Assembly (NCBI RefSeq): GCF_900114435.1
Contig: NZ_FOZK01000002.1
Coordinates: forward strand, 248,001 to 312,000
DNA length: 64,000 nt
Reading direction: 5' to 3'
Origin: Halomicrobium zhouii
GTDB lineage: Archaea > Halobacteriota > Halobacteria > Halobacteriales > Haloarculaceae
Shown here: positions 1-64,000 of the stretch, piece after piece
How the letters are laid out: every line of letters starts with the position of its first letter
Numbering within the stretch: the first letter of the stretch is position 1
The notes under the pieces: model-generated
Database searches by the model: none
What the model was told of the DNA's origin: nothing
The model's input: only the letters and a program-made list of their open reading frames with translations
Program-made: the position numbers and the translations under genes

Positions 1-776
1 CGTTCGCCGGCGTGTACGCGTTTTCCGGTGGCCCGTTCCCGATCGAGCAGTTCCCGTCTGGCTCGACGTTCGTCGACGCCTATGGCGACCCGTCCGAACA
101 GGAGACCAGGGTCCGCGGCCTCAATCCGAACGAGCTGACCGAGAACTATCGAAATCTCCGGCTCTACATGGCAGTCGGCAAGGCCGAGGGCGCAAGTGGG
201 CCCGCTGCCGAAATCGAAGCGATAGCGTACGAGAACTTCCTGACATTCGTGGAGAACCTGGACGAGACCGGGATCGACTACACGTTCGACGTCTTCCCCG
301 AGGGCGTCCACGACTGGCCCTACTGGCAAACGTACCTCAAGGGGGTTCTGCCGGATATGATGGACGTCTTCGCGAGCGAGCCAGTCGATCCCAGCGGTTT
401 CACCCACGAGACGATACTGCGGAACGTCGACATCTGGGACTGGCAGATCGACCGGGCGGACACAAACCGGCAAACCGCGGAATTTCTCAGACTCGAAGAC
501 GTGACGTCGGACGGGCTGACGATCACTGGTCGCGGGAAGACGGTCGTCACGACGCCCGGCGACTACGAGTCCGGCCAGAAGTATCGGATCGATCGAGACG
601 ACGGCGCTGCGACCGTGCGACCGAGGATGGTCCGGGCCGACGAGGATGGCTCTCTCACCTTCACCGTTCACCTCGGTCCCGCGGCCGAAACGGGTAGCGA
701 CGTCGCCAATCAGCCCGAATCCGCGACGATCTCGATCGAACCGTTCGAGTGTGGTCGTTCGAACGGCCACGAATAA
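1..776 (+). CDS. Esterase-like alpha/beta hydrolase, C-terminal part (5' end outside window)
   Basis: The reading frame is open to the window edge, so the N-terminal half is missing. The visible part resembles the C-terminal half of antigen-85/esterase-D type hydrolases: a segment ending GVHDWPYWQTYLKG supplies the likely catalytic His in a His-Asp-Trp context, and the upstream Asp-rich strand fits the usual acid position. After about residue 135 there is a beta-rich extension (residues 140-250) that is not part of the hydrolase fold. The nucleophile elbow lies outside the window, so activity cannot be judged. No neighbour in the window suggests a pathway. Confidence 0.6.
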   Translation, partial: FAGVYAFSGGPFPIEQFPSGSTFVDAYGDPSEQETRVRGLNPNELTENYRNLRLYMAVGKAEGASGPAAEIEAIAYENFLTFVENLDETGIDYTFDVFPEGVHDWPYWQTYLKGVLPDMMDVFASEPVDPSGFTHETILRNVDIWDWQIDRADTNRQTAEFLRLEDVTSDGLTITGRGKTVVTTPGDYESGQKYRIDRDDGAATVRPRMVRADEDGSLTFTVHLGPAAETGSDVANQPESATISIEPFECGRSNGHE

Positions 777-1148
777 GGTCGGGCGCACCGATCTATCGTC
801 TTACGGCTGGTGGAACCTGTGGTTTCTGTGTCCACTGCGGCCGGCTGCTAATCGCGCGTGCTCAGCTGGAATGTGGGAAGTCGACCGCCCCCGCACCCCT
901 TCAGGGGCCGATACAATGCCGTCGTCGGAGCAGGGCTGAAAGATGGTGAGCGGGCCAGTTAGGCGGCTCTAGCAAGTCTACGGCCGAAACCTACGGCTCA
1001 GATGAACTTCGTTGTAGTCGTATACTGGGTCTGTCGGAATCGGTTTCTCCACTCTGCAACCAGTGGCCAGGTACCGATTCCACGGAAATGCGTCACGCCC
1101 CTTTCGCTACGTCCGTCCCTGTCTCGGGGAACTAGGAGACAGTCGTTC
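777..1148. repeat. Non-coding remnant of the promoter-repeat family
   Basis: No convincing gene. Positions about 814-900 align with 45690-45775, and about 900-1010 align with 44935-45035 (both contain a shared block ending in AAGTCTACGG followed by CGRAAC). The segment is therefore a chimera of two promoter regions that still drive genes at 45 kb. Together with the gene fragment at 1685-1853 it looks like a decayed second copy of part of the 44-48 kb region. Confidence 0.6.
885..925 (-). promoter_or_regulatory. TATA-plus-inverted-repeat promoter motif, copy 1 (orphan)
   Basis: Read on the minus strand this is TTGTATCGG followed by GCCCC-TGAAGGGGTGC-GGGGGC, the same layout as at 39.9, 40.5, 44.9, 45.8 and 47.5 kb. 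No intact gene follows it, so this copy is probably a relic. Confidence 0.55.
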
Positions 1149-1583
1149 TCAGGTCTGGACTGTCGATGAAGCAGGTCCCGAACCGAGCTGCTGTGAGAGC
1201 CAGTTTCCTAGCGCTGCACTCAACGCACCTGCCAGGGCAACGAGCAATACTCCAATCGTGACTGCTGCGAGCAGCAGAACCGTCTGAACCACTCCGAACC
1301 ACAGTGGCTGGTCGAACGTGGGAATCACAGCGCCGACAGTGGCAATGTTCCAGACGACGGGCAGCGAGGCAACCAGTCCTGTTCGAAGCCCCACCCGGTG
1401 CGCCATCTTCCTCCCGTCGACCGTCAGCACTCCTCCGATGAGTCCTGCCCAGAGGATGATGTTGTAGTCGAGTACCCCTGTCTCCGGAGCGTTGTTCAGT
1501 ACGTACGCCGCTGAACCGAGGCCAGCGGGAAGGGCGTAAGCCCATGGATGGTCTGTTACGAAATTTCGGAGGGCACCAATCAT
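1149..1583 (-). CDS. Small polytopic membrane protein
   Basis: A 144-residue protein with about four hydrophobic segments (around residues 15-35, 42-58, 70-90 and 98-125) and short charged loops. There are no catalytic motifs. Composition is like the small DUF5518-type membrane proteins common in haloarchaea, but I cannot assign a family with certainty. It is a stand-alone gene; the start is the ATG at 1581-1583. The role is unknown. Confidence 0.6.
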   Translation of the reverse strand: MIGALRNFVTDHPWAYALPAGLGSAAYVLNNAPETGVLDYNIILWAGLIGGVLTVDGRKMAHRVGLRTGLVASLPVVWNIATVGAVIPTFDQPLWFGVVQTVLLLAAVTIGVLLVALAGALSAALGNWLSQQLGSGPASSTVQT

Positions 1584-1684
1584 ATGGGTCAGTTGTCACA
1601 ACGTCGATTCCTGGCATAAATGTGTGTGGTAGTCGATCACCGATGCGTCACCAGACGACGGCCGCCATCAATGGGACCTGATAG

Positions 1685-1853
1685 CTACTCGGTCGCTCGA
1701 TGGACGTGGATCTCCGCGTCGTCGTGCACCCAGGCCTCGAGCTTCTCGATCATGTAGGTTCGTGCCTCATTCTCGTCGAAGACGTCCATGTCGAGCATGT
1801 CTCGCGTGATCGATTTCAATGCGCGAAGCCGACCACGAAAGACACCATCGTTC
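1685..1853 (-). pseudogene. 3' fragment of a paralogue of the 46901-47527 gene
   Basis: About 56 codons ending at 1685 are nearly identical to the C-terminus of the intact 208-residue protein at 46901-47527: both contain RGRLRAL, SITRDMLD, DVFDE and EARTYMIEKL followed by AWVHDDAEIHVHR. Upstream of about 1853 the similarity stops abruptly, so the first three quarters are deleted. This is direct evidence that part of the 44-48 kb region was once duplicated here or shared by two integrated elements. Confidence 0.8.
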
Positions 1854-1951
1854 ACATCTGAGGACTGTACGGGATGCGAGAAACGGCGACACCAACCCAA
1901 TTCGTCACTAGAAGGTGGATTGCGTTTTCGGAAGGCAAATTGCGACTCCCC

Positions 1952-3082
1952 TCACTCGTGGTGGGGCTTCGAAACGGGAAACCGAAGCTCGAACGTCGTC
2001 CCCGCCTCGCCCGTCTCTATGAGGTCGATCGTCCCTCCATAACTCAGTGTGAGTTCTTTCACGAGGTGGAGACCGAGCCCATGGTCACCGATATCGGGCC
2101 GGGAAAACAACGTCTCCAGTTCGTCTTCGGGAATGCCACCGCCATTGTCCTGAATTACGACGCGTACAGACTCGTCACGCACCTCGGCGTCAACGGTAAG
2201 CACTAATCCTGACAAATTGTTGTGTTGCACAGCGTTTCCGAGGAGATTGCTCAAGATTCGGCCGAATACCTCGTCCGCCTCGATGTAGATATCGTCCGAC
2301 ACATCTGCCGCTACACTCACACCAGGATGTCGTTCTTCGGTCTTGGCGATTTCAGCTCGAATACTCTGAGAGAGGTTTACTGGTTCTAATTGCCGGTCGG
2401 CCTGAATGGTGCTGAGTAACGACCGCACTTCCTGAATGACGGTCGTCACTTCCTCTCCCTGTCGAAGAATTCGCTGCAATCGCTCGTCGGTCGGTTCGAT
2501 CGGCTCGTCGGACTCGCGTAATAGCGATGCATTGCCGACGATAACCTGCGTCGAATTGAGCACTTCGTGGCGCAGGATACCGTTCATCTGGTCGACCAGG
2601 TCCCGCTGTTTTGCCATGTGTTCTGCGCGGAGCGTTTGCCGTTCCGCTGTCAGGGTGGTGAAGATAGAACGGGAGTGAGAGATTCCGAGCACGAGACCGA
2701 CGGCGAGCCCTAACGTCAGGGCCCACCGGATCCAGTTCGTCACGACCCAGAGAGAGTCCGTCGGAAAGAAGGTCATCAGCCCGATGTTGAAGACGAGAAA
2801 TCCAACCCCTCCAAGAATCCAGTACAGACCGATCCTCCGATGGTGTTCGACGGGGATCTCACTCGTTCGGAGCCACTGGCCGCCCCAGATCAACCCGAGG
2901 CAGGAGGGGACGATGGTAACGTGCCCGACGATGTACCGTGCCTGGAAAATCGTCGAAGAGCCAGATGTAAAGAGAACGACTGGTTCGAGTATCGACCACA
3001 AGAGAAGCAGGAACCCACTGGCACTGATAATCGTTGCCAGTAGAGTCTCAGATGTTTGGTTTTCCCAGTACTTGCCTTTCAC
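1952..3082 (-). CDS. Membrane-bound sensor histidine kinase
   Basis: Four transmembrane helices in the first about 150 residues are followed by a coiled linker, a HisKA dimerisation domain with the phospho-acceptor in GILRHEVLNSTQ, and a HATPase domain with an N-box (NLLGNAVQHN) and a G-box (DNGGGIPE, then GLGLHLVKEL). This layout matches haloarchaeal orphan kinases that signal to unlinked regulators; no response regulator is adjacent. The frame is open up to 3241, but hydrophobicity and the A/T-rich upstream sequence favour the GTG at 3080-3082. The ligand is unknown. Confidence 0.85.
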   Translation of the reverse strand: MKGKYWENQTSETLLATIISASGFLLLLWSILEPVVLFTSGSSTIFQARYIVGHVTIVPSCLGLIWGGQWLRTSEIPVEHHRRIGLYWILGGVGFLVFNIGLMTFFPTDSLWVVTNWIRWALTLGLAVGLVLGISHSRSIFTTLTAERQTLRAEHMAKQRDLVDQMNGILRHEVLNSTQVIVGNASLLRESDEPIEPTDERLQRILRQGEEVTTVIQEVRSLLSTIQADRQLEPVNLSQSIRAEIAKTEERHPGVSVAADVSDDIYIEADEVFGRILSNLLGNAVQHNNLSGLVLTVDAEVRDESVRVVIQDNGGGIPEDELETLFSRPDIGDHGLGLHLVKELTLSYGGTIDLIETGEAGTTFELRFPVSKPHHE

Positions 3083-3326
3083 TACCAATCTACTTGCATC
3101 TCGCAAGTAAATGGTTGGTGAGTGATTATCTGATTTGAGAATTGGCGTCGGTGAGAAACGGAAGATCCCTCTGGTGAGCAGCACCTCGTGTGTGGGACAC
3201 CAGAGGAAACCCTGATGAGATTGTGTAGCACGAACGGACACCTCGAATCCGCCATTCCATTACGTCGAATTTTGGAATATTCTATGCGGCATGAGATACT
3301 ATATCGGGGTAGACACGGAGGAACGG

Positions 3327-3637
3327 ATGAGTCACAACGAGAGCAAGCACGTCCAGACGGAGTTGAGCGAGGACGAGTACGAACGGTTCCGAACGTTTGC
3401 AGAGGAACACGGCCTCTCCCTCGAAGAGGCCGGCCACGAGTCCGTGCTCGAGTGGATCGAACGCCAGCAGCAGGCCGATCCCAACGACCGGGCGTTTACC
3501 GTCCTCGACGAACTCGACTCGGATCGAGCCCGGAGACAGCACCGACGGACGCACGGACCGAGGACGACCTCGTCGACGAATGGCACGGGAGTGACGAGGC
3601 CTTCACGCTCGCCGACGACCCATCCTCCCAGACCTGA
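3327..3637 (+). pseudogene. Antitoxin gene, frameshifted
   Basis: The first about 60 codons encode a typical haloarchaeal antitoxin of PIN-type TA pairs (HVQTELSEDEYERFRTFAEE, then GHESVLEWIERQQQADPNDR). The expected C-terminal tail (TEDDLVDEWHGSDEAFTLAD) is present but in the next frame, so one frameshift lies between about 3505 and 3530. The stop at 3635-3637 sits just before the toxin start, as in intact pairs. Confidence 0.7.
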
Positions 3638-3642
3638 TTCAG

Positions 3643-3954
3643 ATGGCTGAGGCAGTCGAGACGCCGAACGGGACGGACACTGCGGAGCACTTTCGACCTG
3701 GTGGGATCCGCCACCAGGTCCTCGTCGGCCCGAAGTTCCTGTACGCCCTGTTCAATCCACAGGACTAGATGCACGTGGTGTCCCGGGCATTCATACACCT
3801 CGTGCGCGACGGCGAACTTCCGTATCGCCGGCTCGTCGTCAACGACCACATCGTCGACGAGGCCGCAACACGGCTCGAGAAACAGGCCTCGATGTCGAAC
3901 GCGGTAACTACGCTCCCCTACCGTGCCCCCGATGGGTTAACTGTCCACGACTGA
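3643..3954 (+). pseudogene. PIN-domain toxin partner, disrupted
   Basis: It starts 5 bases after the antitoxin stop. The frame encodes GIRHQVLVGPKFLYALFNPQD, an in-frame TAG at about 3767, then MHVVSRAFIHLVRDGELPYR and RLVVNDHIVDEAATRLEKQA, the pattern of haloarchaeal PIN toxins. The C-terminal third is lost. With the frameshifted antitoxin this is a dead TA module. Confidence 0.65.
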
Positions 3955-4453
3955 CCGACGCGTGCCGCTGGTCCGTACTCGGGATGCTCACGAATAGACG
4001 GACCGTCCGATACCGTGGTTGTCGATGGATCCCAGGACGAACGTCGTGCGTTTGTGTACCATACCCTGGCTAATTTTAATATTCCACCCGCCGGGGGTGT
4101 AACTGAAGTCTTCGACACGACGAAGCAGGTGACTCCGATGACAAACGCTCGCCACAAACCGCGGACGGCCAGTTTGCCCCTGCCCGTAGCCGCGGGTCGC
4201 GTTCTCGGCGAGCTTCTACGTTCCCAGGACGCGGAGTCCCCGGATATCGACGGCTGGTCTGGTGAACGTCGCAAATCAGAATACGTCTACCAGGCCGGCA
4301 ATGTCCGGTTACATCTGCCCGCATAACTCGGCCCCCACGCGGACTACCCGCCCGGGGTTGGGGAACACGGGCTCGCCGCCAGACCTCACCCAACCACAGT
4401 TCTGTCACTCTGGCACGGGCTGACTGGCCAGGGGAGGCCGCGGCGTTTGACCA

Positions 4454-4516
4454 GTTCGCTCGTGAGAATCGTGCGAACACGTAGCTCCTGACGCCAACGA
4501 GGCGTTCTGAGCTACG
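4454..4516 (+). repeat. Two adjacent hairpins, the second long with a symmetric internal loop
   Basis: First hairpin: GTTCGC (4454-4459) pairs with GCGAAC (4473-4478). Second: CGTAGCTC (4480-4487) pairs with GAGCTACG (4509-4516), then a 3x3 internal loop, then ACGCC (4491-4495) pairs with GGCGT (4501-4505) around a 5-base loop. Shape and position beside tRNAs resemble the longer hairpin at 8003-8075. Confidence 0.5.
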
Positions 4517-4560
4517 GCTACGCATTCGCCATCCACGACCAGCGACGGCTGTGCGCACCG

Positions 4561-4720
4561 ATGGAACGGAGTTCCATCGAGACTCGCGAACGCCTCGCGT
4601 TCGCTCACAAGCCCTGGAGCCTCCGGGGGACTGCCGTGCTGGCGTGCCGACGTGGTGTAGTCCGGAAGACGGCGTCGATGCCTTCCGGCCGTAGCGAACA
4701 CTTCGCGTTCGCTCAGTCCC
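4561..4720 (+). repeat. Tandem GC-rich hairpins
   Basis: ATGGAAC (4561-4567) pairs with GTTCCAT (4571-4577); GCGAACGC (4586-4593) pairs with GCGTTCGC (4597-4604). At about 4671-4720 the sequence GGAAGACGGCG...CTTCCGGCC followed by GCGAAC...GTTCGCTCAGTCC closely resembles 8928-8975 at the far side of the array. These repeats therefore bracket the array. Confidence 0.5.
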
Positions 4721-4948
4721 AGCGTCGGCGTTCGACGGGAATACTCATCGAGGCAGGCACTATCCTGCCGGTTCGGCTCGTGCCGTTCCGGCAGTACTGG
4801 GCCCGGAAGGGTCTGTAACCTGCATGGTCCGATGTGGTATTCCCGACCGCTTCGGCGGTCGAAGTACGCCCCCACGCGACGGGAGAGTCTGCGAGCAATC
4901 GTTGCGCTCCCCTCGCGTACGCAGACGTATAGACATACAACCAACTTT

Positions 4949-5009
4949 GGGTCGATGGTCCAGCGGTCCACGATCCGTGCCTTGGATGCACGGGATCCTC
5001 GTCGACCCA
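4949..5009 (+). tRNA. tRNA-Pro(TGG)-like, T-arm absent
   Basis: A perfect 7-bp acceptor stem (GGGTCGA 4949-4955 with TCGACCC 5002-5008, then A) encloses a D-arm (GGTC with GATC) and an anticodon arm CGTGC-CTTGGAT-GCACG with anticodon TGG. Between the anticodon arm and the 3' acceptor strand there are only about nine bases (GGATCCTCG) instead of a variable loop plus T-arm, so the molecule is 61 nt. Either a deletion has killed it or it is a minimal tRNA-like RNA. It lies four bases before tRNA-Ser(GCT). Confidence 0.6.
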
Positions 5010-5013
5010 TCGA

Positions 5014-5100
5014 GCCGCGACTGGGTATCGGTGAACCCAACAGCCTGCTACGCTGTAGCCGGTTTCTCTCGGCATCCCGGTTCGAATCCGGGTTGCGGCG
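5014..5100 (+). tRNA. tRNA-Ser(GCT)
   Basis: Acceptor GCCGCGA/TTGCGGC plus G73. D-stem GGG/CCC, anticodon arm ACAGC-CTGCTAC-GCTGT (GCT), long variable arm GCCG...CGGC and T-arm CCCGG-TTCGAAT-CCGGG. It is a complete class II tRNA. It starts 4 bases after the Pro-like tRNA and is separated from the next tRNAs by the IS630-type insertion. Confidence 0.88.
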
Positions 5101-5126
5101 TCCCGCTGAGCGACAGCGAAGTGGTT

Positions 5127-6264
5127 CGAGAGAGCTTTAGTTACAGACACAACTTTTGAACGTCGAGGAAGCGGTCCATCCACGATTCGGCGAAGCTGAG
5201 TCGTTCAGCGATGGTTTCGAAACGGTCGACGATGAGACGGTGCCAGGTTTCGAGATCTGACGCTTCACGCGGTGAGAGGTCGCGCTTCAACGTTTTCCAG
5301 ACCTGCTCGATTGGGTTTAAGTCGGGAGCGTAGCGCGGGAGCCGCACCCGGCGAATGTCGAGCCGATCTGCAACGTTGTCGACATAGTCAGCAAAATGAG
5401 ACGAAAAGTTGTCGCAGATCAGAATGATTGGCCGGTCAGGGTTCTTCTCGCGGATCAGATCGAAAAAACTCCCCGACGGATTCTTTGGAGACGTCCGATT
5501 TGCATTCGGCGACACTCTCACCGTTGAGTGCGTAAAACCCGAGCGTCGGATCGTCGGTAGTTGCCGTCGGCGTTTCTTTACAAATCGTCGGCGAGCCGAA
5601 GGCCCAGAGTCGCTGACGGTTTTCCGTCGGTTGCGGCCAGGCTTCGTCGAGGAACCCGACGACGTAGCCGCCGTCCGGGACGGGTTCGTCGTTATGGAGT
5701 TCGTCGATCGCGTCCTGTAACCGTTCGGAGAGACGCTCTTCGGCGTCGTCCGGCCGGTCCGGATCTCGTGGCCGTGGTTTGGCGAAGTTCATTCCAAAAT
5801 TACTGAGTAGTCGGTGAACGTGACGATCTGAATAGGTAACTCCAAACGCTTCTTCGATGAGCGTTTTGACCTCGCGCTTGGTCCACGGCTGGTCGGCTTC
5901 AAGCACGGATTTCAATTCGTCACGCTGTTCGTCGGAAAGCTTTGGCGGTCGACCGCCGCCAAAATCAGGGTCGAGACCGCCGATTCCGGCCTCGTTCCAA
6001 CGATCCGCCCAGCGACCGGCGGTCGGTCGTGAGACACCGACGCGCCGTCCGGCCTCTTTTAAAGAATCGCCTTCGTAGAGATTCCTGATCAGGCACAAGC
6101 GCCGCACACGGCGTGGTTTTCCGGCTTCCTGAGCGTCATCGATCGCGGCGTCTAACTCGTCGGGCGAGAGGTGGCGTTCAACAGATTTGCGTCGATCGCC
6201 CGGCATACGTCAGTTTTCGAACGCTAGAGGTTCAAGGGTTTCGGCGGATACTATCGCTCTCTCG
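5127..6264 (-). mobile_element. IS630-family insertion sequence inside the tRNA array
   Basis: A transposase gene on the minus strand is bounded by an imperfect terminal inverted repeat: CGAGAGAGC (5127-5135) followed by TTTAGT, against GCTCTCTCG (6256-6264) preceded by ACTATC. About 1.14 kb is the normal size for the family. IS630 elements duplicate TA, but I do not see a clear TA pair at these borders, so the exact ends are uncertain by a few bases. It separates tRNA-Ser(GCT) from the other Ser tRNAs. Confidence 0.75.
5141..6206 (-). CDS. IS630-family DDE transposase, split by a frameshift at a T6 tract
   Basis: The upstream frame (6206 to about 5465) holds two HTH segments (SLKEAGRRVGVSRPTAGRWA; REVKTLIEEAFGVTYSDRHV) and the first catalytic Asp (FLDEAWPQP). 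The downstream frame (about 5465 to 5141) holds the second Asp (LICDNFSSH) and the Glu (DLNPIEQVWKTLKR). They overlap around GAG-TTT-TTT-C, where moving by one base joins GEFF to DLIREKNPD. Either one T was gained and the copy is dead, or the full enzyme is made by frameshifting. Together they give a normal-length protein. Confidence 0.8.
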
Positions 6265-6270
6265 TCATCC

Positions 6271-6334
6271 CGAAAATCTTCGATTTTCGGACGACGGGGC
6301 TCGGAAGACGAGCGAAGCGAGTCTTCCTGAGCGA
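6271..6334 (+). repeat. Hairpin pair upstream of the Ser/Leu tRNA block
   Basis: CGAAAATC (6271-6278) pairs with GATTTTCG (6282-6289), and GGAAGAC (6303-6309) pairs with GTCTTCC (6321-6327) around GAGCGAAGCGA. The second is repeated almost exactly at about 6703-6728 and in altered form at 4671 and 8928. Confidence 0.55.
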
Positions 6335-6416
6335 GGTGAGACAGGCAGACGGGTGACTGCGCTCGATTCGAAATCGAGAGCCGCGAGGCTTCTGGGTTCG
6401 ACTCCCAGTCTCACCG
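6335..6416 (+). tRNA. tRNA-Ser(CGA)
   Basis: Acceptor GGTGAGA/TCTCACC plus G73, anticodon arm CTCGA-TTCGAAA-TCGAG (CGA), variable arm AGCC-GCGA-GGCT and T-arm CTGGG-TTCGACT-CCCAG. Position 8 is C rather than the near-invariant T, and the D-arm is shifted (GCAG...CTGC), so tertiary folding may be atypical. Confidence 0.82.
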
Positions 6417-6418
6417 TC

Positions 6419-6505
6419 GGCGGGATTCCCCTAGCCTGGCCAAGGGGCCGTGCTGGAACCACGGTGCCCGCACAGGGCACGGGCGTTCGAATCGCCCTTC
6501 CGCCG
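6419..6505 (+). tRNA. tRNA-Ser(GGA)
   Basis: Acceptor GGCGGGA/TTCCGCC plus G73, D-stem CCCC/GGGG, anticodon arm CCGTG-CTGGAAC-CACGG (GGA), variable arm and T-arm GGGCG-TTCGAAT-CGCCC. It follows tRNA-Ser(CGA) after two bases, so the block must be co-transcribed. Confidence 0.88.
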
Positions 6506-6507
6506 TT

Positions 6508-6589
6508 TCCGCGGTAGCCAAGTGGCCGAAGGCGGCGAGCTTAAGACTCGCTACGTAGGCATTCGAGGGTTCGAATCCCTCCCGCGGAA
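6508..6589 (+). tRNA. tRNA-Leu(TAA)
   Basis: Acceptor TCCGCGG/CCGCGGA plus A73, T8-A9, D-stem GCC/GGC, anticodon arm GCGAG-CTTAAGA-CTCGC (TAA), a long variable arm and T-arm AGGG-TTCGAAT-CCCT. It starts two bases after the previous tRNA. Confidence 0.88.
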
Positions 6590-6593
6590 CTGC

Positions 6594-6677
6594 ACCGCCA
6601 TGCCCGAGTGGCCCAAGGGGCACGGCTGAGGGCCGTGTGTGCGAAGGCACGCCCAGGTTCGACTCCTGGTGGCGGTA
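6594..6677 (+). tRNA. tRNA-Leu(GAG)
   Basis: Acceptor ACCGCCA/TGGCGGT plus A73, D-stem CCC/GGG, anticodon arm CACGG-CTGAGGG-CCGTG (GAG), a variable arm with GTGC/GCAC and T-arm CCAGG-TTCGACT-CCTGG. It is a complete class II tRNA. Confidence 0.88.
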
Positions 6678-6773
6678 TGCCGAGCGAAAGCGAGGCACAC
6701 CTCGGAAGACGAGCGGAGCGAGTCTTCCGGCGGCATGCCGGCACATCACCGGCTTCGGAATCATCCCCTCTGC
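6678..6773 (+). repeat. Spacer with repeated GGAAGAC hairpin
   Basis: It contains TGCC-GAGCGAAAGCGA-GGCA, a second copy of the GGAAGAC...GTCTTCC hairpin (about 6703-6728), and GGCATGCC and CCGG...CCGG palindromes. There is no coding sequence. Confidence 0.5.
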
Positions 6774-6856
6774 GTCGCCGTACTCAAGTGGTCAACGAGA
6801 TGTGGCTCAGAACCACTGGCGTAGGTCCTACCCAGGTTCGAATCCTGGCGGCGACA
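6774..6856 (+). tRNA. tRNA-Leu(CAG)
   Basis: Acceptor GTCGCCG/CGGCGAC plus A73, T8-A9, D-stem CTC/GAG, anticodon arm GTGG-CTCAGAA-CCAC (CAG; outermost pair T-T), a long variable arm and T-arm CCAGG-TTCGAAT-CCTGG. Confidence 0.85.
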
Positions 6857-7148
6857 TTCGCACCGGCCGGTGCGCTGGAGTCACAACCAGCCACCTTCGA
6901 TGGTGTCAGTACCGGAGAGATAGACGGCTGACAACGGTCGGTGCGTCCCTGTCGAATCGACCCCCTCACCAGCAGACTGGGTCGAGTGGGAGGGATACTT
7001 CGTCTGACACTTACAGACGGCGAGCGAGAGCTCCCAGTCCCGAGGGTGAGATGCCTCGGTGTAAGCCGGTGGAGCAATCCGTCGGCCAAACAACCCCCTC
7101 CCACGGTTTTCCCCAGTTCCAGTGAGGAGCGATGCTCTCGCATAGTTA
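6857..7148 (+). repeat. tRNA-array spacer with palindromes
   Basis: There is no gene. A 16-base palindrome CGCACCGGCCGGTGCG follows tRNA-Leu(CAG) at about 6860-6875. CGTCTG and CAGACG form a hairpin at about 7003-7021. A further tRNA may have decayed here, but I cannot fold one. Confidence 0.4.
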
Positions 7149-7220
7149 CTTCCCGTGGTCCAGTGGCCACGACGCCTCCCTGTAGAGGAGGAGACGCACG
7201 TTCAAATCGTGCCGGGGAGA
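7149..7220 (+). tRNA. tRNA-Tyr(GTA)
   Basis: Acceptor CTTCCCG/CGGGGAG plus A73, with the archaeal identity pair C1-G72. D-stem GTC/GAC, anticodon arm CCTCC-CTGTAGA-GGAGG (GTA) and T-arm GCACG-TTCAAAT-CGTGC. A hairpin GGCGCAC-ACGC-GTGCGCC follows three bases later. Confidence 0.88.
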
Positions 7221-7342
7221 CTCGGCGCACACGCGTGCGCCAACTGGTATTGGATCAATCACGCCCTGTCGATACTAGATCGACTCCGCGAAGCGATTCG
7301 GTCCTCTCGCCGATGACCCCCGAAGTGGGCGAGGCTTGCAGT

Positions 7343-7415
7343 GCTCCTGTGGAGTAGTGGCCAAACTCACGGCCCTCTCAAGGCCGAGCCTCCGGTTCAA
7401 ATCCGGACTGGAGCA
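7343..7415 (+). tRNA. tRNA-Glu(CTC)
   Basis: Acceptor GCTCCTG/CTGGAGC plus A73 with one T-T mismatch, D-stem GAG/CTC, anticodon arm CGGCC-CTCTCAA-GGCCG (CTC) and T-arm TCCGG-TTCAAAT-CCGGA. The 122-base spacer before it (7221-7342) holds only a hairpin at its start. Confidence 0.82.
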
Positions 7416-7418
7416 TGC

Positions 7419-7491
7419 TGGCAGGCGGTCCAGTGGAGTGGACGCGCCGCTGACTTCGGCGAGAGCGCAGGTTCGAGTCCTGCCCTGCCAA
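7419..7491 (+). tRNA. tRNA-Val(GAC)
   Basis: Acceptor TGGCAGG/CCTGCCA plus A73, D-stem GTCC/GGAC, anticodon arm CGCCG-CTGACTT-CGGCG (GAC) and T-arm GCAGG-TTCGAGT-CCTGC. Positions 8-9 are CG instead of TA/TG, and loop positions 37-38 are TT, both unusual. Confidence 0.82.
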
Positions 7492-7494
7492 TTT

Positions 7495-7566
7495 GGGTAT
7501 GTAACTCTGGTGGTAGAGAGTCCGCTAATAGCGAAGTCGTCGAAGGTTCGAGTCCTCTCGCACCCA
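7495..7566 (+). tRNA. Degenerate tRNA, anticodon loop shortened
   Basis: Acceptor GGGTATG/CGCACCC (one A-C mismatch) plus A, T8-A9, D-stem ACTC/GAGT, and a T-loop TTCGAGT with a weak T-stem. Between the D- and T-arms there are 20 bases, three short of normal. The best stem there is CGCT-AAT-AGCG with a 3-base loop, so no standard anticodon can be read. It is probably non-decoding. Confidence 0.55.
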
Positions 7567-7570
7567 TTCT

Positions 7571-7641
7571 GGACGCATGGTCCAAGGGCAGGACACCGCC
7601 CTCACAAGGCGGTAGTCGAGGTTCGAGTCCTCGTGCGTCCA
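7571..7641 (+). tRNA. tRNA-Val(CAC)
   Basis: Acceptor GGACGCA/TGCGTCC plus A73, T8-G9, D-stem GTCC/GGAC, anticodon arm CCGCC-CTCACAA-GGCGG (CAC) and T-arm CGAGG-TTCGAGT-CCTCG. It is followed at 7644-7663 by a 7-bp hairpin TGGACGG-CACACA-CCGTCCA. Confidence 0.88.
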
Positions 7642-7713
7642 CTTGGACGGCACACACCGTCCAGCGTAGAGGCGCTATAGCCGAGAGAATCTCCACTTCT
7701 CTCATTCACAGAT

Positions 7714-7787
7714 GCGCTAGTAGTCGGGTTTGGTCAGGACGCCGGCCTTCCAAGGCGGAAGCCCAGGTTCAACACCAGCCTAGATCA
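7714..7787 (+). tRNA. Degenerate tRNA-Gly(TCC)
   Basis: Acceptor GCGCTAG/CTAGATC keeps five of seven pairs. The D-arm is GTC/GAC, and the anticodon arm CCGGC-CTTCCAA-GGCGG (TCC) has one mismatch. The T-arm CCAGG-TTCAACA-CCAGC has two mismatches and a non-consensus loop. It is likely defective as a decoding tRNA. The preceding spacer (7642-7713) also holds GAGAA-TCTCCAC-TTCTC, perhaps a lone anticodon arm. Confidence 0.55.
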
Positions 7788-7789
7788 GT

Positions 7790-7862
7790 GGGCCTGGAGC
7801 CTATGAGGACAGGCACGCGGCTTTTAACCGCACGATAGCGGGTTCGAATCCCGTCGGGCCCT
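7790..7862 (+). tRNA. tRNA-Lys(TTT)
   Basis: Acceptor GGGCCTG/CGGGCCC (one wobble), D-stem GCCT/AGGC, anticodon arm GCGG-CTTTTAA-CCGC (TTT; outer pair C-A) and T-arm GCGGG-TTCGAAT-CCCGT. Position 8 is G and the discriminator is T; both deviate from the archaeal consensus. Confidence 0.78.
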
Positions 7863-7927
7863 TCGAGTCGCGGTGGCAGAGTAGTTGAGCAATCTTCGCT
7901 GTCCAGCGGCAAGACGACTGCAGGAGT

Positions 7928-8000
7928 GCTCCCTTGGTGTAACTGGACAACACGCGGGCCTTTCGAGCCCGAACGCCGGGTTCGATTCCCGGAGGGAGTA
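7928..8000 (+). tRNA. tRNA-Glu(TTC)
   Basis: Acceptor GCTCCCT/AGGGAGT plus A73, T8-G9, D-stem GTGT/ACAC, anticodon arm CGGGC-CTTTCGA-GCCCG (TTC) and T-arm CCGGG-TTCGATT-CCCGG. The long Y-RNA-like hairpin begins two bases after it, so tRNA 3'-end maturation would create that RNA's 5' end. Confidence 0.88.
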
Positions 8001-8002
8001 TT

Positions 8003-8075
8003 GGTGGAACGATGGCGAACCTTGGAGCAACCGGCTAGAACAGCTAGCGAATCCAAGTTCGGACATCGTTCCACC
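8003..8075 (+). ncRNA. Long bulged hairpin, candidate Y-RNA-like RNA
   Basis: The two ends pair perfectly over 12 bp (GGTGGAACGATG 8003-8014 with CATCGTTCCACC 8064-8075). Above a 1x2 internal loop, CGAAC (8016-8020) pairs with GTTCG (8057-8061). C8021 is bulged, and TTGGA (8022-8026) pairs with TCCAA (8052-8056). The apical region holds GCTAG (8034-8038) paired with CTAGC (8044-8048). A terminal stem with a single bulged C is the known Ro-binding shape of Y RNAs, and a Ro60 gene lies 1 kb downstream on the same strand. Expression is untested. Confidence 0.5.
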
Positions 8076-8354
8076 GAGTCTTCGAGGCGGTCCTTCGCCA
8101 GGATGTCGTCGAGGTGGCGAGATACTTCGTTTCCACTCTGGACACGGCCAGGCCAAGTCGGCCTGCGCCCTCGCCGCCAACTTTCCGGCGTCCTTGCGAA
8201 CGATCGACCTGGCAGAACGCTGTAGCACGGTACGCTGACGGCGTCCTGATCGCCGCTGGACACGACCCAACTGGGTGGTCGTCGAGACGGAGCGTTCCTT
8301 CTATCAGGCATCTCAGTGGGTTCAAGTCCCATCGGTAGGCCGTCCGGTCTCTCG
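8076..8354 (+). repeat. Array spacer with tRNA T-arm fragment
   Basis: No complete tRNA folds here. At about 8315-8335, GTGGG-TTCAAGT-CCCAT is a perfect T-arm without matching acceptor or anticodon arms. Several short stems occur, for example ACGACC with GGTCGT near 8264-8284. It looks like debris of former tRNA units. Confidence 0.45.
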
Positions 8355-8723
8355 TTATGTCCGGACAAAGGGGTCAGTCCCTGACACCGGACACCGCTCC
8401 GTCGGTTTTCCGGCCACCCTTCACTCATCCACGGCGACCGTCGAGTCGGAGCGATACTCCAGTGGTCAACGCGGGTTCGAATCCCGCCGGGAGGCCGAAC
8501 GGCCTGCTGTATCGTCCAGACAAAAGGAACGCCCCGACAATGGACACCGCTCTGGCGATTTTCCGGTCGCCGACATTCATCAACCAGGTGGCCGTCCATC
8601 TGGAGCGATACTTCGCCTGTGGAGCGAGAGATCTGGGTTCGAATCCCGGGAGCGGACCGACCGCTCTGGTGTAACTTGGTAGCACGCTATCGTTCGCTCC
8701 AGTAATTTTCCGGCCACCGTCCT
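8355..8723 (+). repeat. Two decayed tandem units of the tRNA-Arg leader
   Basis: The word TTTTCCGG recurs at 8406, 8559 and 8706, each within a conserved block (GGACACCGCTC... before, CCACC or CGCCG after). The third block leads into the intact tRNA-Arg(TCG). The first two lead into truncated tRNAs that keep a T-arm (GCGGG-TTCGAAT-CCCGC near 8475; CTGGG-TTCGAAT-CCCGG near 8640) but no anticodon arm. Spacing is 153 and 147 bases, so a leader-plus-tRNA unit was tandemly amplified and then decayed. Confidence 0.6.
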
Positions 8724-8798
8724 GTCCCCGTAGCTCAGCCAGGACAGAGCACTGGCCTTCGAAGCCAGGTGTCGCACGTTCGAATCGTGCCGGGGACG
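8724..8798 (+). tRNA. tRNA-Arg(TCG)
   Basis: Acceptor GTCCCCG/CGGGGAC plus G73, T8-A9, D-stem GCTC/GAGC, anticodon arm CTGGC-CTTCGAA-GCCAG (TCG) and T-arm GCACG-TTCGAAT-CGTGC. All conserved positions are canonical. Confidence 0.92.
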
Positions 8799-9049
8799 TG
8801 TGCTGCGAGCGATAGCGAGCAGTCGAGTCCCACCAGGATTCGAACCCTGGAAGTCGCAGTCCCGGAACGGCGCTCTGCGCCGCATGCCCGGAACGTCTTC
8901 CTCTGGTTCGAATTCCGGAAGACGGCGACGCCGTCTTCCGGCCTTCGCGAAGCTTCTGCTTCGCTCAGTCCTGCCGGGGACGTCTACCGCTCACGAATGC
9001 CGTGAGCGGCCACCCTTCGGGGTCGCCTCTTGCGGCCCCGGTGATAGCA
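8799..9049 (+). repeat. Hairpin-rich leader between the tRNA array and the Ro60 gene
   Basis: It contains a reversed T-arm-like sequence (CCAGGATTCGAACCCTGG near 8832) and the hairpin family member GGAAGAC...GTCTTCC (8928-8950). Two stems lie next to the Ro60 start: CCGCTCACG (8987-8995) with CGTGAGCGG (9001-9009), and GGGGTCGC with GCGGCCCC (about 9020-9040). GGTGA lies just before the ATG and would be hidden by the second stem, which suggests translational control (inference). Confidence 0.5.
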
Positions 9050-10573
9050 ATGCGATTCAACGACACCACACAGACGGTCGCGGAGGCGACGCGAACCACC
9101 AACCACGAGGGCGGTGAAGCGTTCGACCCCGCCGACCCACGACTCGCCCTGTACAAGCGCACGATCAACCAGCTGCTGGAGGACTCGTATTACGAGGACG
9201 ACGAGGAGCACCTCGATGCAGTCGTCGAACGGTTCGACGCGGCCGCGGACGAGGATCCCGAGTTCGTCCTGCAGCTCGCCGCCTACGCGCGCCAGGAGCT
9301 GTACCTGCGGGACGTTCCGCAGCTCCTGCTCGTGCTCGCCGCGAACGACGACCGGTTCAAGGACGACTCCGACGAGTCGCTGATCCGCGAGTGGGCGCCC
9401 GCCATCGTCCAGCGGATGGACGAGACGGCGACGGCGCTGGCCGTCCACGACGAACTGTTCGGCGGGACGGCACCGTGGCCGCTCCGGCGTGGGATCGAGG
9501 ACGCCCTCGTCGGGATGGCCGACGCGTACACGCTCGGCAAGTACGAGCTCTCGCGGCACGAGGTCACGCTCCGGGACGTGTTCAACCGCGTCCACCCGAC
9601 GCCCGTCGACGAGGAACAGGAAGTCCTGTTCGAGCGGTTCATGCGCGGTGATCTGGACGACTATCCGGACGTCGAGGCGCTGCCGTCGCCGAAGACCTGG
9701 GAGACGGTCGTCTCCGAGCGTGGGAACACGCAGGAGGCCTGGGAGACGCTAATCGAGGACGACGAGTACTCGCTGCCGATCTTCGCGTCGATCCGGAACC
9801 TGCGGAACATGCTCGAGACCGGCGTCGACGAGGAAGTCATCGTCGACCACCTCGACCTGGAGGCGGTGCGCCAGGCGCCGCTGTACCCGTTCCGGTACTA
9901 CCAGGCCTACGAGGCCCTCCAGGATGCCGGGATCGACGCGCCCGACGTCGAGCGGTGGCTGGAGCAGGCCATCGACGTCTCCGTCGAGCACGTCCCCGAC
10001 GGCCTCGGCGACACGTTCGTCGGCGTCGACCTCTCCGGGTCGATGGACATGGTGCTCTCGGAGCACAGCACGCTCCGGTACAAGGAGATCGGGGCGCTGT
10101 TCGGTGCGGTGCTGGCCGACCAGGGCGCCCGGGTCGGTGGGTTCGGTGACGACTTCCGCGAGGTGTCGATGCACGTCGACACGCCGATTCTCCAGCGCCA
10201 GGACGCCGTGCTCGGTATCGACGACGACGTCGGGAACTCGACGAACGGCTGGAAGGTACTGGAGTCCCTCCGCGAGGAGGCCATCGCCGTCGAGCGAGTC
10301 GTCCTGTTCACGGACATGCAGATCTGGGACTCGACGTACTTCGGAACCGACCGGACGGTTCGCGAGGAGTTCGAGGTGTACCGTGACGAGGTCGCCCCCG
10401 ACGCGTCGCTGTACATGATCGACCTGGCGTCGTACGGCGACCTCGTGACCCCCGAGGGGTACGAGGGCGTCTACAACGTCTCGGGCTGGTCCGAGAACGT
10501 CCTCGAGTTCATCGAGCACGCGGAAGACACGACGCAGATCATCGACGAAATCGGTGCCGTCGAACCGACCTGA
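9050..10573 (+). CDS. Ro60-like TROVE-domain RNA-binding protein
   Basis: 507 residues. The first about 310 form an alpha-helical HEAT-like TROVE ring (QLLEDSYYEDDEE, FVLQLAAYARQELYLRDVPQ). The rest is a von Willebrand A domain with the MIDAS motif DLSGSM at about residue 327 and a later TDMQIWDS acid. Ro proteins bind misfolded small RNAs in the ring and Y RNAs on its outer face, and in bacteria act with RNA-processing enzymes. The gene follows the tRNA array in the same direction and is followed by another tRNA, so a shared transcript is likely. I chose the ATG at 9050 because homology begins there. Confidence 0.88.
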   Translation: MRFNDTTQTVAEATRTTNHEGGEAFDPADPRLALYKRTINQLLEDSYYEDDEEHLDAVVERFDAAADEDPEFVLQLAAYARQELYLRDVPQLLLVLAANDDRFKDDSDESLIREWAPAIVQRMDETATALAVHDELFGGTAPWPLRRGIEDALVGMADAYTLGKYELSRHEVTLRDVFNRVHPTPVDEEQEVLFERFMRGDLDDYPDVEALPSPKTWETVVSERGNTQEAWETLIEDDEYSLPIFASIRNLRNMLETGVDEEVIVDHLDLEAVRQAPLYPFRYYQAYEALQDAGIDAPDVERWLEQAIDVSVEHVPDGLGDTFVGVDLSGSMDMVLSEHSTLRYKEIGALFGAVLADQGARVGGFGDDFREVSMHVDTPILQRQDAVLGIDDDVGNSTNGWKVLESLREEAIAVERVVLFTDMQIWDSTYFGTDRTVREEFEVYRDEVAPDASLYMIDLASYGDLVTPEGYEGVYNVSGWSENVLEFIEHAEDTTQIIDEIGAVEPT

Positions 10574-10600
10574 ACGAGATCTCTTTCTTCGATTCGTCGC

Positions 10601-10675
10601 GCGTGAGTAGTGTAGCCTGGCCCATCACGCGGCCCTGCCACGGCCGAGACGAGCGTTCGAATCGCTCCTCGCGCA
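10601..10675 (+). tRNA. tRNA-Gly(GCC)
   Basis: Acceptor GCGTGAG/CTCGCGC plus A73 (one T-G wobble), T8-A9, D-stem GTG/CAC, anticodon arm CGGCC-CTGCCAC-GGCCG (GCC) and T-arm GAGCG-TTCGAAT-CGCTC. It lies 27 bases after the Ro60 stop. Confidence 0.9.
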
Positions 10676-10734
10676 TCCGAAGCGTCACTCGTCGGCTCTG
10701 TCCACGAACCCCGCTTCACTGGAGGTGAAACCAC

Positions 10735-11019
10735 ATGGCAATTTCCCACGATCGCACTGACTCGACAGCGACAGCTATCGTCTCGGTCCGGATCCCCAGC
10801 AGCGGGGACGACCTCACCACGGACGCGGAAAATCGTCTCGCCCGGACAGACGGCGTCGTGAGTGTCGCCGTCGACGGGTTGCGCGGACTCGAACCGGGGC
10901 TCTCGGCGACTGTCGTGACCGTCGAGGTGACGATAACGCTCCGCACAGACGTTGCCAGGGGTGAATTGCGAGAGCGGCTCGCTGCCGCCCCTGGCGTCGA
11001 GAACGTTAGCGTCCCGTAA
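10735..11019 (+). CDS. Small protein with a possible ferredoxin-like (beta-alpha-beta) fold
   Basis: 94 residues with alternating strands and helices (TAIVSVRI; DDLTTDAENRLARTDGVVSV; ATVVTVEVTITLR; ARGELRERLAAAPGVENVSV), the pattern of ACT/HMA-like small domains, but without a CxxC metal site. A very strong Shine-Dalgarno sequence (GGAGGTGA) precedes the ATG, which is unusual in haloarchaea, where many mRNAs are leaderless. This fits internal translation from the tRNA-Gly/Ro60 transcript. Function is unknown; it may be a partner of Ro60. Confidence 0.65.
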   Translation: MAISHDRTDSTATAIVSVRIPSSGDDLTTDAENRLARTDGVVSVAVDGLRGLEPGLSATVVTVEVTITLRTDVARGELRERLAAAPGVENVSVP

Positions 11020-11100
11020 TCTGCCAGTCGAGGTCAACTCACGAAAGAGGAACGAAGAGGTGTAACAGTAGTCCTGGAGCGAGCGAAACCGACAGGACGC

Positions 11101-11208
11101 TTAGTTGTGCTCTTCAGAACCGGTCTTATCTACTGTTCCCATCGCGATATATTGCTCCTTGTTGGCGCGGATATGCTCGCGAATGACCGCAAGTGTCTCC
11201 TGGTCCAT
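11101..11208 (-). CDS. Small 35-residue protein or C-terminal gene fragment
   Basis: The minus strand encodes MDQETLAVIREHIRANKEQY followed by 15 residues. Amphipathic, charged and haloarchaeal in composition. It lies downstream of the antitoxin and toxin fragments. It could be a short real gene or the end of a deleted one. Confidence 0.4.
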   Translation of the reverse strand: MDQETLAVIREHIRANKEQYIAMGTVDKTGSEEHN

Positions 11209-11256
11209 CTTACCAGTCCATAGAACGTGCCGTTATGTAGAACGTTTCCAACGCCA

Positions 11257-11370
11257 TCACAGGCAATCGTATGATTGTAGAGTCTCGACGATTCGTGGAC
11301 AGAGAGACGTGTTGGCAACGGCGATGAGCGCATCAGTGTCTGCAATTTCCGGATTCGTCCGTCGTCCCAC
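11257..11370 (-). pseudogene. PIN-like toxin remnant
   Basis: Immediately downstream of the antitoxin a frame reads PEIADTDALIAVANTSLCPR then IVETLQSYDCL and stops. ADTDALI is the start of a PIN-type nuclease with its first acidic residues; the rest of the domain is missing. It is therefore a truncated toxin of the upstream antitoxin. Confidence 0.55.
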
Positions 11371-11377
11371 CCACGTG

Positions 11378-11680
11378 CTAGCCCTGGAAAACGCCCTCAG
11401 TGTCGAGTTCAGTAGCCTCTTCGAATGCCTCTCGTTCCCGTTCAATCTCCTCGAGGCCGTCGCCGATGAGGATCTCTGCGACCGCCTCTGAAAGTTCACC
11501 TTGCTGATCTCGCCGATGGAGCGTGATTTTCTCTTCGTCTGAGAGGGTTTCCCGGAGCTTCTCCTGGAGCCCCCGTCGAGCAAGCTCGCTGGTGTTGATT
11601 CCACCGAGGCGCATCTGGTCGAGAACGTGGCTCGCACGTTTCTCTGCTGCCCCCCGGAACTGGATCTTGTCGTTCTCCAT
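11378..11680 (-). CDS. Antitoxin-like small acidic protein
   Basis: 100 residues. It has an N-terminal QFRGAAEKRASHVLDQMRLG region resembling a short ribbon-helix-helix antitoxin dimeriser, then a highly charged helix. The gene is followed directly by the PIN remnant, the order of haloarchaeal vapBC-like pairs. It may persist as an orphan regulator after toxin loss. Confidence 0.6.
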   Translation of the reverse strand: MENDKIQFRGAAEKRASHVLDQMRLGGINTSELARRGLQEKLRETLSDEEKITLHRRDQQGELSEAVAEILIGDGLEEIEREREAFEEATELDTEGVFQG

Positions 11681-12107
11681 CCCTATCGTACCTTCCCATA
11701 CTTACTCCATAGACATAGATGTTGTAACATGGCCTTCAGGTCGTGGCAACACTATCGTTCATCGGAGGAGAACATCTTTAGTATGCTTCCCAGGCAGGTG
11801 GCACCCCGACGAGTAGACAAGTAAAATTAGACGTCGGAATATTGCATTGCAAGTCTCACGGCAAGCCCCAATTCCAATCCTCGTATGAAATTTTGAATCA
11901 CTCAGGAGCGCAGAGGGGAAACGGAAATAACCCCAATTTAGAGTCCTGGGCGTCTGTCTTCTGGAAGGTCGGTGTATTTCCGTACAACGGAGTTAGTAGT
12001 GGGAGACGAGTTCCTTCCGCGATGAATATCCCAACGGCTAGTATTGACCCTCACGCGATTTTCCGAGAGATACATGTTGAGGGGGCAACTATCCCGCTTA
12101 AAGCAAA
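11681..12107. other. Intergenic region, lower GC, no gene seen
   Basis: Divergent promoter region between the antitoxin and the Fic-like gene. I see no repeat, RNA or reading frame I can support. Confidence 0.4.
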
Positions 12108-13001
12108 ATGGTCCACCGAATCGTCCACCAACACCATCCCCACGATATCCAGTATTCCTTGGAGGACGTAGCAACAGAAGCCTCGGCATTCGTCGACGAC
12201 CTCACCGACGATTTGGAAGATTGCAAAGTCATCGGGTATCCGCTTCCCGCCGGGGAAGCATGGGTCCTGTATTCGCGTGGAACCTCTGGAACTGCTGAAG
12301 ATATCTCTGCATCACTTGCTGCGGATGAAATGGGGGATACGCTATCGGAGATGGACTCGACGAGCAGAGTGATCGCTATTTGGCTGCTCAATTTCTTCGC
12401 CGAAATGCAAACCGAGGAGCGTGAATTAGGGAACTCACTCTCGATTTACAAGGAGCTTGAAATCGAGCGGGTTCCAGAGGCTGTCAACCAGATCGATTGG
12501 GACGGTTCGGTAACCGATGTTGCTGGACGCCTCATGTCGAATCTCGTCCTTCGTCACTCCCTCCCTAACGCGAACCATCGCACTGGGATCACGATGGCCC
12601 AGGCGTATCTCGAGGCCGCCGGCGCGAATTTCGAAATGCCATCGACGACAACTGAAGAGTACGAATGGAGAGCCTGGGTCCGGCCCTACATTCTCGAGTC
12701 AAAACGGATTCTGACCGTCCGCCGCCACAATCTGTACTTCAACACGCTTGCTGAGTTGGGATGTGAAGTCGTTCGTAGAAAGCATGATATCGATATTCCA
12801 CTCACGGAATACGATTTGGATATGCACCATCACGAAGCCTGGACCGTCTATGCACAGATGCACGAAGAACATTGCATCGGTCTTGTCGAAGACATTGCTG
12901 CTCGTGGAGGGAGTTCTGAGCTTATCGACCGAGCAGCGCTCTCTGAGCAGGACTTCGTAGAGTTTCTACAGAATGAGAACGCCGATGGCAACGAGAAATA
13001 A
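12108..13001 (+). CDS. Fic/Doc-like protein with a variant active-site loop
   Basis: 297 residues. The segment HSLPNANHRTGITMAQAYLE matches the Fic/Doc core (helix, then a loop with consensus HxFxDGNKR or GNGR) but reads H-S-L-P-N-A-N-H-R-T. The acidic residue and the glycine are replaced, while the His, Asn and Arg remain. Fic enzymes transfer AMP or phosphate to protein targets. The N-terminal 120 residues are unassigned. Base composition is lower in GC than the flanks, suggesting transfer. No canonical inhibitory antitoxin lies upstream. Confidence 0.6.
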   Translation: MVHRIVHQHHPHDIQYSLEDVATEASAFVDDLTDDLEDCKVIGYPLPAGEAWVLYSRGTSGTAEDISASLAADEMGDTLSEMDSTSRVIAIWLLNFFAEMQTEERELGNSLSIYKELEIERVPEAVNQIDWDGSVTDVAGRLMSNLVLRHSLPNANHRTGITMAQAYLEAAGANFEMPSTTTEEYEWRAWVRPYILESKRILTVRRHNLYFNTLAELGCEVVRRKHDIDIPLTEYDLDMHHHEAWTVYAQMHEEHCIGLVEDIAARGGSSELIDRAALSEQDFVEFLQNENADGNEK

Positions 13002-13106
13002 TCAGTCCTGGAGATGCGCGTTTGAGCGGGCGAGCTCACGAAGCCGCTCATTTTCTGGAATGTCGTACCGTTCATTGAGACATTGAACGGCTTCTCGAAG
13101 AGTCAT
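13002..13106 (-). CDS. 34-residue convergent small protein
   Basis: The minus strand encodes MTLREAVQCLNERYDIPENE then RLRELARSNAHLQD; its stop abuts the Fic stop. A strong haloarchaeal TATA box (minus-strand GGTTTATTTG, about 13124-13133) lies about 25 bases upstream of the ATG, the spacing of a leaderless transcript. That supports a real gene. It could encode a small antitoxin or its mRNA could act antisense to the 3' end of the Fic mRNA (inference). Confidence 0.55.
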   Translation of the reverse strand: MTLREAVQCLNERYDIPENERLRELARSNAHLQD

Positions 13107-13495
13107 CGTAGAAGAAACTAGGGATCGTACGCAAATAAACCTTCCCAACACCAGCTTCACTCCTGTTGTTTCCGCTGGAGTGATTCGTCGTCATCGAGAA
13201 TTGATTGTCTCCTTGAAATGAGACTATCTATCGAGTTCCATTTGTATCATCACCGTTGTGAAACAGTGACAACAGACGTCGGTCGTAATAGTCAACGCCT
13301 GTTGAAGCGGCATCCTCACGCACTCACCCGGTGGTTCGAGGTACTCTGGGTCATGAATAATCGCGTGTCCTGTTACGTACGGCCATTCAGCCCCTGCGCC
13401 CCCGACCGAATTGTGCCTCTGTATTACTGTTTAGCTTTCTTTCGAGGACAGATCTCTGGTAAAGGTACTTGGTCGTGGTATAGAAAGCCCAGCCA
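13107..13495. other. Intergenic region
   Basis: Holds the promoter of the 34-residue gene near 13128 and an A/T-rich stretch before the nuclease gene. No frame in this stretch looks coding. Confidence 0.4.
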
Positions 13496-14518
13496 ATGTA
13501 TCGGTTCACACCCGATGAAATCGATCACGAACGCGCTCACCACCAGGCAGTTATTCAGGGCGTCGACGACCTGGACGTCAAGCGGATCGGCAATCTCGGT
13601 GAGCTTGCGTTCGAGCAGTTCTGTCGCGAATACCTGCCCGTGGAGATGTGGGAGTGGAAGAACGAGGAGGCCATCAGGCGATGTAACCCCGAGAGCTTCT
13701 CCGGGCACGACTTCGAGGTGTTCGGATACAAGGTGGACGTGAAGTCGTCACGGGACGTTTCGGCGTTCTTGCCCGAGTCGCTCGTCGAGCGCGATCCAGA
13801 CGACGACATTGTCGTGATGGTCTGGCATCGAGACAACGAGGACAGTCTCATGCTGCTCGGCTGGGAGCGCCTCGAGACGCTCAAGTCGAAGGTCGAATCG
13901 GAAGCCGAATACTCGGGTGAGGCACCGGCGAAACTCGACCATCTCGCAGCCCGTCCGATGAACGAGCTGATCGATCTCGGTCCGAATACCGCCCACATGA
14001 ACCAGAAGCCAGAGAACCCGTTCAGTCCGGGTGACCGGGTGATGAAGGCTGGTGACGACGATCCCTCGGTCGGTGTCGTCGTAGAGGTGATGCCGCCGGA
14101 GAAGAACATCGGGGCCTACGGCCAGTCGATAGACGGTGAAGCAGTGAAAGTCGCATTCCCGAGCGCGCTCGATAACGGGCCTGCAGAGTGGCGGGAATAC
14201 CACCCAGCGATTCTGGCGTCGTACTGCGACGACCAGGACATCAAACTCTGGACGTACAAGCACGAGAACCTGGCGTTCGCACCGAACCCATACGCGCCCG
14301 GGGACCGGGTGTTCAAGACCAGCCACGACGATCCGAACACGGCTATCGTCGTCGAGTGCTCAGCCGAGGCCATCGGTGATCAAGTTACGGTTGCGTACCT
14401 GGGAGACTTCGAGGAGGAGAGCATTTGGCCGGGAAAGTTAGCCGAACACTGTGCGGAGAATGGAATCAAATGCTACACGTACGAGCACGCTGAACTCGAA
14501 TTTGTCGAGTCAATGTAG
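13496..14518 (+). CDS. PD-(D/E)XK-like nuclease with two C-terminal repeats
   Basis: 340 residues. Residues about 30-95 read RIGNLGELAFEQFCREYLP ... HDFEVFGYKVDVKSSRD, a likely PD-(D/E)XK core: helix with Glu, Asp in DFEV, then V-D-V-K with Asp replacing the usual Glu/Gln before x-Lys. The C-terminal half has two similar SH3-like repeats beginning NPFSPGDRVMKAGDDDPSVG and NPYAPGDRVFKTSHDDPNTA, possibly for DNA or protein binding. Stand-alone gene; could be a solitary restriction-type defence enzyme. Confidence 0.6.
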   Translation: MYRFTPDEIDHERAHHQAVIQGVDDLDVKRIGNLGELAFEQFCREYLPVEMWEWKNEEAIRRCNPESFSGHDFEVFGYKVDVKSSRDVSAFLPESLVERDPDDDIVVMVWHRDNEDSLMLLGWERLETLKSKVESEAEYSGEAPAKLDHLAARPMNELIDLGPNTAHMNQKPENPFSPGDRVMKAGDDDPSVGVVVEVMPPEKNIGAYGQSIDGEAVKVAFPSALDNGPAEWREYHPAILASYCDDQDIKLWTYKHENLAFAPNPYAPGDRVFKTSHDDPNTAIVVECSAEAIGDQVTVAYLGDFEEESIWPGKLAEHCAENGIKCYTYEHAELEFVESM

Positions 14519-15197
14519 CAGGTATACGGTTCTACACCTACGAAGGCAGCTTAATCTTCACTAGTGTGGAAAAACACGTCCTCGTCGTCGCTGGACTGTG
14601 GAGAGGCGGTGTAATTGTGATTAGTCCAGATGGGATAGTCAAAACTAGTGCAAACGGGGCGGTGGGAGAGACAAGATGTCCAGGCCAGGGATACCAGACC
14701 ACCGCCCTGTATGGGGCCGGCCGGTAACTGAATCGATACCGGCACTGGCAGATAGTTGGGACTGAATAAAGATCCAGAACATGGTTTCCAGATTGTGGAA
14801 ATATGGCTTCCAATCTGGACCGAGGTCTCCCCAGAGTCCGACACACTGATCTGTTCGTCCGATTTCAGTCCCTGGAATGGTCAGGTGAATTGTGGCCTCC
14901 CTCCCGGAATATTCGCATAATATCTCGTTAAAAGTAATATAGAAACTACATATACATATCCGATAGTGTCGATGAGTTGAATGATGGCAGTAGGTGGGAA
15001 AGAGACTGACGGTGTCGTCCCTGGAGTTCCGTTGCAGCGAAACCGTACTGGTCTTGCGTCCGAGGGCGGCACTCAGCGGGTTCGTGACCGGATCAGGGTA
15101 CAGTCTGTTTGGCCGATTGGTCGCGTCCGCGTGACTAATCGTGGCTGTCCGACTTCACCTGCCGACTGCTCAGGTCTACATTCGAATGGAAATAACG
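14519..15197. other. Long intergenic region upstream of the secretion operon
   Basis: About 680 bases without a supported gene. A hairpin at 14788-14818 (CCAGATTG ... CAATCTGG) may terminate the nuclease transcript. A/T-rich sequence at about 14920-14970 is the best candidate for the operon promoter. It could also hold an origin of transfer, but I cannot identify one. Confidence 0.45.
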
Positions 15198-15605
15198 ATG
15201 AAATCTAATTCTGACACAGCAAACCAAGAGGGTATCGAACAGCCGAACCGACGTGTGGGGCGTCGAGCGCTCTTCACGATCGTCGCCGTCTCGCTGATCG
15301 CCGCCGAACCGGCGCTGGCCCAGACCAGTGCCGTCTGTGAGGCAGACGGTCTTCCGGAGGTCATATCCGAGTTCTTCCAGCTGACGACCGGCATCGGCGT
15401 CATCGGCGCCGTCGCCGTCTGGCAAGGCGATTCACTCCTCGAGATGTTCACGGTGAGCCCGGACCAGCGCGAGCGACTGAAACGGCACAAGCGCGTCGCG
15501 CTGAAGTCCGTCGTCATCCTGCTGGGGCTGGGCCCGCTGTACACTGTCGCCGGGTCGATGATGGGCCTCCCACTCGCGGAGTGTGTCGACCTTGTCCCGT
15601 GGTAA
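15198..15605 (+). CDS. VirB2/TrbC-like pilin candidate
   Basis: 135 residues. A signal peptide (ALFTIVAVSLIAAEPALAQ, with an ALAQ-type cleavage site) is followed by two hydrophobic helices (about residues 55-75 and 100-120), the size and topology of VirB2-type pilins. First gene of an operon whose last gene is a VirB4 ATPase. I place the start at ATG 15198; ATG 15186 in the same frame is possible. It overlaps the next gene by 23 bases. Assigned by topology and context, not by sequence motif. Confidence 0.55.
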   Translation: MKSNSDTANQEGIEQPNRRVGRRALFTIVAVSLIAAEPALAQTSAVCEADGLPEVISEFFQLTTGIGVIGAVAVWQGDSLLEMFTVSPDQRERLKRHKRVALKSVVILLGLGPLYTVAGSMMGLPLAECVDLVPW

Positions 15606-17343
15606 GCCCGCGAGCGCGCAGTCCATTCACGCGGTCGCCATACTTGGCGTCGCGTTTTGCGTAGTCGGGAGTCTCCTCGCGACGACAGGGAGTGGTGCTC
15701 GACCACCAGCGACGCCAGACCCAGACGATAGTCCGCTGACCGCGAACGAGACGGCGACGCTCTGGTCGAAAGCTGGCGACGAGTGTCGACTCGACGAGAC
15801 GGCAAACCGGTCGATGCAGGAACTATCGCGGTGTACCGACGTCACGTTCAAGGAACCACCAGATACCGCAGCAACGTGGACGCGGTCGGATTTCACGGAC
15901 CTGTCTCCGGGTGACCGGTCGACGTCCGTGCATCCGCCCGACGCAGAGTTGACGGACAATCAATCGATCGTCGACGCGCACGCCAGCCTCTTCGCGGTCC
16001 AGCCGTCGACCCGTCTCCACCGGGAGCCCGGTGACGCGACGCTGTACGTCGCACCGGAAGGGACCGTTCGGGGGCTCGTCGACTACCGGGTTCGGTTACC
16101 GGGCAATCGGTCGGTAGGGAATCGCTCGGTCGAGTGGGGGGTCGCCGACCAGGGTGTGACAGAGGTTCGACTCCTGGCTGGCGACGACGTCGTCGCGAGG
16201 GCCGACGGGAGCCAGACGCCCGTCGTCGACTACGCGCTCGAGGACAGTGGGTCGACGACGCTGACACTCGAAGCCGACATCGAGGTCCAGCTCCAGGGAG
16301 AGGCCTCGGTTGGTGAAGGAAGTGCGGAGCGAAGCGGGTCGATAGCGCGGACCGACACGGTGACCGTCACCGACTCAATCGACGTGTCCGTCTACGACCT
16401 CGGCGCCTACAGCTACGAGGCGACGTACCCTAACGGCGATACCGGGCTGGCGATTCACCAGACCGCGCCGTGGCACGGGTTCGCCCTCGGTGGTGACGAC
16501 GACGGACGCGTCCGGGGCGTCTGGCGATACTACACCGCCCGGGACACCGGCTGGGACGTCCTCAACGCTTCGTCCGCTGGAGGAACGACACAACGTGCTT
16601 CGGAGGCACTCCCCGTGTACGTGCACGCGTATCCCGCGCACGTCGGACCACGCGCTGAACCGATCCGTGATGGGCCGACGCTCGTCGATACGTGGGGCAC
16701 TGGTCACGGATCGCCCGCCCCCTCGATGCACGAGAACGTCACCGTCGGGGTCGTCGACGGACCGTACAACCGAACCGACGGGCTGGCCGTGCGCCACGAG
16801 GATATCGACGCCGACGACATCGTCGTCAGTGGTATCGTCCGCAACGTCACGGCCAGGCCCAGCACGTTCGTCGGGCAGGAAACCCGGACGATCCGTCGGA
16901 GCAACCTCACAATCGAACGGATCGATACCGATGGTGATTCCGCGACACTCCGGATCGAACTTCGAGACGAAACGACGGGGGCCCCTATCGTCCTCGACAA
17001 CCCCATCCTGGAGGAGCGCTCGGCCACGCCGATCGGGGTCCAACCCCGCGACGGGTACATCACCGTTGCTAATCAGCGCGTCCGAACGAACACTTCCGGG
17101 GTTGCCGTCGTTACGGTGGACGAACCGGGGTCGTACACGGCGACCTACGAACCGGAGTCCTGGCGAGCGAACGACCCTGCCTACGTGGGCGACAGCGACA
17201 GCGTCTCGTGGCATCCCCTGTGGGAACTCTCTGAGTGGCTCCGGCTGCTCTATCACGGGGCCGTCGCGTTGGCTCCGTTCCTCGTCGCACTGTACGCAGG
17301 GTATCGAATCAGCGCGTTTCTGCAGATCGACCAACATCCATGA
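15583..17343 (+). CDS. Large surface protein of the secretion operon
   Basis: 586 residues starting at a GTG inside the previous gene. An N-terminal signal-anchor (HAVAILGVAFCVVGSLLAT), about 480 residues of exported beta-rich sequence with many NxS/T sites, and a C-terminal membrane helix (LLYHGAVALAPFLVALYAGY) place it across the cell surface. No enzymatic motif. In such operons a protein of this kind would be a surface component of the transfer channel. The lipoprotein gene overlaps its stop (ATGA). Confidence 0.6.
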   Translation: MSTLSRGKPASAQSIHAVAILGVAFCVVGSLLATTGSGARPPATPDPDDSPLTANETATLWSKAGDECRLDETANRSMQELSRCTDVTFKEPPDTAATWTRSDFTDLSPGDRSTSVHPPDAELTDNQSIVDAHASLFAVQPSTRLHREPGDATLYVAPEGTVRGLVDYRVRLPGNRSVGNRSVEWGVADQGVTEVRLLAGDDVVARADGSQTPVVDYALEDSGSTTLTLEADIEVQLQGEASVGEGSAERSGSIARTDTVTVTDSIDVSVYDLGAYSYEATYPNGDTGLAIHQTAPWHGFALGGDDDGRVRGVWRYYTARDTGWDVLNASSAGGTTQRASEALPVYVHAYPAHVGPRAEPIRDGPTLVDTWGTGHGSPAPSMHENVTVGVVDGPYNRTDGLAVRHEDIDADDIVVSGIVRNVTARPSTFVGQETRTIRRSNLTIERIDTDGDSATLRIELRDETTGAPIVLDNPILEERSATPIGVQPRDGYITVANQRVRTNTSGVAVVTVDEPGSYTATYEPESWRANDPAYVGDSDSVSWHPLWELSEWLRLLYHGAVALAPFLVALYAGYRISAFLQIDQHP

Positions 17344-18152
17344 GAGATAGTACTGACTCGATCGACCGACGTACTGCCATTCGAACACTCCTCGCGAGTA
17401 GCGCGATAGCTCTCGCAGGCTGTAACGATTCGAGCAGCATCGCACAGTCGAACCCGCTCACGAACGTCAGCGTAACCGACACGACGCTCGTCGTGGAGTT
17501 CGACGCCGACGCATCGATAGACGAGATAACTGTGATCCAGCCCGATGGCGAAGCGTTCGCCAGTCGGTCCGTCACGTCGGGGTCCTCGAAGGTGACTATC
17601 GACATCGGGACGCAGTACTCGCCAGGTGAGTACACCGTTCACGCCCTGGACGGCGAGGAGACGACCGGCGAGCGAACGCTCACCCTCAGTCCGGACGTCC
17701 AGATTACTGACCTCAAACTCGGGCGTAATCATCCAGACGAGATGTACGAGGATGCTAACGTCCTGGCTGTCCAAGCAGAGACTATTTTGACGGTTGAAAA
17801 CACTGGTACAGGACCTAATTCGGTTACACAGTTATTGTTCGAAGGTGACGTTCCCCAGCCGACAAACAAAGATACAGACAAGAGCTGGATATACGACACG
17901 TCGTCCGGTGTCGGCGGAGATGTCGACAGAATCGTGATTCCACCAGGAGAATCAACTACGATTTACAGCACATCACGTCCGTTCACAGCAGCGAGTTCGA
18001 ACGTATCGTGTAGTTCAGACGGAGAAGAGGGACAATTTACAGCAATCGTTCGCCTTGAAATCGGGAAGACGCTTCGGCAGCAGTATGACGTGGAATATAC
18101 TGGTCAGGAATTGGTCGACTGCAACATTACAGTATCCGGCGCCGAGCAATGA
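17340..18152 (+). CDS. Tat lipoprotein of the secretion operon
   Basis: 270 residues. A twin-arginine lipoprotein signal (DRRTAIRTLLASSAIALAGC) is followed by an Ig-like beta-rich ectodomain. The start ATG overlaps the preceding TGA. From about 17750 the DNA becomes clearly more A/T-rich than the first half, suggesting the C-terminal domain was replaced, perhaps because it faces phages or partner cells. Function unknown; likely an accessory of the channel. Confidence 0.65.
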   Translation: MRDSTDSIDRRTAIRTLLASSAIALAGCNDSSSIAQSNPLTNVSVTDTTLVVEFDADASIDEITVIQPDGEAFASRSVTSGSSKVTIDIGTQYSPGEYTVHALDGEETTGERTLTLSPDVQITDLKLGRNHPDEMYEDANVLAVQAETILTVENTGTGPNSVTQLLFEGDVPQPTNKDTDKSWIYDTSSGVGGDVDRIVIPPGESTTIYSTSRPFTAASSNVSCSSDGEEGQFTAIVRLEIGKTLRQQYDVEYTGQELVDCNITVSGAEQ

Positions 18153-19291
18153 TGGATGTCTCACTCGTTGACGTTGGGATCGAGTGGTTCAAAGATATAA
18201 TCGAAGCCGTAACGCGATGGTTCCAACAAGGGTTAGGTGATGGATATAGTGCCCTGACAAACGAACTCTTTGGCACACCAACCCCGGAGACCGATGGCCC
18301 ATTCGTCTTCGGATCGCCGACGAATGAACCCTGGGTTGGGATTCACGACGCGCTCGTTGCTGGGGAGATAACAGCACTCTCGCTCCTGCTGCTGGTTGTT
18401 TGTGTCCAGGCACGACACACCATCTCGATCTTCAACCTCGGAACGACGTACGAGGCACGACGGACGAAGAAGGTCGCCTGGGCCGGCGCCTTCCTCATTT
18501 TCGCCTGGTACTGGATAGCCGCTGTCTCTCTGTACGTAGTAGATGCCCTCACAATTGCTCTAATACCAGAGCTAGGAGTATTGCTGAACGCGATGGTTGA
18601 CTTCTTCGCTACCCCGATACCGAACCCTGTACTCGGACTCCTGATGGCTGGTATCGGCGGGTTCGCGATGTGGGTGCTCCAGGCGCTACTCTTCATCCGC
18701 GACGTCCTCCTGTTCGTCTTCATCTACGGGATGCCGATAGGGTTCGCGCTGGTGTACGGCAATCTCCCGGTCCTCTCGCGGATCGCGAAGTCGGTCTGCA
18801 TGCGGTTCGTCCCACTCCTGATCATGCCAGTTCCGATAGCGCTCATCTTCTCCGGCTACGAGCTGGTGTTCCACGAGGGGACAAGCGCCACACTCGCACC
18901 GGGAGTCATCTTCCTCCAGCACTTCGTTGCTGTCTCGCTTCCCGTGCTATCAGTCATCGTCGTCTGGAAACTGTTCCAGTACGCCTCGCCACTCGCGACA
19001 AGCGCTGCTGGGACGGCCGCTAGGGCGACGTTCAAAGTCGGCGCTATCCTCGGGGCAGGGTACCTCGCAGGACCAAAGGTCGCAGGAACGGCGGCACGCT
19101 GGGGACCGAAAGTCGCCGCTGGGCAGGCCTTCGCACAACGGGTGGGTAATACGTCCAACGGGGAATCCCCGAAGTCTGAAAGTGCGAAGCCTGCTGGTGG
19201 AACGAAACAAGACTCGGTCGCGACGGACGCCTACGGGCAACAGGGCGTCGCGACCTATCGACGCACAGAGAACGATCCGGGGTACTACTGA
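18149..19291 (+). CDS. VirB6/TrbL-like polytopic membrane protein
   Basis: 380 residues with an N-terminal amphipathic segment, then about six to seven transmembrane helices between residues 70 and 300 and a hydrophilic C-terminal tail. Size, topology and place between exported components and the ATPase match VirB6-type channel proteins. The start ATG overlaps the lipoprotein stop (ATGA). Its first about 200 bases share the lower GC of the lipoprotein gene end. Confidence 0.65.
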   Translation: MMDVSLVDVGIEWFKDIIEAVTRWFQQGLGDGYSALTNELFGTPTPETDGPFVFGSPTNEPWVGIHDALVAGEITALSLLLLVVCVQARHTISIFNLGTTYEARRTKKVAWAGAFLIFAWYWIAAVSLYVVDALTIALIPELGVLLNAMVDFFATPIPNPVLGLLMAGIGGFAMWVLQALLFIRDVLLFVFIYGMPIGFALVYGNLPVLSRIAKSVCMRFVPLLIMPVPIALIFSGYELVFHEGTSATLAPGVIFLQHFVAVSLPVLSVIVVWKLFQYASPLATSAAGTAARATFKVGAILGAGYLAGPKVAGTAARWGPKVAAGQAFAQRVGNTSNGESPKSESAKPAGGTKQDSVATDAYGQQGVATYRRTENDPGYY

Positions 19292-19293
19292 CG

Positions 19294-20412
19294 ATGGCAG
19301 AAGACACAGAGCCCCAGCGACGAGTCATGAACGTCGTCGGCGAAGAGAGCCGTGTGCCAGTGCTCAACGTCCGCGAGGGAGACCTGCTGGTCATCGTTGG
19401 ATTCCCGTTTGCGGGGTTCATGCTGGCCGCCACAATCGGCATTGACCTTCTCATCGTGCTGCTCTCTTTCTGCGGCCTCGTCATCGGAAGCACCGTACTG
19501 TTCGCGTCACCGGATCACATGACCGGGACGAGGTCGCTCGCAATTGCCTACCGGTATTACTGCAAGCGTCCACGGACGACCTACAGCGTTCCCGCCAGTC
19601 TCTCGGCCGAGGCCACCGAGGAGGCGAGAACCGCTTGTGACGGTGGCCTCGCCGACTACACGCCCTTCACGCCCGACGAACGAACGCAGGATCTGACGAA
19701 CATCGAACGAGCGTGGCCAGGAACCGGTGCGGTACAGCGTTCGGACGGTGCGATGGAGCAGTTCATCGAACTCGATCCTGACAACATGGATTTCGCGATG
19801 TCCGGTGACTGGGCCGGGCTCCAGTCCATCGGCGAGTCCTTCGCCAACAACGAACTCGACTTTCGCCTGACGATGCACACGACCACACGCCCATTCCCGG
19901 CAGATCAATTGGTGGACAAGATCGACGACCGCCTCGACGACGACGACGTTTCGGACCGGCCAACGTTCGAGGCACTCCTCGAAGAGTACCGCGAATCACG
20001 TCCCGAGGATATCGAAGGGACCCAACAGTTGCACTACTATCTCGGCGTCGAGGTCGCCCCTTACGACGTCTACGAGCGAAACAGCGCGGAACCGACGCCC
20101 GCCGAGAAGCTCGCGAGACTCCCCGTGGTCGGCCTGCTGTTCACGCCGTTCGTCACCAGACGCGAACAGCTCACGGAGGCCGAACTCCGTGGGCGAATGC
20201 TCGAAGCACTCGACGAGCGATTGCGAACAGTCGAACGGGAACTCGTCAGTACGGCAAGCGACTGGTCGTCGCGTCGGCTCAGCACGGTAGAGGTGTTCGC
20301 GCTGGCAGTGGAGTTCTGGAACGGGACGACTGTGGATGAGGAGACGGCCGAATCGATGGTCCGGGAACGATCCGTCGTCGACAGCACACCACGGGAGGAC
20401 GCCGATGTATAG
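19294..20412 (+). CDS. PrgI/VirB3-like protein fused to a TraC-type N-terminal domain
   Basis: 372 residues. Two adjacent membrane helices (DLLVIVGFPFAGFMLAATIG, then LLIVLLSFCGLVIGSTVLF) near the N-terminus are like PrgI/VirB3. They are followed by about 290 soluble residues resembling the N-terminal region found ahead of VirB4/TraC ATPases (TTRPFPADQLVDKIDDRLDD). The gene overlaps virB4 by 8 bases, so the two products are probably made in fixed ratio and act together at the inner face of the channel. Confidence 0.6.
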   Translation: MAEDTEPQRRVMNVVGEESRVPVLNVREGDLLVIVGFPFAGFMLAATIGIDLLIVLLSFCGLVIGSTVLFASPDHMTGTRSLAIAYRYYCKRPRTTYSVPASLSAEATEEARTACDGGLADYTPFTPDERTQDLTNIERAWPGTGAVQRSDGAMEQFIELDPDNMDFAMSGDWAGLQSIGESFANNELDFRLTMHTTTRPFPADQLVDKIDDRLDDDDVSDRPTFEALLEEYRESRPEDIEGTQQLHYYLGVEVAPYDVYERNSAEPTPAEKLARLPVVGLLFTPFVTRREQLTEAELRGRMLEALDERLRTVERELVSTASDWSSRRLSTVEVFALAVEFWNGTTVDEETAESMVRERSVVDSTPREDADV

Positions 20413-22444
20413 TGGTTCGATCCGTCCGTGGCTGGAGTTCCCGACGCTCCAGCTCGGCGTCCCTGCGAGTGATCTCTCACTGCAAGCCGTCGCCGGGATT
20501 GGCATCGGTACGCTCCTGCTCGGTGTGGGCCTCGGCGTTGCCTGGCAACGTTGGCGACCGAGCGGGGACGACGAGGTCGACCTCTCACAGTTCGTCGACG
20601 AGCGTCTCTTCGAGGAGCCCGAGACAGCTGAACGAGTCCTCGACGACGTCGCCGACCGTCACCAGGACGTCATCGCTCCAACTGCTATCGAGTGGGATAC
20701 GCGGACTGCCCGCATCGGCGACCGGTGGACCACGACACTATACATCGCCGACTGGCCGGATTACCCGAGTGATGGCTACCTGAGCGAACTGTTCTCGCTC
20801 ACCGACGTCACGTTCGACTGCACGGTACACATCCAGCCCAAACAGCAGGAACGAGCGCGGACCGAACTCCAGCGCCGCGCCGAGGACCTCCAGGTCGACG
20901 CCGACATCGACCGCAGCCTCCGCAGCTCGTACCTTCAGAAACGGGCGAACGAGGCGAGTGCGACGTACACGGCCGTCGAGAACGGCCAGCAGGTGTTCTC
21001 ACAGGCGATGTACATCACCGTCCGGGCCGAGACAGAAAGTAAATTGGAGACTGCCACCGAAGCGGTCCGGAGTCGGGTGAAGGAATCGCCCGCCGAACTC
21101 ACGCCGAAGACGGCGATCTGCAAACAGGACCTGGCACTCCAGTCCGCCGCACCGATCGGACGGAATCCGTTCGGCCGGGACGCCATCGCACTGGGTGGTG
21201 CCGTCGGCGCGGTGCTTGCGTCGCCTCACAACCCGACGATTCTCGAAGCTGACGGCGTCGAGTTCGGCGTCCACCGGAACACCGACAGTCCCATCGTGAT
21301 CGACCCGTTCGCCCGGGAGAACGGGTATGCGATGTTCACCATCGGCGACCCGGGATCGGGGAAGAGCTTCGGCGCCAAGCAAAACTTCGTCCGGTCGATC
21401 GCCCAGTCCGAGGATCGTATCGGGATCATCCTCGAACCGCTGAGTAACTGGGCCGGCGTCGCCGACGCCCTCGACGCCAGGCGAATCACCGTCGGTGGCA
21501 ATATGGGCCTGAACCCGCTGGAGATCAAACCGACGCCAGACCACGTCCAGCAGCAACTCGGCGAGGACGCGAGCCCGTTCAAGGAGAAGAAAGACAGCGT
21601 GCTGAGTTTCCTGACGAACTACTTCGCGCTTCGCGGCGTGAATCTCGGTGATAGGCGTACGACGCTCGAACTCGCCCTCGACAGAGCCTACCGGGAGCAG
21701 GGAATTACCGAGGATATCGGGACGCACAGCAACGAGAGTCCGACCATGCGTGACGTGCTGGACGTGCTCGACGAGATGGTCGGCGACCCCGAGTCGTACG
21801 TGCTCCGGACCAACGAAGAGACTGACAAGCTCGTTACCGACGCGACGTGGTTGATCGACCAGCTCCGCCCGTTTGCCGAGGGTGGCCGGTACGAGAACCT
21901 CGGCCGCCCCACGGAGTTCGACATCCGTGACGAGCAGGTGATCTATCTCGACTTGGCTCAACAGGAAGGGAGCGTCGGCGACTCCACGAATCTCTTGATG
22001 CAGTTGTTGATCTCGCTGGTCTACGAACGCGCGAAAGAGACGGACCAGGAAGTGGTGTTCTATATTGATGAGTCTCGGTACTTATTAAGAGATTCCGCTA
22101 ATCTCGCCTTCTTCGAGACGATCTTCCGCCATCACCGTCATTACGACTTATCGATCCGCCTGATAACTCAGACCGTCGATGAGTTCTTTGAACATTCAGA
22201 AGCCGAGATGATCCTTGATCAATGCGCGATCAAACAATTTCATCGCCTTGATGGTATGGACGAAGATTGGGCTAATGAGTTTGGAATGAACTACGCTCAG
22301 ATGCGATTCGTCCAAAATGCTATTCCCGGGAACGACCGGGCTGGCTACTCAGAGGCACTCGTAAGCGTTGACGGGAAATGGCGTGGTATAGACATCCATG
22401 CCCTTCCCCAGGAACGTAACGTCATTGAGAACGATGCACAATAA
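20405..22444 (+). CDS. virB4: VirB4/TraC-type conjugation ATPase with a recoded C-terminus
   Basis: 679 residues. An N-terminal membrane helix (LQAVAGIGIGTLLLGVGLGV), then a TraC-like domain, then the ATPase with Walker A GDPGSGKS (about residue 315) and Walker B VVFYIDES (about residue 550). VirB4 proteins energise type IV secretion and conjugation. From about 22056, inside the Walker B codons, to the stop the DNA switches to A/T-rich codons although the protein stays conserved. An older GC-rich 3' end lies 3.2 kb downstream (25602-25961). The gene has thus been repaired by a foreign 3' segment. Alternative: a chimera of two plasmid alleles. Confidence 0.85.
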   Translation: MYSGSIRPWLEFPTLQLGVPASDLSLQAVAGIGIGTLLLGVGLGVAWQRWRPSGDDEVDLSQFVDERLFEEPETAERVLDDVADRHQDVIAPTAIEWDTRTARIGDRWTTTLYIADWPDYPSDGYLSELFSLTDVTFDCTVHIQPKQQERARTELQRRAEDLQVDADIDRSLRSSYLQKRANEASATYTAVENGQQVFSQAMYITVRAETESKLETATEAVRSRVKESPAELTPKTAICKQDLALQSAAPIGRNPFGRDAIALGGAVGAVLASPHNPTILEADGVEFGVHRNTDSPIVIDPFARENGYAMFTIGDPGSGKSFGAKQNFVRSIAQSEDRIGIILEPLSNWAGVADALDARRITVGGNMGLNPLEIKPTPDHVQQQLGEDASPFKEKKDSVLSFLTNYFALRGVNLGDRRTTLELALDRAYREQGITEDIGTHSNESPTMRDVLDVLDEMVGDPESYVLRTNEETDKLVTDATWLIDQLRPFAEGGRYENLGRPTEFDIRDEQVIYLDLAQQEGSVGDSTNLLMQLLISLVYERAKETDQEVVFYIDESRYLLRDSANLAFFETIFRHHRHYDLSIRLITQTVDEFFEHSEAEMILDQCAIKQFHRLDGMDEDWANEFGMNYAQMRFVQNAIPGNDRAGYSEALVSVDGKWRGIDIHALPQERNVIENDAQ

Positions 22445-22508
22445 GCTGAAAGCGCCATCAGTGAGGCAATAAATGCTGGGTCGAATGAAGATTAAATATG
22501 GCTTGTAT

Positions 22509-23614
22509 TTAATCAGAATTGAGACTTCGACTGGGCTGTAAGACATTCGGCGGCAATCCAGGAACGTGATATTCTATTGTTTTGTGGCAGTCGGCACAAA
22601 CAGTTAGAAGGTTGCGATCGGCATTGAACACAGCTGGATTTGTCGACTCTCTGGCGCCGCAGATATGATGGACATGAAGTCGCGTGTCGTTCTTTTCTAG
22701 ATGCTCAGACTGCGTGACTCCACAGATAACACAAATATGCCCATTACGGTTACGTACTCGCTTACGACGCTTTTTCGTCCAGCCAATTCCGTAAATCGGA
22801 TGATCAGTAAGGCGTCGTGTCTCGCTCGGAGAAAAACCGGTTGCCGCGAGTGCTTTGCGCCAACCTCCGAACTCTTGTTGATAAGGACGACGCGAAAATT
22901 CACCATGAGCATCCATCTCGGCGACAGTGGGAGCTTTACCCAAGTCTGCTGCAAGTCTTGTGAGCTCGTCCAGCAATTCTGTTCGGGGAATTGCCAGACG
23001 GTGGTTCCGATCGAGTTCTGCTGCTTGAATTGCGTTATTCCATGTTCCAAATACCCGTTGATATGCTCCTAAGGAAAATTGACCATGTTCCCTGTTTTGG
23101 CAGACAGTAGGTGGTTTTCCCAGATTTTCCTTCAATCTGTGTAGTTCATCAATCAACTCTTCCTCCTCAATACCACTCCGGTTGTGGACGTCAAATCCAG
23201 CGGCCTTCAAGGCATTATTCCAAGAACCGAATGTGCGCTCAAACGTTGCGGTACCATATCGTCCTTCTTTTGCTGCATCAGTGATCGTAGGTGCGTGGCC
23301 GAGAGTGTCGTTTAATCGATTTAATTCTTGAATTAGCTCTTCCTTGTCTACATTGCAGTGGCGATTTGGCTCAAGACCGACGGTTTTGAGAGCCTCGTTC
23401 CACCCCTTGAACTGGCCATAATATGTACCCGCTGAATAGCGAGAGCATGCGTCGAATTCCTCCCTTGTTGGGGTCTTGCCGAGGTCTTCAGCGACCCGTT
23501 TGAGTTCTGTCAGTAGTTGTTCCTTCGATATCGAACCAGGCCGATTTGGAGTCAATCCAATCTCTTGAAGGGCGTCGTTCCAGCATCCGAAACGTCGGAT
23601 ATATACAATTGAGC
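22509..23614 (-). pseudogene. HNH endonuclease gene, 3' part (split by an IS)
   Basis: It encodes four complete homing-endonuclease-associated repeats of about 55 residues (e.g. LGKTPTREEFDACSRYSAGT, then FKGWNEALKTVGLEPN) and a C-terminal HNH nuclease (HICVICGVTQSEH, LHVHHICG, NRNLLTVCADCHKTIE). Reading through 23614 into the IS end adds about 28 foreign N-terminal residues. Joining 25489-25106 to 23606-22509 gives one uninterrupted 494-codon frame, so this is the 3' half of a single gene. The shortened HNH half may still be translated. Confidence 0.8.
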
Positions 23615-23741
23615 GGCTCTGTTGAAATCCTATTTGTTCTACACCTTTTCCGCTGAAACAGCCGTTAGTTAGAACTGCGAATTGATTAGCAACTTTCACT
23701 CAAATTAAAAAACTTATGCTTCCCTGTGTGACGTATTGCAT

Positions 23742-24179
23742 ATGGAGCGTTCATTCTCGCGTCGCCAAATCCTATCCACTATCGGTATAACAGGACTGGT
23801 CAGCCTGTCAGGATGTAGCGCGTTGTCTGGAACACGAACTGAACTGGCTGGTGTACAAGTCTTGAATCCGTATTATGGGACCGTAGATGTTGACCTCCGG
23901 ATTGAGCAAGCTGACGAGATGGTCATAGAGGAAACCCTATCGGTCGTTCAAGAGGACGGTGCGGAAACAGTCGCTTGTTCGTGGGACCGCGACGGTGAAG
24001 AGCCAGTTATCGAAGCACGCCATGCAAACGACGGTGACTGGCAACAATTTGATCTCGCCGAAACCGACGAAGAGACAGTCCTTATCCAAGCCATCGTTCG
24101 ACCTGAAGCTGGTGTGAGCTTCATTGTGACCGGTGAGGACGATGACTACTTTGTCGATGTGTGTGCTCAGGAAGAGTAG
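23742..24179 (+). CDS. Small lipoprotein carried as IS passenger
   Basis: 145 residues: a twin-arginine-type lipoprotein signal (SRRQILSTIGITGLVSLSGC) and a short acidic beta-rich ectodomain ending in CAQEE. It lies inside the IS inverted repeats, opposite to the transposase. It resembles the many small haloarchaeal Tat lipoproteins; function unknown. ATG 23742 is preferred over an upstream TTG. Confidence 0.7.
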   Translation: MERSFSRRQILSTIGITGLVSLSGCSALSGTRTELAGVQVLNPYYGTVDVDLRIEQADEMVIEETLSVVQEDGAETVACSWDRDGEEPVIEARHANDGDWQQFDLAETDEETVLIQAIVRPEAGVSFIVTGEDDDYFVDVCAQEE

Positions 24180-24231
24180 TTAGATAGAATATCTTAGACC
24201 AAGCGTTACGTCTATCACCTACATCTAACGT

Positions 24232-25053
24232 TCAGAGTGCCTTGTCGATGTTGTGAGTGAGACAGCCGACAACGAGTTCACGAAACTGCTTCCACCAGCG
24301 TCGTGAGCGAACGAATGCGCCATATTTCCGTTTAATGCGAGAATTTACCGTCTCGTTCTGACTACGTTGCCCGTAGAGGTCGGCGTCCAACCGGGAGTTC
24401 CAAGCCCTGTGGAGCGCGGAAAATTCTCGATGTTTGATGACCGGACGAACTCCATCTTCACGGGCTAACGCGCGAATCTTGTGGTCGTCGTATCCCTTGT
24501 CACCGAGGAGAATCGCTACTTCGTCGGTATTCCGCTTGATGAGCGACGGTGCGATTTGCGAGTCGTGTTTTCGTGTCGTCGTCACGTGTAAGTCGATAAT
24601 CGCGTTCGACTTCGTGTCTACGAGAAGCGTGACTTTCAACTGCTGAATCGTCAACTTCGTTCGCTTCGTGTAGTGCTTTGAGGCGTGACTGCAGTCGAAG
24701 CCGGAGGCATCGATTCCGACGACACCGTTGGTCGGGAGAAGCGTGACTGAGAGATTAAGAAGAACACGCCATACAGCCATATCGAGTCGGTTGAACGCCT
24801 TACACAGCGTTGAGGGAGACGGGAGTTCATCAAGTTCAATTGCTCTCCGAATCCGGGGCATCTCGATAAGTTCGTCGAGAAGAGTCCGGTACGTCGTATT
24901 CTTCCGAACCTTGAGACAGAGGAGGACGATGTGTTGATGAAGTGTGTATCGCCGTTTCGAGAACTTCGAGGAGTAACGAGCGACAGCTCGCCGAGCCAAG
25001 TGCATCGTTTGCTCAACGAACCGGAGTAACCGTGACTTCGGGAGGGCTTCCAT
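24232..25053 (-). CDS. IS5-family (ISH1-like) DDE transposase
   Basis: 273 residues, intact. DDE motif: Asp in VVGIDASGFDC, Asp in LLGDKGYDDH, Glu in SQNETVNSRIKRKYG (with the Y-(2)-R-(3)-E-(6)-K-like signature of the family). N-terminal helical DNA-binding region. It spans most of the element between its inverted repeats and looks functional. Confidence 0.9.
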   Translation of the reverse strand: MEALPKSRLLRFVEQTMHLARRAVARYSSKFSKRRYTLHQHIVLLCLKVRKNTTYRTLLDELIEMPRIRRAIELDELPSPSTLCKAFNRLDMAVWRVLLNLSVTLLPTNGVVGIDASGFDCSHASKHYTKRTKLTIQQLKVTLLVDTKSNAIIDLHVTTTRKHDSQIAPSLIKRNTDEVAILLGDKGYDDHKIRALAREDGVRPVIKHREFSALHRAWNSRLDADLYGQRSQNETVNSRIKRKYGAFVRSRRWWKQFRELVVGCLTHNIDKAL

Positions 25054-25105
25054 CCGGTTAGACTACCGGGCGAACCTGTAACTCTCTGAGGGTTTCAATA
25101 GAGCC

Positions 25106-25489
25106 AATTGAGCTAAACTCTCCACGTTCATCCATATCCTTCTGCCTGGGAGTGCGATCAATTTCATCCGCCAATTCTTGAAGGACTGAGAGCAGCTCCT
25201 CTTTCTCAATATTCGTCCTTTGAGCAGGTGTTATTCCGGCTGCAACCAGTCCCTTGTTCCATGACCCAAAAACTGAGGCAACAGTTGATTTGGAAGCCCA
25301 GTTACATTGCTCCATATCACAGCGTTTTGGGATTCGCTCTAGCCCTTCGCAAAGATTCTGAAGGCGACAAATGAGTGCTTCCTCCTTCTCACTGTCTGAG
25401 TGGGAGAGACCGAAATGTCCTCCACGACTGCGCGGAGTAGAAAATTCACCACCACAAACAGGGCACTCATATGTTTCTGCATCAGTCAT
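25106..25489 (-). pseudogene. HNH endonuclease gene, 5' part with Cys2His2 finger
   Basis: It starts with a Cys2His2 zinc finger (YECPVCGGEFSTPRSRGGHF, then GLSH), then one full associated repeat (VASVFGSWNKGLVAAGITPA) and the beginning of a second, cut by the IS at DERGEFSSI. The cut is in phase with SIVYIRRFGCWNDAL in the 3' part. The original protein was therefore finger, repeats, HNH, 493 residues. Confidence 0.8.
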
Positions 25490-25539
25490 TTTTCTCCCCT
25501 CGGCCGGTTAGTCCGAATTCACATGGTTTGTTGTCCATT

Positions 25540-25568
25540 TGTCATCACGCACTGCTTCCGTGATGACA
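25540..25568. repeat. 10-bp hairpin near the right border of the virB4 insertion
   Basis: TGTCATCACG (25540-25549) pairs perfectly with CGTGATGACA (25559-25568), followed by TAAAAAC. It could be a terminator or the element's end structure. Confidence 0.5.
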
Positions 25569-25601
25569 TAAAAACATCAGCGGCGATGGCTGGAGCACTC
25601 C

Positions 25602-25961
25602 ATCACCCAAACCGTCGACGAGTTCTTCGAACACGCCGAATCCGAAGCCATCCTCGACCAGTGTGCCATCAAGCAGTTCCACCGCCTCGACGGGATGGAC
25701 GAGACGTGGGCCGACGAGTTCGGCCTGAACTACGCACAGATGCGATTCGTCCAGAATGCCGTCCCCGGGAACGACCGCGCTGGTTACTCCGAGGCGCTCG
25801 TCGGCGTCGACGGCGAGTGGCGCGGTATCGAAATCAGTGCGTTACCGACCGAGAAAGAGGTTATCGACTACGAACCTGGCTCCCACGGTGGTGGCTCTAC
25901 CAACGACGAATCGTTCACGACACCTACAGATCGGTTGCGAAACGATGGTGGGCATACGTAG
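25602..25961 (+). pseudogene. virB4: Displaced original 3' end of virB4
   Basis: An in-frame GC-rich sequence beginning ITQTVDEFFEHAESEAILDQ continues through MDETWADEFGLNYAQMRFVQ to RGIEISALPTEKEVIDYEPG and a longer tail. It is homologous to the last about 95 residues of the intact VirB4 but in different codons and with a different C-terminal tail. It lacks the Walker motifs and a start, so it is a remnant left by the insertion. Confidence 0.85.
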
Positions 25962-26128
25962 TTGTCATCACCGAAACACGTCCTGAAATCTGGTGGATTA
26001 GAATCTCTAAACTAGCTTCAATCCGACCTCTCGATATAGCTCAGTCGGAGTCAAGAATCAGAACGAACATGTAAATCCGCACTCCCACATAACTGTTCCG
26101 CCTTCACTAATCGTAACGCTCCGAACAG

Positions 26129-26135
26129 TTAAATA
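26129..26135 (+). promoter_or_regulatory. TATA box of the giant toxin gene
   Basis: TTAAATA lies 30-36 bases upstream of the ATG at 26165, which predicts a leaderless or nearly leaderless mRNA. The toxin gene thus has its own promoter, apart from the virB4 operon. Confidence 0.5.
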
Positions 26136-26164
26136 ATGGCCACCTGGGCGTAACTTCAGCAACC

Positions 26165-29100
26165 ATGGGTGGGCAATCGCGGAAGGTGGTAGCAGTAGCG
26201 CTTTCGATACTCGTCCTGACGGCGACGGTGGCCGGACCGGCCGTCGGGTCGTTACAGACCCAGACCGGGACGGTTTCGGCAGGCAACGCACCGACGATAG
26301 ACGAGAGTCTCTCGCCGTTCGAGCAGAAACAGCGCGCGCTGGAACTGACACGCGATCTGGACCCGCAGCCGGGGATCCAGGAAGAATCGGCCGAGCGTGC
26401 GCAAAAGTACCTCCGGAACAGCAGTGCGAGTTACGAGTATCACGACCCCGTCCGGGTGAAAGACCCGATGACGTTCGAGCGGGACGCGAAAGTCGTCCGT
26501 AATCTCGCGAAGTTCGAGGGAACGAGTTCGGCCGACACCGCGCACCGGTCCGCGAGGCTCGTCGTCTCGGCCGACGACGAGTCCGCCGAACAGGCGATCG
26601 AGGACGCTCGGCGGGCCTACGAGGCGCGCAAGGACACGATGTCGAAGGGCGAGCGCCAGAGTACCAAGGCGCACATCAGGAACGCCGAACGCGCCCTCGA
26701 AAAGTCCCGCGAGGCCCAGGAACGCGCGTCACAGGGATCCCAGCGGTCGCTTTCGTTCGCCGGAATCTCTCTCGACAGCACACTCTCGACGCTCTCCGTG
26801 CAGCAAGCTCCGAAGGGCAAGAAGGGTGGCAAGAACCCGGGGAAGGCGAAGGGCAAGCAGAAGGGGAACAAAAAGGGCAACGGCAAGGACAAGACCGGCA
26901 AGCAGAACGACAAAGCCGAGAAGAAGAACGGGAACGGCGAGAAGAAGGGGAAGGCCAAGGGCAAGCAGAAAGGGAAAGACAAGCAGAAAGGCACGGACAG
27001 GCAGAACGGTAACGGCAAGGCCAAAGGGAAAGACAAGCAGAAAGGCACGGACAGGCAGAACGGTAACGGCAAGGCCAAAGGGAAAGACAAGGGTGGCCCA
27101 GCGGCACCGCCCGAGTCCGAGACGACGCCGAGTCCCACGCCCACTGCGACTGCGACGAGTACGTCATCCGCGACGGAAGTGACCGAGACGAGAACAGAAG
27201 CGACCGCGACGGCTACTACAACCCCTACGCCTACCGCGACCGAGCCGGCTGAAACGGCGACCCAGACCGCGACGCCGACTGCGACGGAGACGCCACAGAC
27301 TCGGGTCCGCGGAAAGAAAGCCTTCAGGCACCGGGCCAACGCGCTCGTCAAACTGAAGATCGCCCTGAAGCAGGCGAATCTGGCGCTCGAACGGATCGAC
27401 GGGGCCAGTAAACCACGAGTCACTATCGAGTCGTCCATCGATCCGGTGTGGCAGGACGGCCAGCCCGACACGTACTACCTGACTGGCAACTACACCGACG
27501 TCGTCGTCGGCGACCCGGAACCCGTCACGGTCACCATCGGCAACCGGAGTCGGACCGTTGAGGTAGTTTCGGCCTCGGACTCGCCGATGGCCAACCAGAC
27601 GTTCCTCGTCGAGGTCGACCGGACCGAACGGGTCACCGAAATCGAGGTGCGCGCACCCGACGGCGAGAACGACCTGAACGGGACCGAATCGCTCGCGCTC
27701 GACGGCGACGGATTGCCCGAACACGTCGAGCGGGAGGTGGGGTCAGATCCACTCGACCCTGACAGCGACGTCCGTGAACTCAACGGCGACCAGGCAGAGG
27801 ACGGCGTCCACGACGGCGCGGCGCTCGCCCGGAGCGACGAATTAGGCGCTATTGTGGAAAACGGAACGTTCCTGAAGCCCACGCCGATCGTTCTGGGCAA
27901 CGACACCGACGGTGACGGGATCGCGGATTCGCGGGAGCGGGCGCTCGGACTCAACGCCTCGAACAACGACACCGACGGTGACGGTATCTCTGACCGCTAC
28001 GAGACCAACGGCGGTGCACACATCGATTCCGACGAAAACGGTGTCCTCGATGCACGTGACACCGACGCAGACGGCGACGGCGTGATCGACGCCTGGGAGT
28101 GGCGCGACGACGTCGACGACGATCTGGCGCCCGGCTACCGCGACCTGGACGACGACGGTGACGGTATCCCGACCGCCATCGAGAAGGCGAACGTCTCCGC
28201 CGACGCCTACGACGTCGACTTCGACGGCGTCTGGAACTGGCGGGACACGGACGCTGACGGTGACGGCATATCCGACGGCGAGGAGGGACTCGTCGACCAC
28301 GACGGCGACGGCGTCCCGGCGTACCTCGACAACGACGCCGACAACGACGGGCTGCCCGACCCGTACGAACGGAACGTCACGCAGACCGATCCCGAGGCCG
28401 TCGACAGCGACTCGGCCCGAACCGGTGTGAACGAGGCCGACGACAACGTCACCGACGGGAACGAGGACTTCGACGACGACGGACTCGTCGCCTTCAACGA
28501 GTACCGGTTTGGAACGGACCCCTTCGAGAGCGATTCTGATGGGGACGGACTCAACGACGCCTTCGAGGTACGACTCCAGGGGCTCGATCCGCTCGACGCC
28601 GATTCGGACGGCGACGGCGTGACCGACGGCGCGGAGGACCCCGACAACGATACCCTCTCGAACGAACGCGAAGCGTCACTCGGGACGCATCCTCTTCACA
28701 ACGACACGGATGCGGACGGGCTTCCAGACGGCACAGAAGTCGACCAGTACGGGACGAACGCGACGGATCCCGACACCGACGGCGACGGACTCTCCGACAG
28801 CGACGAACTCGCGGTCGGCACCGATCCGCTGGTCGCCGACACGGACGGCGACGGCGTCCGCGACGGCAACGAGACCTTCGAGACGACCGCGTCCGAGGAA
28901 TCGACGGGCGTGTCGGTGACGGTCGCCGGCGAGGGCAATCTGGCGAAGAACGTCACGATATCGCCGACGCCCGAATATCACAACGGCACGGCGGCGAGCG
29001 CCGGCCCGACGGTCTACGTCGACGCTCGAAGCGATTCGGCCAACGGGACGATATCGCTCCCCGTCGCGGCGGACGCCGACGGCGAGAACGTCACCGTGTT

Positions 29101-32100
29101 CGCGCGCTCGGCCGACGCGAACGGAACCTGGAAAGCGGTCGAGACGACGGTCAACGAGAGTGCGGGTACCGCGACGGCGACGCTCGACTCGAACGCCTTC
29201 GTCACGGTGTTGAACGAGTCGGCCTGGAACGCCGGCACCAGCGAACCCGAGTTACCCGCGACGGACACCACCGCCAGCAACGTCACGTGCGGCGAGACGT
29301 GTGAACTCGGCGGTGGCTCGCTCGTCATCGGTGACGTCGGATCTACCACTCGGGGTGCGTCCGTCTCGAAGTCCGGATTCGGAGCAGGCTCTGGCGGCGT
29401 GTCGATCATGGGCGGACACCACCACCGTCAGGACCACGATTGTGACGGCATTCCCAACTACAGGGACAACGACATCGACCCCAGCCAGTGTGACGACGAG
29501 TCAGACGACGACTCGGACGGTTCTGGTGACGACTCGGACGATTCAGACGACGGTGGTTCGATTGGAACTCCCGGCGGGAATATGGACGATGACGGTGACG
29601 GCGTCCAGAACATGGACGACAACTGCGTGGCGGACCCGAATCCGGGACAGCAGGATCTTGATCTCGATGGACGAGGAGACGAGTGTGACGACGACATCGA
29701 CGGCGACGGATTAGACAACGACGAAGATCCCGATCCGAGAGATCCGGACAACCCCTCCATGACAGACGAGGACGGGTTGGACGAAGACGAGGAGCAACAG
29801 TACGGAACGGACCCGACAGAACCCGACACCGACGGTGACGGACTCGATGACGGCGACGAGGTCTCGGGTGAGACGGACCCGCTCGACGCCGACACGGACG
29901 ACGACGGCGTCGAGGACGGCGAAGACGGCTGTCCGACCACTAAAGGCGCCGCAGACAACGGCTGTCCCGTCGAGGGCGCGGGCATCGTCACGACGTCGTT
30001 CGACGAGGCCGAGCGCCTCGTCGCCGACCTGGCCTACGAAGCCGAGTCCTACGGGTACTACTCCGACGTCGAACTCACGATCAGCGGCGAGGGGTCGAGC
30101 GAGACCATCCAGCTCGGGAGCACGGCCGGTCGGACCACCACCGAGCGCATCGACGTCTCCGAGTACGCCGGCGAGACGGTCACGTTCCGCTTCGAGACGC
30201 GCGGGGCGCGGGCGTCCATCGACTCCTTCGACGTCCAGGCCGACGCGGACGGCGACGGCATCTGGAACCACGTCGAAGACCAGACCTGGTACCACCCCAA
30301 GACCGGGAACCGATTCACGACCGACGCCTACAGCGTCGACTCCGACGGCGACGGCCTCGACGACGACGAAGAGGTCCGCTTCGCTAAGCGCGGCGGCTCG
30401 TGGGAGATCGTCGACTCCACGTCGGACCCCTCCAGGGTCGACTCCGACGGTGACGGGCTGACGGACCGCGAGGAAATCGGTGAGCGCGAGATTCGCATCA
30501 TCGACAGCAAGCGCGACGCCAAGCAGTTCATGGCCGCACTGGGTCAGGGTGGCGACACGTCCGCGTACGTCAGTTCCCCCGACGTCACGTCGGACCCGAC
30601 CCGCGCGCATTCGGACCGCGACGGCCTCGACGACGCGACCGAGCGCGACCTCGGCACCGACCCGGAGAGAGAGGACACTGACACCGACGGCGTGGACGAC
30701 GGCCGCGAGATGCAGATCGGCGAGGACCCGACGGTCCACGACTACCGCCCGCCGTCGCTGAACGTCCGCTACTCGTCCGTCTCCAGTTCACAGGGGAGCG
30801 CGAAGACGTTCTACAGAGTCGGCTTCGACGCGCAGGACTACTTCGGTCTCGCCCGCGTCGCGGTCAAACACAACGACAAGGTCAAGTTCGAGCGCACGCC
30901 GGGCGACGACGACGGCCACTCGTACAACGTCGAGTACAAGACGTTCCTGGCGCAGTCGCTCATCGACGCGACGAAAGGGGCGGCGACGCGGGTCGTCCTG
31001 AAAGACGCCCACGGGAACCAGCGGACGAAGGTCGTCATGCAGCGCGACGTCGCGTTCGTCCAGATCGCCGAGCAGTTCGGCGCGCCGATGGATTCCTCGG
31101 GCGTCGCGTACAGTCTGGGCCTGCTCTCTGGCGTGAGCGTCGGCGCTGGTCAGACCGCGGGGACGGTCAAAGCACTCGTCTCGGATCCGGTGGGGTACGC
31201 CGAGTCGATGGCGAAAATCGTCGAGGTGGTCGAGCACCTCGACCAGCCTGGCCGGCTCATCGAGGCGATGGCCGACGGGTTCGAACAGCAACAACGGCTC
31301 GCGAATCCCTACGACTTCGACGACGAGCGCGAACTGTACGAAGAGTTCCGGACGAGCTACTACACGGGGATGGTCGCGTTCGAAGTGCTGAAAACAGCGG
31401 CCGGCGCCTCGGCGACCAAGGCAGCGAAGAGTAGCTCGAAGCTGTCGAAACTGACGGACAAACTCAGCACGCCGAAACTCCGCAAAGCCGGGAAGCTGTT
31501 GATGAAAGGTCAGGACAAGCTTCACGCGCCCGGCCGGTACGCGAAAACGCGGCTCGTGATGAAGCTGTCCGACAGCGCAGAACTCACGTCGAGTGCGGCG
31601 CGGCGGGTCATCGACAGTTCGACTCTCGGAAAGACGCTACACAAGAAGTACCTCTACAAGCGGCTGGACGTCGACACGAGCGACCTGAGCGAGGCAGAGC
31701 AAGCGGCGCTGAACGACTATCTCGACGAGACCGGTCGCGACGGCGTCTGGCTGGCGAACAAGTACGACGACGAGTTCCGCGAGATGCTCACGCCGACCTG
31801 TCGCGTCGGCTCACTCCGTGCAGGGGCAGTTGGTGGTAGCTCGCTCGGCTCAGACCGGTTCCACAGTGTGGGCGGACCGCAGGCAACGCTCAGCGCTGGC
31901 AGTTGTGACCCAGACATCGACGGTCTCGACGCAGATGGCGCCCGCCGGATTCGAGAGCTGCAGAATCGCGGCGTGCTCGACGACGATGACGTCCGTCAGT
32001 TGCTGCAGGTGATCGACGAGGGCGCTGATATCGAGAAAGATGATGTTCGGACGGCGCTGAAGCGCGTCGAGATGTTGGATAGCGACGGACATGAAGTACT

Positions 32101-32560
32101 CGACTTCCAGCGTACTACTAAACTCAATGATAACTTCAAGGGCAGGCCGCCACACGAAGAAGGGAGCATCGCTATCGACGCAGATATCCAAGGGAACAAA
32201 GAACTGTATCGGGTGCGTAGTGGAGATGCAGATATTGATGGAAGCTGGTTAGTTGAAGAATCAGTGCTCAAACGGGCCAATACAGACGAAGATCTAATCG
32301 ATCGTATGGCACTATTACCGAATGACTGGGATGTTGAGTATACACATGTCTCTAAACTCGAAACTTCAAAGATTAGTCGTAATGGGAAGTTGCGAGTGAG
32401 CACCGTAGGTAAAATGAAATCTAAATCAACTGGCGCCAAACGAAAAGGTCAGGCCACTCAATATCAGATCCGTGGTGTTGACTCTGACGATCTAAATGGA
32501 TGGGGTCCCCACGGAAAGCTATCGCAGTACGTCAAAATGCACTACGAATACGATTCATGA
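26165..32560 (+). CDS. Giant secreted polymorphic toxin
   Basis: 2131 residues. Signal peptide (VVAVALSILVLTATVAGPAV); helical charged region; Lys/Gly-rich tract (about 216-311) with 18-residue repeats; Thr/Pro linker (about 316-380); two blocks of thrombospondin-type-3 calcium-binding repeats of the DxDxDGxxD kind (about 510-905 and 1135-1525); a helical pre-toxin region (about 1700-1960); and a C-terminal domain of about 170 residues coded by distinctly A/T-richer DNA. This long stalk plus exchangeable tip matches polymorphic toxins. The tip (ELYRVRSGDADIDGSWLVEE ... GKLSQYVKMHYEYD) is unassigned. The next gene overlaps its stop, as immunity genes do. It follows the secretion operon and may use it. 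Confidence 0.75.
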   Translation: MGGQSRKVVAVALSILVLTATVAGPAVGSLQTQTGTVSAGNAPTIDESLSPFEQKQRALELTRDLDPQPGIQEESAERAQKYLRNSSASYEYHDPVRVKDPMTFERDAKVVRNLAKFEGTSSADTAHRSARLVVSADDESAEQAIEDARRAYEARKDTMSKGERQSTKAHIRNAERALEKSREAQERASQGSQRSLSFAGISLDSTLSTLSVQQAPKGKKGGKNPGKAKGKQKGNKKGNGKDKTGKQNDKAEKKNGNGEKKGKAKGKQKGKDKQKGTDRQNGNGKAKGKDKQKGTDRQNGNGKAKGKDKGGPAAPPESETTPSPTPTATATSTSSATEVTETRTEATATATTTPTPTATEPAETATQTATPTATETPQTRVRGKKAFRHRANALVKLKIALKQANLALERIDGASKPRVTIESSIDPVWQDGQPDTYYLTGNYTDVVVGDPEPVTVTIGNRSRTVEVVSASDSPMANQTFLVEVDRTERVTEIEVRAPDGENDLNGTESLALDGDGLPEHVEREVGSDPLDPDSDVRELNGDQAEDGVHDGAALARSDELGAIVENGTFLKPTPIVLGNDTDGDGIADSRERALGLNASNNDTDGDGISDRYETNGGAHIDSDENGVLDARDTDADGDGVIDAWEWRDDVDDDLAPGYRDLDDDGDGIPTAIEKANVSADAYDVDFDGVWNWRDTDADGDGISDGEEGLVDHDGDGVPAYLDNDADNDGLPDPYERNVTQTDPEAVDSDSARTGVNEADDNVTDGNEDFDDDGLVAFNEYRFGTDPFESDSDGDGLNDAFEVRLQGLDPLDADSDGDGVTDGAEDPDNDTLSNEREASLGTHPLHNDTDADGLPDGTEVDQYGTNATDPDTDGDGLSDSDELAVGTDPLVADTDGDGVRDGNETFETTASEESTGVSVTVAGEGNLAKNVTISPTPEYHNGTAASAGPTVYVDARSDSANGTISLPVAADADGENVTVFARSADANGTWKAVETTVNESAGTATATLDSNAFVTVLNESAWNAGTSEPELPATDTTASNVTCGETCELGGGSLVIGDVGSTTRGASVSKSGFGAGSGGVSIMGGHHHRQDHDCDGIPNYRDNDIDPSQCDDESDDDSDGSGDDSDDSDDGGSIGTPGGNMDDDGDGVQNMDDNCVADPNPGQQDLDLDGRGDECDDDIDGDGLDNDEDPDPRDPDNPSMTDEDGLDEDEEQQYGTDPTEPDTDGDGLDDGDEVSGETDPLDADTDDDGVEDGEDGCPTTKGAADNGCPVEGAGIVTTSFDEAERLVADLAYEAESYGYYSDVELTISGEGSSETIQLGSTAGRTTTERIDVSEYAGETVTFRFETRGARASIDSFDVQADADGDGIWNHVEDQTWYHPKTGNRFTTDAYSVDSDGDGLDDDEEVRFAKRGGSWEIVDSTSDPSRVDSDGDGLTDREEIGEREIRIIDSKRDAKQFMAALGQGGDTSAYVSSPDVTSDPTRAHSDRDGLDDATERDLGTDPEREDTDTDGVDDGREMQIGEDPTVHDYRPPSLNVRYSSVSSSQGSAKTFYRVGFDAQDYFGLARVAVKHNDKVKFERTPGDDDGHSYNVEYKTFLAQSLIDATKGAATRVVLKDAHGNQRTKVVMQRDVAFVQIAEQFGAPMDSSGVAYSLGLLSGVSVGAGQTAGTVKALVSDPVGYAESMAKIVEVVEHLDQPGRLIEAMADGFEQQQRLANPYDFDDERELYEEFRTSYYTGMVAFEVLKTAAGASATKAAKSSSKLSKLTDKLSTPKLRKAGKLLMKGQDKLHAPGRYAKTRLVMKLSDSAELTSSAARRVIDSSTLGKTLHKKYLYKRLDVDTSDLSEAEQAALNDYLDETGRDGVWLANKYDDEFREMLTPTCRVGSLRAGAVGGSSLGSDRFHSVGGPQATLSAGSCDPDIDGLDADGARRIRELQNRGVLDDDDVRQLLQVIDEGADIEKDDVRTALKRVEMLDSDGHEVLDFQRTTKLNDNFKGRPPHEEGSIAIDADIQGNKELYRVRSGDADIDGSWLVEESVLKRANTDEDLIDRMALLPNDWDVEYTHVSKLETSKISRNGKLRVSTVGKMKSKSTGAKRKGQATQYQIRGVDSDDLNGWGPHGKLSQYVKMHYEYDS
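26963..27091 (+). repeat. 54-bp tandem repeat within the toxin gene
   Basis: The unit at 27017-27070 is followed by 21 bases of an identical unit and preceded by a copy differing at about three positions (26963-27016). It encodes GKAKGKDKQKGTDRQNGN. Near-identity at DNA level indicates recent expansion or slippage, so the length of the stalk probably varies between strains. Confidence 0.8.
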
Positions 32561-32892
32561 CTCAGGTTAATTATTCGGGAAAAACCGTCTATATTGACGG
32601 CACTGAAATAGAGATGCCATCTGAAGTAGTAAATACTGCTTCCGTTGATGGTATCGTCCTCGTCCACTGCCACAACGGTGAACTAGAACCGAGAAATGTC
32701 GTTGCTCTCGATTCGGACGGGAACCGCTTGTGGAGGATTCAGCCCCTAAAAAAAGAGGGGGAGGAGAGCGCCAGACGAGTTAATCATTTGACTGTAGCAG
32801 ACGACTTCGTTCAAGTTCGTGATGGGCATGGGGATCGGTATCGCGTAGACCTAGAAACTGGTGACGTCGAATTCATCGGCTGGAGTCGATAG
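32557..32892 (+). CDS. Probable immunity protein for the giant toxin
   Basis: 111 residues, beta-rich and acidic (VVNTASVDGIVLVHCHNGEL, VNHLTVADDFVQVRDGHGDR). The ATG overlaps the toxin TGA (ATGA), the tight coupling typical of toxin-immunity pairs, and base composition matches the toxin tip rather than the stalk. No family recognised. The role is inferred from position. Confidence 0.6.
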   Translation: MTQVNYSGKTVYIDGTEIEMPSEVVNTASVDGIVLVHCHNGELEPRNVVALDSDGNRLWRIQPLKKEGEESARRVNHLTVADDFVQVRDGHGDRYRVDLETGDVEFIGWSR

Positions 32893-32897
32893 CCAGA

Positions 32898-33305
32898 TTG
32901 GTGGAAACTCACCCGAGTCTTCTTGTCGCTGATGCCGTGATCAATACTATGTCAGGACCGTACGCCGAGAATTCCATCGTTATGGACATCGAGACGGGCC
33001 AAGTAGAGCCCTGCTTGCAGTTCGAACCCGATGGCCTTCCTGGGGACCAGTGGCTCCATCGGCGAGTGGAGTTCGAAGTCGATCTCGACCATGCAGGAGT
33101 CATCGACCGGTATGCTCTCCCGGAAAGTAACGAGTACGAGGTCCGGATCGTTGAAGTTCCACCGGGAGAGGAGTTACGACTCGGAGATGTCGCCGCGCTG
33201 CATGGTCGATCCGGTGGTGGAGATCTCGTCGAAGTGCTAGGACGTGACTCCATCCCGAAGGAGTGGGTCAATAATGTGATATTGCTCAGCGACTACATTG
33301 AGTAG
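32898..33305 (+). CDS. Second immunity-like gene
   Basis: 135 residues, beginning at TTG 32898 or GTG 32901, 5-8 bases after the previous stop. Acidic beta-rich protein with a C-terminal WVNNVILLSDYIE. No recognised family. Orphan immunity genes commonly accumulate behind polymorphic toxins; it could protect against a tip domain no longer present. Confidence 0.5.
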   Translation: MVETHPSLLVADAVINTMSGPYAENSIVMDIETGQVEPCLQFEPDGLPGDQWLHRRVEFEVDLDHAGVIDRYALPESNEYEVRIVEVPPGEELRLGDVAALHGRSGGGDLVEVLGRDSIPKEWVNNVILLSDYIE

Positions 33306-33377
33306 TAACCAGACCACTAGCTCTGAAATCCCTTCTAAGAATCTACTTCGTCCTTTAGGACCACGTCGCAAGTCAAG

Positions 33378-34415
33378 ACGAAGGCCGCCAAGAGCAGTCA
33401 GAAGCTGTCGAAACTGACGGACAAGGTCAGCACGCCGAAACTCCGGAAAGCCGGGAAGCTGCTGATGAAGGGCCGGGACAAGCTGCACGCGCCTGGCCGG
33501 TACGCGACCACGAAGCTCGCCAACGGACTGGCGACGGGCGGCAAGATGACTGTCGACAGCGCGTACCGGATGATGGGCGCGTCGAAGACGCTCGGTAGTA
33601 AACTCAAAACCCGCGAATTCCTCAAGAAGACGGACGCCGACGTCGAAGACCTTTCGTCGACGGAACAACGGCGGTTGGGCCGGCTGACTGCGCGCGCTGA
33701 TGGTGGTAGAGTAGACCTCGATGCAGACGTTGCGAAACTCGGGGCCAAACACGATCTCGATACACAGACCGTCGCCCGGCTCCAGAGACTCACGGATGCG
33801 GGCGAAATCGATAACGCGGCCCGCCAGCGTCTGGACGAGTTACTTGATGAGGGCGAGATGGACAGTGACGACGTGCAAATGTTCGCTCAGGCACTTGAAC
33901 TGAAAGACCAGTCTGCCTATCTGGATTCTGATCTGGATGCAAACAACGTGCTGTCGGTCGGAAAGAAGGGTGACTTGAGCGAGGCGAGGGTGATCGTAAA
34001 AGTCGATAGTGATGTTCGGTGGATGGAAGAAGGTGATATTGACGGGGGATGGGAGCATATCGTGGCACGTCATATTGAGGGAGAACACGAGATGGGTGAT
34101 ACAGGGGGAAGTGGAATATTCCCGACAGGCGAGACTGTAAAAGGACAAGAAATGCCCGAAACTATGTCTAATAAAGATGTTAAAAGACTGGTATTCAATT
34201 CGTTAAAAGATGGGGATGCTAGTCCTCACGGCCAGAAAACGAAATATTACTTTGAGCCATCCACAAATGGTTATCCAAGCAGTGGCATTGATAGCATGCG
34301 GGTGCTAGTTTACCCAGACGGTTCAGTCGAAACAGCGTTCCCCCTCAGTGGCCCGAAAGTGATGCGATACGTTCCGGGCCTGAATGGTGGGAAAGGAGGA
34401 TTCGTAAACCCATGA
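33378..34415 (+). pseudogene. Orphan toxin cassette with a possible EndoU-like tip
   Basis: A frame open through 33378 repeats the pre-toxin sequence of the giant gene (SKLTDKVSTPKLRKAGKLLM, HAPGRYATTKLANG; compare 31420-31570, very similar in DNA) but has no signal, stalk or promoter. It then diverges to a different tip. The tip (HIVARHIEGEH, IFPTGETVKGQEMPETMSNK, then SMRVLVYPDGSVETAFPLSG) has the His spacing and V-x-V-x-P-x-G-x-V-x-T-A-x-P-like end of bacterial EndoU ribonuclease toxins. It would be expressed only after recombination into the giant gene. Confidence 0.7.
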
Positions 34416-34933
34416 CTGGTTCGTCGCCTTCAAAGAGCGCATCAATCTCCTTTCACATCGACAGAGAATATCAACGGTTGGTCGAAAAGAATCAAAGCCC
34501 TGATACATGGTTGGGAACTTCGATTAGGGTCGGAGATACATTTGTCGTTGGGGATGAAAAATCAGGACCAAAGGGGTCTGGATGCGGAGTCGTCCTACAA
34601 TTGCTGGAGTCAGTGCGTTCCATCCTCGAAGGAGAGAGATATATAGTTGAGTTTGAGAATGGTCCATCTTGGGTAGTTATCGAGCCTCAGGCCAACGGAT
34701 CGGTTCAAATCACCCGGAGTGTGACTTGGGAAGGAACCACGAACCCAGACAAAAGACTCGAGATCGATACATCTCGGATCGTTACTGCGCAAGCATGGAT
34801 ACAAGCCGTACGAAAGTCTGCTCAGCAGTTTCATGAAGCCATCATCGATGAGTTTCCTGAACTCGCTGATAGCGATGAGATGGAACAGGTTCGTACTGAG
34901 ATTGATGTTGTTGACGGTTTGAGTAACGGATAG
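34412..34933 (+). CDS. Immunity protein for the orphan cassette
   Basis: 173 residues. The ATG overlaps the cassette TGA, copying the arrangement at 32557. Mixed alpha/beta protein (YIVEFENGPSWVVIEPQANG; QQFHEAIIDEFPELADSDEM) with lower GC than the stalk. No family recognised. The overlap with a toxin-like tip is the basis of the call. Confidence 0.6.
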   Translation: MTGSSPSKSASISFHIDREYQRLVEKNQSPDTWLGTSIRVGDTFVVGDEKSGPKGSGCGVVLQLLESVRSILEGERYIVEFENGPSWVVIEPQANGSVQITRSVTWEGTTNPDKRLEIDTSRIVTAQAWIQAVRKSAQQFHEAIIDEFPELADSDEMEQVRTEIDVVDGLSNG

Positions 34934-35053
34934 CGTCTCTGCCTGTAGATAAGCATCGAAATGAGATATTCAGTCGGTGAATTCAGATCCAATTACTCGC
35001 GGTTGAGCAAATGGTTTTGCGAAATTGACCTCCTTGGATGCGCAGTCAAGGGA

Positions 35054-37159
35054 TTACGAATAGCTCGTCAACCGCGCGTTCTGTGTATCCCGGAGGTAAC
35101 GTTTGATCCGATCCCGATCCCACTCCAATGGTGAGAGAACGCTCTCGGCCGCCCGAAAGAGTAGTTTGGCATAGAATTCCGGGTCGTAGTCGTCGGCCTC
35201 GAACTGGAGTCGGACTCGCTCGCGACTGCGCTTGTCGTCGTCGACGACGACGTAGTGTATGTCCTGTCCTGGCGAACGCTCCATCCCGTGGTCCTCGTAG
35301 CGCTGCAGGGCGGCGACGGTTCGGTTCTGTTGCTGGTACGCGTTCAGGGGTTTCGAAACGCGCGTCTGGATCGTTAGCTTCTCCGGGTCAACCGACCCGC
35401 TCCGGAGTTCGTTCAGATGGCGAGCCAGTCGGTCGGCGACTGGCTCTGGCTCGCGGTGCTCGTCAAGCGTATCTACGAGGTCACGCTGGACGTCGGCGAC
35501 GTACTCCGGTGTCGAGCGCTGGCGCAACTCGATACCGCGGTACTTGTACTCGTCGCGTCCGGCGACCTTGCCGAAGTACTTGGTCAGGGCGCCACGCTGG
35601 CCGTCTTTGGTCGGGACGAAGCAGACCCACTCGAAGTCGTCCTCGTGTTCGAGGTCAATCTCCTGTTCCCGGGAGATGACGTCGGTGAGTTCGTCGAGCG
35701 GTGCGTGATCGTCCTCCCGTGGTGTCACCCAGAGGCTGTCGACGATGCCGTGGACGACAGTCCAGCCACCGGCTTCCAGGACTTCCTTCGCATCGAGGAT
35801 GATCTCTCTCGCGAAGGCGTTGATGGACTCGTGGACCTCGATCCGGCCGAACTTCGAGTTGCTGAAGCCCTGGTAACCGAAGCAGGTGACGAGGATCCAC
35901 TTCAGCGCGTCCACGCGGTGTTCCAGTCGCCGTGCCTCCTCGGGGTCGTCGGTCTCGCGTATCCGTTGCTTGAGTGCGGCCCGGTCGTCGATGATCGGTT
36001 GGAGGACCGACGGAACGAACCCAGGCTCGTCGCAGACACTGTACCCCAGCCACGGGACATCGTCGCCGTCGTGGCACGTGCACCGGACGGTCTCCGGGCT
36101 GAGGTTGTGAACACACATGATGTTCGGGTACAGCGACGCGAAGTCGATCTCCACGACGTTCTCGTGAAACCCGACGTCGGGCTCGAAGGTGAACCCGCCA
36201 CGGTCGGCGTCGTGGAGCGTCCGCATTGGTTTGAATGACTCCGCCTCCCAGGCGCGCCACGGGACGAGGACGTCCCACTCGAAGGCCTGGCGAATCTGGA
36301 TCGCGGTGAAGATGTTGCCGATCGACCCCCACGCCGTCTCCTGGAGTGGCTTCCACGAGCGCTCGACCAAGTCGAGCATCCCTGGAAGGCGTCCCTCGCC
36401 CCAGAGAAAGCTGTTCGACCAGTCGACGATCGTCCGGCCGGGGACGTCGTACCGCGCTGCGGAGTGGCCGACGCGCCCGTAACTCTCGAACGTGCTCTCC
36501 GAGGCCAGCTGTTGATAGCCCGGGAGACGGCCTAACTGGAGGTCGACGCCGTTGTCCCTGGCAGCGTCGGAAAGCAGTGGGACGAGGTCGGCCGTCGAGA
36601 GAACGAGCACGTCAGGGTCGTGTTCCTCGATCTGCTGTGCGACGCCTTCGAGGACGGCCACCGAATTCTCCCCGATAGGCTCACCATTGCAGGTCAGCTT
36701 TGAGAGGTCGCGATTCGCCAATGCACGGTCGGACAGTGAGAGGGACAGCAGTCGGAGTTCCTCACTCGGGACCGGGCACGTCTCTGTCTCCAGGCAGTAG
36801 CGAAACTTCGGGCTGATGTCGATATTGAACAGTCGATACGTCCCTGGCCCTCCCTGCTCGGGTTCGTGGATCGTCCGGATCTCCCGGGCCAGCGTGTCGA
36901 TCTCTGACGGGCGCTCCACGTCGACACGGAGGACCGCCGCTGGTTCGTCCGCACGGAGAGAAGTGAGACGGGCTTCGAATGCCGTCCGGACGACTTTCAA
37001 GTCCGAGGTGAGACGGTCATCCAGCCAGCCAAGTTTGTCGTCAGTCGCTCCAACGTAGAGTGACGGGGCGTAGGATCCGTCTCGCTCGACGACGGCATCT
37101 TCCCCGTTGCGGGACCACATACGAACAACGTCATCTTCGATATCGACTGCGAACACCAT
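35054..37159 (-). CDS. polB: Family B DNA polymerase (mobile-element type) with an altered motif C
   Basis: 701 residues. Motif A VVEIDFASLYPNIM (about 337-350) and motif B KWILVTCFGYQGFSNSKFGR (about 418-437) are clear. Motif C reads HGIVDSLWV where YGDTDS is usual: the metal-binding second Asp is kept and the first is Ile. Exonuclease motifs are degenerate (FNIDISPKFRYC instead of DIE), so proofreading is doubtful. Related short PolBs occur in haloarchaeal plasmids and proviruses. Stand-alone gene with its own promoter; probably copies the element or acts in repair. Confidence 0.85.
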   Translation of the reverse strand: MVFAVDIEDDVVRMWSRNGEDAVVERDGSYAPSLYVGATDDKLGWLDDRLTSDLKVVRTAFEARLTSLRADEPAAVLRVDVERPSEIDTLAREIRTIHEPEQGGPGTYRLFNIDISPKFRYCLETETCPVPSEELRLLSLSLSDRALANRDLSKLTCNGEPIGENSVAVLEGVAQQIEEHDPDVLVLSTADLVPLLSDAARDNGVDLQLGRLPGYQQLASESTFESYGRVGHSAARYDVPGRTIVDWSNSFLWGEGRLPGMLDLVERSWKPLQETAWGSIGNIFTAIQIRQAFEWDVLVPWRAWEAESFKPMRTLHDADRGGFTFEPDVGFHENVVEIDFASLYPNIMCVHNLSPETVRCTCHDGDDVPWLGYSVCDEPGFVPSVLQPIIDDRAALKQRIRETDDPEEARRLEHRVDALKWILVTCFGYQGFSNSKFGRIEVHESINAFAREIILDAKEVLEAGGWTVVHGIVDSLWVTPREDDHAPLDELTDVISREQEIDLEHEDDFEWVCFVPTKDGQRGALTKYFGKVAGRDEYKYRGIELRQRSTPEYVADVQRDLVDTLDEHREPEPVADRLARHLNELRSGSVDPEKLTIQTRVSKPLNAYQQQNRTVAALQRYEDHGMERSPGQDIHYVVVDDDKRSRERVRLQFEADDYDPEFYAKLLFRAAESVLSPLEWDRDRIKRYLRDTQNARLTSYS

Positions 37160-37823
37160 AGCTGCGACTGACTGGAGTTTACAATGTTAATGCCAGCCAA
37201 GGGTGTAGAGTGGAAGTGAAAGTGTATTCTCCCGCTGTGGGCACGTAGAGTAAGTCTTCTCACACCCATCAACGATCCGTCAGAATGATTTTCTTACCGA
37301 GAGGAGAAGTGATGGTTCCGGAGAAGGCAGCGCTCGACGAAGAGGATGTACGGAAAGGCACCAGCCCTGATAGGTGATGGCCTCAGCGGCTGGACCTGTG
37401 TGGGGTGGAGTGGAAACGCCGGATGAATCACAAATGACGTCCGGCAATTGTACTGCGAGGGGACGTTGTAAAAGCTGCCTGCCCATTCAGTTAGGTTTGT
37501 AAGCAATGTTACCCGAAAACCACCAGTCGTTGAGTCCGACCCCGCAACTGGTGTCGACTGGCAGCCAATGGAAGCCTCGGGCCCTGCGGCGAAACGGCCC
37601 ACGTGCCGGCGCTCTGTTTCCGGCATCCTCCTCTTCACGGCATACAACCAAGTGCCACCTTCCAAGGTGATTAGGCGGGCGTCCAGAGGGACTACCCACG
37701 TCAGCGAAGCAGATGTGACTGCCAGCGCAATCGATGATCCCCACCGTTGCCCAGGGTACCACTGCCAGTCTTCAGGGCTGGACTGGCGACTACACATCTA
37801 CTGAGAGGATTATTAAACACTGC
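37160..37823. other. Intergenic region
   Basis: About 660 bases. A minus-strand frame of 167 codons (37294-37797) has unusual composition, rich in Trp and Cys and poor in Asp/Glu for a haloarchaeon, and I do not accept it. PolB promoter lies near 37165-37195. Nothing else recognised. Confidence 0.4.
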
Positions 37824-37858
37824 ACCTAGTCAGTGTCGTTTGCCCTCTCTGACTAGGT
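37824..37858 (-). terminator. Hairpin at the end of the FxLYD gene
   Basis: ACCTAGTCAG (37824-37833) pairs with CTGACTAGGT (37849-37858), 10 bp without mismatch, overlapping the stop codon of the minus-strand gene. Probably a transcript 3' end. Confidence 0.55.
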
Positions 37859-38641
37859 TTCGAACCGAAGCGTGTAGCCGGTCACGGCGGGATCTTCGGG
37901 CGCGTAGTAGGCCAGGCCAACCTCGAAGCGCCAAGTATCATCCGCAGCAAATCTTGAAATGATGGTCGACCCGCTCCCGTAGAAATATTCGTCACCGTGA
38001 AAGGCTACCTGGGCAGTGAGGAAGTCGATGGGCCCACCGGTCGTGTTCGTCACCTCACCGACGACGGTCGGCCCTGAGTCCACGAGTTCCACCCCGTTGA
38101 GCACCAGACCAAGCTCCTCGGCCGTGGGAAATACCTCACCACGCGTCGTGTCCGTAATACTGACGTCGGCTGTTTCGACTTGCTCCGGGCTGGAGTGCGA
38201 GATGAACACTCGCCAGGTCTCGCCGGCAGGCAACCACCCAGTATTCGTCGACCGGTCGGCGATGATGGTTCCCTGACGATCCCGGAATGTTGCCCCGATT
38301 TCAACGAACGACCACGGCTGGTCGGTGTGGTTGGCGACTTCGACCCAGACGCCAGCCATGGTCGAAAATTCCTCGTCGATCTCGACGTAATCGGTGGCGA
38401 CGATCTCGAGGCCGCTACCCGTGACAGAGCCAGTCTCCGTGTCAGTAGCGAGTCCATCGTCGGCAGGAGTCTCCGTAGGACACTCCTCGAGGCTGGTCTC
38501 GTTTCCGGTCGTATTCGTGGTGGCGTTGCCAGTCCCGTTCTCGGTTGGAAGTCCGCCGTCGAGCTGTTGATTGCCGGTGGCGTAGCCAGTGACGCCGGCG
38601 GCGCCAGTGGCGAGAACAGTGAGGTAATCACGGCGTTGCAT
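37853..38641 (-). CDS. Exported FxLYD-domain protein
   Basis: 262 residues from the ATG at 38641. Twin-arginine signal (MQRRDYLTVLATGAAG), a Thr/Asn-rich linker, then two beta-sandwich repeats of FxLYD type (GVWVEVANHTDQPWSFVEIG ... VVGEVTNTTGGPIDFLTAQV). This domain is common in haloarchaeal surface proteins; ligand unknown. I prefer the internal ATG because it places the RR motif at the N-terminus. Confidence 0.75.
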   Translation of the reverse strand: MQRRDYLTVLATGAAGVTGYATGNQQLDGGLPTENGTGNATTNTTGNETSLEECPTETPADDGLATDTETGSVTGSGLEIVATDYVEIDEEFSTMAGVWVEVANHTDQPWSFVEIGATFRDRQGTIIADRSTNTGWLPAGETWRVFISHSSPEQVETADVSITDTTRGEVFPTAEELGLVLNGVELVDSGPTVVGEVTNTTGGPIDFLTAQVAFHGDEYFYGSGSTIISRFAADDTWRFEVGLAYYAPEDPAVTGYTLRFET

Positions 38642-38818
38642 GCAGGATCTGACACGCGGTCCGCGTGTAGGCCCATCGCCCACCTAGTCGTTACATGTAT
38701 GTCAGGTTTGCTCACTGGGCATATCTCGACGTCAATTGCTGATGGTTGCGAGAGGTGCGAGTGGAAACTTGTACAACTCTCTGCTATTCGAGCAACGATT
38801 CCAAAGTCTCCCGGACAA

Positions 38819-38971
38819 TTACTCGATCTCGTACGTCGCGATCCCGTCGTGGCCACACGCCGAACACCGATCAGCACCGGGTTCGACTGCCGTTCCGCAA
38901 TGCCTGCACTCCACCAGTGTTTCCCTATCGCTCCCGCTGAAATGCCGGACGAGTAACCAGAGTCCGAACAT
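38819..38971 (-). CDS. 50-residue double zinc-ribbon protein
   Basis: MFGLWLLVRHFSGSD followed by CRHCGTAVEPGADRCSACGH: four cysteines in two CxxC knuckles, a compact zinc ribbon. The ATG lies one base after the TFB stop, so the two are co-transcribed. The hydrophobic start could anchor it to the membrane. It may modulate the TFB (inference). Confidence 0.7.
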   Translation of the reverse strand: MFGLWLLVRHFSGSDRETLVECRHCGTAVEPGADRCSACGHDGIATYEIE

Positions 38972-38972
38972 C

Positions 38973-39902
38973 CTATTTCCCCAGGAATGACCACAACGTG
39001 TCCCGGTGCTCACGCACCGTCGTCGGTGAGACGTCCGCCTCCTCGGCGAGTTCAAGCTGAATAACCTCAATCCCCTGCGTTGCCGCGGCGACGGCCACAC
39101 AACTCGCTGCAAAGCCCGCGGGGTTGACGCCCGTCGCGAGACCTGCTTCCACCCCTTCTGTCGCGATTTCACGAGCACGCCGCTCTGTCCGGCAGGGCAG
39201 GTCGAACGCCGAGACGAGCCGCGGGATGTACTCCTGGGGCTGCTGTGGGGGGACAGGGAGGTCGAGTTCCCTGTTGAGGACCATGTACCCGTTGCTGACC
39301 TTCTCCCGTCCAACGGCAGCGACACTCGCGATCTCGTCTATGGTGCGCGGGACGTCGTTGATCCGACAGGCCGCGTAGACGCTACCCGCAGCGATCGATT
39401 CGATCGACCGTCCCATGAGGAGGTTGGCGTCCTGGGCCGTCCGGAACAGCGAACTCGCCTGTTCCTGGATGGATTTCGACAGGTCCAGTTGCGCAGTGAG
39501 TCGGTCGATCCCACCGAGTCCGTGTGCGAGGTTTCGTTCTCGCTTCGACCGGAACCTGGCGCGGTCGTGTTCCCGACGAAGCCTGGCGAGTTGCCGTCGC
39601 TTCTTGCCCGAGATTGCGTTCCCCCTGGCGTCGCGCTTGCGACCGATTTCCGTCGAGAGGCCCCGGTCGTGGCGCGTCACAGTACGGGGTCCGCCCGTCC
39701 GTCGCTTCTGTTCCTGGTCGCCTGGAAACGTCCGCGGCCCGCGCCTGTCGAGTCGGCATGCCTCGACGATCAGTCCGCAATCCTCGCAGCACTGCTCGCC
39801 GTCGATAGTGCGAAGGTCACCGTCGCAATCCGGACAGGCCGTCTCGTTCGTCTTGCCAGTCGATTCGTCGAAGCCACGTTCGTAGATGTCTCTCGAACTC
39901 AT
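38973..39902 (-). CDS. tfb: Transcription initiation factor TFB
   Basis: 309 residues. N-terminal zinc ribbon (CPDCDGDL ... CCEDCGL), B-reader/linker with RRGPRTFPGDQEQKRRTGGP, then two cyclin-like repeats (about 120-205 and 215-305; SIESIAAGSVYAACRINDVP; VNPAGFAASCVAVAAATQGI). Haloarchaea use several TFBs that select different promoters. This one is in the element and its own promoter has the inverted-repeat motif also found at four other genes here, so it could be the activator of that set (inference). It is followed by the zinc-ribbon gene. Confidence 0.92.
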   Translation of the reverse strand: MSSRDIYERGFDESTGKTNETACPDCDGDLRTIDGEQCCEDCGLIVEACRLDRRGPRTFPGDQEQKRRTGGPRTVTRHDRGLSTEIGRKRDARGNAISGKKRRQLARLRREHDRARFRSKRERNLAHGLGGIDRLTAQLDLSKSIQEQASSLFRTAQDANLLMGRSIESIAAGSVYAACRINDVPRTIDEIASVAAVGREKVSNGYMVLNRELDLPVPPQQPQEYIPRLVSAFDLPCRTERRAREIATEGVEAGLATGVNPAGFAASCVAVAAATQGIEVIQLELAEEADVSPTTVREHRDTLWSFLGK

Positions 39903-39927
39903 TCGTTATCGCGGGCACCTCTCTGCA

Positions 39928-39960
39928 GGCCCCGCACCCGTCAGGGGCCAGAAAAACACC
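39928..39960 (-). promoter_or_regulatory. TATA-plus-inverted-repeat promoter, copy 2 (tfb)
   Basis: Minus strand: GTTTTTCT box, then GGCCCC-TGACGGGTGC-GGGGCC (6-bp perfect stem), 26 bases before the tfb ATG. Identical over 33 bases to the copy at 40508-40540. Confidence 0.7.
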
Positions 39961-40020
39961 CGCGGCGCAGTCGCGGTCTAACCGGGTCTGAATGATTCGC
40001 CAGTGAAGCGGAGATCGTCT

Positions 40021-40479
40021 TTATCGATCTCGTTCGTTCCGCGTCGGCATCGGCTGGTTGCCCGTCCGAACGCACTCCCAGCATGGGAAGTCGTCGGGGA
40101 GGAGGTCGCACTCGCAGTCGTCCGATTCTGGTGACTCGTTGAGCTGAATTTCAGCCTGCCCCGAATCATCGCGTTGTGGGCGTGTCCCACCATCAGCGAG
40201 CAACTGCACCTCGTTGGCGAGATCGAGGATTGGACGCCGTATCGCGACGGCGACTCTGTGCTTGCACGCGTTCTCGTAGTTCGCGTCAGCTGGACAGGTA
40301 CAGTCCACCGGAAGTGCGTCCTCGATAGTGACGAGGTATTCGTGGTCGGCCGGAACGGCGTGACTGGCGTTGCGAACGCGGACGTCCGAGTCCAGCAGTT
40401 CGAACTCGAAGGCCTCGTACTGGGCGCGTTTGCGGACGCGGGTCGATACCGACAGTTCGTCGAGTGGCTGTGAAGTCAT
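40021..40479 (-). CDS. SWIM zinc-finger protein
   Basis: 152 residues from the ATG at 40479. Central CTCPADANYENACKH is a SWIM finger (CxC...CxH). The N-terminal part is a small beta domain (YEAFEFELLDSDVRVRNASH) and the C-terminal part has a Cys-rich tail (CECDLLPDDFPCWEC). SWIM fingers bind DNA or protein; this short form is common in haloarchaeal plasmids. Expressed from inverted-repeat promoter copy 3. Confidence 0.85.
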   Translation of the reverse strand: MTSQPLDELSVSTRVRKRAQYEAFEFELLDSDVRVRNASHAVPADHEYLVTIEDALPVDCTCPADANYENACKHRVAVAIRRPILDLANEVQLLADGGTRPQRDDSGQAEIQLNESPESDDCECDLLPDDFPCWECVRTGNQPMPTRNERDR

Positions 40480-40507
40480 ACGGAAATCCGCGAGGCCCGA
40501 TTCGAGT

Positions 40508-40540
40508 GGCCCCGCACCCGTCAGGGGCCAGAAAAACACC
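40508..40540 (-). promoter_or_regulatory. TATA-plus-inverted-repeat promoter, copy 3 (SWIM gene)
   Basis: Same 33 bases as copy 2: TATA-like GTTTTTCT, then GGCCCC-TGACGGGTGC-GGGGCC. It lies 29 bases before the SWIM start. Sequence outside the 33 bases differs, so selection rather than recent duplication is the simpler explanation. Confidence 0.7.
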
Positions 40541-40596
40541 TGCAGGAGCAGCGCAATCCGAGTCCTATTCGACGATGGCCGAGAGGGGAGGAGCTG

Positions 40597-40817
40597 CTAC
40601 GGTGGGTTCGGCTGCTGCAAGTTCGAGACGTCGCCCGATTCGACTGCGTCCCGCCAGCACTGGAGGACGGCCAGCGTGACGAGCTGGACCTGTTCGACCT
40701 CGATGCAGGAGAGGACAGCGTCGTGGTCGGCTGCAGGCGGCTCGTGGAAGTGTTTCTCCGGACAGTCCGGCCGTGGATGGTAGTCGTAGCGGTAGTTGAA
40801 CGCCTCACCCTCCGTAT
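40597..40817 (-). pseudogene. TumE-like toxin gene, 3' half
   Basis: It encodes HTEGEAFNYRYDYHPRPDCP, then EKHFHEPPAADHDAVLSC and a helical tail, the C-terminal half of a TumE-like (DUF6516) toxin. The frame continues exactly from the 5' half at 42356-42596 once the IS is removed (241 + 221 bases = 154 codons). Confidence 0.7.
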
Positions 40818-42355
40818 GACATCCTCCCCGTCCTGAACGACGAGGTTTCCTCTCGGATGTGGGAGTCTCAGCCTGTCTGAGTCTCCCCGGGGGCAACATT
40901 CCCGTCCCCGTGGACGGTACTCGGGTCTGTGCGCTGTTCTTTGGGACGGTGAGAGCGTGGTGGCTCCGACCAGGTGTGGTCGTCCCACTCGAACCGCACG
41001 GGCCGTGCCATCGGCCTGACTGCCTTGCTCGTGTGCCGCTTCAGGAACGTCTCTGATGCTGTAAGGTCGGCGTGCCCCTCGAACCCACATGGACAGGTGA
41101 GCGTGTCCCGATGCCGTGTCGTTCGGTCTGTCGAACCGCACTGGGGACACTCCTGGCTAGTCCAGGATTCCGACCGGACTTCTACTGTGATACCGTACTC
41201 TTCGGCGGTACAGGCCAGCCGCTCGGTGAATTGCTTGAACGCCCAGAAGTTGTGGGTCTTGGCGTTCGTCTCAACCGACCAGTGCGTCTCCAGTACGTCG
41301 GTCAAGCCGCCGATATACACTGTAGCGACGCCGTCCTCGTAGAGCCGTTCCAGTAGGTCACGGCACAACGCTTCTTGAGCGTGGTCGCGGCGACGGCTTC
41401 GCTTGCGGTACAGTCGCCGGATGCGTTTGCTACTGTATCTATCTTCTTCGAGTTTTGACTGCAATCGGGCGATTTCTCGTGTCGTCTCGCGAAAGCGGGT
41501 GAATAGGTCCCGGCCGTCGTACAGGAATTGCTGACCGGTTGTGGTGGTGCAGGCGACGAGGTTGTTTGCACCGATGTCTAGAGCGGCCGTCTCGTCGGCC
41601 AGTGGAGTGTCCCGGACGTCCTCAGAAACAGTCACGGGCTGTGAAGCTCGGACGGTGCTGTCAGTTTCGTCGTACCACAGGCCCAATCGACCCTGTTTTT
41701 CGTAGTCGGGCCAATTCGGGTCGCCAGCGATTTCGAGCCGGAGTCGTCCGGTGTGGTCGTACCGGTCTTTCAACTCGCTCCCGACCAGTATCTCGAGCCG
41801 AGAGCGCTCGCCCCATTCGACGGTATACGACGTGTTGCGAATGACGGTTTGGAGGGTTCGTCCGTCGTCCTCGTTCCCACGGAATCCCGGTGGTTCCGGG
41901 TGTTGCATGACCGACGTGTTCGACTCGTCGTGATACTGGTCTTTCAGACGGAAGAACCCGCGCCACGCTTCGCTGTTCTTGCGAATTACCTGTTGAGCCG
42001 TTGAGGCACCGAGAACGCCTTTGTACCGACCTTCGAGTCGGCCTGTATCGGCGTCCCAGACGTCGCCCTCGAACCCGTCTTCGTCGTTGTACCGCCTGAG
42101 GCGTGCGTAGTTGATCTCGTTCCAGAGAGCCGCAGAAGCGTCCAACAGGTCCACCAGCAGTTGCTCTCCACTTTCGGAGAGCGGGCGCACGGCAAACGTA
42201 TTTGTTCGCTTCATCTGCCAACTGATGGGAGGAACGTTTGGAACGTAAATTCCACCCATCCGGAGTGAAAGTAAAACTGGTGATGGCCGGTGGAGACTCA
42301 CGACTAGCAGTACTATGACGGTACCTCACAGGAGTGTACGCGATTCACACTCACC
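40818..42355 (-). mobile_element. IS200/IS605-type (IS1341-like) element with tnpB only
   Basis: The right end (minus strand) has the conserved haloarchaeal sequence CTCGTCGTTCAGGACGGGGA followed by GGATGTC ending at 40818. The left end follows TTTAC at 42356-42361, the kind of target used by this family, without target duplication. Only tnpB is present, so movement needs a TnpA in trans. Excision restores the TumE-like gene. The right end and the tnpB 3' end should form the guide RNA scaffold, whose guide would be the flank from 40817 downwards. Confidence 0.85.
40868..42214 (-). CDS. tnpB: TnpB RNA-guided nuclease, RuvC-II acid apparently missing
   Basis: 448 residues from the ATG at 42214. 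Ruv[13 protein letters not shown] (D213), zinc ribbon CPQCG...CPC (C356, C359, C374, C376), Ruv[14 protein letters not shown] (D383). In RuvC-II the sequence is [14 protein letters not shown]; related haloarchaeal TnpBs have G-D-L-T at this place as I recall, so the catalytic acid would be replaced by G303. If so this copy binds but does not cut, unless the Asp two residues on substitutes. TnpB uses RNA made from the element end to find the empty site. Confidence 0.85.
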
Positions 42356-42596
42356 GTAAACGGTAGACCTCTCTCGCTATTGAAGGGTAGTGCGAATCCG
42401 TCCAGGTCACGTCGAACCGACCGGTCTCTGTTTGGATCCCCGCGTCCACGTGGAGATGCAGCGTCTCGGGATTGAGTTTGTTGTCGAAGCGGGTCTCGGT
42501 GACGAGTGGTTCGTGCCGTTGGGCTGTCCTCCGAACACCATCGAGAAGACGTCTGTCAGGACTCCCGACGTCGACTCGCTCCCAGTCGTCGACCAT
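42356..42596 (-). pseudogene. TumE-like toxin gene, 5' half
   Basis: It encodes RRLLDGVRRTAQRHEPLVTE ... LHLHVDAGIQTETGRFDVTW and stops at the IS border (YRLR stop). It starts four bases after the upstream HTH antitoxin gene. With the 3' half it would give a 153-residue toxin. Confidence 0.7.
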
Positions 42597-42599
42597 CGA

Positions 42600-43097
42600 T
42601 TAGGCCTCGACAGTTCGGTGTGCCTCGCTCACCTGGAGTGCCGCCTTCGCAATCGCGAGGTTCTGCTTGGTCGAGCGCCACCGACCGACGTCGCCCCACC
42701 CAGGGTCTCCAGCCTCTAGTTCGAGGGCGAGCGTTTCTGGACTGTCGACGTCGTAGGTGTCGCGGTAGTCGTGGATCTCCTCCTTCATCTCCCGGATCCC
42801 CTGGATAAGTTCCTGCTGGGTCGTCGTCCGGCGAAGCTCCGCGATGCGCTCGTCGACGATCGTCCCCTCGTCGCGCTTGTACTTCGTCGTCCGACCGTCC
42901 TGCGTGGTGACGCCTCGCCCTTCCTCGACCAGTTCGTCGAGATACTTCCGCGTCGTCGGTTCGCTGGTCAGGGCCCGGTCGGCGATTTCACGGACCGTCT
43001 GGTACTCGGTCGTCTGTTCGAGAATCTCCTTGACGCGCTCCCGACTCGTCGTCGCCTCCTTCCACTGGGCTTTTGCCCGCTCGTTGACGTCGTCCAT
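42600..43097 (-). CDS. Winged-HTH antitoxin partner of the TumE-like toxin
   Basis: 165 residues from the ATG at 43097. Residues about 18-65 form a winged helix (VKEILEQTTEYQTVREIADR, then ALTSEPTTRKYLDELVEEGR), followed by a charged coiled region; this is the pattern of haloarchaeal DUF7342-type proteins paired with DUF6516 toxins. A TATA box about 25 bases upstream predicts a leaderless mRNA, and a palindrome overlapping it suggests autoregulation. The toxin is interrupted, so this now acts alone. Confidence 0.75.
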   Translation of the reverse strand: MDDVNERAKAQWKEATTSRERVKEILEQTTEYQTVREIADRALTSEPTTRKYLDELVEEGRGVTTQDGRTTKYKRDEGTIVDERIAELRRTTTQQELIQGIREMKEEIHDYRDTYDVDSPETLALELEAGDPGWGDVGRWRSTKQNLAIAKAALQVSEAHRTVEA

Positions 43098-43125
43098 GTT
43101 CGTGTATTCGGCGCTGGTTCTAAAA

Positions 43126-43141
43126 TATCTTTTCCAAGATA
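43126..43141 (-). promoter_or_regulatory. Palindromic operator overlapping the antitoxin TATA box
   Basis: TATCTT-TTCC-AAGATA is a perfect 6-bp inverted repeat ending inside the TATA-like GATATTTTA of the antitoxin promoter. It is the natural candidate for binding by the winged-helix antitoxin. Confidence 0.55.
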
Positions 43142-43144
43142 GCA

Positions 43145-43411
43145 TTATTTTTCTTTGGAGGCGGTTTTCCTGCTGGTGTTCTGTTGCTGGCCTCCAGAGA
43201 CGGGATCACAGCTATGCCGGATACGAGAGGATTCGCAGGATCCCCACGACCGAGGAACGTAGCCGTGTTCTTCGATCGAGTCGGCGTAGCCGCGAAGCAA
43301 GCCAACGAGAACGAGTTCCGGAACGTCGTCCGTGGCCTGGTCTCCGAGCCAGCATTCGAGTGACTGTGCAACCTGTTCGAACTGCTCGTCGTCGAGGTCG
43401 GTAGTTGCCAT
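43145..43411 (-). CDS. Small acidic protein, unknown
   Basis: 88 residues: DLDDEQFEQVAQSLECWLGD, then DVPELVLVGLLRGYADSIEE and a basic, probably disordered tail. No family recognised. It has its own promoter with a GC hairpin between TATA box and predicted start site (43442-43473), like the promoter family of neighbouring genes. Confidence 0.6.
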   Translation of the reverse strand: MATTDLDDEQFEQVAQSLECWLGDQATDDVPELVLVGLLRGYADSIEEHGYVPRSWGSCESSRIRHSCDPVSGGQQQNTSRKTASKEK

Positions 43412-43441
43412 GAATACCTCGCAGGCGGCGAAAGGCAGCTA

Positions 43442-43473
43442 GCGCCTGCGCCCATCGCAGGCGCAAATAAACC
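43442..43473 (-). promoter_or_regulatory. TATA box with downstream inverted repeat (variant)
   Basis: Minus strand: GGTTTATTT (43473-43465), then GCGCCTGC-GATGGGC-GCAGGCGC (8-bp stem), then 30 bases to the ATG. Same architecture as the CCCC/GGGG motif at neighbouring genes but a different stem sequence, pointing to a different regulator. Confidence 0.55.
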
Positions 43474-43549
43474 TGCGAGCCACGTTCTACTGGTAGAGAA
43501 GCGTAGCGTCGGTCAGAGCTGGTCCAGGGGTTCGAGGTACGTCAGCAGC

Positions 43550-43906
43550 TCATCCGTCTACGCCGTCGACGACGGCGTGTTCCAACCACTCGTCCATGTC
43601 CTCTTCGCCGAACCGCTCGTTCGCAGTCCGGGTACTCTCGGCGAATCCAGCGTACGATGCGATGTCGTCCTCGCCAAGCGCCCAGTAATTCCCCTTGTGA
43701 CGAACGAGGTCGCGGTCTTCGAGACGCGAGAGGACGACGCTGATACTGCCCTTCTTGACGCCCGTTCCCTCACAGATCTCGCTCTGGGTGAACGCCTGGT
43801 CCGGGTGCGAAGCGAGGAATCGCATGACTCGCTCGGCGTTTGTGGGACCGCTCTCGTGGAGTCGGTCCCCCGAGGTAGATTCGAAGGTGTCGATGTCGAT
43901 GGGCAT
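43550..43906 (-). CDS. Winged-helix (MarR-like) regulator
   Basis: 118 residues. NAERVMRFLASHPDQAFTQS, EICEGTGVKKGSISVVLSRL and EDRDLVRHKGNYWALG form a clear winged helix with wing. The C-terminal 35 residues are acidic. Just after its stop an in-phase-looking tail (DELLTYLEPLDQL) may be the end of a deleted partner gene, as many haloarchaeal members are followed by a toxin. Confidence 0.75.
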   Translation of the reverse strand: MPIDIDTFESTSGDRLHESGPTNAERVMRFLASHPDQAFTQSEICEGTGVKKGSISVVLSRLEDRDLVRHKGNYWALGEDDIASYAGFAESTRTANERFGEEDMDEWLEHAVVDGVDG

Positions 43907-43952
43907 GTGTATTTCTTGTCGTGTGTTGTATTAGGCGTATTGGCGTATTTCT

Positions 43953-44894
43953 CTATTCACTGGAGCCTCGTTCTCCGTCGACTGCGTCGATGATCCGCTC
44001 GGCCGTCCGACTGATACGACCGAGTCGGTCGGTGATGGCATCGCTGTCGTCCCCGTCCCACGCTGCGAGGTAGAACGCAGAGTTGCTCGCGTCGAGGTCG
44101 AAGTGGCGACCGACCACGTAGGCGACGGCCTCAGCCTCGACCTCCCGCTTCGAGCGCTCCGTCGCGTCGTCGACGTCTCCGTGGAGAAGAGCGTGGGCGT
44201 ATTCGTGGACCAGCGTCGTCGCCAGGTCGGCGTCGTTCTCGACCTCCTGGACTTCGACGACTGGTGCACCGCCGTCGGTGTCGTACTGACACACGCCCTT
44301 CGCGTCGCCATGTGACCACTCGTGCTTCGGAACGAGTCGAACGTCGATGCCGAGTTCCGTGGCTGCCTCGAGGAGCTCGGAGACGAGGTCACCGGCGTCG
44401 CCGGTCGCCTCGGTGTCGAGTTCAGGGAGGGACTCACCCTCCGTCTGCGAAATGTCGAAGACGGTCGTCGGCCGGAACCCGACGAGTCCCTTCGACCACT
44501 CCTCTGGTGCCGTCTCGTCGTACTCGCAGTCGATCTGCTCGTGATACGACGGCGCGTTCTCGCACTCCGGACACCGCGTCGTGACGATTGGCGCCCAGAT
44601 CCAGATGGCCGACTCACCTTCCTTCACGTGTCGGTCGAACTCTGACTGCCAGGTGTGGTAGCCCGCGACTTTCGTCGCTTCGGGGCACTGTGCCTTGATG
44701 AGGAGCGTATTCCGGTACGAGTAGTAGTGGAACCGCGACTGGACGTCCAGCCACGCCTGGAACTGCTCGCTTGCCGCGGCCTCGTCGGTTAGATCTGCGA
44801 GGTCTTCGACCCACTCGGTGATCGTACTGTGCATCTCGTCGTCACGAGTCTCCTTATCGTCGAAGGAGACCCGCTGCTCTACTTGCGAACTCAT
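43953..44894 (-). CDS. ardC: ArdC-like anti-restriction protein
   Basis: 313 residues from the ATG at 44894. N-terminal ArdC-type single-strand DNA-binding domain (FHYYSYRNTLLIKAQCPEAT, VAGYHTWQSEFDRHVKEGES), a Cys pair insert (CPEC), and a C-terminal zincin metallopeptidase with HEYAHALLH and a downstream Glu in KREVEAEAVAYVVG. ArdC proteins protect incoming plasmid DNA from restriction in the recipient, which fits the transfer operon. Expressed from inverted-repeat promoter copy 4. Confidence 0.85.
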   Translation of the reverse strand: MSSQVEQRVSFDDKETRDDEMHSTITEWVEDLADLTDEAAASEQFQAWLDVQSRFHYYSYRNTLLIKAQCPEATKVAGYHTWQSEFDRHVKEGESAIWIWAPIVTTRCPECENAPSYHEQIDCEYDETAPEEWSKGLVGFRPTTVFDISQTEGESLPELDTEATGDAGDLVSELLEAATELGIDVRLVPKHEWSHGDAKGVCQYDTDGGAPVVEVQEVENDADLATTLVHEYAHALLHGDVDDATERSKREVEAEAVAYVVGRHFDLDASNSAFYLAAWDGDDSDAITDRLGRISRTAERIIDAVDGERGSSE

Positions 44895-44917
44895 TGTTAG
44901 AGTGCGAAGGCCTGAAT

Positions 44918-44950
44918 GCCCCGCACCCCTCTCGGGGGACGATAAAACGC
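44918..44950 (-). promoter_or_regulatory. TATA-plus-inverted-repeat promoter, copy 4 (ardC)
   Basis: Minus strand: CGTTTTATCG, then a CCCC...GAGAGGGGTGC-GGGG repeat, 23 bases before the ardC ATG. The 85 bases upstream of the TATA box are also similar to the relic at 926-1010, so a larger control region is conserved. Confidence 0.7.
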
Positions 44951-45115
44951 CGTTAGCGAAGCTGGGCTGGAAGTTGGTGAACAAGCCGGTTAGAACTCCC
45001 TAGTAAGTCTACGGACGGAACGATATGTCTCAGTTGAACCTGTTTTATGTGATAGTGTTTGGTGTGAAATACCCGTCCCGTGCGTATGCGAAAGGATTGA
45101 TTCAGACAGGTGCAG

Positions 45116-45286
45116 TTAGAATATCTCCACCAGTTCGAAGAGCGAGTAAACGATGGCACTAACCCCGAACACGAGTCCGATGGTTCCTAATAGTTGATTC
45201 CGCGGTACGACAGTCGTTTGAGAAATAACCAATACGGCCATGAGCATGACGAGAACGGCCAACAGTCGATCTGTTCGATTGGACAT
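45116..45286 (-). CDS. Small two-helix membrane protein
   Basis: 56 residues from the ATG at 45286. Two membrane helices (LLAVLVMLMAVLVIS and LLGTIGLVFGVSAIVYSLF) with a short loop. No family recognised; size and topology are like small plasmid-borne membrane proteins. Confidence 0.55.
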   Translation of the reverse strand: MSNRTDRLLAVLVMLMAVLVISQTTVVPRNQLLGTIGLVFGVSAIVYSLFELVEIF

Positions 45287-45356
45287 ACCACACCCATCCA
45301 ACCTGTTCAATGTGAACTGTTCGATACTCCTATTGTATTGTTCGAGAGGCAGTCTC

Positions 45357-45405
45357 AACCAATAAGCCCCGAAAGAGCGGTGTTTGTGTCGATGACGAGG
45401 GGCCT
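45357..45405 (-). pseudogene. VapC (PIN) toxin remnant
   Basis: Immediately after the antitoxin stop the minus strand reads RPLVIDTNTALSGLIG and then stops. This is the first strand of a PIN nuclease with its catalytic Asp; everything after it is gone. Confidence 0.65.
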
Positions 45406-45628
45406 ACTGTCCTGCCAGCCGTTCTGCGACATTGCTATCGATCAACTCCGCGAGTTCGTCGACGTCTTCGTCGGTCAGTTCGCTGTCTGAGGTGAGCCGA
45501 TTCATCATCTCGAGATCGTCGATTTTCTCCTCGAACGCACTGCGGGCGATTTCGGACCAGTTGATCTCGGGATGGTCCTCCATCTGTGCTTTGAGGTCGT
45601 CGTCGACGTTGATGGTTACTGTAGGCAT
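45404..45628 (-). CDS. VapB-like antitoxin
   Basis: 74 residues. PTVTINVDDDLKAQMEDHPE is a short N-terminal strand plus helix of ribbon-helix-helix type, followed by INWSEIARSAFEEKIDDLEM and an acidic helix for toxin binding. The paired PIN toxin is reduced to 16 codons. A palindrome (GACATATGTC) 36 bases upstream may be its operator. Confidence 0.75.
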   Translation of the reverse strand: MPTVTINVDDDLKAQMEDHPEINWSEIARSAFEEKIDDLEMMNRLTSDSELTDEDVDELAELIDSNVAERLAGQ

Positions 45629-45663
45629 GGTGATTCGCTCCTTGACTCAGACGAAGGTGCTAT

Positions 45664-45673
45664 GACATATGTC
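45664..45673. promoter_or_regulatory. Palindromic operator candidate of the VapB-like gene
   Basis: GACATATGTC is a perfect 10-base palindrome between the promoter region and the antitoxin start. Ribbon-helix-helix antitoxins bind such short palindromes. Confidence 0.4.
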
Positions 45674-45754
45674 TATTGTGGGGACTGTAATTTCTGTGTT
45701 CACTGCGTTCGGCTGCTAATTCTGACGTGATCAGCTGGAATGTGCGGGTTCGAT

Positions 45755-45787
45755 CACCCCTCGCCCCTGTCGGGGGCGATAAAATAG
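45755..45787 (-). promoter_or_regulatory. TATA-plus-inverted-repeat promoter, copy 5
   Basis: Minus strand: CTATTTTATCG, then GCCCC-CGACA-GGGGC and GAGGGGTG. It is followed by about 70 bases shared with the relic at 814-885, then the VapB-like gene at 45628. The long leader is conserved between the two copies, although the relic has no gene. Confidence 0.6.
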
Positions 45788-45934
45788 CGTGGGAGGAGCC
45801 CGGACGCTCAAACGCTCGTTTGTGCCATGGGAAGTATATTTGCTGCCGATGGTGATGGATAGCTACAGACAGTCAGGCGCACCACAATGAAACAACGCCA
45901 GAATACGTTCCGAACGGCTTCGGCCGCCCAGGTA

Positions 45935-46891
45935 ATGCCCCGGCGAACGCTATTAACGTCGACGGCCTCCCTGCTCCCAGTTGCCCTGGCCGGCTGCCAG
46001 ACTGGGCCCGCAACCAGCGGTAACTTCGTTGACGAAGTCCCGACTGCCAGCTTTCAGATGAACCCCGTTACCGATGCCGAACTCCCGGAGAAGGTTCTCT
46101 ACTCTCTCCAGTCGTATCCGGACGAGGATCGTGATGCAGCACTACTCAAGCGGATACGCGACGGTGGGGCGACGACTGAGGGGACGCGGCCCCCGCTCCC
46201 AGCTAACCGGCACATCGCGACCGACGATGCAGTGGTCGAACTGTCGAAAGAGGTCGTCGACGAGACGCCGGCGACGACGTACTCTGTCAAAGTCGACATC
46301 GTCCAGGATTCGATCCAGGACGATGAAGCGATCCGGTTCGCAGATCTGCCCGAGGTTGACCGAACTGTCTTTTCCGATAAGGGGCTCGCCGACGGCGACG
46401 TCGTCGGCATCGGGACGACGCTCCTGTATACCCACGAGGAACGCAAGCAGTCCGTCCTCGTTCCCGAGTCCGAGTACTCCTACATCGTCTGGGAGAACGG
46501 TGCCGAGGCCGAGTGGGTCGTCGACGACAGCTACGAGACGTCGCTGAAGACCTACGACTATTCGGCCAACGAGGTCGCCACGGCAGCGGCGTACGGCCAG
46601 GTGATGCGCGAGCGATTCGCATTCGAATTTGCTGACCTCTCCAGCGAGCAACGAGAGATCGTGGAGACGGCTATCAGCGACGAGCGATACGTCGTCGGAC
46701 CTGATGAGACGCCGCCCGAGCCACTCGTTGACCTCGCCGACCAGTTTCGTCCACAGGAACAGGCCAAGGGCCTCGACGAATCCCGCGAAGACGGCCTGGG
46801 TGGGCCGTACATCGTCCGCTACGAGGGAGAGATCTACTGGACTACGTTCGACGTCAATGACGAATCGTTTGCAACGTCGACGCCGAGCTGA
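45935..46891 (+). CDS. Lipoprotein of unknown function
   Basis: 318 residues from ATG 45935 (ATG 45887 is in frame). Signal MPRRTLLTSTASLLPVALAGC with lipobox LAGC. The ectodomain is acidic and mixed alpha/beta (YIVWENGAEAEWVVDDSYET; EQREIVETAISDERYVVGPD). No enzymatic motif or family recognised. It is the only plus-strand gene in this part of the region and converges with the 208-residue gene. Confidence 0.65.
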   Translation: MPRRTLLTSTASLLPVALAGCQTGPATSGNFVDEVPTASFQMNPVTDAELPEKVLYSLQSYPDEDRDAALLKRIRDGGATTEGTRPPLPANRHIATDDAVVELSKEVVDETPATTYSVKVDIVQDSIQDDEAIRFADLPEVDRTVFSDKGLADGDVVGIGTTLLYTHEERKQSVLVPESEYSYIVWENGAEAEWVVDDSYETSLKTYDYSANEVATAAAYGQVMRERFAFEFADLSSEQREIVETAISDERYVVGPDETPPEPLVDLADQFRPQEQAKGLDESREDGLGGPYIVRYEGEIYWTTFDVNDESFATSTPS

Positions 46892-46900
46892 GTGAGGAAG

Positions 46901-47527
46901 TTACGTAGTGTCGCGGTGGACGTGGATCTCTGCGTCGTCGTGGACCCACGCCTGGAGTTTCTCGATCATGTACGTCCGTGCCTCGTCCTCGTCGAAGACG
47001 TCCCTGTCGAGCATGTCTCGCGTGATCGATCGCAATGCGCGAAGCCGACCACGAAGGATGCCATCGCCGACTGGTTCGCCGTCGTTCCACCGGACCGGGA
47101 CGAGTGCACCGTTGCCGACAGTGGCACCCTCGTTCGTGCGATGGGCGACGTGATCCATCGCGAAGGAGAACGTCCGGTAGGCGGTGACGTCGAACTCTCG
47201 ATCGACGACGTAGAACGCTTCGTGGGTGAGATAGTAGAGACGCTCCGCACAGATTGTTTCCAGCGTGAGGGCGATTGCGTTCGGTTCCATCTCGACCGGC
47301 GTCGCTCGGTACCGACCGCTGTCCACGGCGATACCGGCGCCGTCGGATTTGACTTCCAGCATCAGCTCCAGCCGGTTGCGCTGGTCGGAACTCGGGACTG
47401 TCCCGCCGAACGGCGTTTCGGCTGTGATGTCCGTCGCCAGCCGGAGTTTGTACGCGCCTTCGTGTGAGTAGTGCAAGTTGTATCGTCCGTCAGGTCGCTC
47501 GTACGCGACCAGTGCTCTGTGTGCCAT
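46901..47527 (-). CDS. Conserved plasmid-associated protein (DUF6735-like)
   Basis: 208 residues: MAHRALVAYERPDGRYNLHY, SHEGAYKLRL, a central charged region and the C-terminal SITRDMLDRDVFDEDEARTY segment that is duplicated at 1685-1853. I recall this N-terminus from haloarchaeal DUF6735 proteins but no function is established. Expressed from inverted-repeat promoter copy 6. Confidence 0.7.
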   Translation of the reverse strand: MAHRALVAYERPDGRYNLHYSHEGAYKLRLATDITAETPFGGTVPSSDQRNRLELMLEVKSDGAGIAVDSGRYRATPVEMEPNAIALTLETICAERLYYLTHEAFYVVDREFDVTAYRTFSFAMDHVAHRTNEGATVGNGALVPVRWNDGEPVGDGILRGRLRALRSITRDMLDRDVFDEDEARTYMIEKLQAWVHDDAEIHVHRDTT

Positions 47528-47544
47528 GATGTGCTGCGGGATTG

Positions 47545-47574
47545 CCCCCGCACCCCTCGGGGGGCGATAAAACG
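47545..47574 (-). promoter_or_regulatory. TATA-plus-inverted-repeat promoter, copy 6
   Basis: Minus strand: CGTTTTATCG then GCCCCC-CGAGGGGTGC-GGGGGC, 17 bases before the start of the 208-residue gene. The stem differs from copies 2 and 3 by compensating changes (GGCCCC/GGGGCC to GCCCCC/GGGGGC). Confidence 0.7.
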
Positions 47575-47874
47575 ACGGCGAGCACAGCTGTTGGAACAGT
47601 TCCTATTTCTGGAGACGGTGAAACATCATGAGATAGCGTAGCCTGACTGGACACCTCATTTCCAAAGTTCTACGATCGGGTTGATGAGACAAATTATACG
47701 GACCGTGATTTAGAGGAGCTATGGCCCCAGGTACAATCCCCCAGGAGGTTCTCTGTCTACGGCTCCAGAGATCAGGCTGGACTCAAACGTAATAGAATTG
47801 GTATATGTTCATGGCAATTCCGGGATATCGGTGCGTACTTTAATATACGGAGGAGGCTTCGCTTAGCCCAGTCA
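47575..47874. other. Intergenic region, boundary between two modules
   Basis: No gene. A TATA box (TTTAATATA, 47839-47847) lies about 30 bases before the HEAT gene ATG and predicts a leaderless mRNA. The module with inverted-repeat promoters ends here. Confidence 0.45.
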
Positions 47875-49167
47875 ATGGGAATTCGTCGAGTCCTGAAAGC
47901 CCTCTTCAACTCATCGAGTACGTCTTCCTCGAATTCAATCAGTGCCGGCAAACCTCCGTTTTACCGCAAAGAACCAGCAGACACGATTAGTACATCTGAC
48001 CGGGGAGAGCCTGTGCAATCCACACATCTGGACCGTGACAAACAGCCGGTGACCCATGTCGAGAATCTGGTTGTCGGTGATGGACGCGTCCGGCGTGATG
48101 CGATGATCGCTCTTGTTACAGCCGTTGAAGAGAGGCCCGAAGACGTTCTACCATGGCTTCCCGACTTGCTCAGAATCGTCGAAAATGGCGACCTTCAGGG
48201 GCGGGAGGAAGCAGCGATTGTTCTCGGGAAGGTAGCTGAATCACAGCCACATGAGATTGAGCCGCTGGCCAACCGTCTCGTCGACGTTTTGGATTCTGCC
48301 GATGAACGCGTGCAGGAGCAAATAGTTTGTATATTGACGAATGTGCATGTCGAATCACTTCCTGTAGACAGTTTAATAGAGATCTTCGAATCTGCTCAAA
48401 CTGACGCATGCGCCGCAACGTCGATACTCGGAAATGTTGCACGCCAAGCGCCCGATTTGATGCCTTCCGAACGAGTGCGCAGGGCCGCGGTTGAAGACTC
48501 CCCCGAGCTAAGGGCTCGAGCGCTGTATCTCCTCTTCATCCTCAAAGCGATGGATCACGGGGATTCGGAGATTGGACATGACGAGTTTGAAGAACTGCTT
48601 ACCGCCTACTCCAGTGAGACGTTAGACCGCTGGATTCGCGATTCCATAGGACGCCAGTATATTCAACTCCTTGGCGATCGAAACCATCCGAGGGAAAACC
48701 ATCGACGTCTATCTGTATCAAGATTGCCCAACGAGTTGCGTATCAATGTAGAATTCGCGGACCCAGAGCTATTTGACGTATCCACGGTTAAGAATCAACT
48801 ATCCGCAGAGTTTGCTGCCGAGGAGGTCACCATTGATGTATTTAAGGTGACCGAAGAGTCACAGCGGTCTACTGACGGACACAAGCAGGAAGGCTCGATT
48901 GCTACCGGGGGTGATCAGTCGGAACAGGAGAAGAACGATTCTCCGCAAAGCAGCCAGTCCTCATCCTCTAACCTAGATAGCACCGATCGAGCGTCGTCCC
49001 CTGAACAGACTCAAGATGCGCTACAGGCCAACTCTTCGGATGATTCAGTGAGTGATGCGCCTGCCGATTCCGAAGCTGAGAACGTCTCCCAGCGTGCGCA
49101 GGAGAGCATTGATTCACTTCTCGAAGAAACGTTTTCAGGTATAGACGAAGAAGACAGCGATTCGTAA
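47875..49167 (+). CDS. HEAT-repeat protein with acidic disordered tail
   Basis: 430 residues. Residues about 65-220 form HEAT-like helical repeats (DVLPWLPDLLRIVENGDLQG, REEAAIVLGKVAESQPHEIE, PLANRLVDVLDSADERVQEQ). About 270-320 is a small alpha/beta segment. The last 100 residues are Ser/Asp/Glu-rich. HEAT repeats act as scaffolds; no catalytic motif. GC is lower than in the transfer region. It neighbours an Mre11-like enzyme on the opposite strand. Confidence 0.7.
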   Translation: MGIRRVLKALFNSSSTSSSNSISAGKPPFYRKEPADTISTSDRGEPVQSTHLDRDKQPVTHVENLVVGDGRVRRDAMIALVTAVEERPEDVLPWLPDLLRIVENGDLQGREEAAIVLGKVAESQPHEIEPLANRLVDVLDSADERVQEQIVCILTNVHVESLPVDSLIEIFESAQTDACAATSILGNVARQAPDLMPSERVRRAAVEDSPELRARALYLLFILKAMDHGDSEIGHDEFEELLTAYSSETLDRWIRDSIGRQYIQLLGDRNHPRENHRRLSVSRLPNELRINVEFADPELFDVSTVKNQLSAEFAAEEVTIDVFKVTEESQRSTDGHKQEGSIATGGDQSEQEKNDSPQSSQSSSSNLDSTDRASSPEQTQDALQANSSDDSVSDAPADSEAENVSQRAQESIDSLLEETFSGIDEEDSDS

Positions 49168-49505
49168 CCAGCGAGCCGCCGCAAACTCCGGTTGTACTAA
49201 CGCACCACGTGAGGTTCTCCTGGGGACAGTAATGGCAACCGCTCCATCAACTAGCATTGTGTCAGGTCCCGATACGATATTGCTCATGATTAGCACCTTC
49301 TCCGACTTCGGCGCATGATAGTAGCCTGCCTGATGTGGCGCAAGACTGGGTCCGTAGGATTGGAGGAGATACCACGATCTCCAGGGCGAGGATATCCGTA
49401 TGGGCGGCTGAGTATCGTAATACCCAGGCTCGACAACTGATCTCTAGATAAATCACCAGCCATAGACCGTGCTGATACCGGTGACCACTTCGTCACAATG
49501 GACAG
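49168..49505. other. Intergenic region between convergent genes
   Basis: About 340 bases, no gene or clear hairpin found. Confidence 0.4.
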
Positions 49506-50744
49506 TTAGAGCGTCCGTCGATCAACAGAAAAATTCCCGTTGCTCCCGATTCGAATGCGGTTATAGCCAGCCGGGCGGTCACCGAAATACGAACTGATCG
49601 GAATCGTCGGACCCGCGTAGGAAACAGTCACACCGTTGATTTCTGTCTGCCACTCTCCATCGAAGGGCGGGCTGTGTTCGTGCCCAAGGAGAATAACGTC
49701 GAGAGAAACGTTTTGCTCGCGGATATTTGCGATCAAATCTGGGAACGATATCGGCCCTGGACGCTGGTGGAGGCACAGTATATTCAGTTCTGACGTATTC
49801 CGGTGGTCCAGCTTAATGTCGTCTGGGGACCAATCATCGAGTGTATAGCTACCCTGGATTTCATCGAATCCAATACCAGTCGAATCCACACCGAACACTG
49901 TAACGGCCGAATTGCCGATCCGGTCACCGGCCGATGAACAATGGACCGTCGTTTCCGACCCGGTGGCCGATTCGAGCCTACTCATGGCGTCGCCCGCGTG
50001 GGGGATGTCGCCGCCAGTAGCGAGTCGATCGTGGTCCCCCAGAATGTAGTAGAAGGGAATCCCCTCCTCGGCGAGTGATTCGAGCGCAGCAACTGCCGTA
50101 TCGAGTGTCTCCTGATCGACGTCGTGATCGAAGAGGTCCCCAGTGTGAATGACAGCATCTACCTCCTCGTCGATAGCCCTTTCGAGTACCGCTCGAAATC
50201 CTGCAAGACTGTCTGCATCGTCGACCCAGTGCGTATTGCCGCCTCCACCGGGTCTGGTACGGTTACGATATCCGAGGTGTGTATCGCTCACGTGAAAGAT
50301 CGTCAGCGGCTGTTGTGGGACAGTAAACTCCTCGAGCAGATGGTTTTCGACATTGAGTCCTCTGTCGACTGGCCAGAGCGGAAGTCGTCGTCCCGTTCTC
50401 GGGGCACATGGAATATGGAACGTCTCGTCCTGGTCAACGATGCCGAGCCATTCGAGCGGTTGACGCTCTTCGGTCGTGAGTTGCTCGGTTTCGATTGTCG
50501 CAAACGTGTCCTCACACTGCTCTCGGTATTCGCCCATCGAGAACTGGTTTCGCGCCGCTGTCGCTGCACCGAACTCGCCACGACGCTCATTGATCAGTTC
50601 CGCGTATCGATGGAGGAGAGAGTCTGAATAACCGGTAATCGACTCACGGGCATCGGCGAGACGTGAGACGGCCGTATAGAGATTCGAGAGTCCCTCGTAC
50701 GTGTCCGCAATCACGTCTGGTTCAATCGGGTCGCCGTTCGCCAC
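49506..50744 (-). CDS. Mre11/SbcD-like metallophosphoesterase
   Basis: 412 residues. The C-terminal 265 residues contain all phosphoesterase motifs: IFHVSDTHLGY, HTGDLFDH, ILGDHDR (GDHD in place of GNHD), a His in LCLHQRPG and LLGHEHSPPF. The first about 140 residues are helical and unique. Mre11-like enzymes cut DNA ends, often with an ATPase partner that is absent here, so a solitary defence or repair role is possible. Convergent with the HEAT gene. Confidence 0.82.
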   Translation of the reverse strand: MANGDPIEPDVIADTYEGLSNLYTAVSRLADARESITGYSDSLLHRYAELINERRGEFGAATAARNQFSMGEYREQCEDTFATIETEQLTTEERQPLEWLGIVDQDETFHIPCAPRTGRRLPLWPVDRGLNVENHLLEEFTVPQQPLTIFHVSDTHLGYRNRTRPGGGGNTHWVDDADSLAGFRAVLERAIDEEVDAVIHTGDLFDHDVDQETLDTAVAALESLAEEGIPFYYILGDHDRLATGGDIPHAGDAMSRLESATGSETTVHCSSAGDRIGNSAVTVFGVDSTGIGFDEIQGSYTLDDWSPDDIKLDHRNTSELNILCLHQRPGPISFPDLIANIREQNVSLDVILLGHEHSPPFDGEWQTEINGVTVSYAGPTIPISSYFGDRPAGYNRIRIGSNGNFSVDRRTL

Positions 50745-50925
50745 TATCCATCAGTTTTCGAATCGGGTATTATCAACACCGCCGATCTGATTCCTGTCGG
50801 TCCAAATGTGCTTCTGGCCATTGAACTATATGAGCAGGTCTTCGATCGCCTGCCGACCGTGTGTACATTCGAATGGTAACCAGTATCATGTCGTTTGAAT
50901 ATGCTCGGAATGGTTACTCCTGTGT

Positions 50926-51537
50926 ATGCGGATTCCGACCGGGGAGGAACTTCGAGACGCACGCACGGAACGTGGACTAACGCAAGCCGAACTCGCTGAA
51001 CGGGCCGACGTTTCACAACCGCTCATCGCCCGGGTAGAATCCGAAGACGTCGACTCTAGGCTCGGAACACTCCACTCAATCGTCTCGGCACTCAACGGCT
51101 CGGAGACTGCTTTCGAACAGGAAGAGGTCGAGCTCGTGATGCCGTCGGCGCTAAAAGACGCCAGAAAGCAGGCGGGGTTCACCCAGGGAGAACTGGCAGA
51201 GGTCGCAGGCGTCTCGCAGCCCTTGATCTCCCGAATTGAGCGTGAGGACGTGAACCCGCGTGCTTCGACGCTCCGGTCGTTGTTTGACCATCTGGATCCG
51301 GTGTCCGAAACGATCGATGACGGACCGACAGATTCGCCGGGATGGGAATCCGATAACGAGATTCTCGCGGAGATCGAATCCCAATTCGACGCTCTGTATG
51401 ACGATGACCGGTCCCCAGATTCTGGGAGTACGGACTCAGTGAACGAACTGAGCGAATGCCATAGCTGTGAAGTGGATCTAAGTGGGTATCCCAACCCGAC
51501 CTTCTGTCCGCACTGCGGTTCCGAACTCGATAGCTGA
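50926..51537 (+). CDS. Regulator with two Xre-type HTH domains and a zinc ribbon
   Basis: 203 residues. Two similar HTH units (LRDARTERGLTQAELAERAD ... ; LKDARKQAGFTQGELAEVAG ...), an acidic linker, and a C-terminal ribbon CHSCEVDLSGYPNPTFCPHC. A tandem pair can bind a direct-repeat operator as a monomer. Divergent from the phosphoesterase gene, so it could control it. Confidence 0.82.
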   Translation: MRIPTGEELRDARTERGLTQAELAERADVSQPLIARVESEDVDSRLGTLHSIVSALNGSETAFEQEEVELVMPSALKDARKQAGFTQGELAEVAGVSQPLISRIEREDVNPRASTLRSLFDHLDPVSETIDDGPTDSPGWESDNEILAEIESQFDALYDDDRSPDSGSTDSVNELSECHSCEVDLSGYPNPTFCPHCGSELDS

Positions 51538-52221
51538 GGTGACTATACCACGATTCTGGGGAAATCTGCTTCTAAGCCAGTTATCTCTATTTGAGATATG
51601 ATATACTCCCCTTAGGTGTCTTGCTCAACAATCATGCATTTAATTCATCAAATCCGCCCGGACCCATACGGGGTACGTACGGTTTCTAACTCTCCGGAAT
51701 ATCGGCTTCTGACGTTCTGTGGGCACCGATTCTCGATCTTGGCCGCTATATAGCGGCGTCTCAAATCGACCGGACCCATGCATCCACTGAACGCGCCCCG
51801 CTGCCGTCCGGGGTTCCGCGTATTCGAAATCACTGCGGGTAAATAAAGATACGGGGGGTGAATTTTGGTGCATGGGTTCTGCGCGATTTAATTCATACAT
51901 ATCGTTAGCGACCGAATCAAAGAAAGCGTTTGCAGATCTCACTGGAATGTGACATATTACGCACGTCAGTTACTCCTCCTTGTTTTGGCGTAAAACCGTA
52001 TGTTTGATTGAGGTGATAAGGCAATGAGTTATTTTGATGTATTTCCGCACAGCCGAATGAGCGGACGAATCCTGATCAACTCGGTTTAGAATGGGCACTG
52101 CAGGCCCTGGGCACGCGGCGTGACAACCCCTCATTTTGGCGGTTTCGAGCGGTGTAGCCGTTGGTTCAGAGCGGGCAGTAACCGGGACTCGTGGGATTCG
52201 CTTGATCGGAGAAGACCAACC
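51538..52221. other. A/T-rich intergenic region with palindromes
   Basis: No gene. GCCGCTATATAGCGGC (51742-51757) is a perfect 16-base palindrome, and ACCCATGCA (51774-51782) recurs inverted as TGCATGGGT (51869-51877). It precedes the recombinase relic and could include an attachment site, but no repeat pair marks one. Confidence 0.4.
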
Positions 52222-53224
52222 ATGAGTCTCGAACCAATCGACACAGAAACCGCACTCGAACTGTAACTCGTCGATAAGGAGAACGGACTCTCGGAGGCAT
52301 CTCTGAAGGGGCACAGGTACCGGCTCGGTCACTTCGTCCGCTGGTGCAACGAGGTCGAGGACATCCAGAACCTCAATACACTCAACAGACGCCAACTCCA
52401 CCGGTACCGGCTCTGGCGGCGAGACGACGGTGACCTAAACAAGGTAAGCGAGAAAATCCAGATGGACACGCTCCGCGTGTTCATCAGGTGGCTGGAGTCC
52501 ATTGACGGCGTAAACCAAGACCTGAGTCAGAAGGTACTGTCGCCATCGATCACCCCTGATGAGAACTCCCGAGACGGGATGCTGGAAAGCGACCGCGCTT
52601 CGGAAATACTCGCACACCTAAGAAGTACGAGTACGCCAGTATCGAGCACGTCGCAATCGGACTCATGTGGCACACGATGATGCGTATCCGTACCATACAT
52701 GCCCTCGACGTTGACGATTACGACTCAGACGAACAATCGGTAAAGGTTCGTCACCGACCAGAGGCCGGCACGCCGATAAAGAATCAGGGAGAAGGTGAAC
52801 GGAGGTTCGCACTTTCGTACCAAGTCTGCGACCTCCTCGATGACTGTCTGGAAACCCAGCGACCGTCAGTCATCGACGAGTACGATCGGGAGCCACTGCT
52901 GGCATCCCGGCAGGGTCGAACGAACAAGACCACACTTCGCGCCTACGTCTACCGCTGGACGCGGCCATGCGCTTACAGCTCTGAGTGTCCACACGACCGC
53001 GCGGTCTTGGAGAGTGTGAAGCGATTGGTCACGATGCGGCACATGCGTGTCCGTCAAGCGGTTGCCAACACGCGATTCGTCGCGGAAGCATCACCTACAG
53101 TCTGAACAGTAATATGACGGACAAGGTGGTTAGTGATCGAGCGAACGTCAGTCAGAGAGTGATCGAACAGCATTATGACCGGCGCACCGAGCGAGAAAAG
53201 TGGAGTAACGCAGGGATTACTTAG
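52222..53224 (+). pseudogene. Tyrosine recombinase/integrase, inactivated
   Basis: It begins MSLEPIDTETALEL, then an in-frame TAA at about 52264, and continues LVDKENGLSEASLKGHRYRL. A frameshift near 52620 leads to YEYASIEHVAIGLMWHTMMR with the first catalytic Arg, and another near 53010 leads to the HAIRRGSITYSLNSNMTD segment and IEQHYDRRTEREK with the catalytic Tyr. All parts of a haloarchaeal XerC/D-type integrase are recognisable but three lesions prevent expression. Confidence 0.8.
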
Positions 53225-53328
53225 ATAATTTCTAGCGGTCTAGAGTACTATTCCTCTCTCGTTCTATATTGAGAAACCGATTATCGTTATACATTTGTCG
53301 CTCCTGCAACCTCGTTTAATCAGTCAAC

Positions 53329-54642
53329 ATGCAGGTCCCAGCATGGTTATCAATAGTTGCTGGGGCTGCAACTATTCTCGGGACAGTCATTGCGGTTCAT
53401 AAGTTTGTCATTCGACGTCCGCGGCTTCAACTCGCCCCTGAATCAAATGATGGGGTTAGGATTAAGGAACAAGTAGCTGGGAACCTTTCTTTTAATCTAG
53501 CCAATAACGGATACAGCCACGCTGAGGACGTATATATAGAGATCTCGTTACCCTCGTGGAATTTTACTGAGGGGGATCCAAACAATAGCGGAATCTCATT
53601 TTCTGACTCAATGATCGATGTTGACCATGAGAAAGATGGTTATCTCGGTGCAACAGGGGAGCGCCACAGAATCTGGGTAACAAATATGCTCCACTCCAAA
53701 TCCAGCTTTGACTTTATAACAGCCTCTGTTCGGCTTGAAGAGTTCCGAGAGTACACTGTGAGCTACCGTATTGGATGTCGATCATACAGCCCTAGGAAGG
53801 GGAAAATCACTATCCAGTCAAAGTACGATGGATTCGAAATTAAACACTACCCGCCGAGATTCTATCGTAGTTGGATTAGCCAATTTAGAACTACTATACG
53901 AGAGGGGGTGTCCTGGATACTACCTGATGCACTATCCATCGTTTATGCACAGATTGAAGAATCAGATGTTATCACCGTGAGAAAGTCCTTCTTTGAATCA
54001 CAAGCTTTCCCAATTGTGATTGTTGACACACTATATCGAAATCGAAAACCCCTTTCAGTCAATCTCAAAGGCACGATATCGACCGATTCTGGTGATGTTC
54101 TGGGGACGCTCGAATTAACTGCAAACTCGGTTAATCCGGGGGACCGATGGGTAGCAACGCCTACCGATCTTCACAGCTACGCCTTAAGATCTTTACCTGC
54201 TACCTCAGATTATCCGGCATTTTCCAAAATGCCGCTACGTCTAGATCCCACCGTTCCACCATATCTACATAATCCTAAACACCAGATTTCCATCAGCTGG
54301 GAGGCAGAGATCGATCATCCTGAGAAGGGGGACATGCGTGGAATAGAGATTAATCAAAGTAGCCTTTCAGTCCAGGAATTCAGGGGTTCTACACATGCAA
54401 AACTATCTGTGGAGATTCAGAATGAGAACCACAGTTCAAAGTCATTCTTTGTGGTTGGGCGTTTGTATACCTCGACTGATCTCTTGATAGCTACCCCGTC
54501 GAAGCACATCGCTATGGATGCGCAAGAATCGAAGGAACTCCACATCTCTACTCGCTTGCCAGGATTTATACAACCGCCAGAAGATGTGGAGGTTGTCTTA
54601 CAGAGAACACAGTCGTCTTCTGTAGAAGATTTCGATGTGTGA
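53329..54642 (+). CDS. Membrane-anchored protein of unknown function, A/T-rich
   Basis: 437 residues. One N-terminal membrane helix (LSIVAGAATILGTVIAVHKF) and a large cytoplasmic or surface beta-rich domain. No motif recognised. Its low GC compared with most of the window suggests transfer. It is the first plus-strand gene of the defence cluster and may be an effector with an unrecognised fold. Confidence 0.6.
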   Translation: MQVPAWLSIVAGAATILGTVIAVHKFVIRRPRLQLAPESNDGVRIKEQVAGNLSFNLANNGYSHAEDVYIEISLPSWNFTEGDPNNSGISFSDSMIDVDHEKDGYLGATGERHRIWVTNMLHSKSSFDFITASVRLEEFREYTVSYRIGCRSYSPRKGKITIQSKYDGFEIKHYPPRFYRSWISQFRTTIREGVSWILPDALSIVYAQIEESDVITVRKSFFESQAFPIVIVDTLYRNRKPLSVNLKGTISTDSGDVLGTLELTANSVNPGDRWVATPTDLHSYALRSLPATSDYPAFSKMPLRLDPTVPPYLHNPKHQISISWEAEIDHPEKGDMRGIEINQSSLSVQEFRGSTHAKLSVEIQNENHSSKSFFVVGRLYTSTDLLIATPSKHIAMDAQESKELHISTRLPGFIQPPEDVEVVLQRTQSSSVEDFDV

Positions 54643-54908
54643 GATTTGGCTGAGTTATCATTGATATAATAATCAAGTCTACCTGATTTGAATGTTCTTG
54701 CGATGCGCTCAAGGGTTTAGTCGATTGTATCCCTTTGCGCCGGAATAGGGCCCTGTATGGTTTAAGCCGATATCCAAGCAGAATGAACCACAGATTGTTG
54801 CTTCTTCGAATGGCGTGAGTTCATCCGGTTTGAAGAGCGGTCTTGATCTCGATTAGGGATAGACACTAGCGAAGTCTTTTCCCGATATCGGACCCAATCA
54901 TTATCCGG

Positions 54909-55694
54909 ATGAAAGGTGGTCTGCCATTTGGCTACACCAGCGCCTCTGTAGCAGAAATTCGAGAGAATATCGATACTGAAGCAGCTGTAGTTTGCCTCAA
55001 AGACACCGCTGTTGACCACCCTCGTGTTCTCATAGAAGCGTTCATTGAATGCATCCCCGACCTCCTAAGTTGGCTTGAAACAAATGGGCGTGACTATCCT
55101 TGGCGCCAGACCACTGACCCTTGGAAAGTCTATAGCGCTGAAATTCTGCTCCAGCGAACTCGCGGGGATGCAGTCGCTGATATCTATGACGACTTCCAAG
55201 ACCACTTCCCCACTCCTCGAGATCTCTATGAAGCCTCTGAAGAGGAGATCAGGGAAATGGTCCACTCGCTTGGCTTCGTAAACCACCGAACCCGGACCCT
55301 AAAGGAGATTGGCGAGCTTTTTGTTGAGGAGCATGCTGGGAAGGTCCCTGACTCTCTTGATGAGCTCACACGCCCCTGGCGAGCCGGAACCTACTCCGCC
55401 CGGGCCTGCCAACTTTTTGCCAGGGGAGAGCCGCTGGCCCTAGTTGACGCCAATTATTCACGTGTTATCGGACGGGTGCTGGGTTACCAGATGCCTGACC
55501 AACCGCACAAGAGCGACGATGTATACGAGTTAATGGAAGCACTGGTCCCCAAGGAGCCCGGGCTGGCACGAGCATTTAACTTTGCCATCCTTGATCTGGG
55601 GGCACTGATCTGTACCCCCCAGAATCCTAGATGCGAGACTTGTCCGCTCCAGAATGCCTGTGTATATGCCGGAAAACAACAGTTGACCGACTGA
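54909..55694 (+). CDS. MutY/Mig-type DNA glycosylase with an iron-sulfur cluster
   Basis: 261 residues. HhH-GPD core: DYPWRQTTDPWKVYSAEILL (with the MutY-like Glu), QRTRGDAVADIY, the hairpin region PWRAGTYSARACQLFARGEP, and LVDANYSRVIGRVLGY with the catalytic Asp. The C-terminus has C-x6-C-x2-C-x5-C (CTPQNPRCETCPLQNAC). Such glycosylases next to restriction systems repair T-G mismatches made by deamination of 5-methylcytosine, so this gene hints at a cytosine methyltransferase linked to the DISARM genes. It could also be an A-G MutY. Confidence 0.78.
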   Translation: MKGGLPFGYTSASVAEIRENIDTEAAVVCLKDTAVDHPRVLIEAFIECIPDLLSWLETNGRDYPWRQTTDPWKVYSAEILLQRTRGDAVADIYDDFQDHFPTPRDLYEASEEEIREMVHSLGFVNHRTRTLKEIGELFVEEHAGKVPDSLDELTRPWRAGTYSARACQLFARGEPLALVDANYSRVIGRVLGYQMPDQPHKSDDVYELMEALVPKEPGLARAFNFAILDLGALICTPQNPRCETCPLQNACVYAGKQQLTD

Positions 55695-55810
55695 ACCTTA
55701 CGATTACAGATCGTTGAATCCAACGCTTACCTCTCGAAACCCGATAGACATCCCCACGGGGGCACCAAACAGCTAAGGGGAGGCCGAATAAATGAGATTT
55801 CAGACTATAA

Positions 55811-58800
55811 ATGGTTCATATGCCAGACCGAGATCTGGGGCGTACCAAGGATCTCGAGCAGATTTCTTCACGGATAGTTTCCGAGGTCCGAAACCGGGCG
55901 ACAGGCGGCCACTATGAGATCGGTGAGATACATGTGGGTAGCGCCCCGAAGAATACGTTCTTCTCGGGTTGTCTCTCCCCCGGGACAGAGGAGCTAGAGT
56001 TCGAGGATGACGACATCTATTCGAGGGCCTCTCCCAGTGCTCTCCATATGCTGATCCGCGTGGCGCCAAGCGTCAACGGCGCTGCATTCGCTATCGACCC
56101 TTCCTTCAGTGTATACGCCCGCGTCCATCCGCCAAGATATGCTGACGTCCAGACAACTGACCGCGGTTACTATCGCAAGTACAGCGTTGATGTAGAGCCG
56201 ACCACTGTAAAGACACGCTCTCCAGAAGCGGGTGAAGAAGCAATCTCGGCCGACCTGGAGGACGCTGAGGAAGATATCTCCCAGGCATTGCAGAAGGCAT
56301 TGGAAGCGGTTCGAGATGAAATGGCAGCGGATCCGCTACGCTACCGCCCGGAGTCGAATCAAGACGTTCGGGAAGCCATCGTCGAGGATCGGTTTGCTGC
56401 ACAGTCTGAGTACGAAGAGTTCGTAGATGGAGTCGAGGGTAAGGCAGTGTATCCCGATATCAATCCGAGGATAGCTTTCGATCTGCGCGGGATCGATGAC
56501 GGGGACCTACAACTCCGAGTGAGTCTAGAGAACAGGTCTGACGAACCCGAAAGCGGTCAGCTGGATGACGTTGACAACGGTATGTACGAATCCCGACTCC
56601 GGCTTTTACCGGAGGGTGGATCTAGATTTGATCATATCAATTTCACCCGTCTTCCGGAAGACTACCGCTACAATCGTGAGCTCCCGGGATATGGGGTAAA
56701 TTGCTCGGTTGAGCAGCCCGAAGGGTCGGACGCCCTCGTTACAAATTGCATGCCGTCCCATGAGCAGAAGCGTTACATCCACAAGGAGCCCGATCGGGAC
56801 GCTGCCCGGCCGCTGTTCGATCATCTGGCAGAGGACCCGTTGCCGGTCCTCCGAGCATTGCGCGATGAGATGAAAGAATACGATTCGGGGACCTGGAAGG
56901 ATCGAATCGATGAACTGCGCGAGGGTGACGGGGATCTAGAAACAGCTCAGCAGAACCGCGAGGCCTTCCAAGAGGAGATCGCCCGCCTTGAAAGCGGGAT
57001 CAAACTACTGGCCGAGCACGATGAGGCACTCCGCTCGTTCAAGCTGATGAACCGGACATTCGACCGAAAGGTTCTGCGGGAGGATGGTACACGAGACTAC
57101 GATTCCTGGCGTCTCTTTCAGATTGTCTTCATCGTTGCCAATATCCGTGATATCGTCGCCCGGACTGATGAGTCCGTTCAGACCGATGCCCGAGAGGAAG
57201 TGAGCCTGATCTGGTTCCCGACTGGTGGCGGGAAAACGGAGGCATACCTCGGTCTGATGATCTTCAACATGCTGTTCGATCGTCTCCGAGGCAAGGCCTT
57301 CGGCGTCACCTCATTGATGCGCTACCCGCTCAGGCTGCTGAGTCTCCAGCAGTTCCAGCGCATCACTGAACTCATGATGTATGCCGATGAGGTCCGCCGT
57401 GAGCAATCTCTGGGTGGAGATCCGTTCGAGGTCGGTTATCTTACCGGGGGGACCGAGAACAAAATGCGGGACGTAATCGAAGAAGAGTTCGGTAGCAAGG
57501 CCGTCAGTTATAGCGACCAAGAGGGCAATCAGAAAAAAGTAGAAAATCTTGCGCAACGCTGGGAGTCTGACAATCTAAATAATATCTCGAAAGAAGAGTT
57601 CCGCGTTCTCAACCGTTGTCCGAAATGTGGAGGGGACGTAAGTCTCGAAGTCGACGCTAAAGAGGTTCAGATCAATCACATCTGTACGAACGAGTCGTGT
57701 ACTTGGCACCGGCTCCCGGTCTATGTAGTGGACAACGAGATCTATCGAAAGCTTCCGACGCTGATCATCGGGACCCAGGACAAGCTGGCCGGGCTGGGAT
57801 ACGAACGCAAATTCCGACTTATGCTGGGCTATGCAAGTGAGGAGTGTCCTGAGCACGGCTACACCGACGGGACTGCCTGCACGGAGAAGTATTTCTGTAC
57901 GGAGAGTGAGCAGACCCACACCAATCTTGATCCGGTCGATCCGGTTCCAGGTCTACAGATCCAAGACGAGCTACACCTGATCAAGGAAGAGCTGGGGACT
58001 TTCGAGAGTCACTACTGGGGAGCGATGAACAAAATCATCGAGTGGAGCGGAAACACATCTTCGAACGTTATCGCAGCAACCGCGACCATCGAGGAATTCG
58101 AAAACCAGATCAGGCACCTCTACAAAAAAGAAGGTTCACTGTTCCCTGCACCTGGCCCAGACTACAGGGAATCATTCTACGCCGGTGAGGATCCAGAGGA
58201 GGTTCAGCGCCATTTCATCGGGATTACACCTTGGAACCGGTCACACATCAATAGCATCATCAGCATCATACGAGCCCACGAGGAGGCCATCCAGACACTC
58301 AATCAAAACGCGGAGAAGATGGTGTCCGATCGGGACTACCGGACCCTGGATTCGGCCGGGGAGCTGCGGGAGATGCTCAGGTATTACGATACGGCTGTTA
58401 ATTACGTCATCAGCAAGAAGGAAGGTGACAGGATCAACCAGTCTGTCAACACCCAGATCAACCCAGATCTGCAGTCAGCCGGATTCGAGCGGATAAACCA
58501 GCTCAGCCTGACCGGAGACAGCAGCTTCCAGGCGGTCTCGAGTATGCTGGATCGCTTCGAGTCCTTGGCCGATGACCCGTCGCTACAGGACCAAACAGAG
58601 GACCTGATTATCGCAACTAGCACTATCAGTCACGGAGTGGACCTGGACGTACTGAACTTCATGCTGTTTTTCGGAATGCCCAGACGTACCGCGGAATATA
58701 TCCAGTCAAGCAGCCGTGTGGGCAGGAAGTATCCGGGCATCGTTATCGATTGCTTCCATCCCATCCGAGAACGCGATCGGAGTCACTTCCATTACTTCGA

Positions 58801-59266
58801 CAAATACCACGAATACCAGGACCGACTTGTCGAGCCTGTCCCGGTAAACCGGCGGGCTAAATTTAGCATTCAGCGAACGCTTCCAGGTCTGTTCATGGCG
58901 TTGATTCTACAGCGCTACTACGGCGAGATCGAAGCTGAGTACGGTTCCCCGTACATGACTAGCAATGTGGCCAATGCCCACTCGAACGGCCTCATCACCC
59001 AGCAACAACTCATGGACGACTTGGACGATATCTATAGCGACTGGAATGGCGACAACGTATTCAGAGACGAGATAAGCCACCGCATCGAAACGTATCTGAC
59101 CGCTATCGATAAACAGCAGAAGAAGTTCGTGAGCGATAGCCTCCCGGATGGAAACCGGCCAATGTGGAGCCTGCGAGACGTTGATGTCCCTGTCGACATC
59201 TTCACCAGTCGGGAGGAAGGAAAAATTGTTGATACGATTAACGCTGGCCGAGGTGATGGAGCATGA
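55811..59266 (+). CDS. drmA: DrmA-like DISARM helicase
   Basis: 1151 residues. A long N-terminal domain, then a superfamily 2 helicase: Walker A FPTGGGKTEAY (about 470-480), an inserted zinc ribbon CPKCGGDVSLEVDAKEVQIN...C, DELH (about 719), motif III AATATIEEF, and SSSRVGRKYPG (about 966). Size, zinc insert and the downstream DUF1998 gene are those of DrmA. In DISARM, DrmA and DrmB form the complex that senses and processes foreign DNA. It overlaps drmB by ATGA. A Dpd-type helicase is a less likely alternative. Confidence 0.82.
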   Translation: MVHMPDRDLGRTKDLEQISSRIVSEVRNRATGGHYEIGEIHVGSAPKNTFFSGCLSPGTEELEFEDDDIYSRASPSALHMLIRVAPSVNGAAFAIDPSFSVYARVHPPRYADVQTTDRGYYRKYSVDVEPTTVKTRSPEAGEEAISADLEDAEEDISQALQKALEAVRDEMAADPLRYRPESNQDVREAIVEDRFAAQSEYEEFVDGVEGKAVYPDINPRIAFDLRGIDDGDLQLRVSLENRSDEPESGQLDDVDNGMYESRLRLLPEGGSRFDHINFTRLPEDYRYNRELPGYGVNCSVEQPEGSDALVTNCMPSHEQKRYIHKEPDRDAARPLFDHLAEDPLPVLRALRDEMKEYDSGTWKDRIDELREGDGDLETAQQNREAFQEEIARLESGIKLLAEHDEALRSFKLMNRTFDRKVLREDGTRDYDSWRLFQIVFIVANIRDIVARTDESVQTDAREEVSLIWFPTGGGKTEAYLGLMIFNMLFDRLRGKAFGVTSLMRYPLRLLSLQQFQRITELMMYADEVRREQSLGGDPFEVGYLTGGTENKMRDVIEEEFGSKAVSYSDQEGNQKKVENLAQRWESDNLNNISKEEFRVLNRCPKCGGDVSLEVDAKEVQINHICTNESCTWHRLPVYVVDNEIYRKLPTLIIGTQDKLAGLGYERKFRLMLGYASEECPEHGYTDGTACTEKYFCTESEQTHTNLDPVDPVPGLQIQDELHLIKEELGTFESHYWGAMNKIIEWSGNTSSNVIAATATIEEFENQIRHLYKKEGSLFPAPGPDYRESFYAGEDPEEVQRHFIGITPWNRSHINSIISIIRAHEEAIQTLNQNAEKMVSDRDYRTLDSAGELREMLRYYDTAVNYVISKKEGDRINQSVNTQINPDLQSAGFERINQLSLTGDSSFQAVSSMLDRFESLADDPSLQDQTEDLIIATSTISHGVDLDVLNFMLFFGMPRRTAEYIQSSSRVGRKYPGIVIDCFHPIRERDRSHFHYFDKYHEYQDRLVEPVPVNRRAKFSIQRTLPGLFMALILQRYYGEIEAEYGSPYMTSNVANAHSNGLITQQQLMDDLDDIYSDWNGDNVFRDEISHRIETYLTAIDKQQKKFVSDSLPDGNRPMWSLRDVDVPVDIFTSREEGKIVDTINAGRGDGA

Positions 59267-61056
59267 AGCGCGGCCTAAATCAGGTCCTGTTCCAGTTCAT
59301 GCCGGGCAAAACTTTCGATAACCCCCAACATCAGATGATCGAAAAGGTAGCCCAGATCGGTGGCGAGGACATTAGCGACGAGGTCAACGATGAGCATCTC
59401 AAAAAACGGGTGTTTGCCGCAATCAATGAGTGGGAAGGTGGCAGCAGGGAGTACCTCACTAGAACTCTTGACAATTATTCGATCATCCAGCCTGAGGATG
59501 TGATCAGTGAGGTTTTCCCACTAATCCTGCGATGTGATAATTGCTATGCCGTTGAGAACTATTGGCGTCGGCGTGAGTCGCTCAAAAACGGCTCAGTAGC
59601 CTGCTCGAACTGCGAAAACTCCAGCCTTCATCAGCTCCATCACGTCCTGATCTGTGAGGAGTGTTCCGCCATCGAAGCGATGTCGGTGCCACCATGTGAT
59701 GAACACGACTGGAACTATGTCAAGCTCGATGACAGTGCCGAGAGCTATCGTAATTTCCGATGGCGATGTGGCAAATGCGAGCAAGAGGGCAAGGAAGCGA
59801 CCATTCGCTCTGGACTGTATAGTAATTGTGACGACTGCGGGAATACCCTTCAGCCAACAGTCCACCGGGCCTCACAGGCATATCGCACCCACCATCTGAA
59901 GCAGGTCGACATTAATTTCGAGTATGGCCTTTCGGAAGACGAAGAGAATCAGGCAATCTCCGACATCGCCCTTGGGGCGGCCTACGGAATCTACGACCAC
60001 CCGGAAAACGAGATCTCCTTCTACCGGGACAAACAGGAGGGTGGAACAAACCAGATTGAGGAGCTTTTGGGCAGTGATATCGTTGATGAGGGGCAGAAAG
60101 AAAAGATACGCGACCAGTTCAGCGACGATCTTAAGGCTAGTGGCGAACTGACACAGATCCTGAACGAACTCGAGGAGATCCGCCTTACGAAACGGAACAT
60201 CTCACGGAACCATTTCAACTACCTGCGAACCCTTGAAGAAATCAAGACGGAGACACTCGATGAACTGGATTCTGATGTCGGCGGACCGAGCCAAACATCA
60301 GCTGACGTGCTTGAACAATTCGGTGTTAGTGACCTTCGACTCACCAGCGAGTTCCCTATTCTGACGGCCGTATATGGGTACCACCGGACATTCGATGAAC
60401 CAGAGGAAGACAGTCATCCCGCATTGCGAGCCTTCCCTTTCACCCAGGGTAAGGACACCATCCCGATATATGCCACTAGTTCCGATACTGAAGCAGTGTT
60501 CCTGACACTCGATCACCGACGGGTCGGGGAGTGGCTGGCAGCTAACGATCTTCTGGATGGCAGTATTGATGACCTCAGCGACCAAGAACTCCGGGCACTG
60601 ATCCACGCGGAGATGGATCAGATGAAACCCTACCTTGATGTTGATGAGATGACTGAAGTATCTCGATATGTCCACGGCCTCTTGCACACACTGAGCCATC
60701 GCCTTATTGAAGAGGCAGCATTGCTCTCGGGGATCGAAGAGACGAGTCTGGCAGAGTTCCTTTTCCCCGAGGCGCTTTCGGTAGCAATCTATTCGAACCA
60801 GACCCATTCGTTTACAATTGGTGGCCTGTACACTTTGGCCGAACGGTCGTTAGAAGAATGGTTCGAGTCCGTCCAGCAGGAGTCCGAGCACTGTATCTAT
60901 GATCCGATCTGCGGCGAGCAAGGGGCCAGCTGTCATGCCTGTACTCACATCAGTGAGATTGGTTGCCAGCACTTTAATCAGAACTTGAGCCGTGGATTCA
61001 TCTTTGGGGGGACTAACCAGGAAATGCCTATAACAGGCTACTGGGACGATTTCTGA
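59263..61056 (+). CDS. drmB: DrmB-like DUF1998 protein
   Basis: 597 residues. N-terminal half with zinc knuckles (CDNCYAVENYWRRRESLKNG...CSNC, CEEC, CGKC, CDDC). The C-terminal DUF1998-type region (about 465-590) has LLHTLSHRLIEEAALLSGIE and Cys-rich YDPICGEQGASCHACTHISE. It overlaps drmA and drmC by a few bases, so the three are co-translated. DrmB binds DrmA and DNA in characterised DISARM systems. Confidence 0.82.
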   Translation: MKRGLNQVLFQFMPGKTFDNPQHQMIEKVAQIGGEDISDEVNDEHLKKRVFAAINEWEGGSREYLTRTLDNYSIIQPEDVISEVFPLILRCDNCYAVENYWRRRESLKNGSVACSNCENSSLHQLHHVLICEECSAIEAMSVPPCDEHDWNYVKLDDSAESYRNFRWRCGKCEQEGKEATIRSGLYSNCDDCGNTLQPTVHRASQAYRTHHLKQVDINFEYGLSEDEENQAISDIALGAAYGIYDHPENEISFYRDKQEGGTNQIEELLGSDIVDEGQKEKIRDQFSDDLKASGELTQILNELEEIRLTKRNISRNHFNYLRTLEEIKTETLDELDSDVGGPSQTSADVLEQFGVSDLRLTSEFPILTAVYGYHRTFDEPEEDSHPALRAFPFTQGKDTIPIYATSSDTEAVFLTLDHRRVGEWLAANDLLDGSIDDLSDQELRALIHAEMDQMKPYLDVDEMTEVSRYVHGLLHTLSHRLIEEAALLSGIEETSLAEFLFPEALSVAIYSNQTHSFTIGGLYTLAERSLEEWFESVQQESEHCIYDPICGEQGASCHACTHISEIGCQHFNQNLSRGFIFGGTNQEMPITGYWDDF

Positions 61057-61913
61057 TGGAGTTAGCCGACTTGCTTGCTCTTGAACAGAAGCTACGGCGT
61101 GAGGGAACGACAACCGAGACCCTTCTGGGGTACTGTCTGTACCTGAACGGGAAGGAAGTCGTGGCTCTTGGCCAGCGATTCCAGACGGAATTTGACATCA
61201 GTGATCGGCAGGCCTCGGATCTGATCGAGTGGTTGGAATATCTGGGTGTGGCTAGATTGGACGAACGGAACAATATCTCGTTTCAGAGTGACAGGCTCCG
61301 AGAACTTCTCACGCGGGTCGAGTGGCTCTTCGATGAGCATTCCCTCGACCAGCTTTCTCGAGCGACAGTTGAGAATCCCGACCAGGTCAGGCCAATCCTG
61401 AACGTCCCAGAAGAGACCGATTTTGATGTCGATTCGACCATCATCGGTTCGCTCATAGACCTGCTGGCCACTGCTGAGGACTCGGCGGTTGTCATGAACC
61501 CTTTTTACACACAGGTGGGCTTCGACCTGCTGCAGGAGGCACTGGTGGGCGTCCCGAAACGAGGGGCAAGCTTGACCCTTATGACACGTGATGTGTTGCA
61601 GGGGACTGGTGAGAACCGCAATTATGTCCGCCAGCTCGTCGAACAACTTGAATCCGTGGGGCGGTCTCACCACCTGTCAGTATATGAATTCAATAGTGAA
61701 CTCCACAACACGGCGACGTTTCACGCCAAGGCTGTCATAGTTGATCGTCAGCAAGCGTACATCGGGAGTGCAAACATGACTGAGAGAAGTCTCCGGAACG
61801 CGATTGAGATGGGGACAATCATCGAAGGTAAGTCAGTTCCACCACTTGCAGATACTGTTGAACAAATGCTCACGTCGGATCTCTGGCTCGGTGTCGACTT
61901 GGATGACGTCTAG
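61056..61913 (+). CDS. drmC: DrmC-like phospholipase D-family nuclease
   Basis: 285 residues. One HKD motif, FHAKAVIVDRQQAYIGSANM (about 222-241). The N-terminal half is winged-helix-like (FDISDRQASDLIEWLEYLGV). PLD nucleases act as dimers, so one motif per chain suffices. Start TGATG overlaps the drmB stop. The cluster ends here; no drmD, drmE or methyltransferase follows on this strand. Confidence 0.82.
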   Translation: MELADLLALEQKLRREGTTTETLLGYCLYLNGKEVVALGQRFQTEFDISDRQASDLIEWLEYLGVARLDERNNISFQSDRLRELLTRVEWLFDEHSLDQLSRATVENPDQVRPILNVPEETDFDVDSTIIGSLIDLLATAEDSAVVMNPFYTQVGFDLLQEALVGVPKRGASLTLMTRDVLQGTGENRNYVRQLVEQLESVGRSHHLSVYEFNSELHNTATFHAKAVIVDRQQAYIGSANMTERSLRNAIEMGTIIEGKSVPPLADTVEQMLTSDLWLGVDLDDV

Positions 61914-61996
61914 AGCAGCTCTAGACGCTTTGCTCCCCATTCCTCTCACTCTTCGTGTGTAAACTTTGAGTCTCAGTAGGTACGTCGGCTCTACAA

Positions 61997-63514
61997 TCAG
62001 GTAATTGAAACGTTGATCTCGATCAGTCCGTTTTCGCACAACCCCTCCAGTGTTTCGACTGGGTCTGCCTCAATCTCCTCCTCGCATTCGGCCCTGATAT
62101 TGGAGTACGACAGATCGGAGCTGGCTGCCGAGATCGTCAGCAGCTCCTCCAGCAGCTGGGCCTGTGGCTCTGGCAACTGCTCCCGGACTCTAGTCCTAAT
62201 TTCGATGTAAGCATCGGCATAGCGATGCGAATACTCGAGGAGGGTATCAACATCCTTCTCACTGGCTGCACTTGTGAATAGGTCCGTGAAGTCCTCATCC
62301 AATTCGATGTCGAACTTGTCCTTAAGCCGTCTTGCAGTCTTGATCTTCCCGACCAATCTGGAGCGCAAAGCGGTGCGTTTGTCGCTTGCCCGCTCGAGAC
62401 ATTCGACCAACTCCGCTCCTGCGCTTTCTATTCCCTCGACGGAGATTGCCTCAAGGGCCCTTGATTGGCAATCTTGCGCCTCAGTGTAGAGGGTCTGGAT
62501 TTTACTGGCAGCCTCCTCGAGCTCTTCAATCGCTGGCTCACCATCCGTGCTATACATCTCGACCGGGCTTTGCAGGATTTCAATTAACGCCTCTAGGCCG
62601 TCTCCTACAGTCTCTATCGCTGAGGCATATGATTTGAGAGAGGGATCTGTGCTCAATTCCTCAGCAAGCAGATCCAAGATTCGTGACTGCTCATATTCGA
62701 TATCTTCGGGAATTCGTTCGTATTGAGTTTCTACCCGGGCCCACGCTTTGTCGATGTCATTCAGGGCCTCTTCGATGCGTTCGTGTCGATTGTCGACTAA
62801 GACTGCAACCTGCTGCAGGCCGTCCCGATCATCCACATCTTCTTTTAGCCCCTCGATCAGGACGGTCCAGATACGCTCGTTGAGTTCGTCTCCAATATCG
62901 AGGTCGTAATCAAGCGTCCAGTCGCCATGCCAGCCTTCCTCTAGCAATCGTAGAGCGTCACCGATATCGTCCAGATCAGACGGTGCGTTCGCGTCTGATA
63001 TCGCTGTCCGCAGTAACTGATCTATGTCTCCCTGCAGTTTACCCAGGTCACCGCGGAGTTCGTCATGGGCGGTCTTTGCTGTACTGACCGCCTCTTCACA
63101 GGTATCAACATCGCTAATAATGACTTCTCTGAGCGACCGCTTCTCATTGCTGTCAAGCAGTTCAAGCCCGGTTGAAGCCAGCCAGCTGTCGATCTCCTCG
63201 ACGACGGATTCGGCCTTTGGGTTGTCTAATACCTCCTGAATGTCTTTGTGAACCTCTCGAACCGCCTCAGTGAATGTCTCGATTTCGCACCCATCATCCA
63301 GCAACGCCTGCAGGTCGGTCCTGACCCCATTGTTGTATGTCTCCCGGATCTGGTCGACCTGGTCGGGTTCTAATTCCGAGTCTGAGCCCAGCGTGTCTGC
63401 GAGTTCATCACGGAGTTGCTCGGTTTCCTTCTCGAGTTCACTGTGTCGCCCGATTAGGGAGTCATAGTCCCTATCCTGCGAAAAATCCACTAGATCAGCA
63501 AGGGGTGCAGTCAT
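61997..63514 (-). CDS. Long coiled-coil protein, unknown
   Basis: 505 residues, almost entirely predicted alpha-helical and acidic with heptad patterns (LEKETEQLRDELADTLGSDS; IETVGDGLEALIEILQSPVE) and a short beta/helical C-terminus (SNIRAECEEEIEADPVETLE). No nucleotide-binding motif. Converges on drmC with an 83-base gap. It overlaps the next upstream gene by ATGA, so it belongs to a minus-strand operon entering from the right. Confidence 0.6.
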   Translation of the reverse strand: MTAPLADLVDFSQDRDYDSLIGRHSELEKETEQLRDELADTLGSDSELEPDQVDQIRETYNNGVRTDLQALLDDGCEIETFTEAVREVHKDIQEVLDNPKAESVVEEIDSWLASTGLELLDSNEKRSLREVIISDVDTCEEAVSTAKTAHDELRGDLGKLQGDIDQLLRTAISDANAPSDLDDIGDALRLLEEGWHGDWTLDYDLDIGDELNERIWTVLIEGLKEDVDDRDGLQQVAVLVDNRHERIEEALNDIDKAWARVETQYERIPEDIEYEQSRILDLLAEELSTDPSLKSYASAIETVGDGLEALIEILQSPVEMYSTDGEPAIEELEEAASKIQTLYTEAQDCQSRALEAISVEGIESAGAELVECLERASDKRTALRSRLVGKIKTARRLKDKFDIELDEDFTDLFTSAASEKDVDTLLEYSHRYADAYIEIRTRVREQLPEPQAQLLEELLTISAASSDLSYSNIRAECEEEIEADPVETLEGLCENGLIEINVSIT

Positions 63515-64000
63515 TGTTCCTCCATCAGGCCATCGATCTCGATAAGTGTGTTCTGGACACTGTTCCTTTTCTGACCCATCTGTTCGAGTTTATCAACTGT
63601 TCCCCCGAACTGTTCAATCGGTTCACAGAGGGACTCAAGACGTTTTCGGCACTCAGATATCTGGGAGTCCCATTCGTCGAGCTTACTTTGAGGTGATCCA
63701 TCCTCGTCGGTGAAATCAATCTCGGGAAGTTCATGCCGTAGCTGTACAATTTCTTCGTCCCATGCCTCCTCGAGATTCTCGGTCATTGTTGCTTGGTCAG
63801 GTACGTCAACCTCGACACCCGTTGCCTCGAGACGTTCATAGAGATCCAGTAGTTCCTCTACCTCCCGCTGACAGCGGGATTCGAGAGCTTCAATCTCCTC
63901 AAGGAGTTCATCGACGCGTGTTCGATGGTTAAATAGCGTCTCTCGGTACTGCTTCAGGTTGTACTCGAGCGTCGTGAAGACGCTTGTGCGCACGGCCCGA
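63511..64000 (-). CDS. Coiled-coil protein, probably truncated by the window edge
   Basis: At least 160 residues of charged coiled coil (YRETLFNHRTRVDELLEEIE; ECRKRLESLCEPIEQFGGTV). A GTG at 63993 could start it, but the frame remains open to the edge, so the N-terminus may lie outside. It pairs with the 505-residue gene. Two adjacent coiled-coil partners suggest a multi-subunit machine. Confidence 0.5.
   Translation of the reverse strand, partial: RAVRTSVFTTLEYNLKQYRETLFNHRTRVDELLEEIEALESRCQREVEELLDLYERLEATGVEVDVPDQATMTENLEEAWDEEIVQLRHELPEIDFTDEDGSPQSKLDEWDSQISECRKRLESLCEPIEQFGGTVDKLEQMGQKRNSVQNTLIEIDGLMEEQ

What the first reader, a model, noticed from the sequence alone, without database searches (positions are those of the whole stretch)
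4949..10675. tRNA array with a Ro60/TROVE gene in a haloarchaeon
Seventeen tRNA or tRNA-like genes lie within 5.7 kb, interrupted only by one IS and the Ro60 gene. Class II Ser and Leu tRNAs come first, several 2-4 bases apart. In haloarchaea tRNAs are normally scattered. Several copies deviate at fixed positions (T8, discriminator, anticodon loop), and some are clearly broken. Ro proteins bind tRNA-like Y RNAs and misfolded RNAs, and tRNA arrays in phages counter host tRNA-cutting nucleases. Inference: a mobile RNA locus in which Ro60 protects, sorts or checks the array transcripts.
Basis: partly seen in the sequence, partly recalled or inferred. Interest (0 to 1): 0.88.

Follow-up and report, generated by a model that had tools for sequence, protein, structure and literature searches.

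The report
Archaeal Y RNAs beside mobile tRNA array
A salt-loving archaeon carries, on a mobile piece of DNA, a cluster of 14 tRNA genes next to a Ro60 gene, and what looked like broken tRNAs between them are a tandem set of Y RNAs (the small RNAs that Ro60 proteins bind in animals and bacteria); to my knowledge these have not been described in archaea.

Summary
The array is real: 14 tRNA genes, three degenerate ones, an IS and a Ro60 gene (9050-10573). It was already published. The window is Halomicrobium zhouii FOZK01000002.1, listed by Morgado & Vicente 2019, who also noted a TROVE gene in 20 of 29 archaeal tRNA clusters. What is new is the sequence between array and Ro60. Five units (6974-7119, 8101-8193, 8274-8418, 8433-8571, 8587-8718) share a two-stem, internal-loop design with covarying stems. 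The last one contains an apparently complete, circularly permuted tRNA mimic (anticodon-like arm, T arm, sealed acceptor, D arm). Rfam's bacterial Y RNA model (YrlA) aligns to it end to end, but below Rfam's cut-off. A covariance model built only from haloarchaeal copies finds units in 40 of 40 haloarchaeal genomes with a closely related full-length Ro60 gene and in none of 344 without Ro60, always 30-882 nt upstream on the same strand. It also finds RNAs beside Ro60 genes of bacterial phages, a Deinococcus plasmid and other archaea. So these are Y RNAs. Most likely Ro60 and tRNA-mimicking Y RNAs form a mobile RNP for tRNA quality control alongside a foreign tRNA set. Identity is well supported; function is inferred; expression and binding were not tested.

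The parts
4949..5009 (+). degenerate tRNA-Pro(TGG)-like gene lacking the T arm (local decay; intact tRNA-Pro in 26 other loci)
   Evidence: direct reading; intact orthologues
5014..5100 (+). tRNA-Ser(gct), C8
5141..6206 (-). insertion sequence (HTH + DDE_3 transposase ORFs) inside the array
6335..6416 (+). tRNA-Ser(cga), C8
6418..6506 (+). tRNA-Ser(gga)
6508..6590 (+). tRNA-Leu(taa)
6594..6677 (+). tRNA-Leu(gag)
6774..6856 (+). tRNA-Leu(cag)
6859..6949 (+). long hairpin directly after a tRNA and before a Y unit
   Evidence: z=-3.6
6974..7119 (+). Y RNA unit 1 (ACTGGG-TCGAG-TGGGAGGG ... CCCTCCCA-CGGTTTTC-CCCAGT), most divergent copy
   Evidence: R1 E=3.8e-5; z=-4.9
7149..7221 (+). tRNA-Tyr(gta)
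7342..7416 (+). tRNA-Glu(ctc)
7419..7491 (+). tRNA-Val(gac), C8
7495..7566 (+). degenerate tRNA-like (Ile-like), 22.9 bits
7571..7642 (+). tRNA-Val(cac)
7714..7787 (+). degenerate tRNA-like (Gly-like), 20.6 bits
7790..7862 (+). tRNA-Lys(ttt), G8
7927..8001 (+). tRNA-Glu(ttc)
8002..8077 (+). long near-perfect hairpin abutting the tRNA 3' end; a hairpin of different sequence stands at the same place in most homologous loci
   Evidence: (z=-7.0, 0/200)
8101..8193 (+). Y RNA unit 2 (short type, no T arm)
   Evidence: R1 E=5.5e-8
8274..8418 (+). Y RNA unit 3 (with T arm)
   Evidence: R1 E=2.4e-13
8433..8571 (+). Y RNA unit 4 (with T arm)
   Evidence: R1 E=1.5e-13
8587..8718 (+). Y RNA unit 5, YrlA type: S1, TCCAT/TAATTTTC internal loop, S2, then permuted tRNA mimic (anticodon-like arm, T arm, sealed acceptor, D arm)
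   Evidence: Rfam YrlA aligned 1-114/114, E=0.0098; RNAalifold and covariation; cross-domain alignment
8723..8799 (+). tRNA-Arg(tcg), starts a few nt after Y unit 5
9050..10573 (+). Ro60/TROVE protein, 507 aa, MIDAS motif DLSGSM
   Evidence: PF05731; Foldseek to Thermus phage phiLo, Xenopus, human and Deinococcus Ro60
10601..10675 (+). tRNA-Gly(gcc) directly after Ro60 (32 of 40 loci)
10735..11019 (+). 94-aa protein of unknown family, predicted ferredoxin-like; homologues beside Ro60 in most loci including divergent ones

Best explanation
The locus is a mobile Ro60-Y RNA cassette fused to a foreign tRNA array. It encodes a genuine Ro60 ring protein, 14 tRNAs, five tandem Y RNAs and a small ferredoxin-like protein, all on one strand. 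The Y RNAs follow the bacterial YrlA plan: an outer stem, an internal loop, an inner stem, and in the last copy a loop domain that looks like a complete circularly permuted tRNA. Proposed action (inferred): the units are transcribed with the tRNAs; the tRNA-processing nucleases (RNase P at the tRNA-Arg 5' end, tRNase Z at tRNA 3' ends) trim the neighbouring Y RNAs; Ro60 binds the two-stem part; and the protruding tRNA mimic gates or steers the RNP. The RNP would then sort, protect or hand over misfolded or damaged tRNAs, host or array. This would give the mobile element its own tRNA supply and quality control when host tRNAs are limiting or attacked.
For: Shown: the five units score above everything else in the window. 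In 74 distinct units the S1/S2 pairs hold far above shuffles (some selection bias, since the finder scores pairing). In the last unit 98.8% of cells pair against 34.8-52.8% when slid by 1-3 columns, with 13 pairs changing on both sides; helix 5, not used for selection, has 3 such pairs. Rfam YrlA hits that unit in the window and in four of five other loci scanned. Model R1, built from haloarchaea only, has 116 strong hits in 391 Halobacteria genomes, all upstream of Ro60 on the same strand, 43 of 44 Ro60 copies, Fisher p about 1e-55. R1 finds RNAs upstream of Ro60 in Xanthomonas phage Olaya (9.5e-14), a Brevundimonas phage (1.6e-13), a Deinococcus plasmid (2.3e-10) and Caulobacter phages; YrlA hits the same places in three of those loci. 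Five of five Ro60 loci of another archaeal family have R1 hits upstream. tRNA-invariant bases U8, A14, U33, TTCGA, C61 and A21 are kept in all ten aligned RNAs from archaea, phages and a plasmid. The Ro60 fold is confirmed. The array tRNAs are foreign: mostly 83-96% identical to other arrays, at most 73% to own host tRNAs with the same anticodon. A halovirus with a related Ro60 also carries RtcB.
Against: No transcript or binding data. Unit 5 scores 25.9 bits, below Rfam's YrlA gathering score of 69; the phage and plasmid Y RNAs (29.9-42.3 bits) also fall below it. In the window copy of unit 5 two registers of the inner stem compete. Only the last unit type shows the whole tRNA mimic. Non-haloarchaeal archaeal hits are weaker (18.6-31.9 bits). 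RtcB is not linked to the array in this genome, unlike the Salmonella repair operon. Part of the R1 score comes from the T arm, so real tRNAs give weak hits (up to about 29 bits). How Ro60 acts, and on which RNAs, is inference.
Confidence: 0.72

Rival explanations
1. The units near Ro60 are just decayed or recombined tRNA genes, as the first reader thought of the broken copies.
For: They contain T arms and D-arm-like pieces, and the window does hold truly decayed tRNAs (4949-5009; 7495-7566; 7714-7787).
Against: Covarying outer stems, conserved loop motifs TCGAG and TTTTC, the same position in dozens of loci, presence in phages and other archaea upstream of Ro60, and strong hits in no genome without Ro60.
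Confidence: 0.04
2. The array is mainly a phage-style set of nuclease-resistant or codon-balancing tRNAs for the mobile element; the Y RNAs act as decoys for tRNA-cutting nucleases and Ro60 only stabilises the decoys.
For: Array tRNAs are foreign and several lack U8 in a conserved way. Phages combine Ro60, tRNA arrays and RNA ligases. Hughes et al. 2020 suggest YrlA could competitively inhibit an anticodon nuclease (PMC7790460).
Against: Ro60-Y RNA pairs occur without an array (L093; other archaea on the short stretches held). The short units lack an evident tRNA mimic. No tRNA nuclease target was identified.
Confidence: 0.25
3. Ro60-Y RNA tethers an exoribonuclease for structured RNA decay, as in Deinococcus, and its link to the tRNA array is only shared transcription and hitch-hiking.
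For: Deinococcus Rsr-Y RNA-PNPase (reported in PMC7790460 and PMC4726728). In the plasmid of Allomeiothermus an RNB-domain ribonuclease follows Ro60.
Against: No nuclease gene was recognised as recurring beside the haloarchaeal cassette; only the 94-aa protein stands out (clusters not annotated one by one). My knowledge is that haloarchaea lack PNPase and use an exosome or RNase R-like enzyme.
Confidence: 0.2

Closest known systems
Haloarchaeal tRNA gene clusters (Morgado & Vicente 2019, PMC6333295)
   Same: This exact cluster is listed (H. zhouii, 253014-258675, 14 tRNAs), and a TROVE gene is noted in 20 of 29 archaeal clusters, with mobile context.
   Different: Its main text, as far as searched and read, does not mention Y RNAs, the hairpins, conserved U8 loss or the 94-aa protein; supplements not read.
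Bacterial Rsr/Ro60 with YrlA-type Y RNAs (Rfam RF02553; Chen et al. 2014, known to me from memory and citations)
   Same: Ro60 protein; Y RNA gene immediately upstream; two-stem design; T arm, acceptor-like hairpin and D arm in permuted order.
   Different: Archaeal; up to five tandem units; embedded between tRNA genes; an extra anticodon-like hairpin; below Rfam's cut-off.
Salmonella rsr-yrlBA-rtcBA RNA repair operon (Hughes et al. 2020)
   Same: Ro60 plus tRNA-mimicking Y RNAs in a tRNA-damage context.
   Different: No RtcB/RtcA beside the window locus; RtcB lies elsewhere in the genome.
Halovirus HGTV-1 and jumbo or actinobacterial phages with Ro60 and tRNAs
   Same: Ro60 together with tRNA genes, in some with RNA ligase.
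   Different: Viral genomes; HGTV-1 Ro60 is 46% identical and its Y RNA candidate is weak.

Membership tests
Ro60/TROVE protein family | TROVE domain above the Pfam cut-off | tested here: met
   PF05731 79.9 bits against a cut-off of 23
Ro60/TROVE protein family | HEAT-repeat ring plus vWA domain fold | tested here: met
   AF2 model, pLDDT 76; the top 13 Foldseek hits are all Ro60 structures
Ro60/TROVE protein family | binds Y RNA | not testable with these tools
   needs biochemistry
Y RNA, YrlA type (RF02553) | encoded next to a Ro60 gene | tested here: met
   116 of 116 strong hits 30-882 nt upstream, same strand
Y RNA, YrlA type (RF02553) | end-paired stem with conserved internal loop and inner stem | tested here: met
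Y RNA, YrlA type (RF02553) | tRNA-like loop domain in the order T arm, acceptor-like hairpin, D arm | tested here: met
   full-length CM alignment and cross-domain alignment for unit 5; not met by the short units such as 8101-8193
Y RNA, YrlA type (RF02553) | reaches the Rfam gathering score (69 bits) | tested here: not met
   25.9 bits for unit 5, 24.6-32.4 in other haloarchaeal loci; phage and plasmid Y RNAs beside Ro60 score 29.9-42.3 and also fail. I therefore call it YrlA-like, not an RF02553 member
rsr-yrl-rtcBA RNA repair operon | RtcB/RtcA in the same operon | tested here: not met
   RtcB matches at C3:115676 and C2:912980, far from the locus at C2:253-259 kb
Haloarchaeal tRNA gene cluster | >=10 tRNAs at >=2 per kb | tested here: met
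   14 in 5.66 kb (identical row in PMC6333295)

The most novel reading that the evidence does not exclude
A mobile archaeal RNP in which one Ro60 uses a set of different Y RNAs, each with its own tRNA-mimic head, as interchangeable adaptors, and which folds or screens a dedicated set of unorthodox tRNAs (conserved loss of U8) that the host would otherwise reject: a portable tRNA supply with its own quality control.
Probability: 0.15. Interest if true: 0.92.

Novelty: new variant of a known kind. Interest (0 to 1): 0.77.

Why it matters
Y RNAs are known with Ro60 in animals, bacteria and phages; finding them in archaea would extend the Ro60-Y RNA partnership to the third domain and give haloarchaeal laboratories a system to test what it does. 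The link with a mobile tRNA array and with phages that carry Ro60, RNA ligase and tRNAs points to tRNA supply and repair, a long-standing open question for bacterial Y RNAs. It also corrects annotations: several phage 'tRNAs' next to Ro60 look like Y RNAs.

Tried and rejected
Broken-tRNA reading of 8.1-8.7 kb: rejected by covariation and by the coupling to Ro60. The long hairpin after tRNA-Glu as the Y RNA itself: rejected, as it lacks the S1-loop-S2 plan; its role stays open. Integration at tRNA-Pro(ggg) 3437-3515: rejected, that call is a false positive and no 16-mer repeat was found in the window or the two flanks fetched. Array DNA in phages: only 52-73 nt matches to single tRNAs. RtcB linkage: absent. 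The 94-aa protein has no Pfam, NCBIfam or PHROG match, and its Foldseek hits are unspecific. NCBIfam has no hit for Ro60 itself. Searches for archaeal Y RNAs in the open literature found none, but key papers (Chen 2014, the Sim and Wolin review) are not held, so novelty is provisional.
Full report
WHAT WAS CHECKED. ARAGORN finds 14 tRNA genes between 5014 and 10675. Ro60 lies at 9050-10573. The whole-genome coordinates of the array, C2:253014-258675, match the row for Halomicrobium zhouii CGMCC 1.10457 (FOZK01000002.1, 14 tRNAs) in Morgado & Vicente 2019, who also report a TROVE gene in 20 of 29 archaeal clusters. Of the 35 with enough upstream DNA, 33 have at least five tRNAs and 28 at least ten.

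THE NEW PART. A relaxed Rfam search gave one unexpected hit, the bacterial Y RNA family YrlA, at 8613-8719 (25.9 bits, E=0.0098, aligned 1-114 of 114). Reading the region by eye showed a repeated plan: outer stem S1, 5' loop TCGAG, inner stem S2, variable head, S2', 3' loop ending TTTTC, S1'. A scan for that plan gives exactly five units in the window at scores 18.8-20.3; the rest of the window and its reverse complement stay below 17. Across loci 102 such units fall into about 75-93 nt and 131-151 nt classes, plus one of 186 nt, and pairs in both stems are kept through many changes. That finder scores pairing, so one search is biased upwards. Two checks are less exposed to this. In alignment A1 the inner helices were not selected on, and the acceptor-like helix still shows three compensated pairs. 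And the genome-wide model search is a separate test.

SPECIFICITY. Model R1 was built from 18 haloarchaeal copies of the last unit. In 391 Halobacteria genomes it gives 116 hits at E below 1e-6. All lie upstream of a Ro60 gene on the same strand, at 30-882 nt; 43 of 44 full-length Ro60 copies have them; no genome without Ro60 does. The one exception, a second copy in SHR40, carries an in-frame stop. Three genomes with a divergent Ro60 (53-54% identity) have weaker R1 hits upstream, with the same motifs visible. Outside haloarchaea, R1 finds RNAs immediately upstream of Ro60 in phages of Xanthomonas, Brevundimonas and Caulobacter and on a Deinococcus plasmid, and YrlA independently hits the same places in the Brevundimonas, Deinococcus and first Caulobacter loci. 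Five of five Ro60 loci in another archaeal family of the same phylum have R1 hits upstream of the gene or of its conserved first residues. For these five the E-values are for a small search space and the weakest are 18.6-20.5 bits.

STRUCTURE OF THE HEAD. In the last unit the order is anticodon-like arm, T arm, a sealed acceptor-like hairpin, then U8, N9 and a D arm: a tRNA opened between the D and anticodon arms and closed at the acceptor. In ten RNAs from archaea, phages and a plasmid the invariant columns correspond to U8, G10, A14, a D-loop G, A21, U33, G53, T54-T55-C56-G57-A58 and C61 (assignment to tRNA numbering is mine). The RNAalifold consensus supports T arm, acceptor hairpin and D arm; the anticodon-like hairpin is only partly predicted. 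In the window copy two registers of S2 compete.

SETTING. Just before the Y block, and abutting the 3' end of tRNA-Glu(ttc), stands a long hairpin of differing sequence in most loci (z about -2.6 to -8.7). The last Y unit ends a few nt before tRNA-Arg(tcg), which precedes Ro60, and tRNA-Gly(gcc) follows Ro60 in 32 of 40 loci. This layout suggests (inference) that tRNA 5' and 3' processing trims the Y RNAs. After tRNA-Gly comes a 94-aa protein, predicted ferredoxin-like, conserved beside Ro60 in most loci and also in two of the divergent ones. Array tRNAs are foreign: mostly 83-96% identical to the same tRNAs in other arrays but 51-73% to own host tRNAs with the same anticodon; Glu(ttc) is the exception. 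Several array isoacceptors lack U8 in a conserved way. The neighbourhood (TrbL-like protein, family B DNA polymerase, HNH repeats, transposases) fits an integrated conjugative element or plasmid, and close Ro60 homologues lie on eleven haloarchaeal plasmids.

MECHANISM. Shown: Ro60 fold, Y RNA-like units with covarying stems, tight genomic coupling, tRNA-mimic head in the last unit. Inferred: co-transcription, trimming by tRNA enzymes, Ro60 binding, and a role in tRNA quality control or repair. The strongest comparative hint is that Ro60 recurs with tRNA genes and RNA ligases in unrelated viruses: HGTV-1 (RtcB, tRNA-Asp), Streptomyces phage JustBecause (RNA ligase) and Arthrobacter phage Atuin (Ro60 inside a tRNA array). 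Bacterial Y RNAs are tied to tRNA damage through the Salmonella operon (PMC7790460), although that paper did not test Rsr or Y RNA roles.

NOVELTY. It works like, and is most likely homologous to, the bacterial Ro60-YrlA system, but it does not reach the RF02553 gathering score, so I call it YrlA-like. I found no report of archaeal Y RNAs in the open-access library; closed papers could not be read.

Noticed in passing
window 5014-7862 and arrays in L063-L102: Several array isoacceptors lack the near-universal U8 in a conserved way (Glu(ttc) G8, Gln G8, Ser C8, Lys G8, Asn mostly A8, Val(gac) C8); the host's own tRNAs keep it.
   Followed up: partly
window 10735-11019; L066 11691-11972; L121, L122: A 94-aa protein of no known family, predicted ferredoxin-like, is conserved beside Ro60, also in divergent Ro60 loci where it lies upstream.
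   Followed up: partly
window 8002-8077 and 6859-6949: Long hairpins abutting or nearly abutting tRNA 3' ends and preceding Y units; sequence differs between groups but the hairpin is kept. Role unknown.
   Followed up: partly
L128 2658-2732, L107 4966-5033, L162 2517-2591: Phage features annotated as tRNA-Ser and tRNA-Gln, and an ARAGORN tRNA-Asp call, overlap Y RNA hits beside Ro60; likely misannotated Y RNAs.
   Followed up: partly
L105 (HGTV-1) 4943-5209: Candidate minimal Y RNA just before the annotated intron-bearing tRNA-Asp, plus Y-like motifs inside that gene; weak R1 scores (18-20 bits).
   Followed up: partly
window 3437-3515: ARAGORN tRNA-Pro(ggg) is a false positive inside an ORF (no Rfam hit).
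   Followed up: yes
window 15000-63500: Mobile-element genes: TrbL_3 (18149-19288), HNH-repeat protein (22509-23696), 2131-aa ORF (26165-32560), family B DNA polymerase (35054-37156), transposases.
   Followed up: no
L128 6233-6578; L124 883-1232: A permuted tmRNA lies about 2 kb downstream of the Ro60 gene in Brevundimonas phage Kikimora; a tmRNA also lies upstream of the Ro60 gene on a Deinococcus plasmid.
   Followed up: no
L085 and L098 (SHR40): Two Ro60 copies 12 kb apart; the one with an in-frame TAG has no Y unit and only one tRNA.
   Followed up: no
own genome: Among the tRNAs examined no host tRNA-Leu(TAA) was seen outside the array; possibly missed by the search, not pursued.
   Followed up: no

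What the first reader, a model, noticed from the sequence alone, without database searches (positions are those of the whole stretch)
54909..61913. DISARM core drmABC with a MutY-like glycosylase and no methyltransferase in view
drmA, drmB and drmC overlap and look intact. Known classes add drmD or drmE and an adenine or cytosine methyltransferase, none of which is in 53-64 kb. The upstream Fe-S glycosylase is of the type that repairs deaminated methylcytosine next to cytosine methyltransferases. Either the modification gene is beyond 64 kb, or this is a variant in which the glycosylase replaces or complements it.
Basis: partly seen in the sequence, partly recalled or inferred. Interest (0 to 1): 0.7.

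Follow-up and report, generated by a model that had tools for sequence, protein, structure and literature searches.

The report
Archaeal DISARM with mismatch-repair glycosylase
This is a DISARM antivirus island of a salt-loving archaeon whose supposedly missing DNA-methylating genes lie just past the end of the window, and whose extra enzyme most likely repairs the mutations that this methylation causes, so the puzzle has a mostly ordinary answer with two small new twists.

Summary
The puzzle dissolves in the genome. A DrmE-family gene starts 3.1 kb past the window end and two C5-cytosine methyltransferases start 7-9 kb past it; they are the only C5 methyltransferase (PF00145) matches in the whole genome. 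The part 'complements it' is supported. The enzyme is not MutY: at diagnostic positions it matches Mig.Mth, the thymine-DNA glycosylase that repairs deaminated 5-methylcytosine. In 391 Halobacteria genomes its close relatives occur in 20; all 17 other intact copies sit beside a C5 methyltransferase, and nine of the 20 genomes lack drmA. It follows the methyltransferase, not DISARM. Two features look new: Mig-type repair genes recur in C5-type haloarchaeal DISARM, and the DISARM methyltransferase carries a fused EndoIII-like domain that lacks its catalytic Asp here. An unnamed three-gene ATPase module sits between drmC and drmE but also occurs without DISARM.

The parts
54909..55694 (+). Mig-type (thymine/uracil-DNA) glycosylase, HhH-GPD + 4Fe-4S, 261 aa
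   Evidence: Pfam HhH-GPD and EndIII_4Fe-2S over cut-off; best PDB hit 1kea Mig.Mth E 5e-37; diagnostic residues E42/R47/small-50/Y126/D144/N146 as in Mig
55811..59266 (+). drmA, YprA-type helicase, 1151 aa
   Evidence: PADLOC DrmA 1.4e-163; NF038325 9e-132
59263..61056 (+). drmB, DUF1998-type, 597 aa
   Evidence: PADLOC DrmB 6e-46; NF038324 1e-26
61056..61913 (+). drmC, PLD nuclease, 285 aa
   Evidence: PADLOC DrmC 2e-15; PLDc_2 over cut-off
61997..64000 (-). start of an inserted three-gene module of unknown name (505 aa complete at 61997-63514; the 567 aa gene runs out of the window to 65214; the 558 aa AAA-ATPase-like gene is at 65211-66887, outside). Not counted as part of DISARM
   Evidence: ORFs; homologous module without DISARM in G014, G289, G029 and G359
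63999..64000 (+). marker for parts OUTSIDE the window (L004 position + 60000): drmE-family 1222 aa at 67137-70805 (+); C5 MTase 742 aa with N-terminal EndoIII-like domain at 70952-73180 (+); C5 MTase 457 aa at 73185-74558 (-); integrase remnant at 75541-76473 (+)

Best explanation
The locus is a C5-methylcytosine (class 2-like) DISARM island of a haloarchaeon (same genus in the tool's taxonomy as a genome that matches Halomicrobium katesii). Its parts are drmA-drmB-drmC in the window, and a DrmE-family gene and two tandem C5-cytosine methyltransferases just outside it. Inferred mechanism: the methyltransferases mark host DNA with m5C. DrmAB loads on unmethylated or single-stranded-end foreign DNA and blocks or degrades it, helped by DrmC. 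The standalone Mig-type glycosylase removes thymine from the T:G mismatches that form when the m5C mark deaminates; it is a genome-maintenance accessory of the methyltransferase, not an antiviral effector and not a replacement for the methylase. Shown here: gene content, residue pattern, conserved linkage to C5 methyltransferases. Inferred: catalytic activity, substrate, methylation motif, antiviral function.
For: drmABC matches. Only two PF00145 matches in the genome, both in this island. DrmE family E 5e-12, and its homologs sit beside drmA in related loci. The N-extended methyltransferase (MT742) occurs in 20/391 genomes, 19 of which carry drmA (p=1e-17). Closest same-content loci run drmE-drmA-drmB-drmC-[glycosylase]-MT742 (L037, L041; L039 lacks the glycosylase). 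The second MTase falls with those that stand in tandem with MT742 elsewhere (95/98). Glycosylase: 1kea best PDB match, Mig-type residues unlike the genome's own MutY at C3:514400, adjacency to a C5 MTase in 17/17 other intact copies. Mig.Mth sits in the same context on plasmid pFV1. Chang et al. (PMC2714593) for the diagnostic residues; Bravo et al. (PMC9142583) for the DISARM model.
Against: In this genome the glycosylase is about 15 kb from the methyltransferases and about 116 bp upstream of drmA, so co-transcription with drmA cannot be excluded. It groups with glycosylases of type II R-M systems (89/92, moderate) rather than with DISARM-linked ones, so it may have come from another system. 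The DrmE match is below the curated cut-off (44.8 against 80 bits). Position Mig-L187 is Phe here. Three unrelated genes split drmC from drmE.
Confidence: 0.82

Rival explanations
1. The glycosylase is a restriction arm: it excises bases from foreign DNA (as PabI-type restriction glycosylases do) and feeds abasic sites or breaks to DrmAB/DrmC.
For: Sits about 116 bp upstream of drmA on the same strand; PADLOC labels its family 'type II nicking endonuclease'; base-excision restriction exists in other systems (PMC10273834).
Against: Its relatives sit beside type II R-M systems that have their own REase (EcoRII-C-like and BsaWI-like) and beside C5 MTases without drmA. Residues match a mismatch-specific thymine glycosylase. 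In other DISARM loci it stands on the opposite strand to the drm genes.
Confidence: 0.1
2. The glycosylase is a leftover of a type II R-M system that once stood in the island and has no current role with DISARM.
For: Groups with R-M-linked glycosylases (89/92); displaced from any methyltransferase here; the wHTH gene and REases that accompany such copies elsewhere are absent from the searched flanks.
Against: Intact ORF with all catalytic residues; the genome still has two C5 methyltransferases; the nearby C5 MTase is of the DISARM-tandem type, not the R-M type. A repair enzyme without strong sequence specificity could serve any m5C source.
Confidence: 0.25
3. It is a second A/G-specific adenine glycosylase (MutY) unrelated to methylation.
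For: NCBIfam mutY is its best named family (E 5e-43).
Against: Score 148 against the curated cut-off of 286 bits; no C-terminal MutY domain; Val45/Gln182 signature absent (Gly and Phe); the genome has a separate MutY-like gene at C3:514400.
Confidence: 0.04
4. A methyltransferase-free DISARM in which the glycosylase replaces the mark.
For: None beyond the window view.
Against: Two intact C5 MTases and a DrmE-family gene within 13 kb of drmC.
Confidence: 0.02

Closest known systems
DISARM class 2 (drmE, drmA, drmB, drmC, drmMII; Ofir 2018, Bravo 2022)
   Same: drmA, drmB, drmC, a DrmE-family protein and a C5-cytosine methyltransferase in one island
   Different: Haloarchaeal; DrmMII has about 310 extra N-terminal residues with an EndoIII-like fold; a second C5 MTase in tandem; a Mig-type glycosylase; DrmE is long (1222 aa) and below NCBI's cut-off; drmC and drmE are split by three foreign genes
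Mig.Mth of Methanothermobacter thermautotrophicus pFV1 with its NgoPII-family R-M system
   Same: HhH-GPD 4Fe-4S thymine glycosylase near a C5 MTase; same diagnostic residues
   Different: Here the linked methyltransferases belong to a DISARM island, and about 40-50 extra N-terminal residues are present
Vsr repair endonuclease beside Dcm-type methyltransferases
   Same: Same inferred purpose: repair of deaminated m5C (general knowledge)
   Different: Unrelated fold and chemistry

Membership tests
DISARM (core) | drmA helicase, drmB DUF1998 and drmC PLD nuclease together | tested here: met
DISARM class 2 | C5-cytosine methyltransferase (DrmMII) in the island | tested here: met
   PADLOC DrmMII hits 2e-68 and 3e-86 (general type II MTase models score higher); the only two PF00145 matches of the genome are here
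DISARM class 2 | drmE | tested here: inconclusive
   NF038316 E 5e-12, 44.8 bits under the cut-off of 80; homologs lie beside drmA in several related loci
DISARM class 1 | drmD SNF2-type helicase and adenine methyltransferase DrmMI in the island | tested here: not met
   no match among the genes of the window's right end and the 16 kb beyond it; the rest of the genome was not searched for DrmMI
DISARM | protects against viruses | not testable with these tools
   needs virus challenge
Mig.Mth-type thymine-DNA glycosylase | HhH-GPD + 4Fe-4S with Glu42, Arg47, small residue at 50, Tyr126, Asp144, no Gln at 187 | tested here: met
   Phe instead of Leu at 187 in the window copy
Mig.Mth-type thymine-DNA glycosylase | linked to a C5 methyltransferase | tested here: met
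   17/17 other intact copies adjacent; in the window genome about 15 kb away
Mig.Mth-type thymine-DNA glycosylase | excises T from T:G | not testable with these tools
   needs enzyme assay
MutY | Val45/Gln182 signature and C-terminal domain | tested here: not met
EndoIII fold (N-terminal domain of the 742 aa methyltransferase) | HhH-GPD fold | tested here: met
   model pLDDT 80; Foldseek top hits all HhH glycosylases; Z 14.8 to 8a5g, rmsd 4.4 over 210 residues; independent profile match E 2e-5 to 8a5c
EndoIII fold (N-terminal domain of the 742 aa methyltransferase) | catalytic Lys and Asp, 4Fe-4S Cys | tested here: not met
   In the window: Arg at the Lys position, Ser at the Asp position, no C-x6-C-x2-C-x5-C. 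Asp is kept in 17 of 20 relatives

The most novel reading that the evidence does not exclude
In haloarchaeal C5-type DISARM, base-excision chemistry is built into the defence. The EndoIII-like domain fused to the DISARM methyltransferase reads or excises bases at target sites, and the standalone Mig-type glycosylase either shares that task or protects the host from it, giving DISARM a base-excision arm not described before.
Probability: 0.08. Interest if true: 0.75.

Novelty: new variant of a known kind. Interest (0 to 1): 0.4.

Why it matters
It shows that a DISARM that looked methylase-free is ordinary once the flank is read. It also suggests that m5C-based DISARM carries a mutation cost which haloarchaea repeatedly pay for with a dedicated thymine glycosylase, as R-M systems do with Vsr or Mig. 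The fused EndoIII-like domain on the DISARM methyltransferase gives a testable idea for how that methyltransferase or DrmAB could read methylation or mismatches.

Tried and rejected
A DrmA pattern scan of named genomes found no relatives (limited by short exact patterns); replaced by the genome search. The fold of the 558 aa ATPase failed (pLDDT 50) and was not used. Profile searches of the 558 and 567 aa module proteins and of the 137 aa fourth gene against PDB gave nothing reliable. A direct profile-profile comparison of the fused EndoIII-like domain with the standalone glycosylase family was not significant, so close kinship between the two is not claimed. No direct repeat longer than 14 bp was found between the island's flanks. 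wHTH, REase and small-nuclease genes that accompany relatives elsewhere are absent from the island and its flanks. Literature searches found no paper that links DISARM with a mismatch glycosylase (open-licence library only).

Full report
Observation. The glycosylase is at 54909-55694, drmA at 55811-59266, drmB at 59263-61056 and drmC at 61056-61913. PADLOC, Pfam and NCBIfam name the three drm genes and the HhH-GPD glycosylase. On reading, the key motifs are present: DrmA has GGGKT and DELH, DrmC has HAKAVIVD. None of the main genes in the window's last 18 kb looks like a methyltransferase or DrmD/DrmE.

Outside the window. The window is part of contig C2 of a 4.25 Mb haloarchaeal genome. A search of that whole genome for C5 methyltransferases (PF00145) gives two matches, both 8-11 kb past the window's end. 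Reading the flank and scanning its proteins gives, in window-equivalent coordinates: three minus-strand genes of 505, 567 and 558 aa (61997-66887); a DrmE-family protein of 1222 aa (67137-70805, E 5e-12, below the curated cut-off); a 742 aa C5 methyltransferase (70952-73180); a 457 aa C5 methyltransferase (73185-74558); and an integrase-like remnant (75541-76473). The last is related to the remnant at 52665-53105, so related integrase remnants lie on both sides of the island.

What the glycosylase is. Its best solved relative is Mig.Mth, 1kea (E 5e-37). Chang et al. (PMC2714593) list the residues that separate Mig from MutY. In a joint alignment the window protein and 16 close relatives carry Glu42, Arg47, a small residue at 50 (Gly/Ala/Ser, never Val), Tyr126, Asp144 and Asn146. 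Position 187 is Leu in most and Phe in three (window included), never the Gln of MutY. The genome's own MutY-like protein is a different gene (C3:514400). I infer thymine/uracil excision from mismatches with G. Activity was not tested.

What it goes with. Three searches over the same 391 Halobacteria genomes give drmA in 52, the N-extended methyltransferase (MT742) in 20 and the glycosylase (E <= 1e-45) in 20. MT742 is tied to DISARM: 19 of its 20 genomes have drmA (p=1e-17). The glycosylase is in 10 of the 19 drmA genomes with MT742 and in 1 of the 33 without it (p=5e-5). Where MT742 is absent it shows no association with drmA (p=0.61). These p-values treat genomes as independent, which they are not fully. 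All 17 intact copies other than the window's lie immediately beside a C5 methyltransferase: eight beside an MT742, eight beside a relative of the 457 aa enzyme, one beside another C5 enzyme. One of these (in G114) has an uncertain start; two further copies (G092, G134) are fragments and were left out. Several of the second group are type II R-M systems with a small winged-helix gene and a restriction enzyme of EcoRII-C or BsaWI type. Mig.Mth itself sits in such a system on pFV1. So the glycosylase follows m5C methylation, and DISARM only through its methyltransferase.

Order in the closest relatives. The window genome is a scrambled version: glycosylase upstream of drmA, three foreign genes after drmC, then drmE and the two methyltransferases. 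The window's 457 aa methyltransferase groups with those that stand in tandem with MT742 in other loci (95/98). The window's glycosylase groups, less firmly (89/92), with those of R-M systems. The glycosylase may thus have reached the island from an R-M system.

The fused domain. Residues 1-315 of the 742 aa methyltransferase have no Pfam match. The alignment of 20 relatives gave a good model (pLDDT 80) whose best structural matches are all EndoIII/Ogg/MutY-type glycosylases (Z 14.8 to 8a5g). An independent profile search found D. radiodurans EndoIII-1 at E 2e-5. In the window protein the catalytic Lys position is Arg and the Asp position is Ser; Asp is kept in 17 of 20 relatives. No 4Fe-4S Cys pattern is present. 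The likeliest role is DNA binding or base sensing for the methyltransferase; an active glycosylase in the relatives is not excluded. A pattern scan of 84,980 species returned ten loci, all haloarchaeal.

Mechanism. Established for DISARM elsewhere (PMC9142583): DrmAB acts on unmethylated DNA with 5' overhangs and m5C lowers its ATPase rate. Applied here by inference: the two C5 methyltransferases mark self, DrmAB/DrmC/DrmE act on unmarked DNA, and the Mig-type enzyme repairs T:G mismatches that the mark itself generates.

Limits. No activity, methylome or expression data exist here. DrmE is below cut-off. The genome sample is one genome per species and part of the class. Literature was searched only in an open-licence library.

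Noticed in passing
window 61997-63514 (-) and on to window-equivalent 66887 (L004:1997-6887): Three-gene module (558 aa AAA-ATPase-like, 567 aa, 505 aa) with no Pfam, PADLOC or NCBIfam name. It recurs without DISARM in G014, G289, G029 and G359 with a fourth 136-139 aa gene that has a PD...ExE-like pattern (L091, L092, L093, L090); that gene was not found in the window genome's island or in G140. Candidate unnamed defence module.
   Followed up: partly
L071, L073, L075, L078, L080, L082: Haloarchaeal drmABC loci that carry both a long Eco57I/DrmMI-like adenine methyltransferase gene (1371-1487 aa) and the N-extended C5 methyltransferase; some also have a 905-973 aa protein, one of which (L105, 911 aa) shows a weak GHKL ATPase match.
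   Followed up: partly
L004:13185-14558 with L075, L079, L106, L107: A second C5 methyltransferase in tandem with the N-extended one recurs in five genomes and forms its own group apart from R-M relatives.
   Followed up: yes
L036:2064-2318, L090, L096, L097, L100: An 84 aa winged-helix protein sits just upstream of Mig-type glycosylases in haloarchaeal R-M systems, possibly their regulator.
   Followed up: no
window 52665-53105 and L004:15541-16473: Related integrase remnants on both sides of the island; no long direct repeat found.
   Followed up: partly
window 53329-54642: 437 aa protein with no family match between the integrase remnant and the glycosylase.
   Followed up: no
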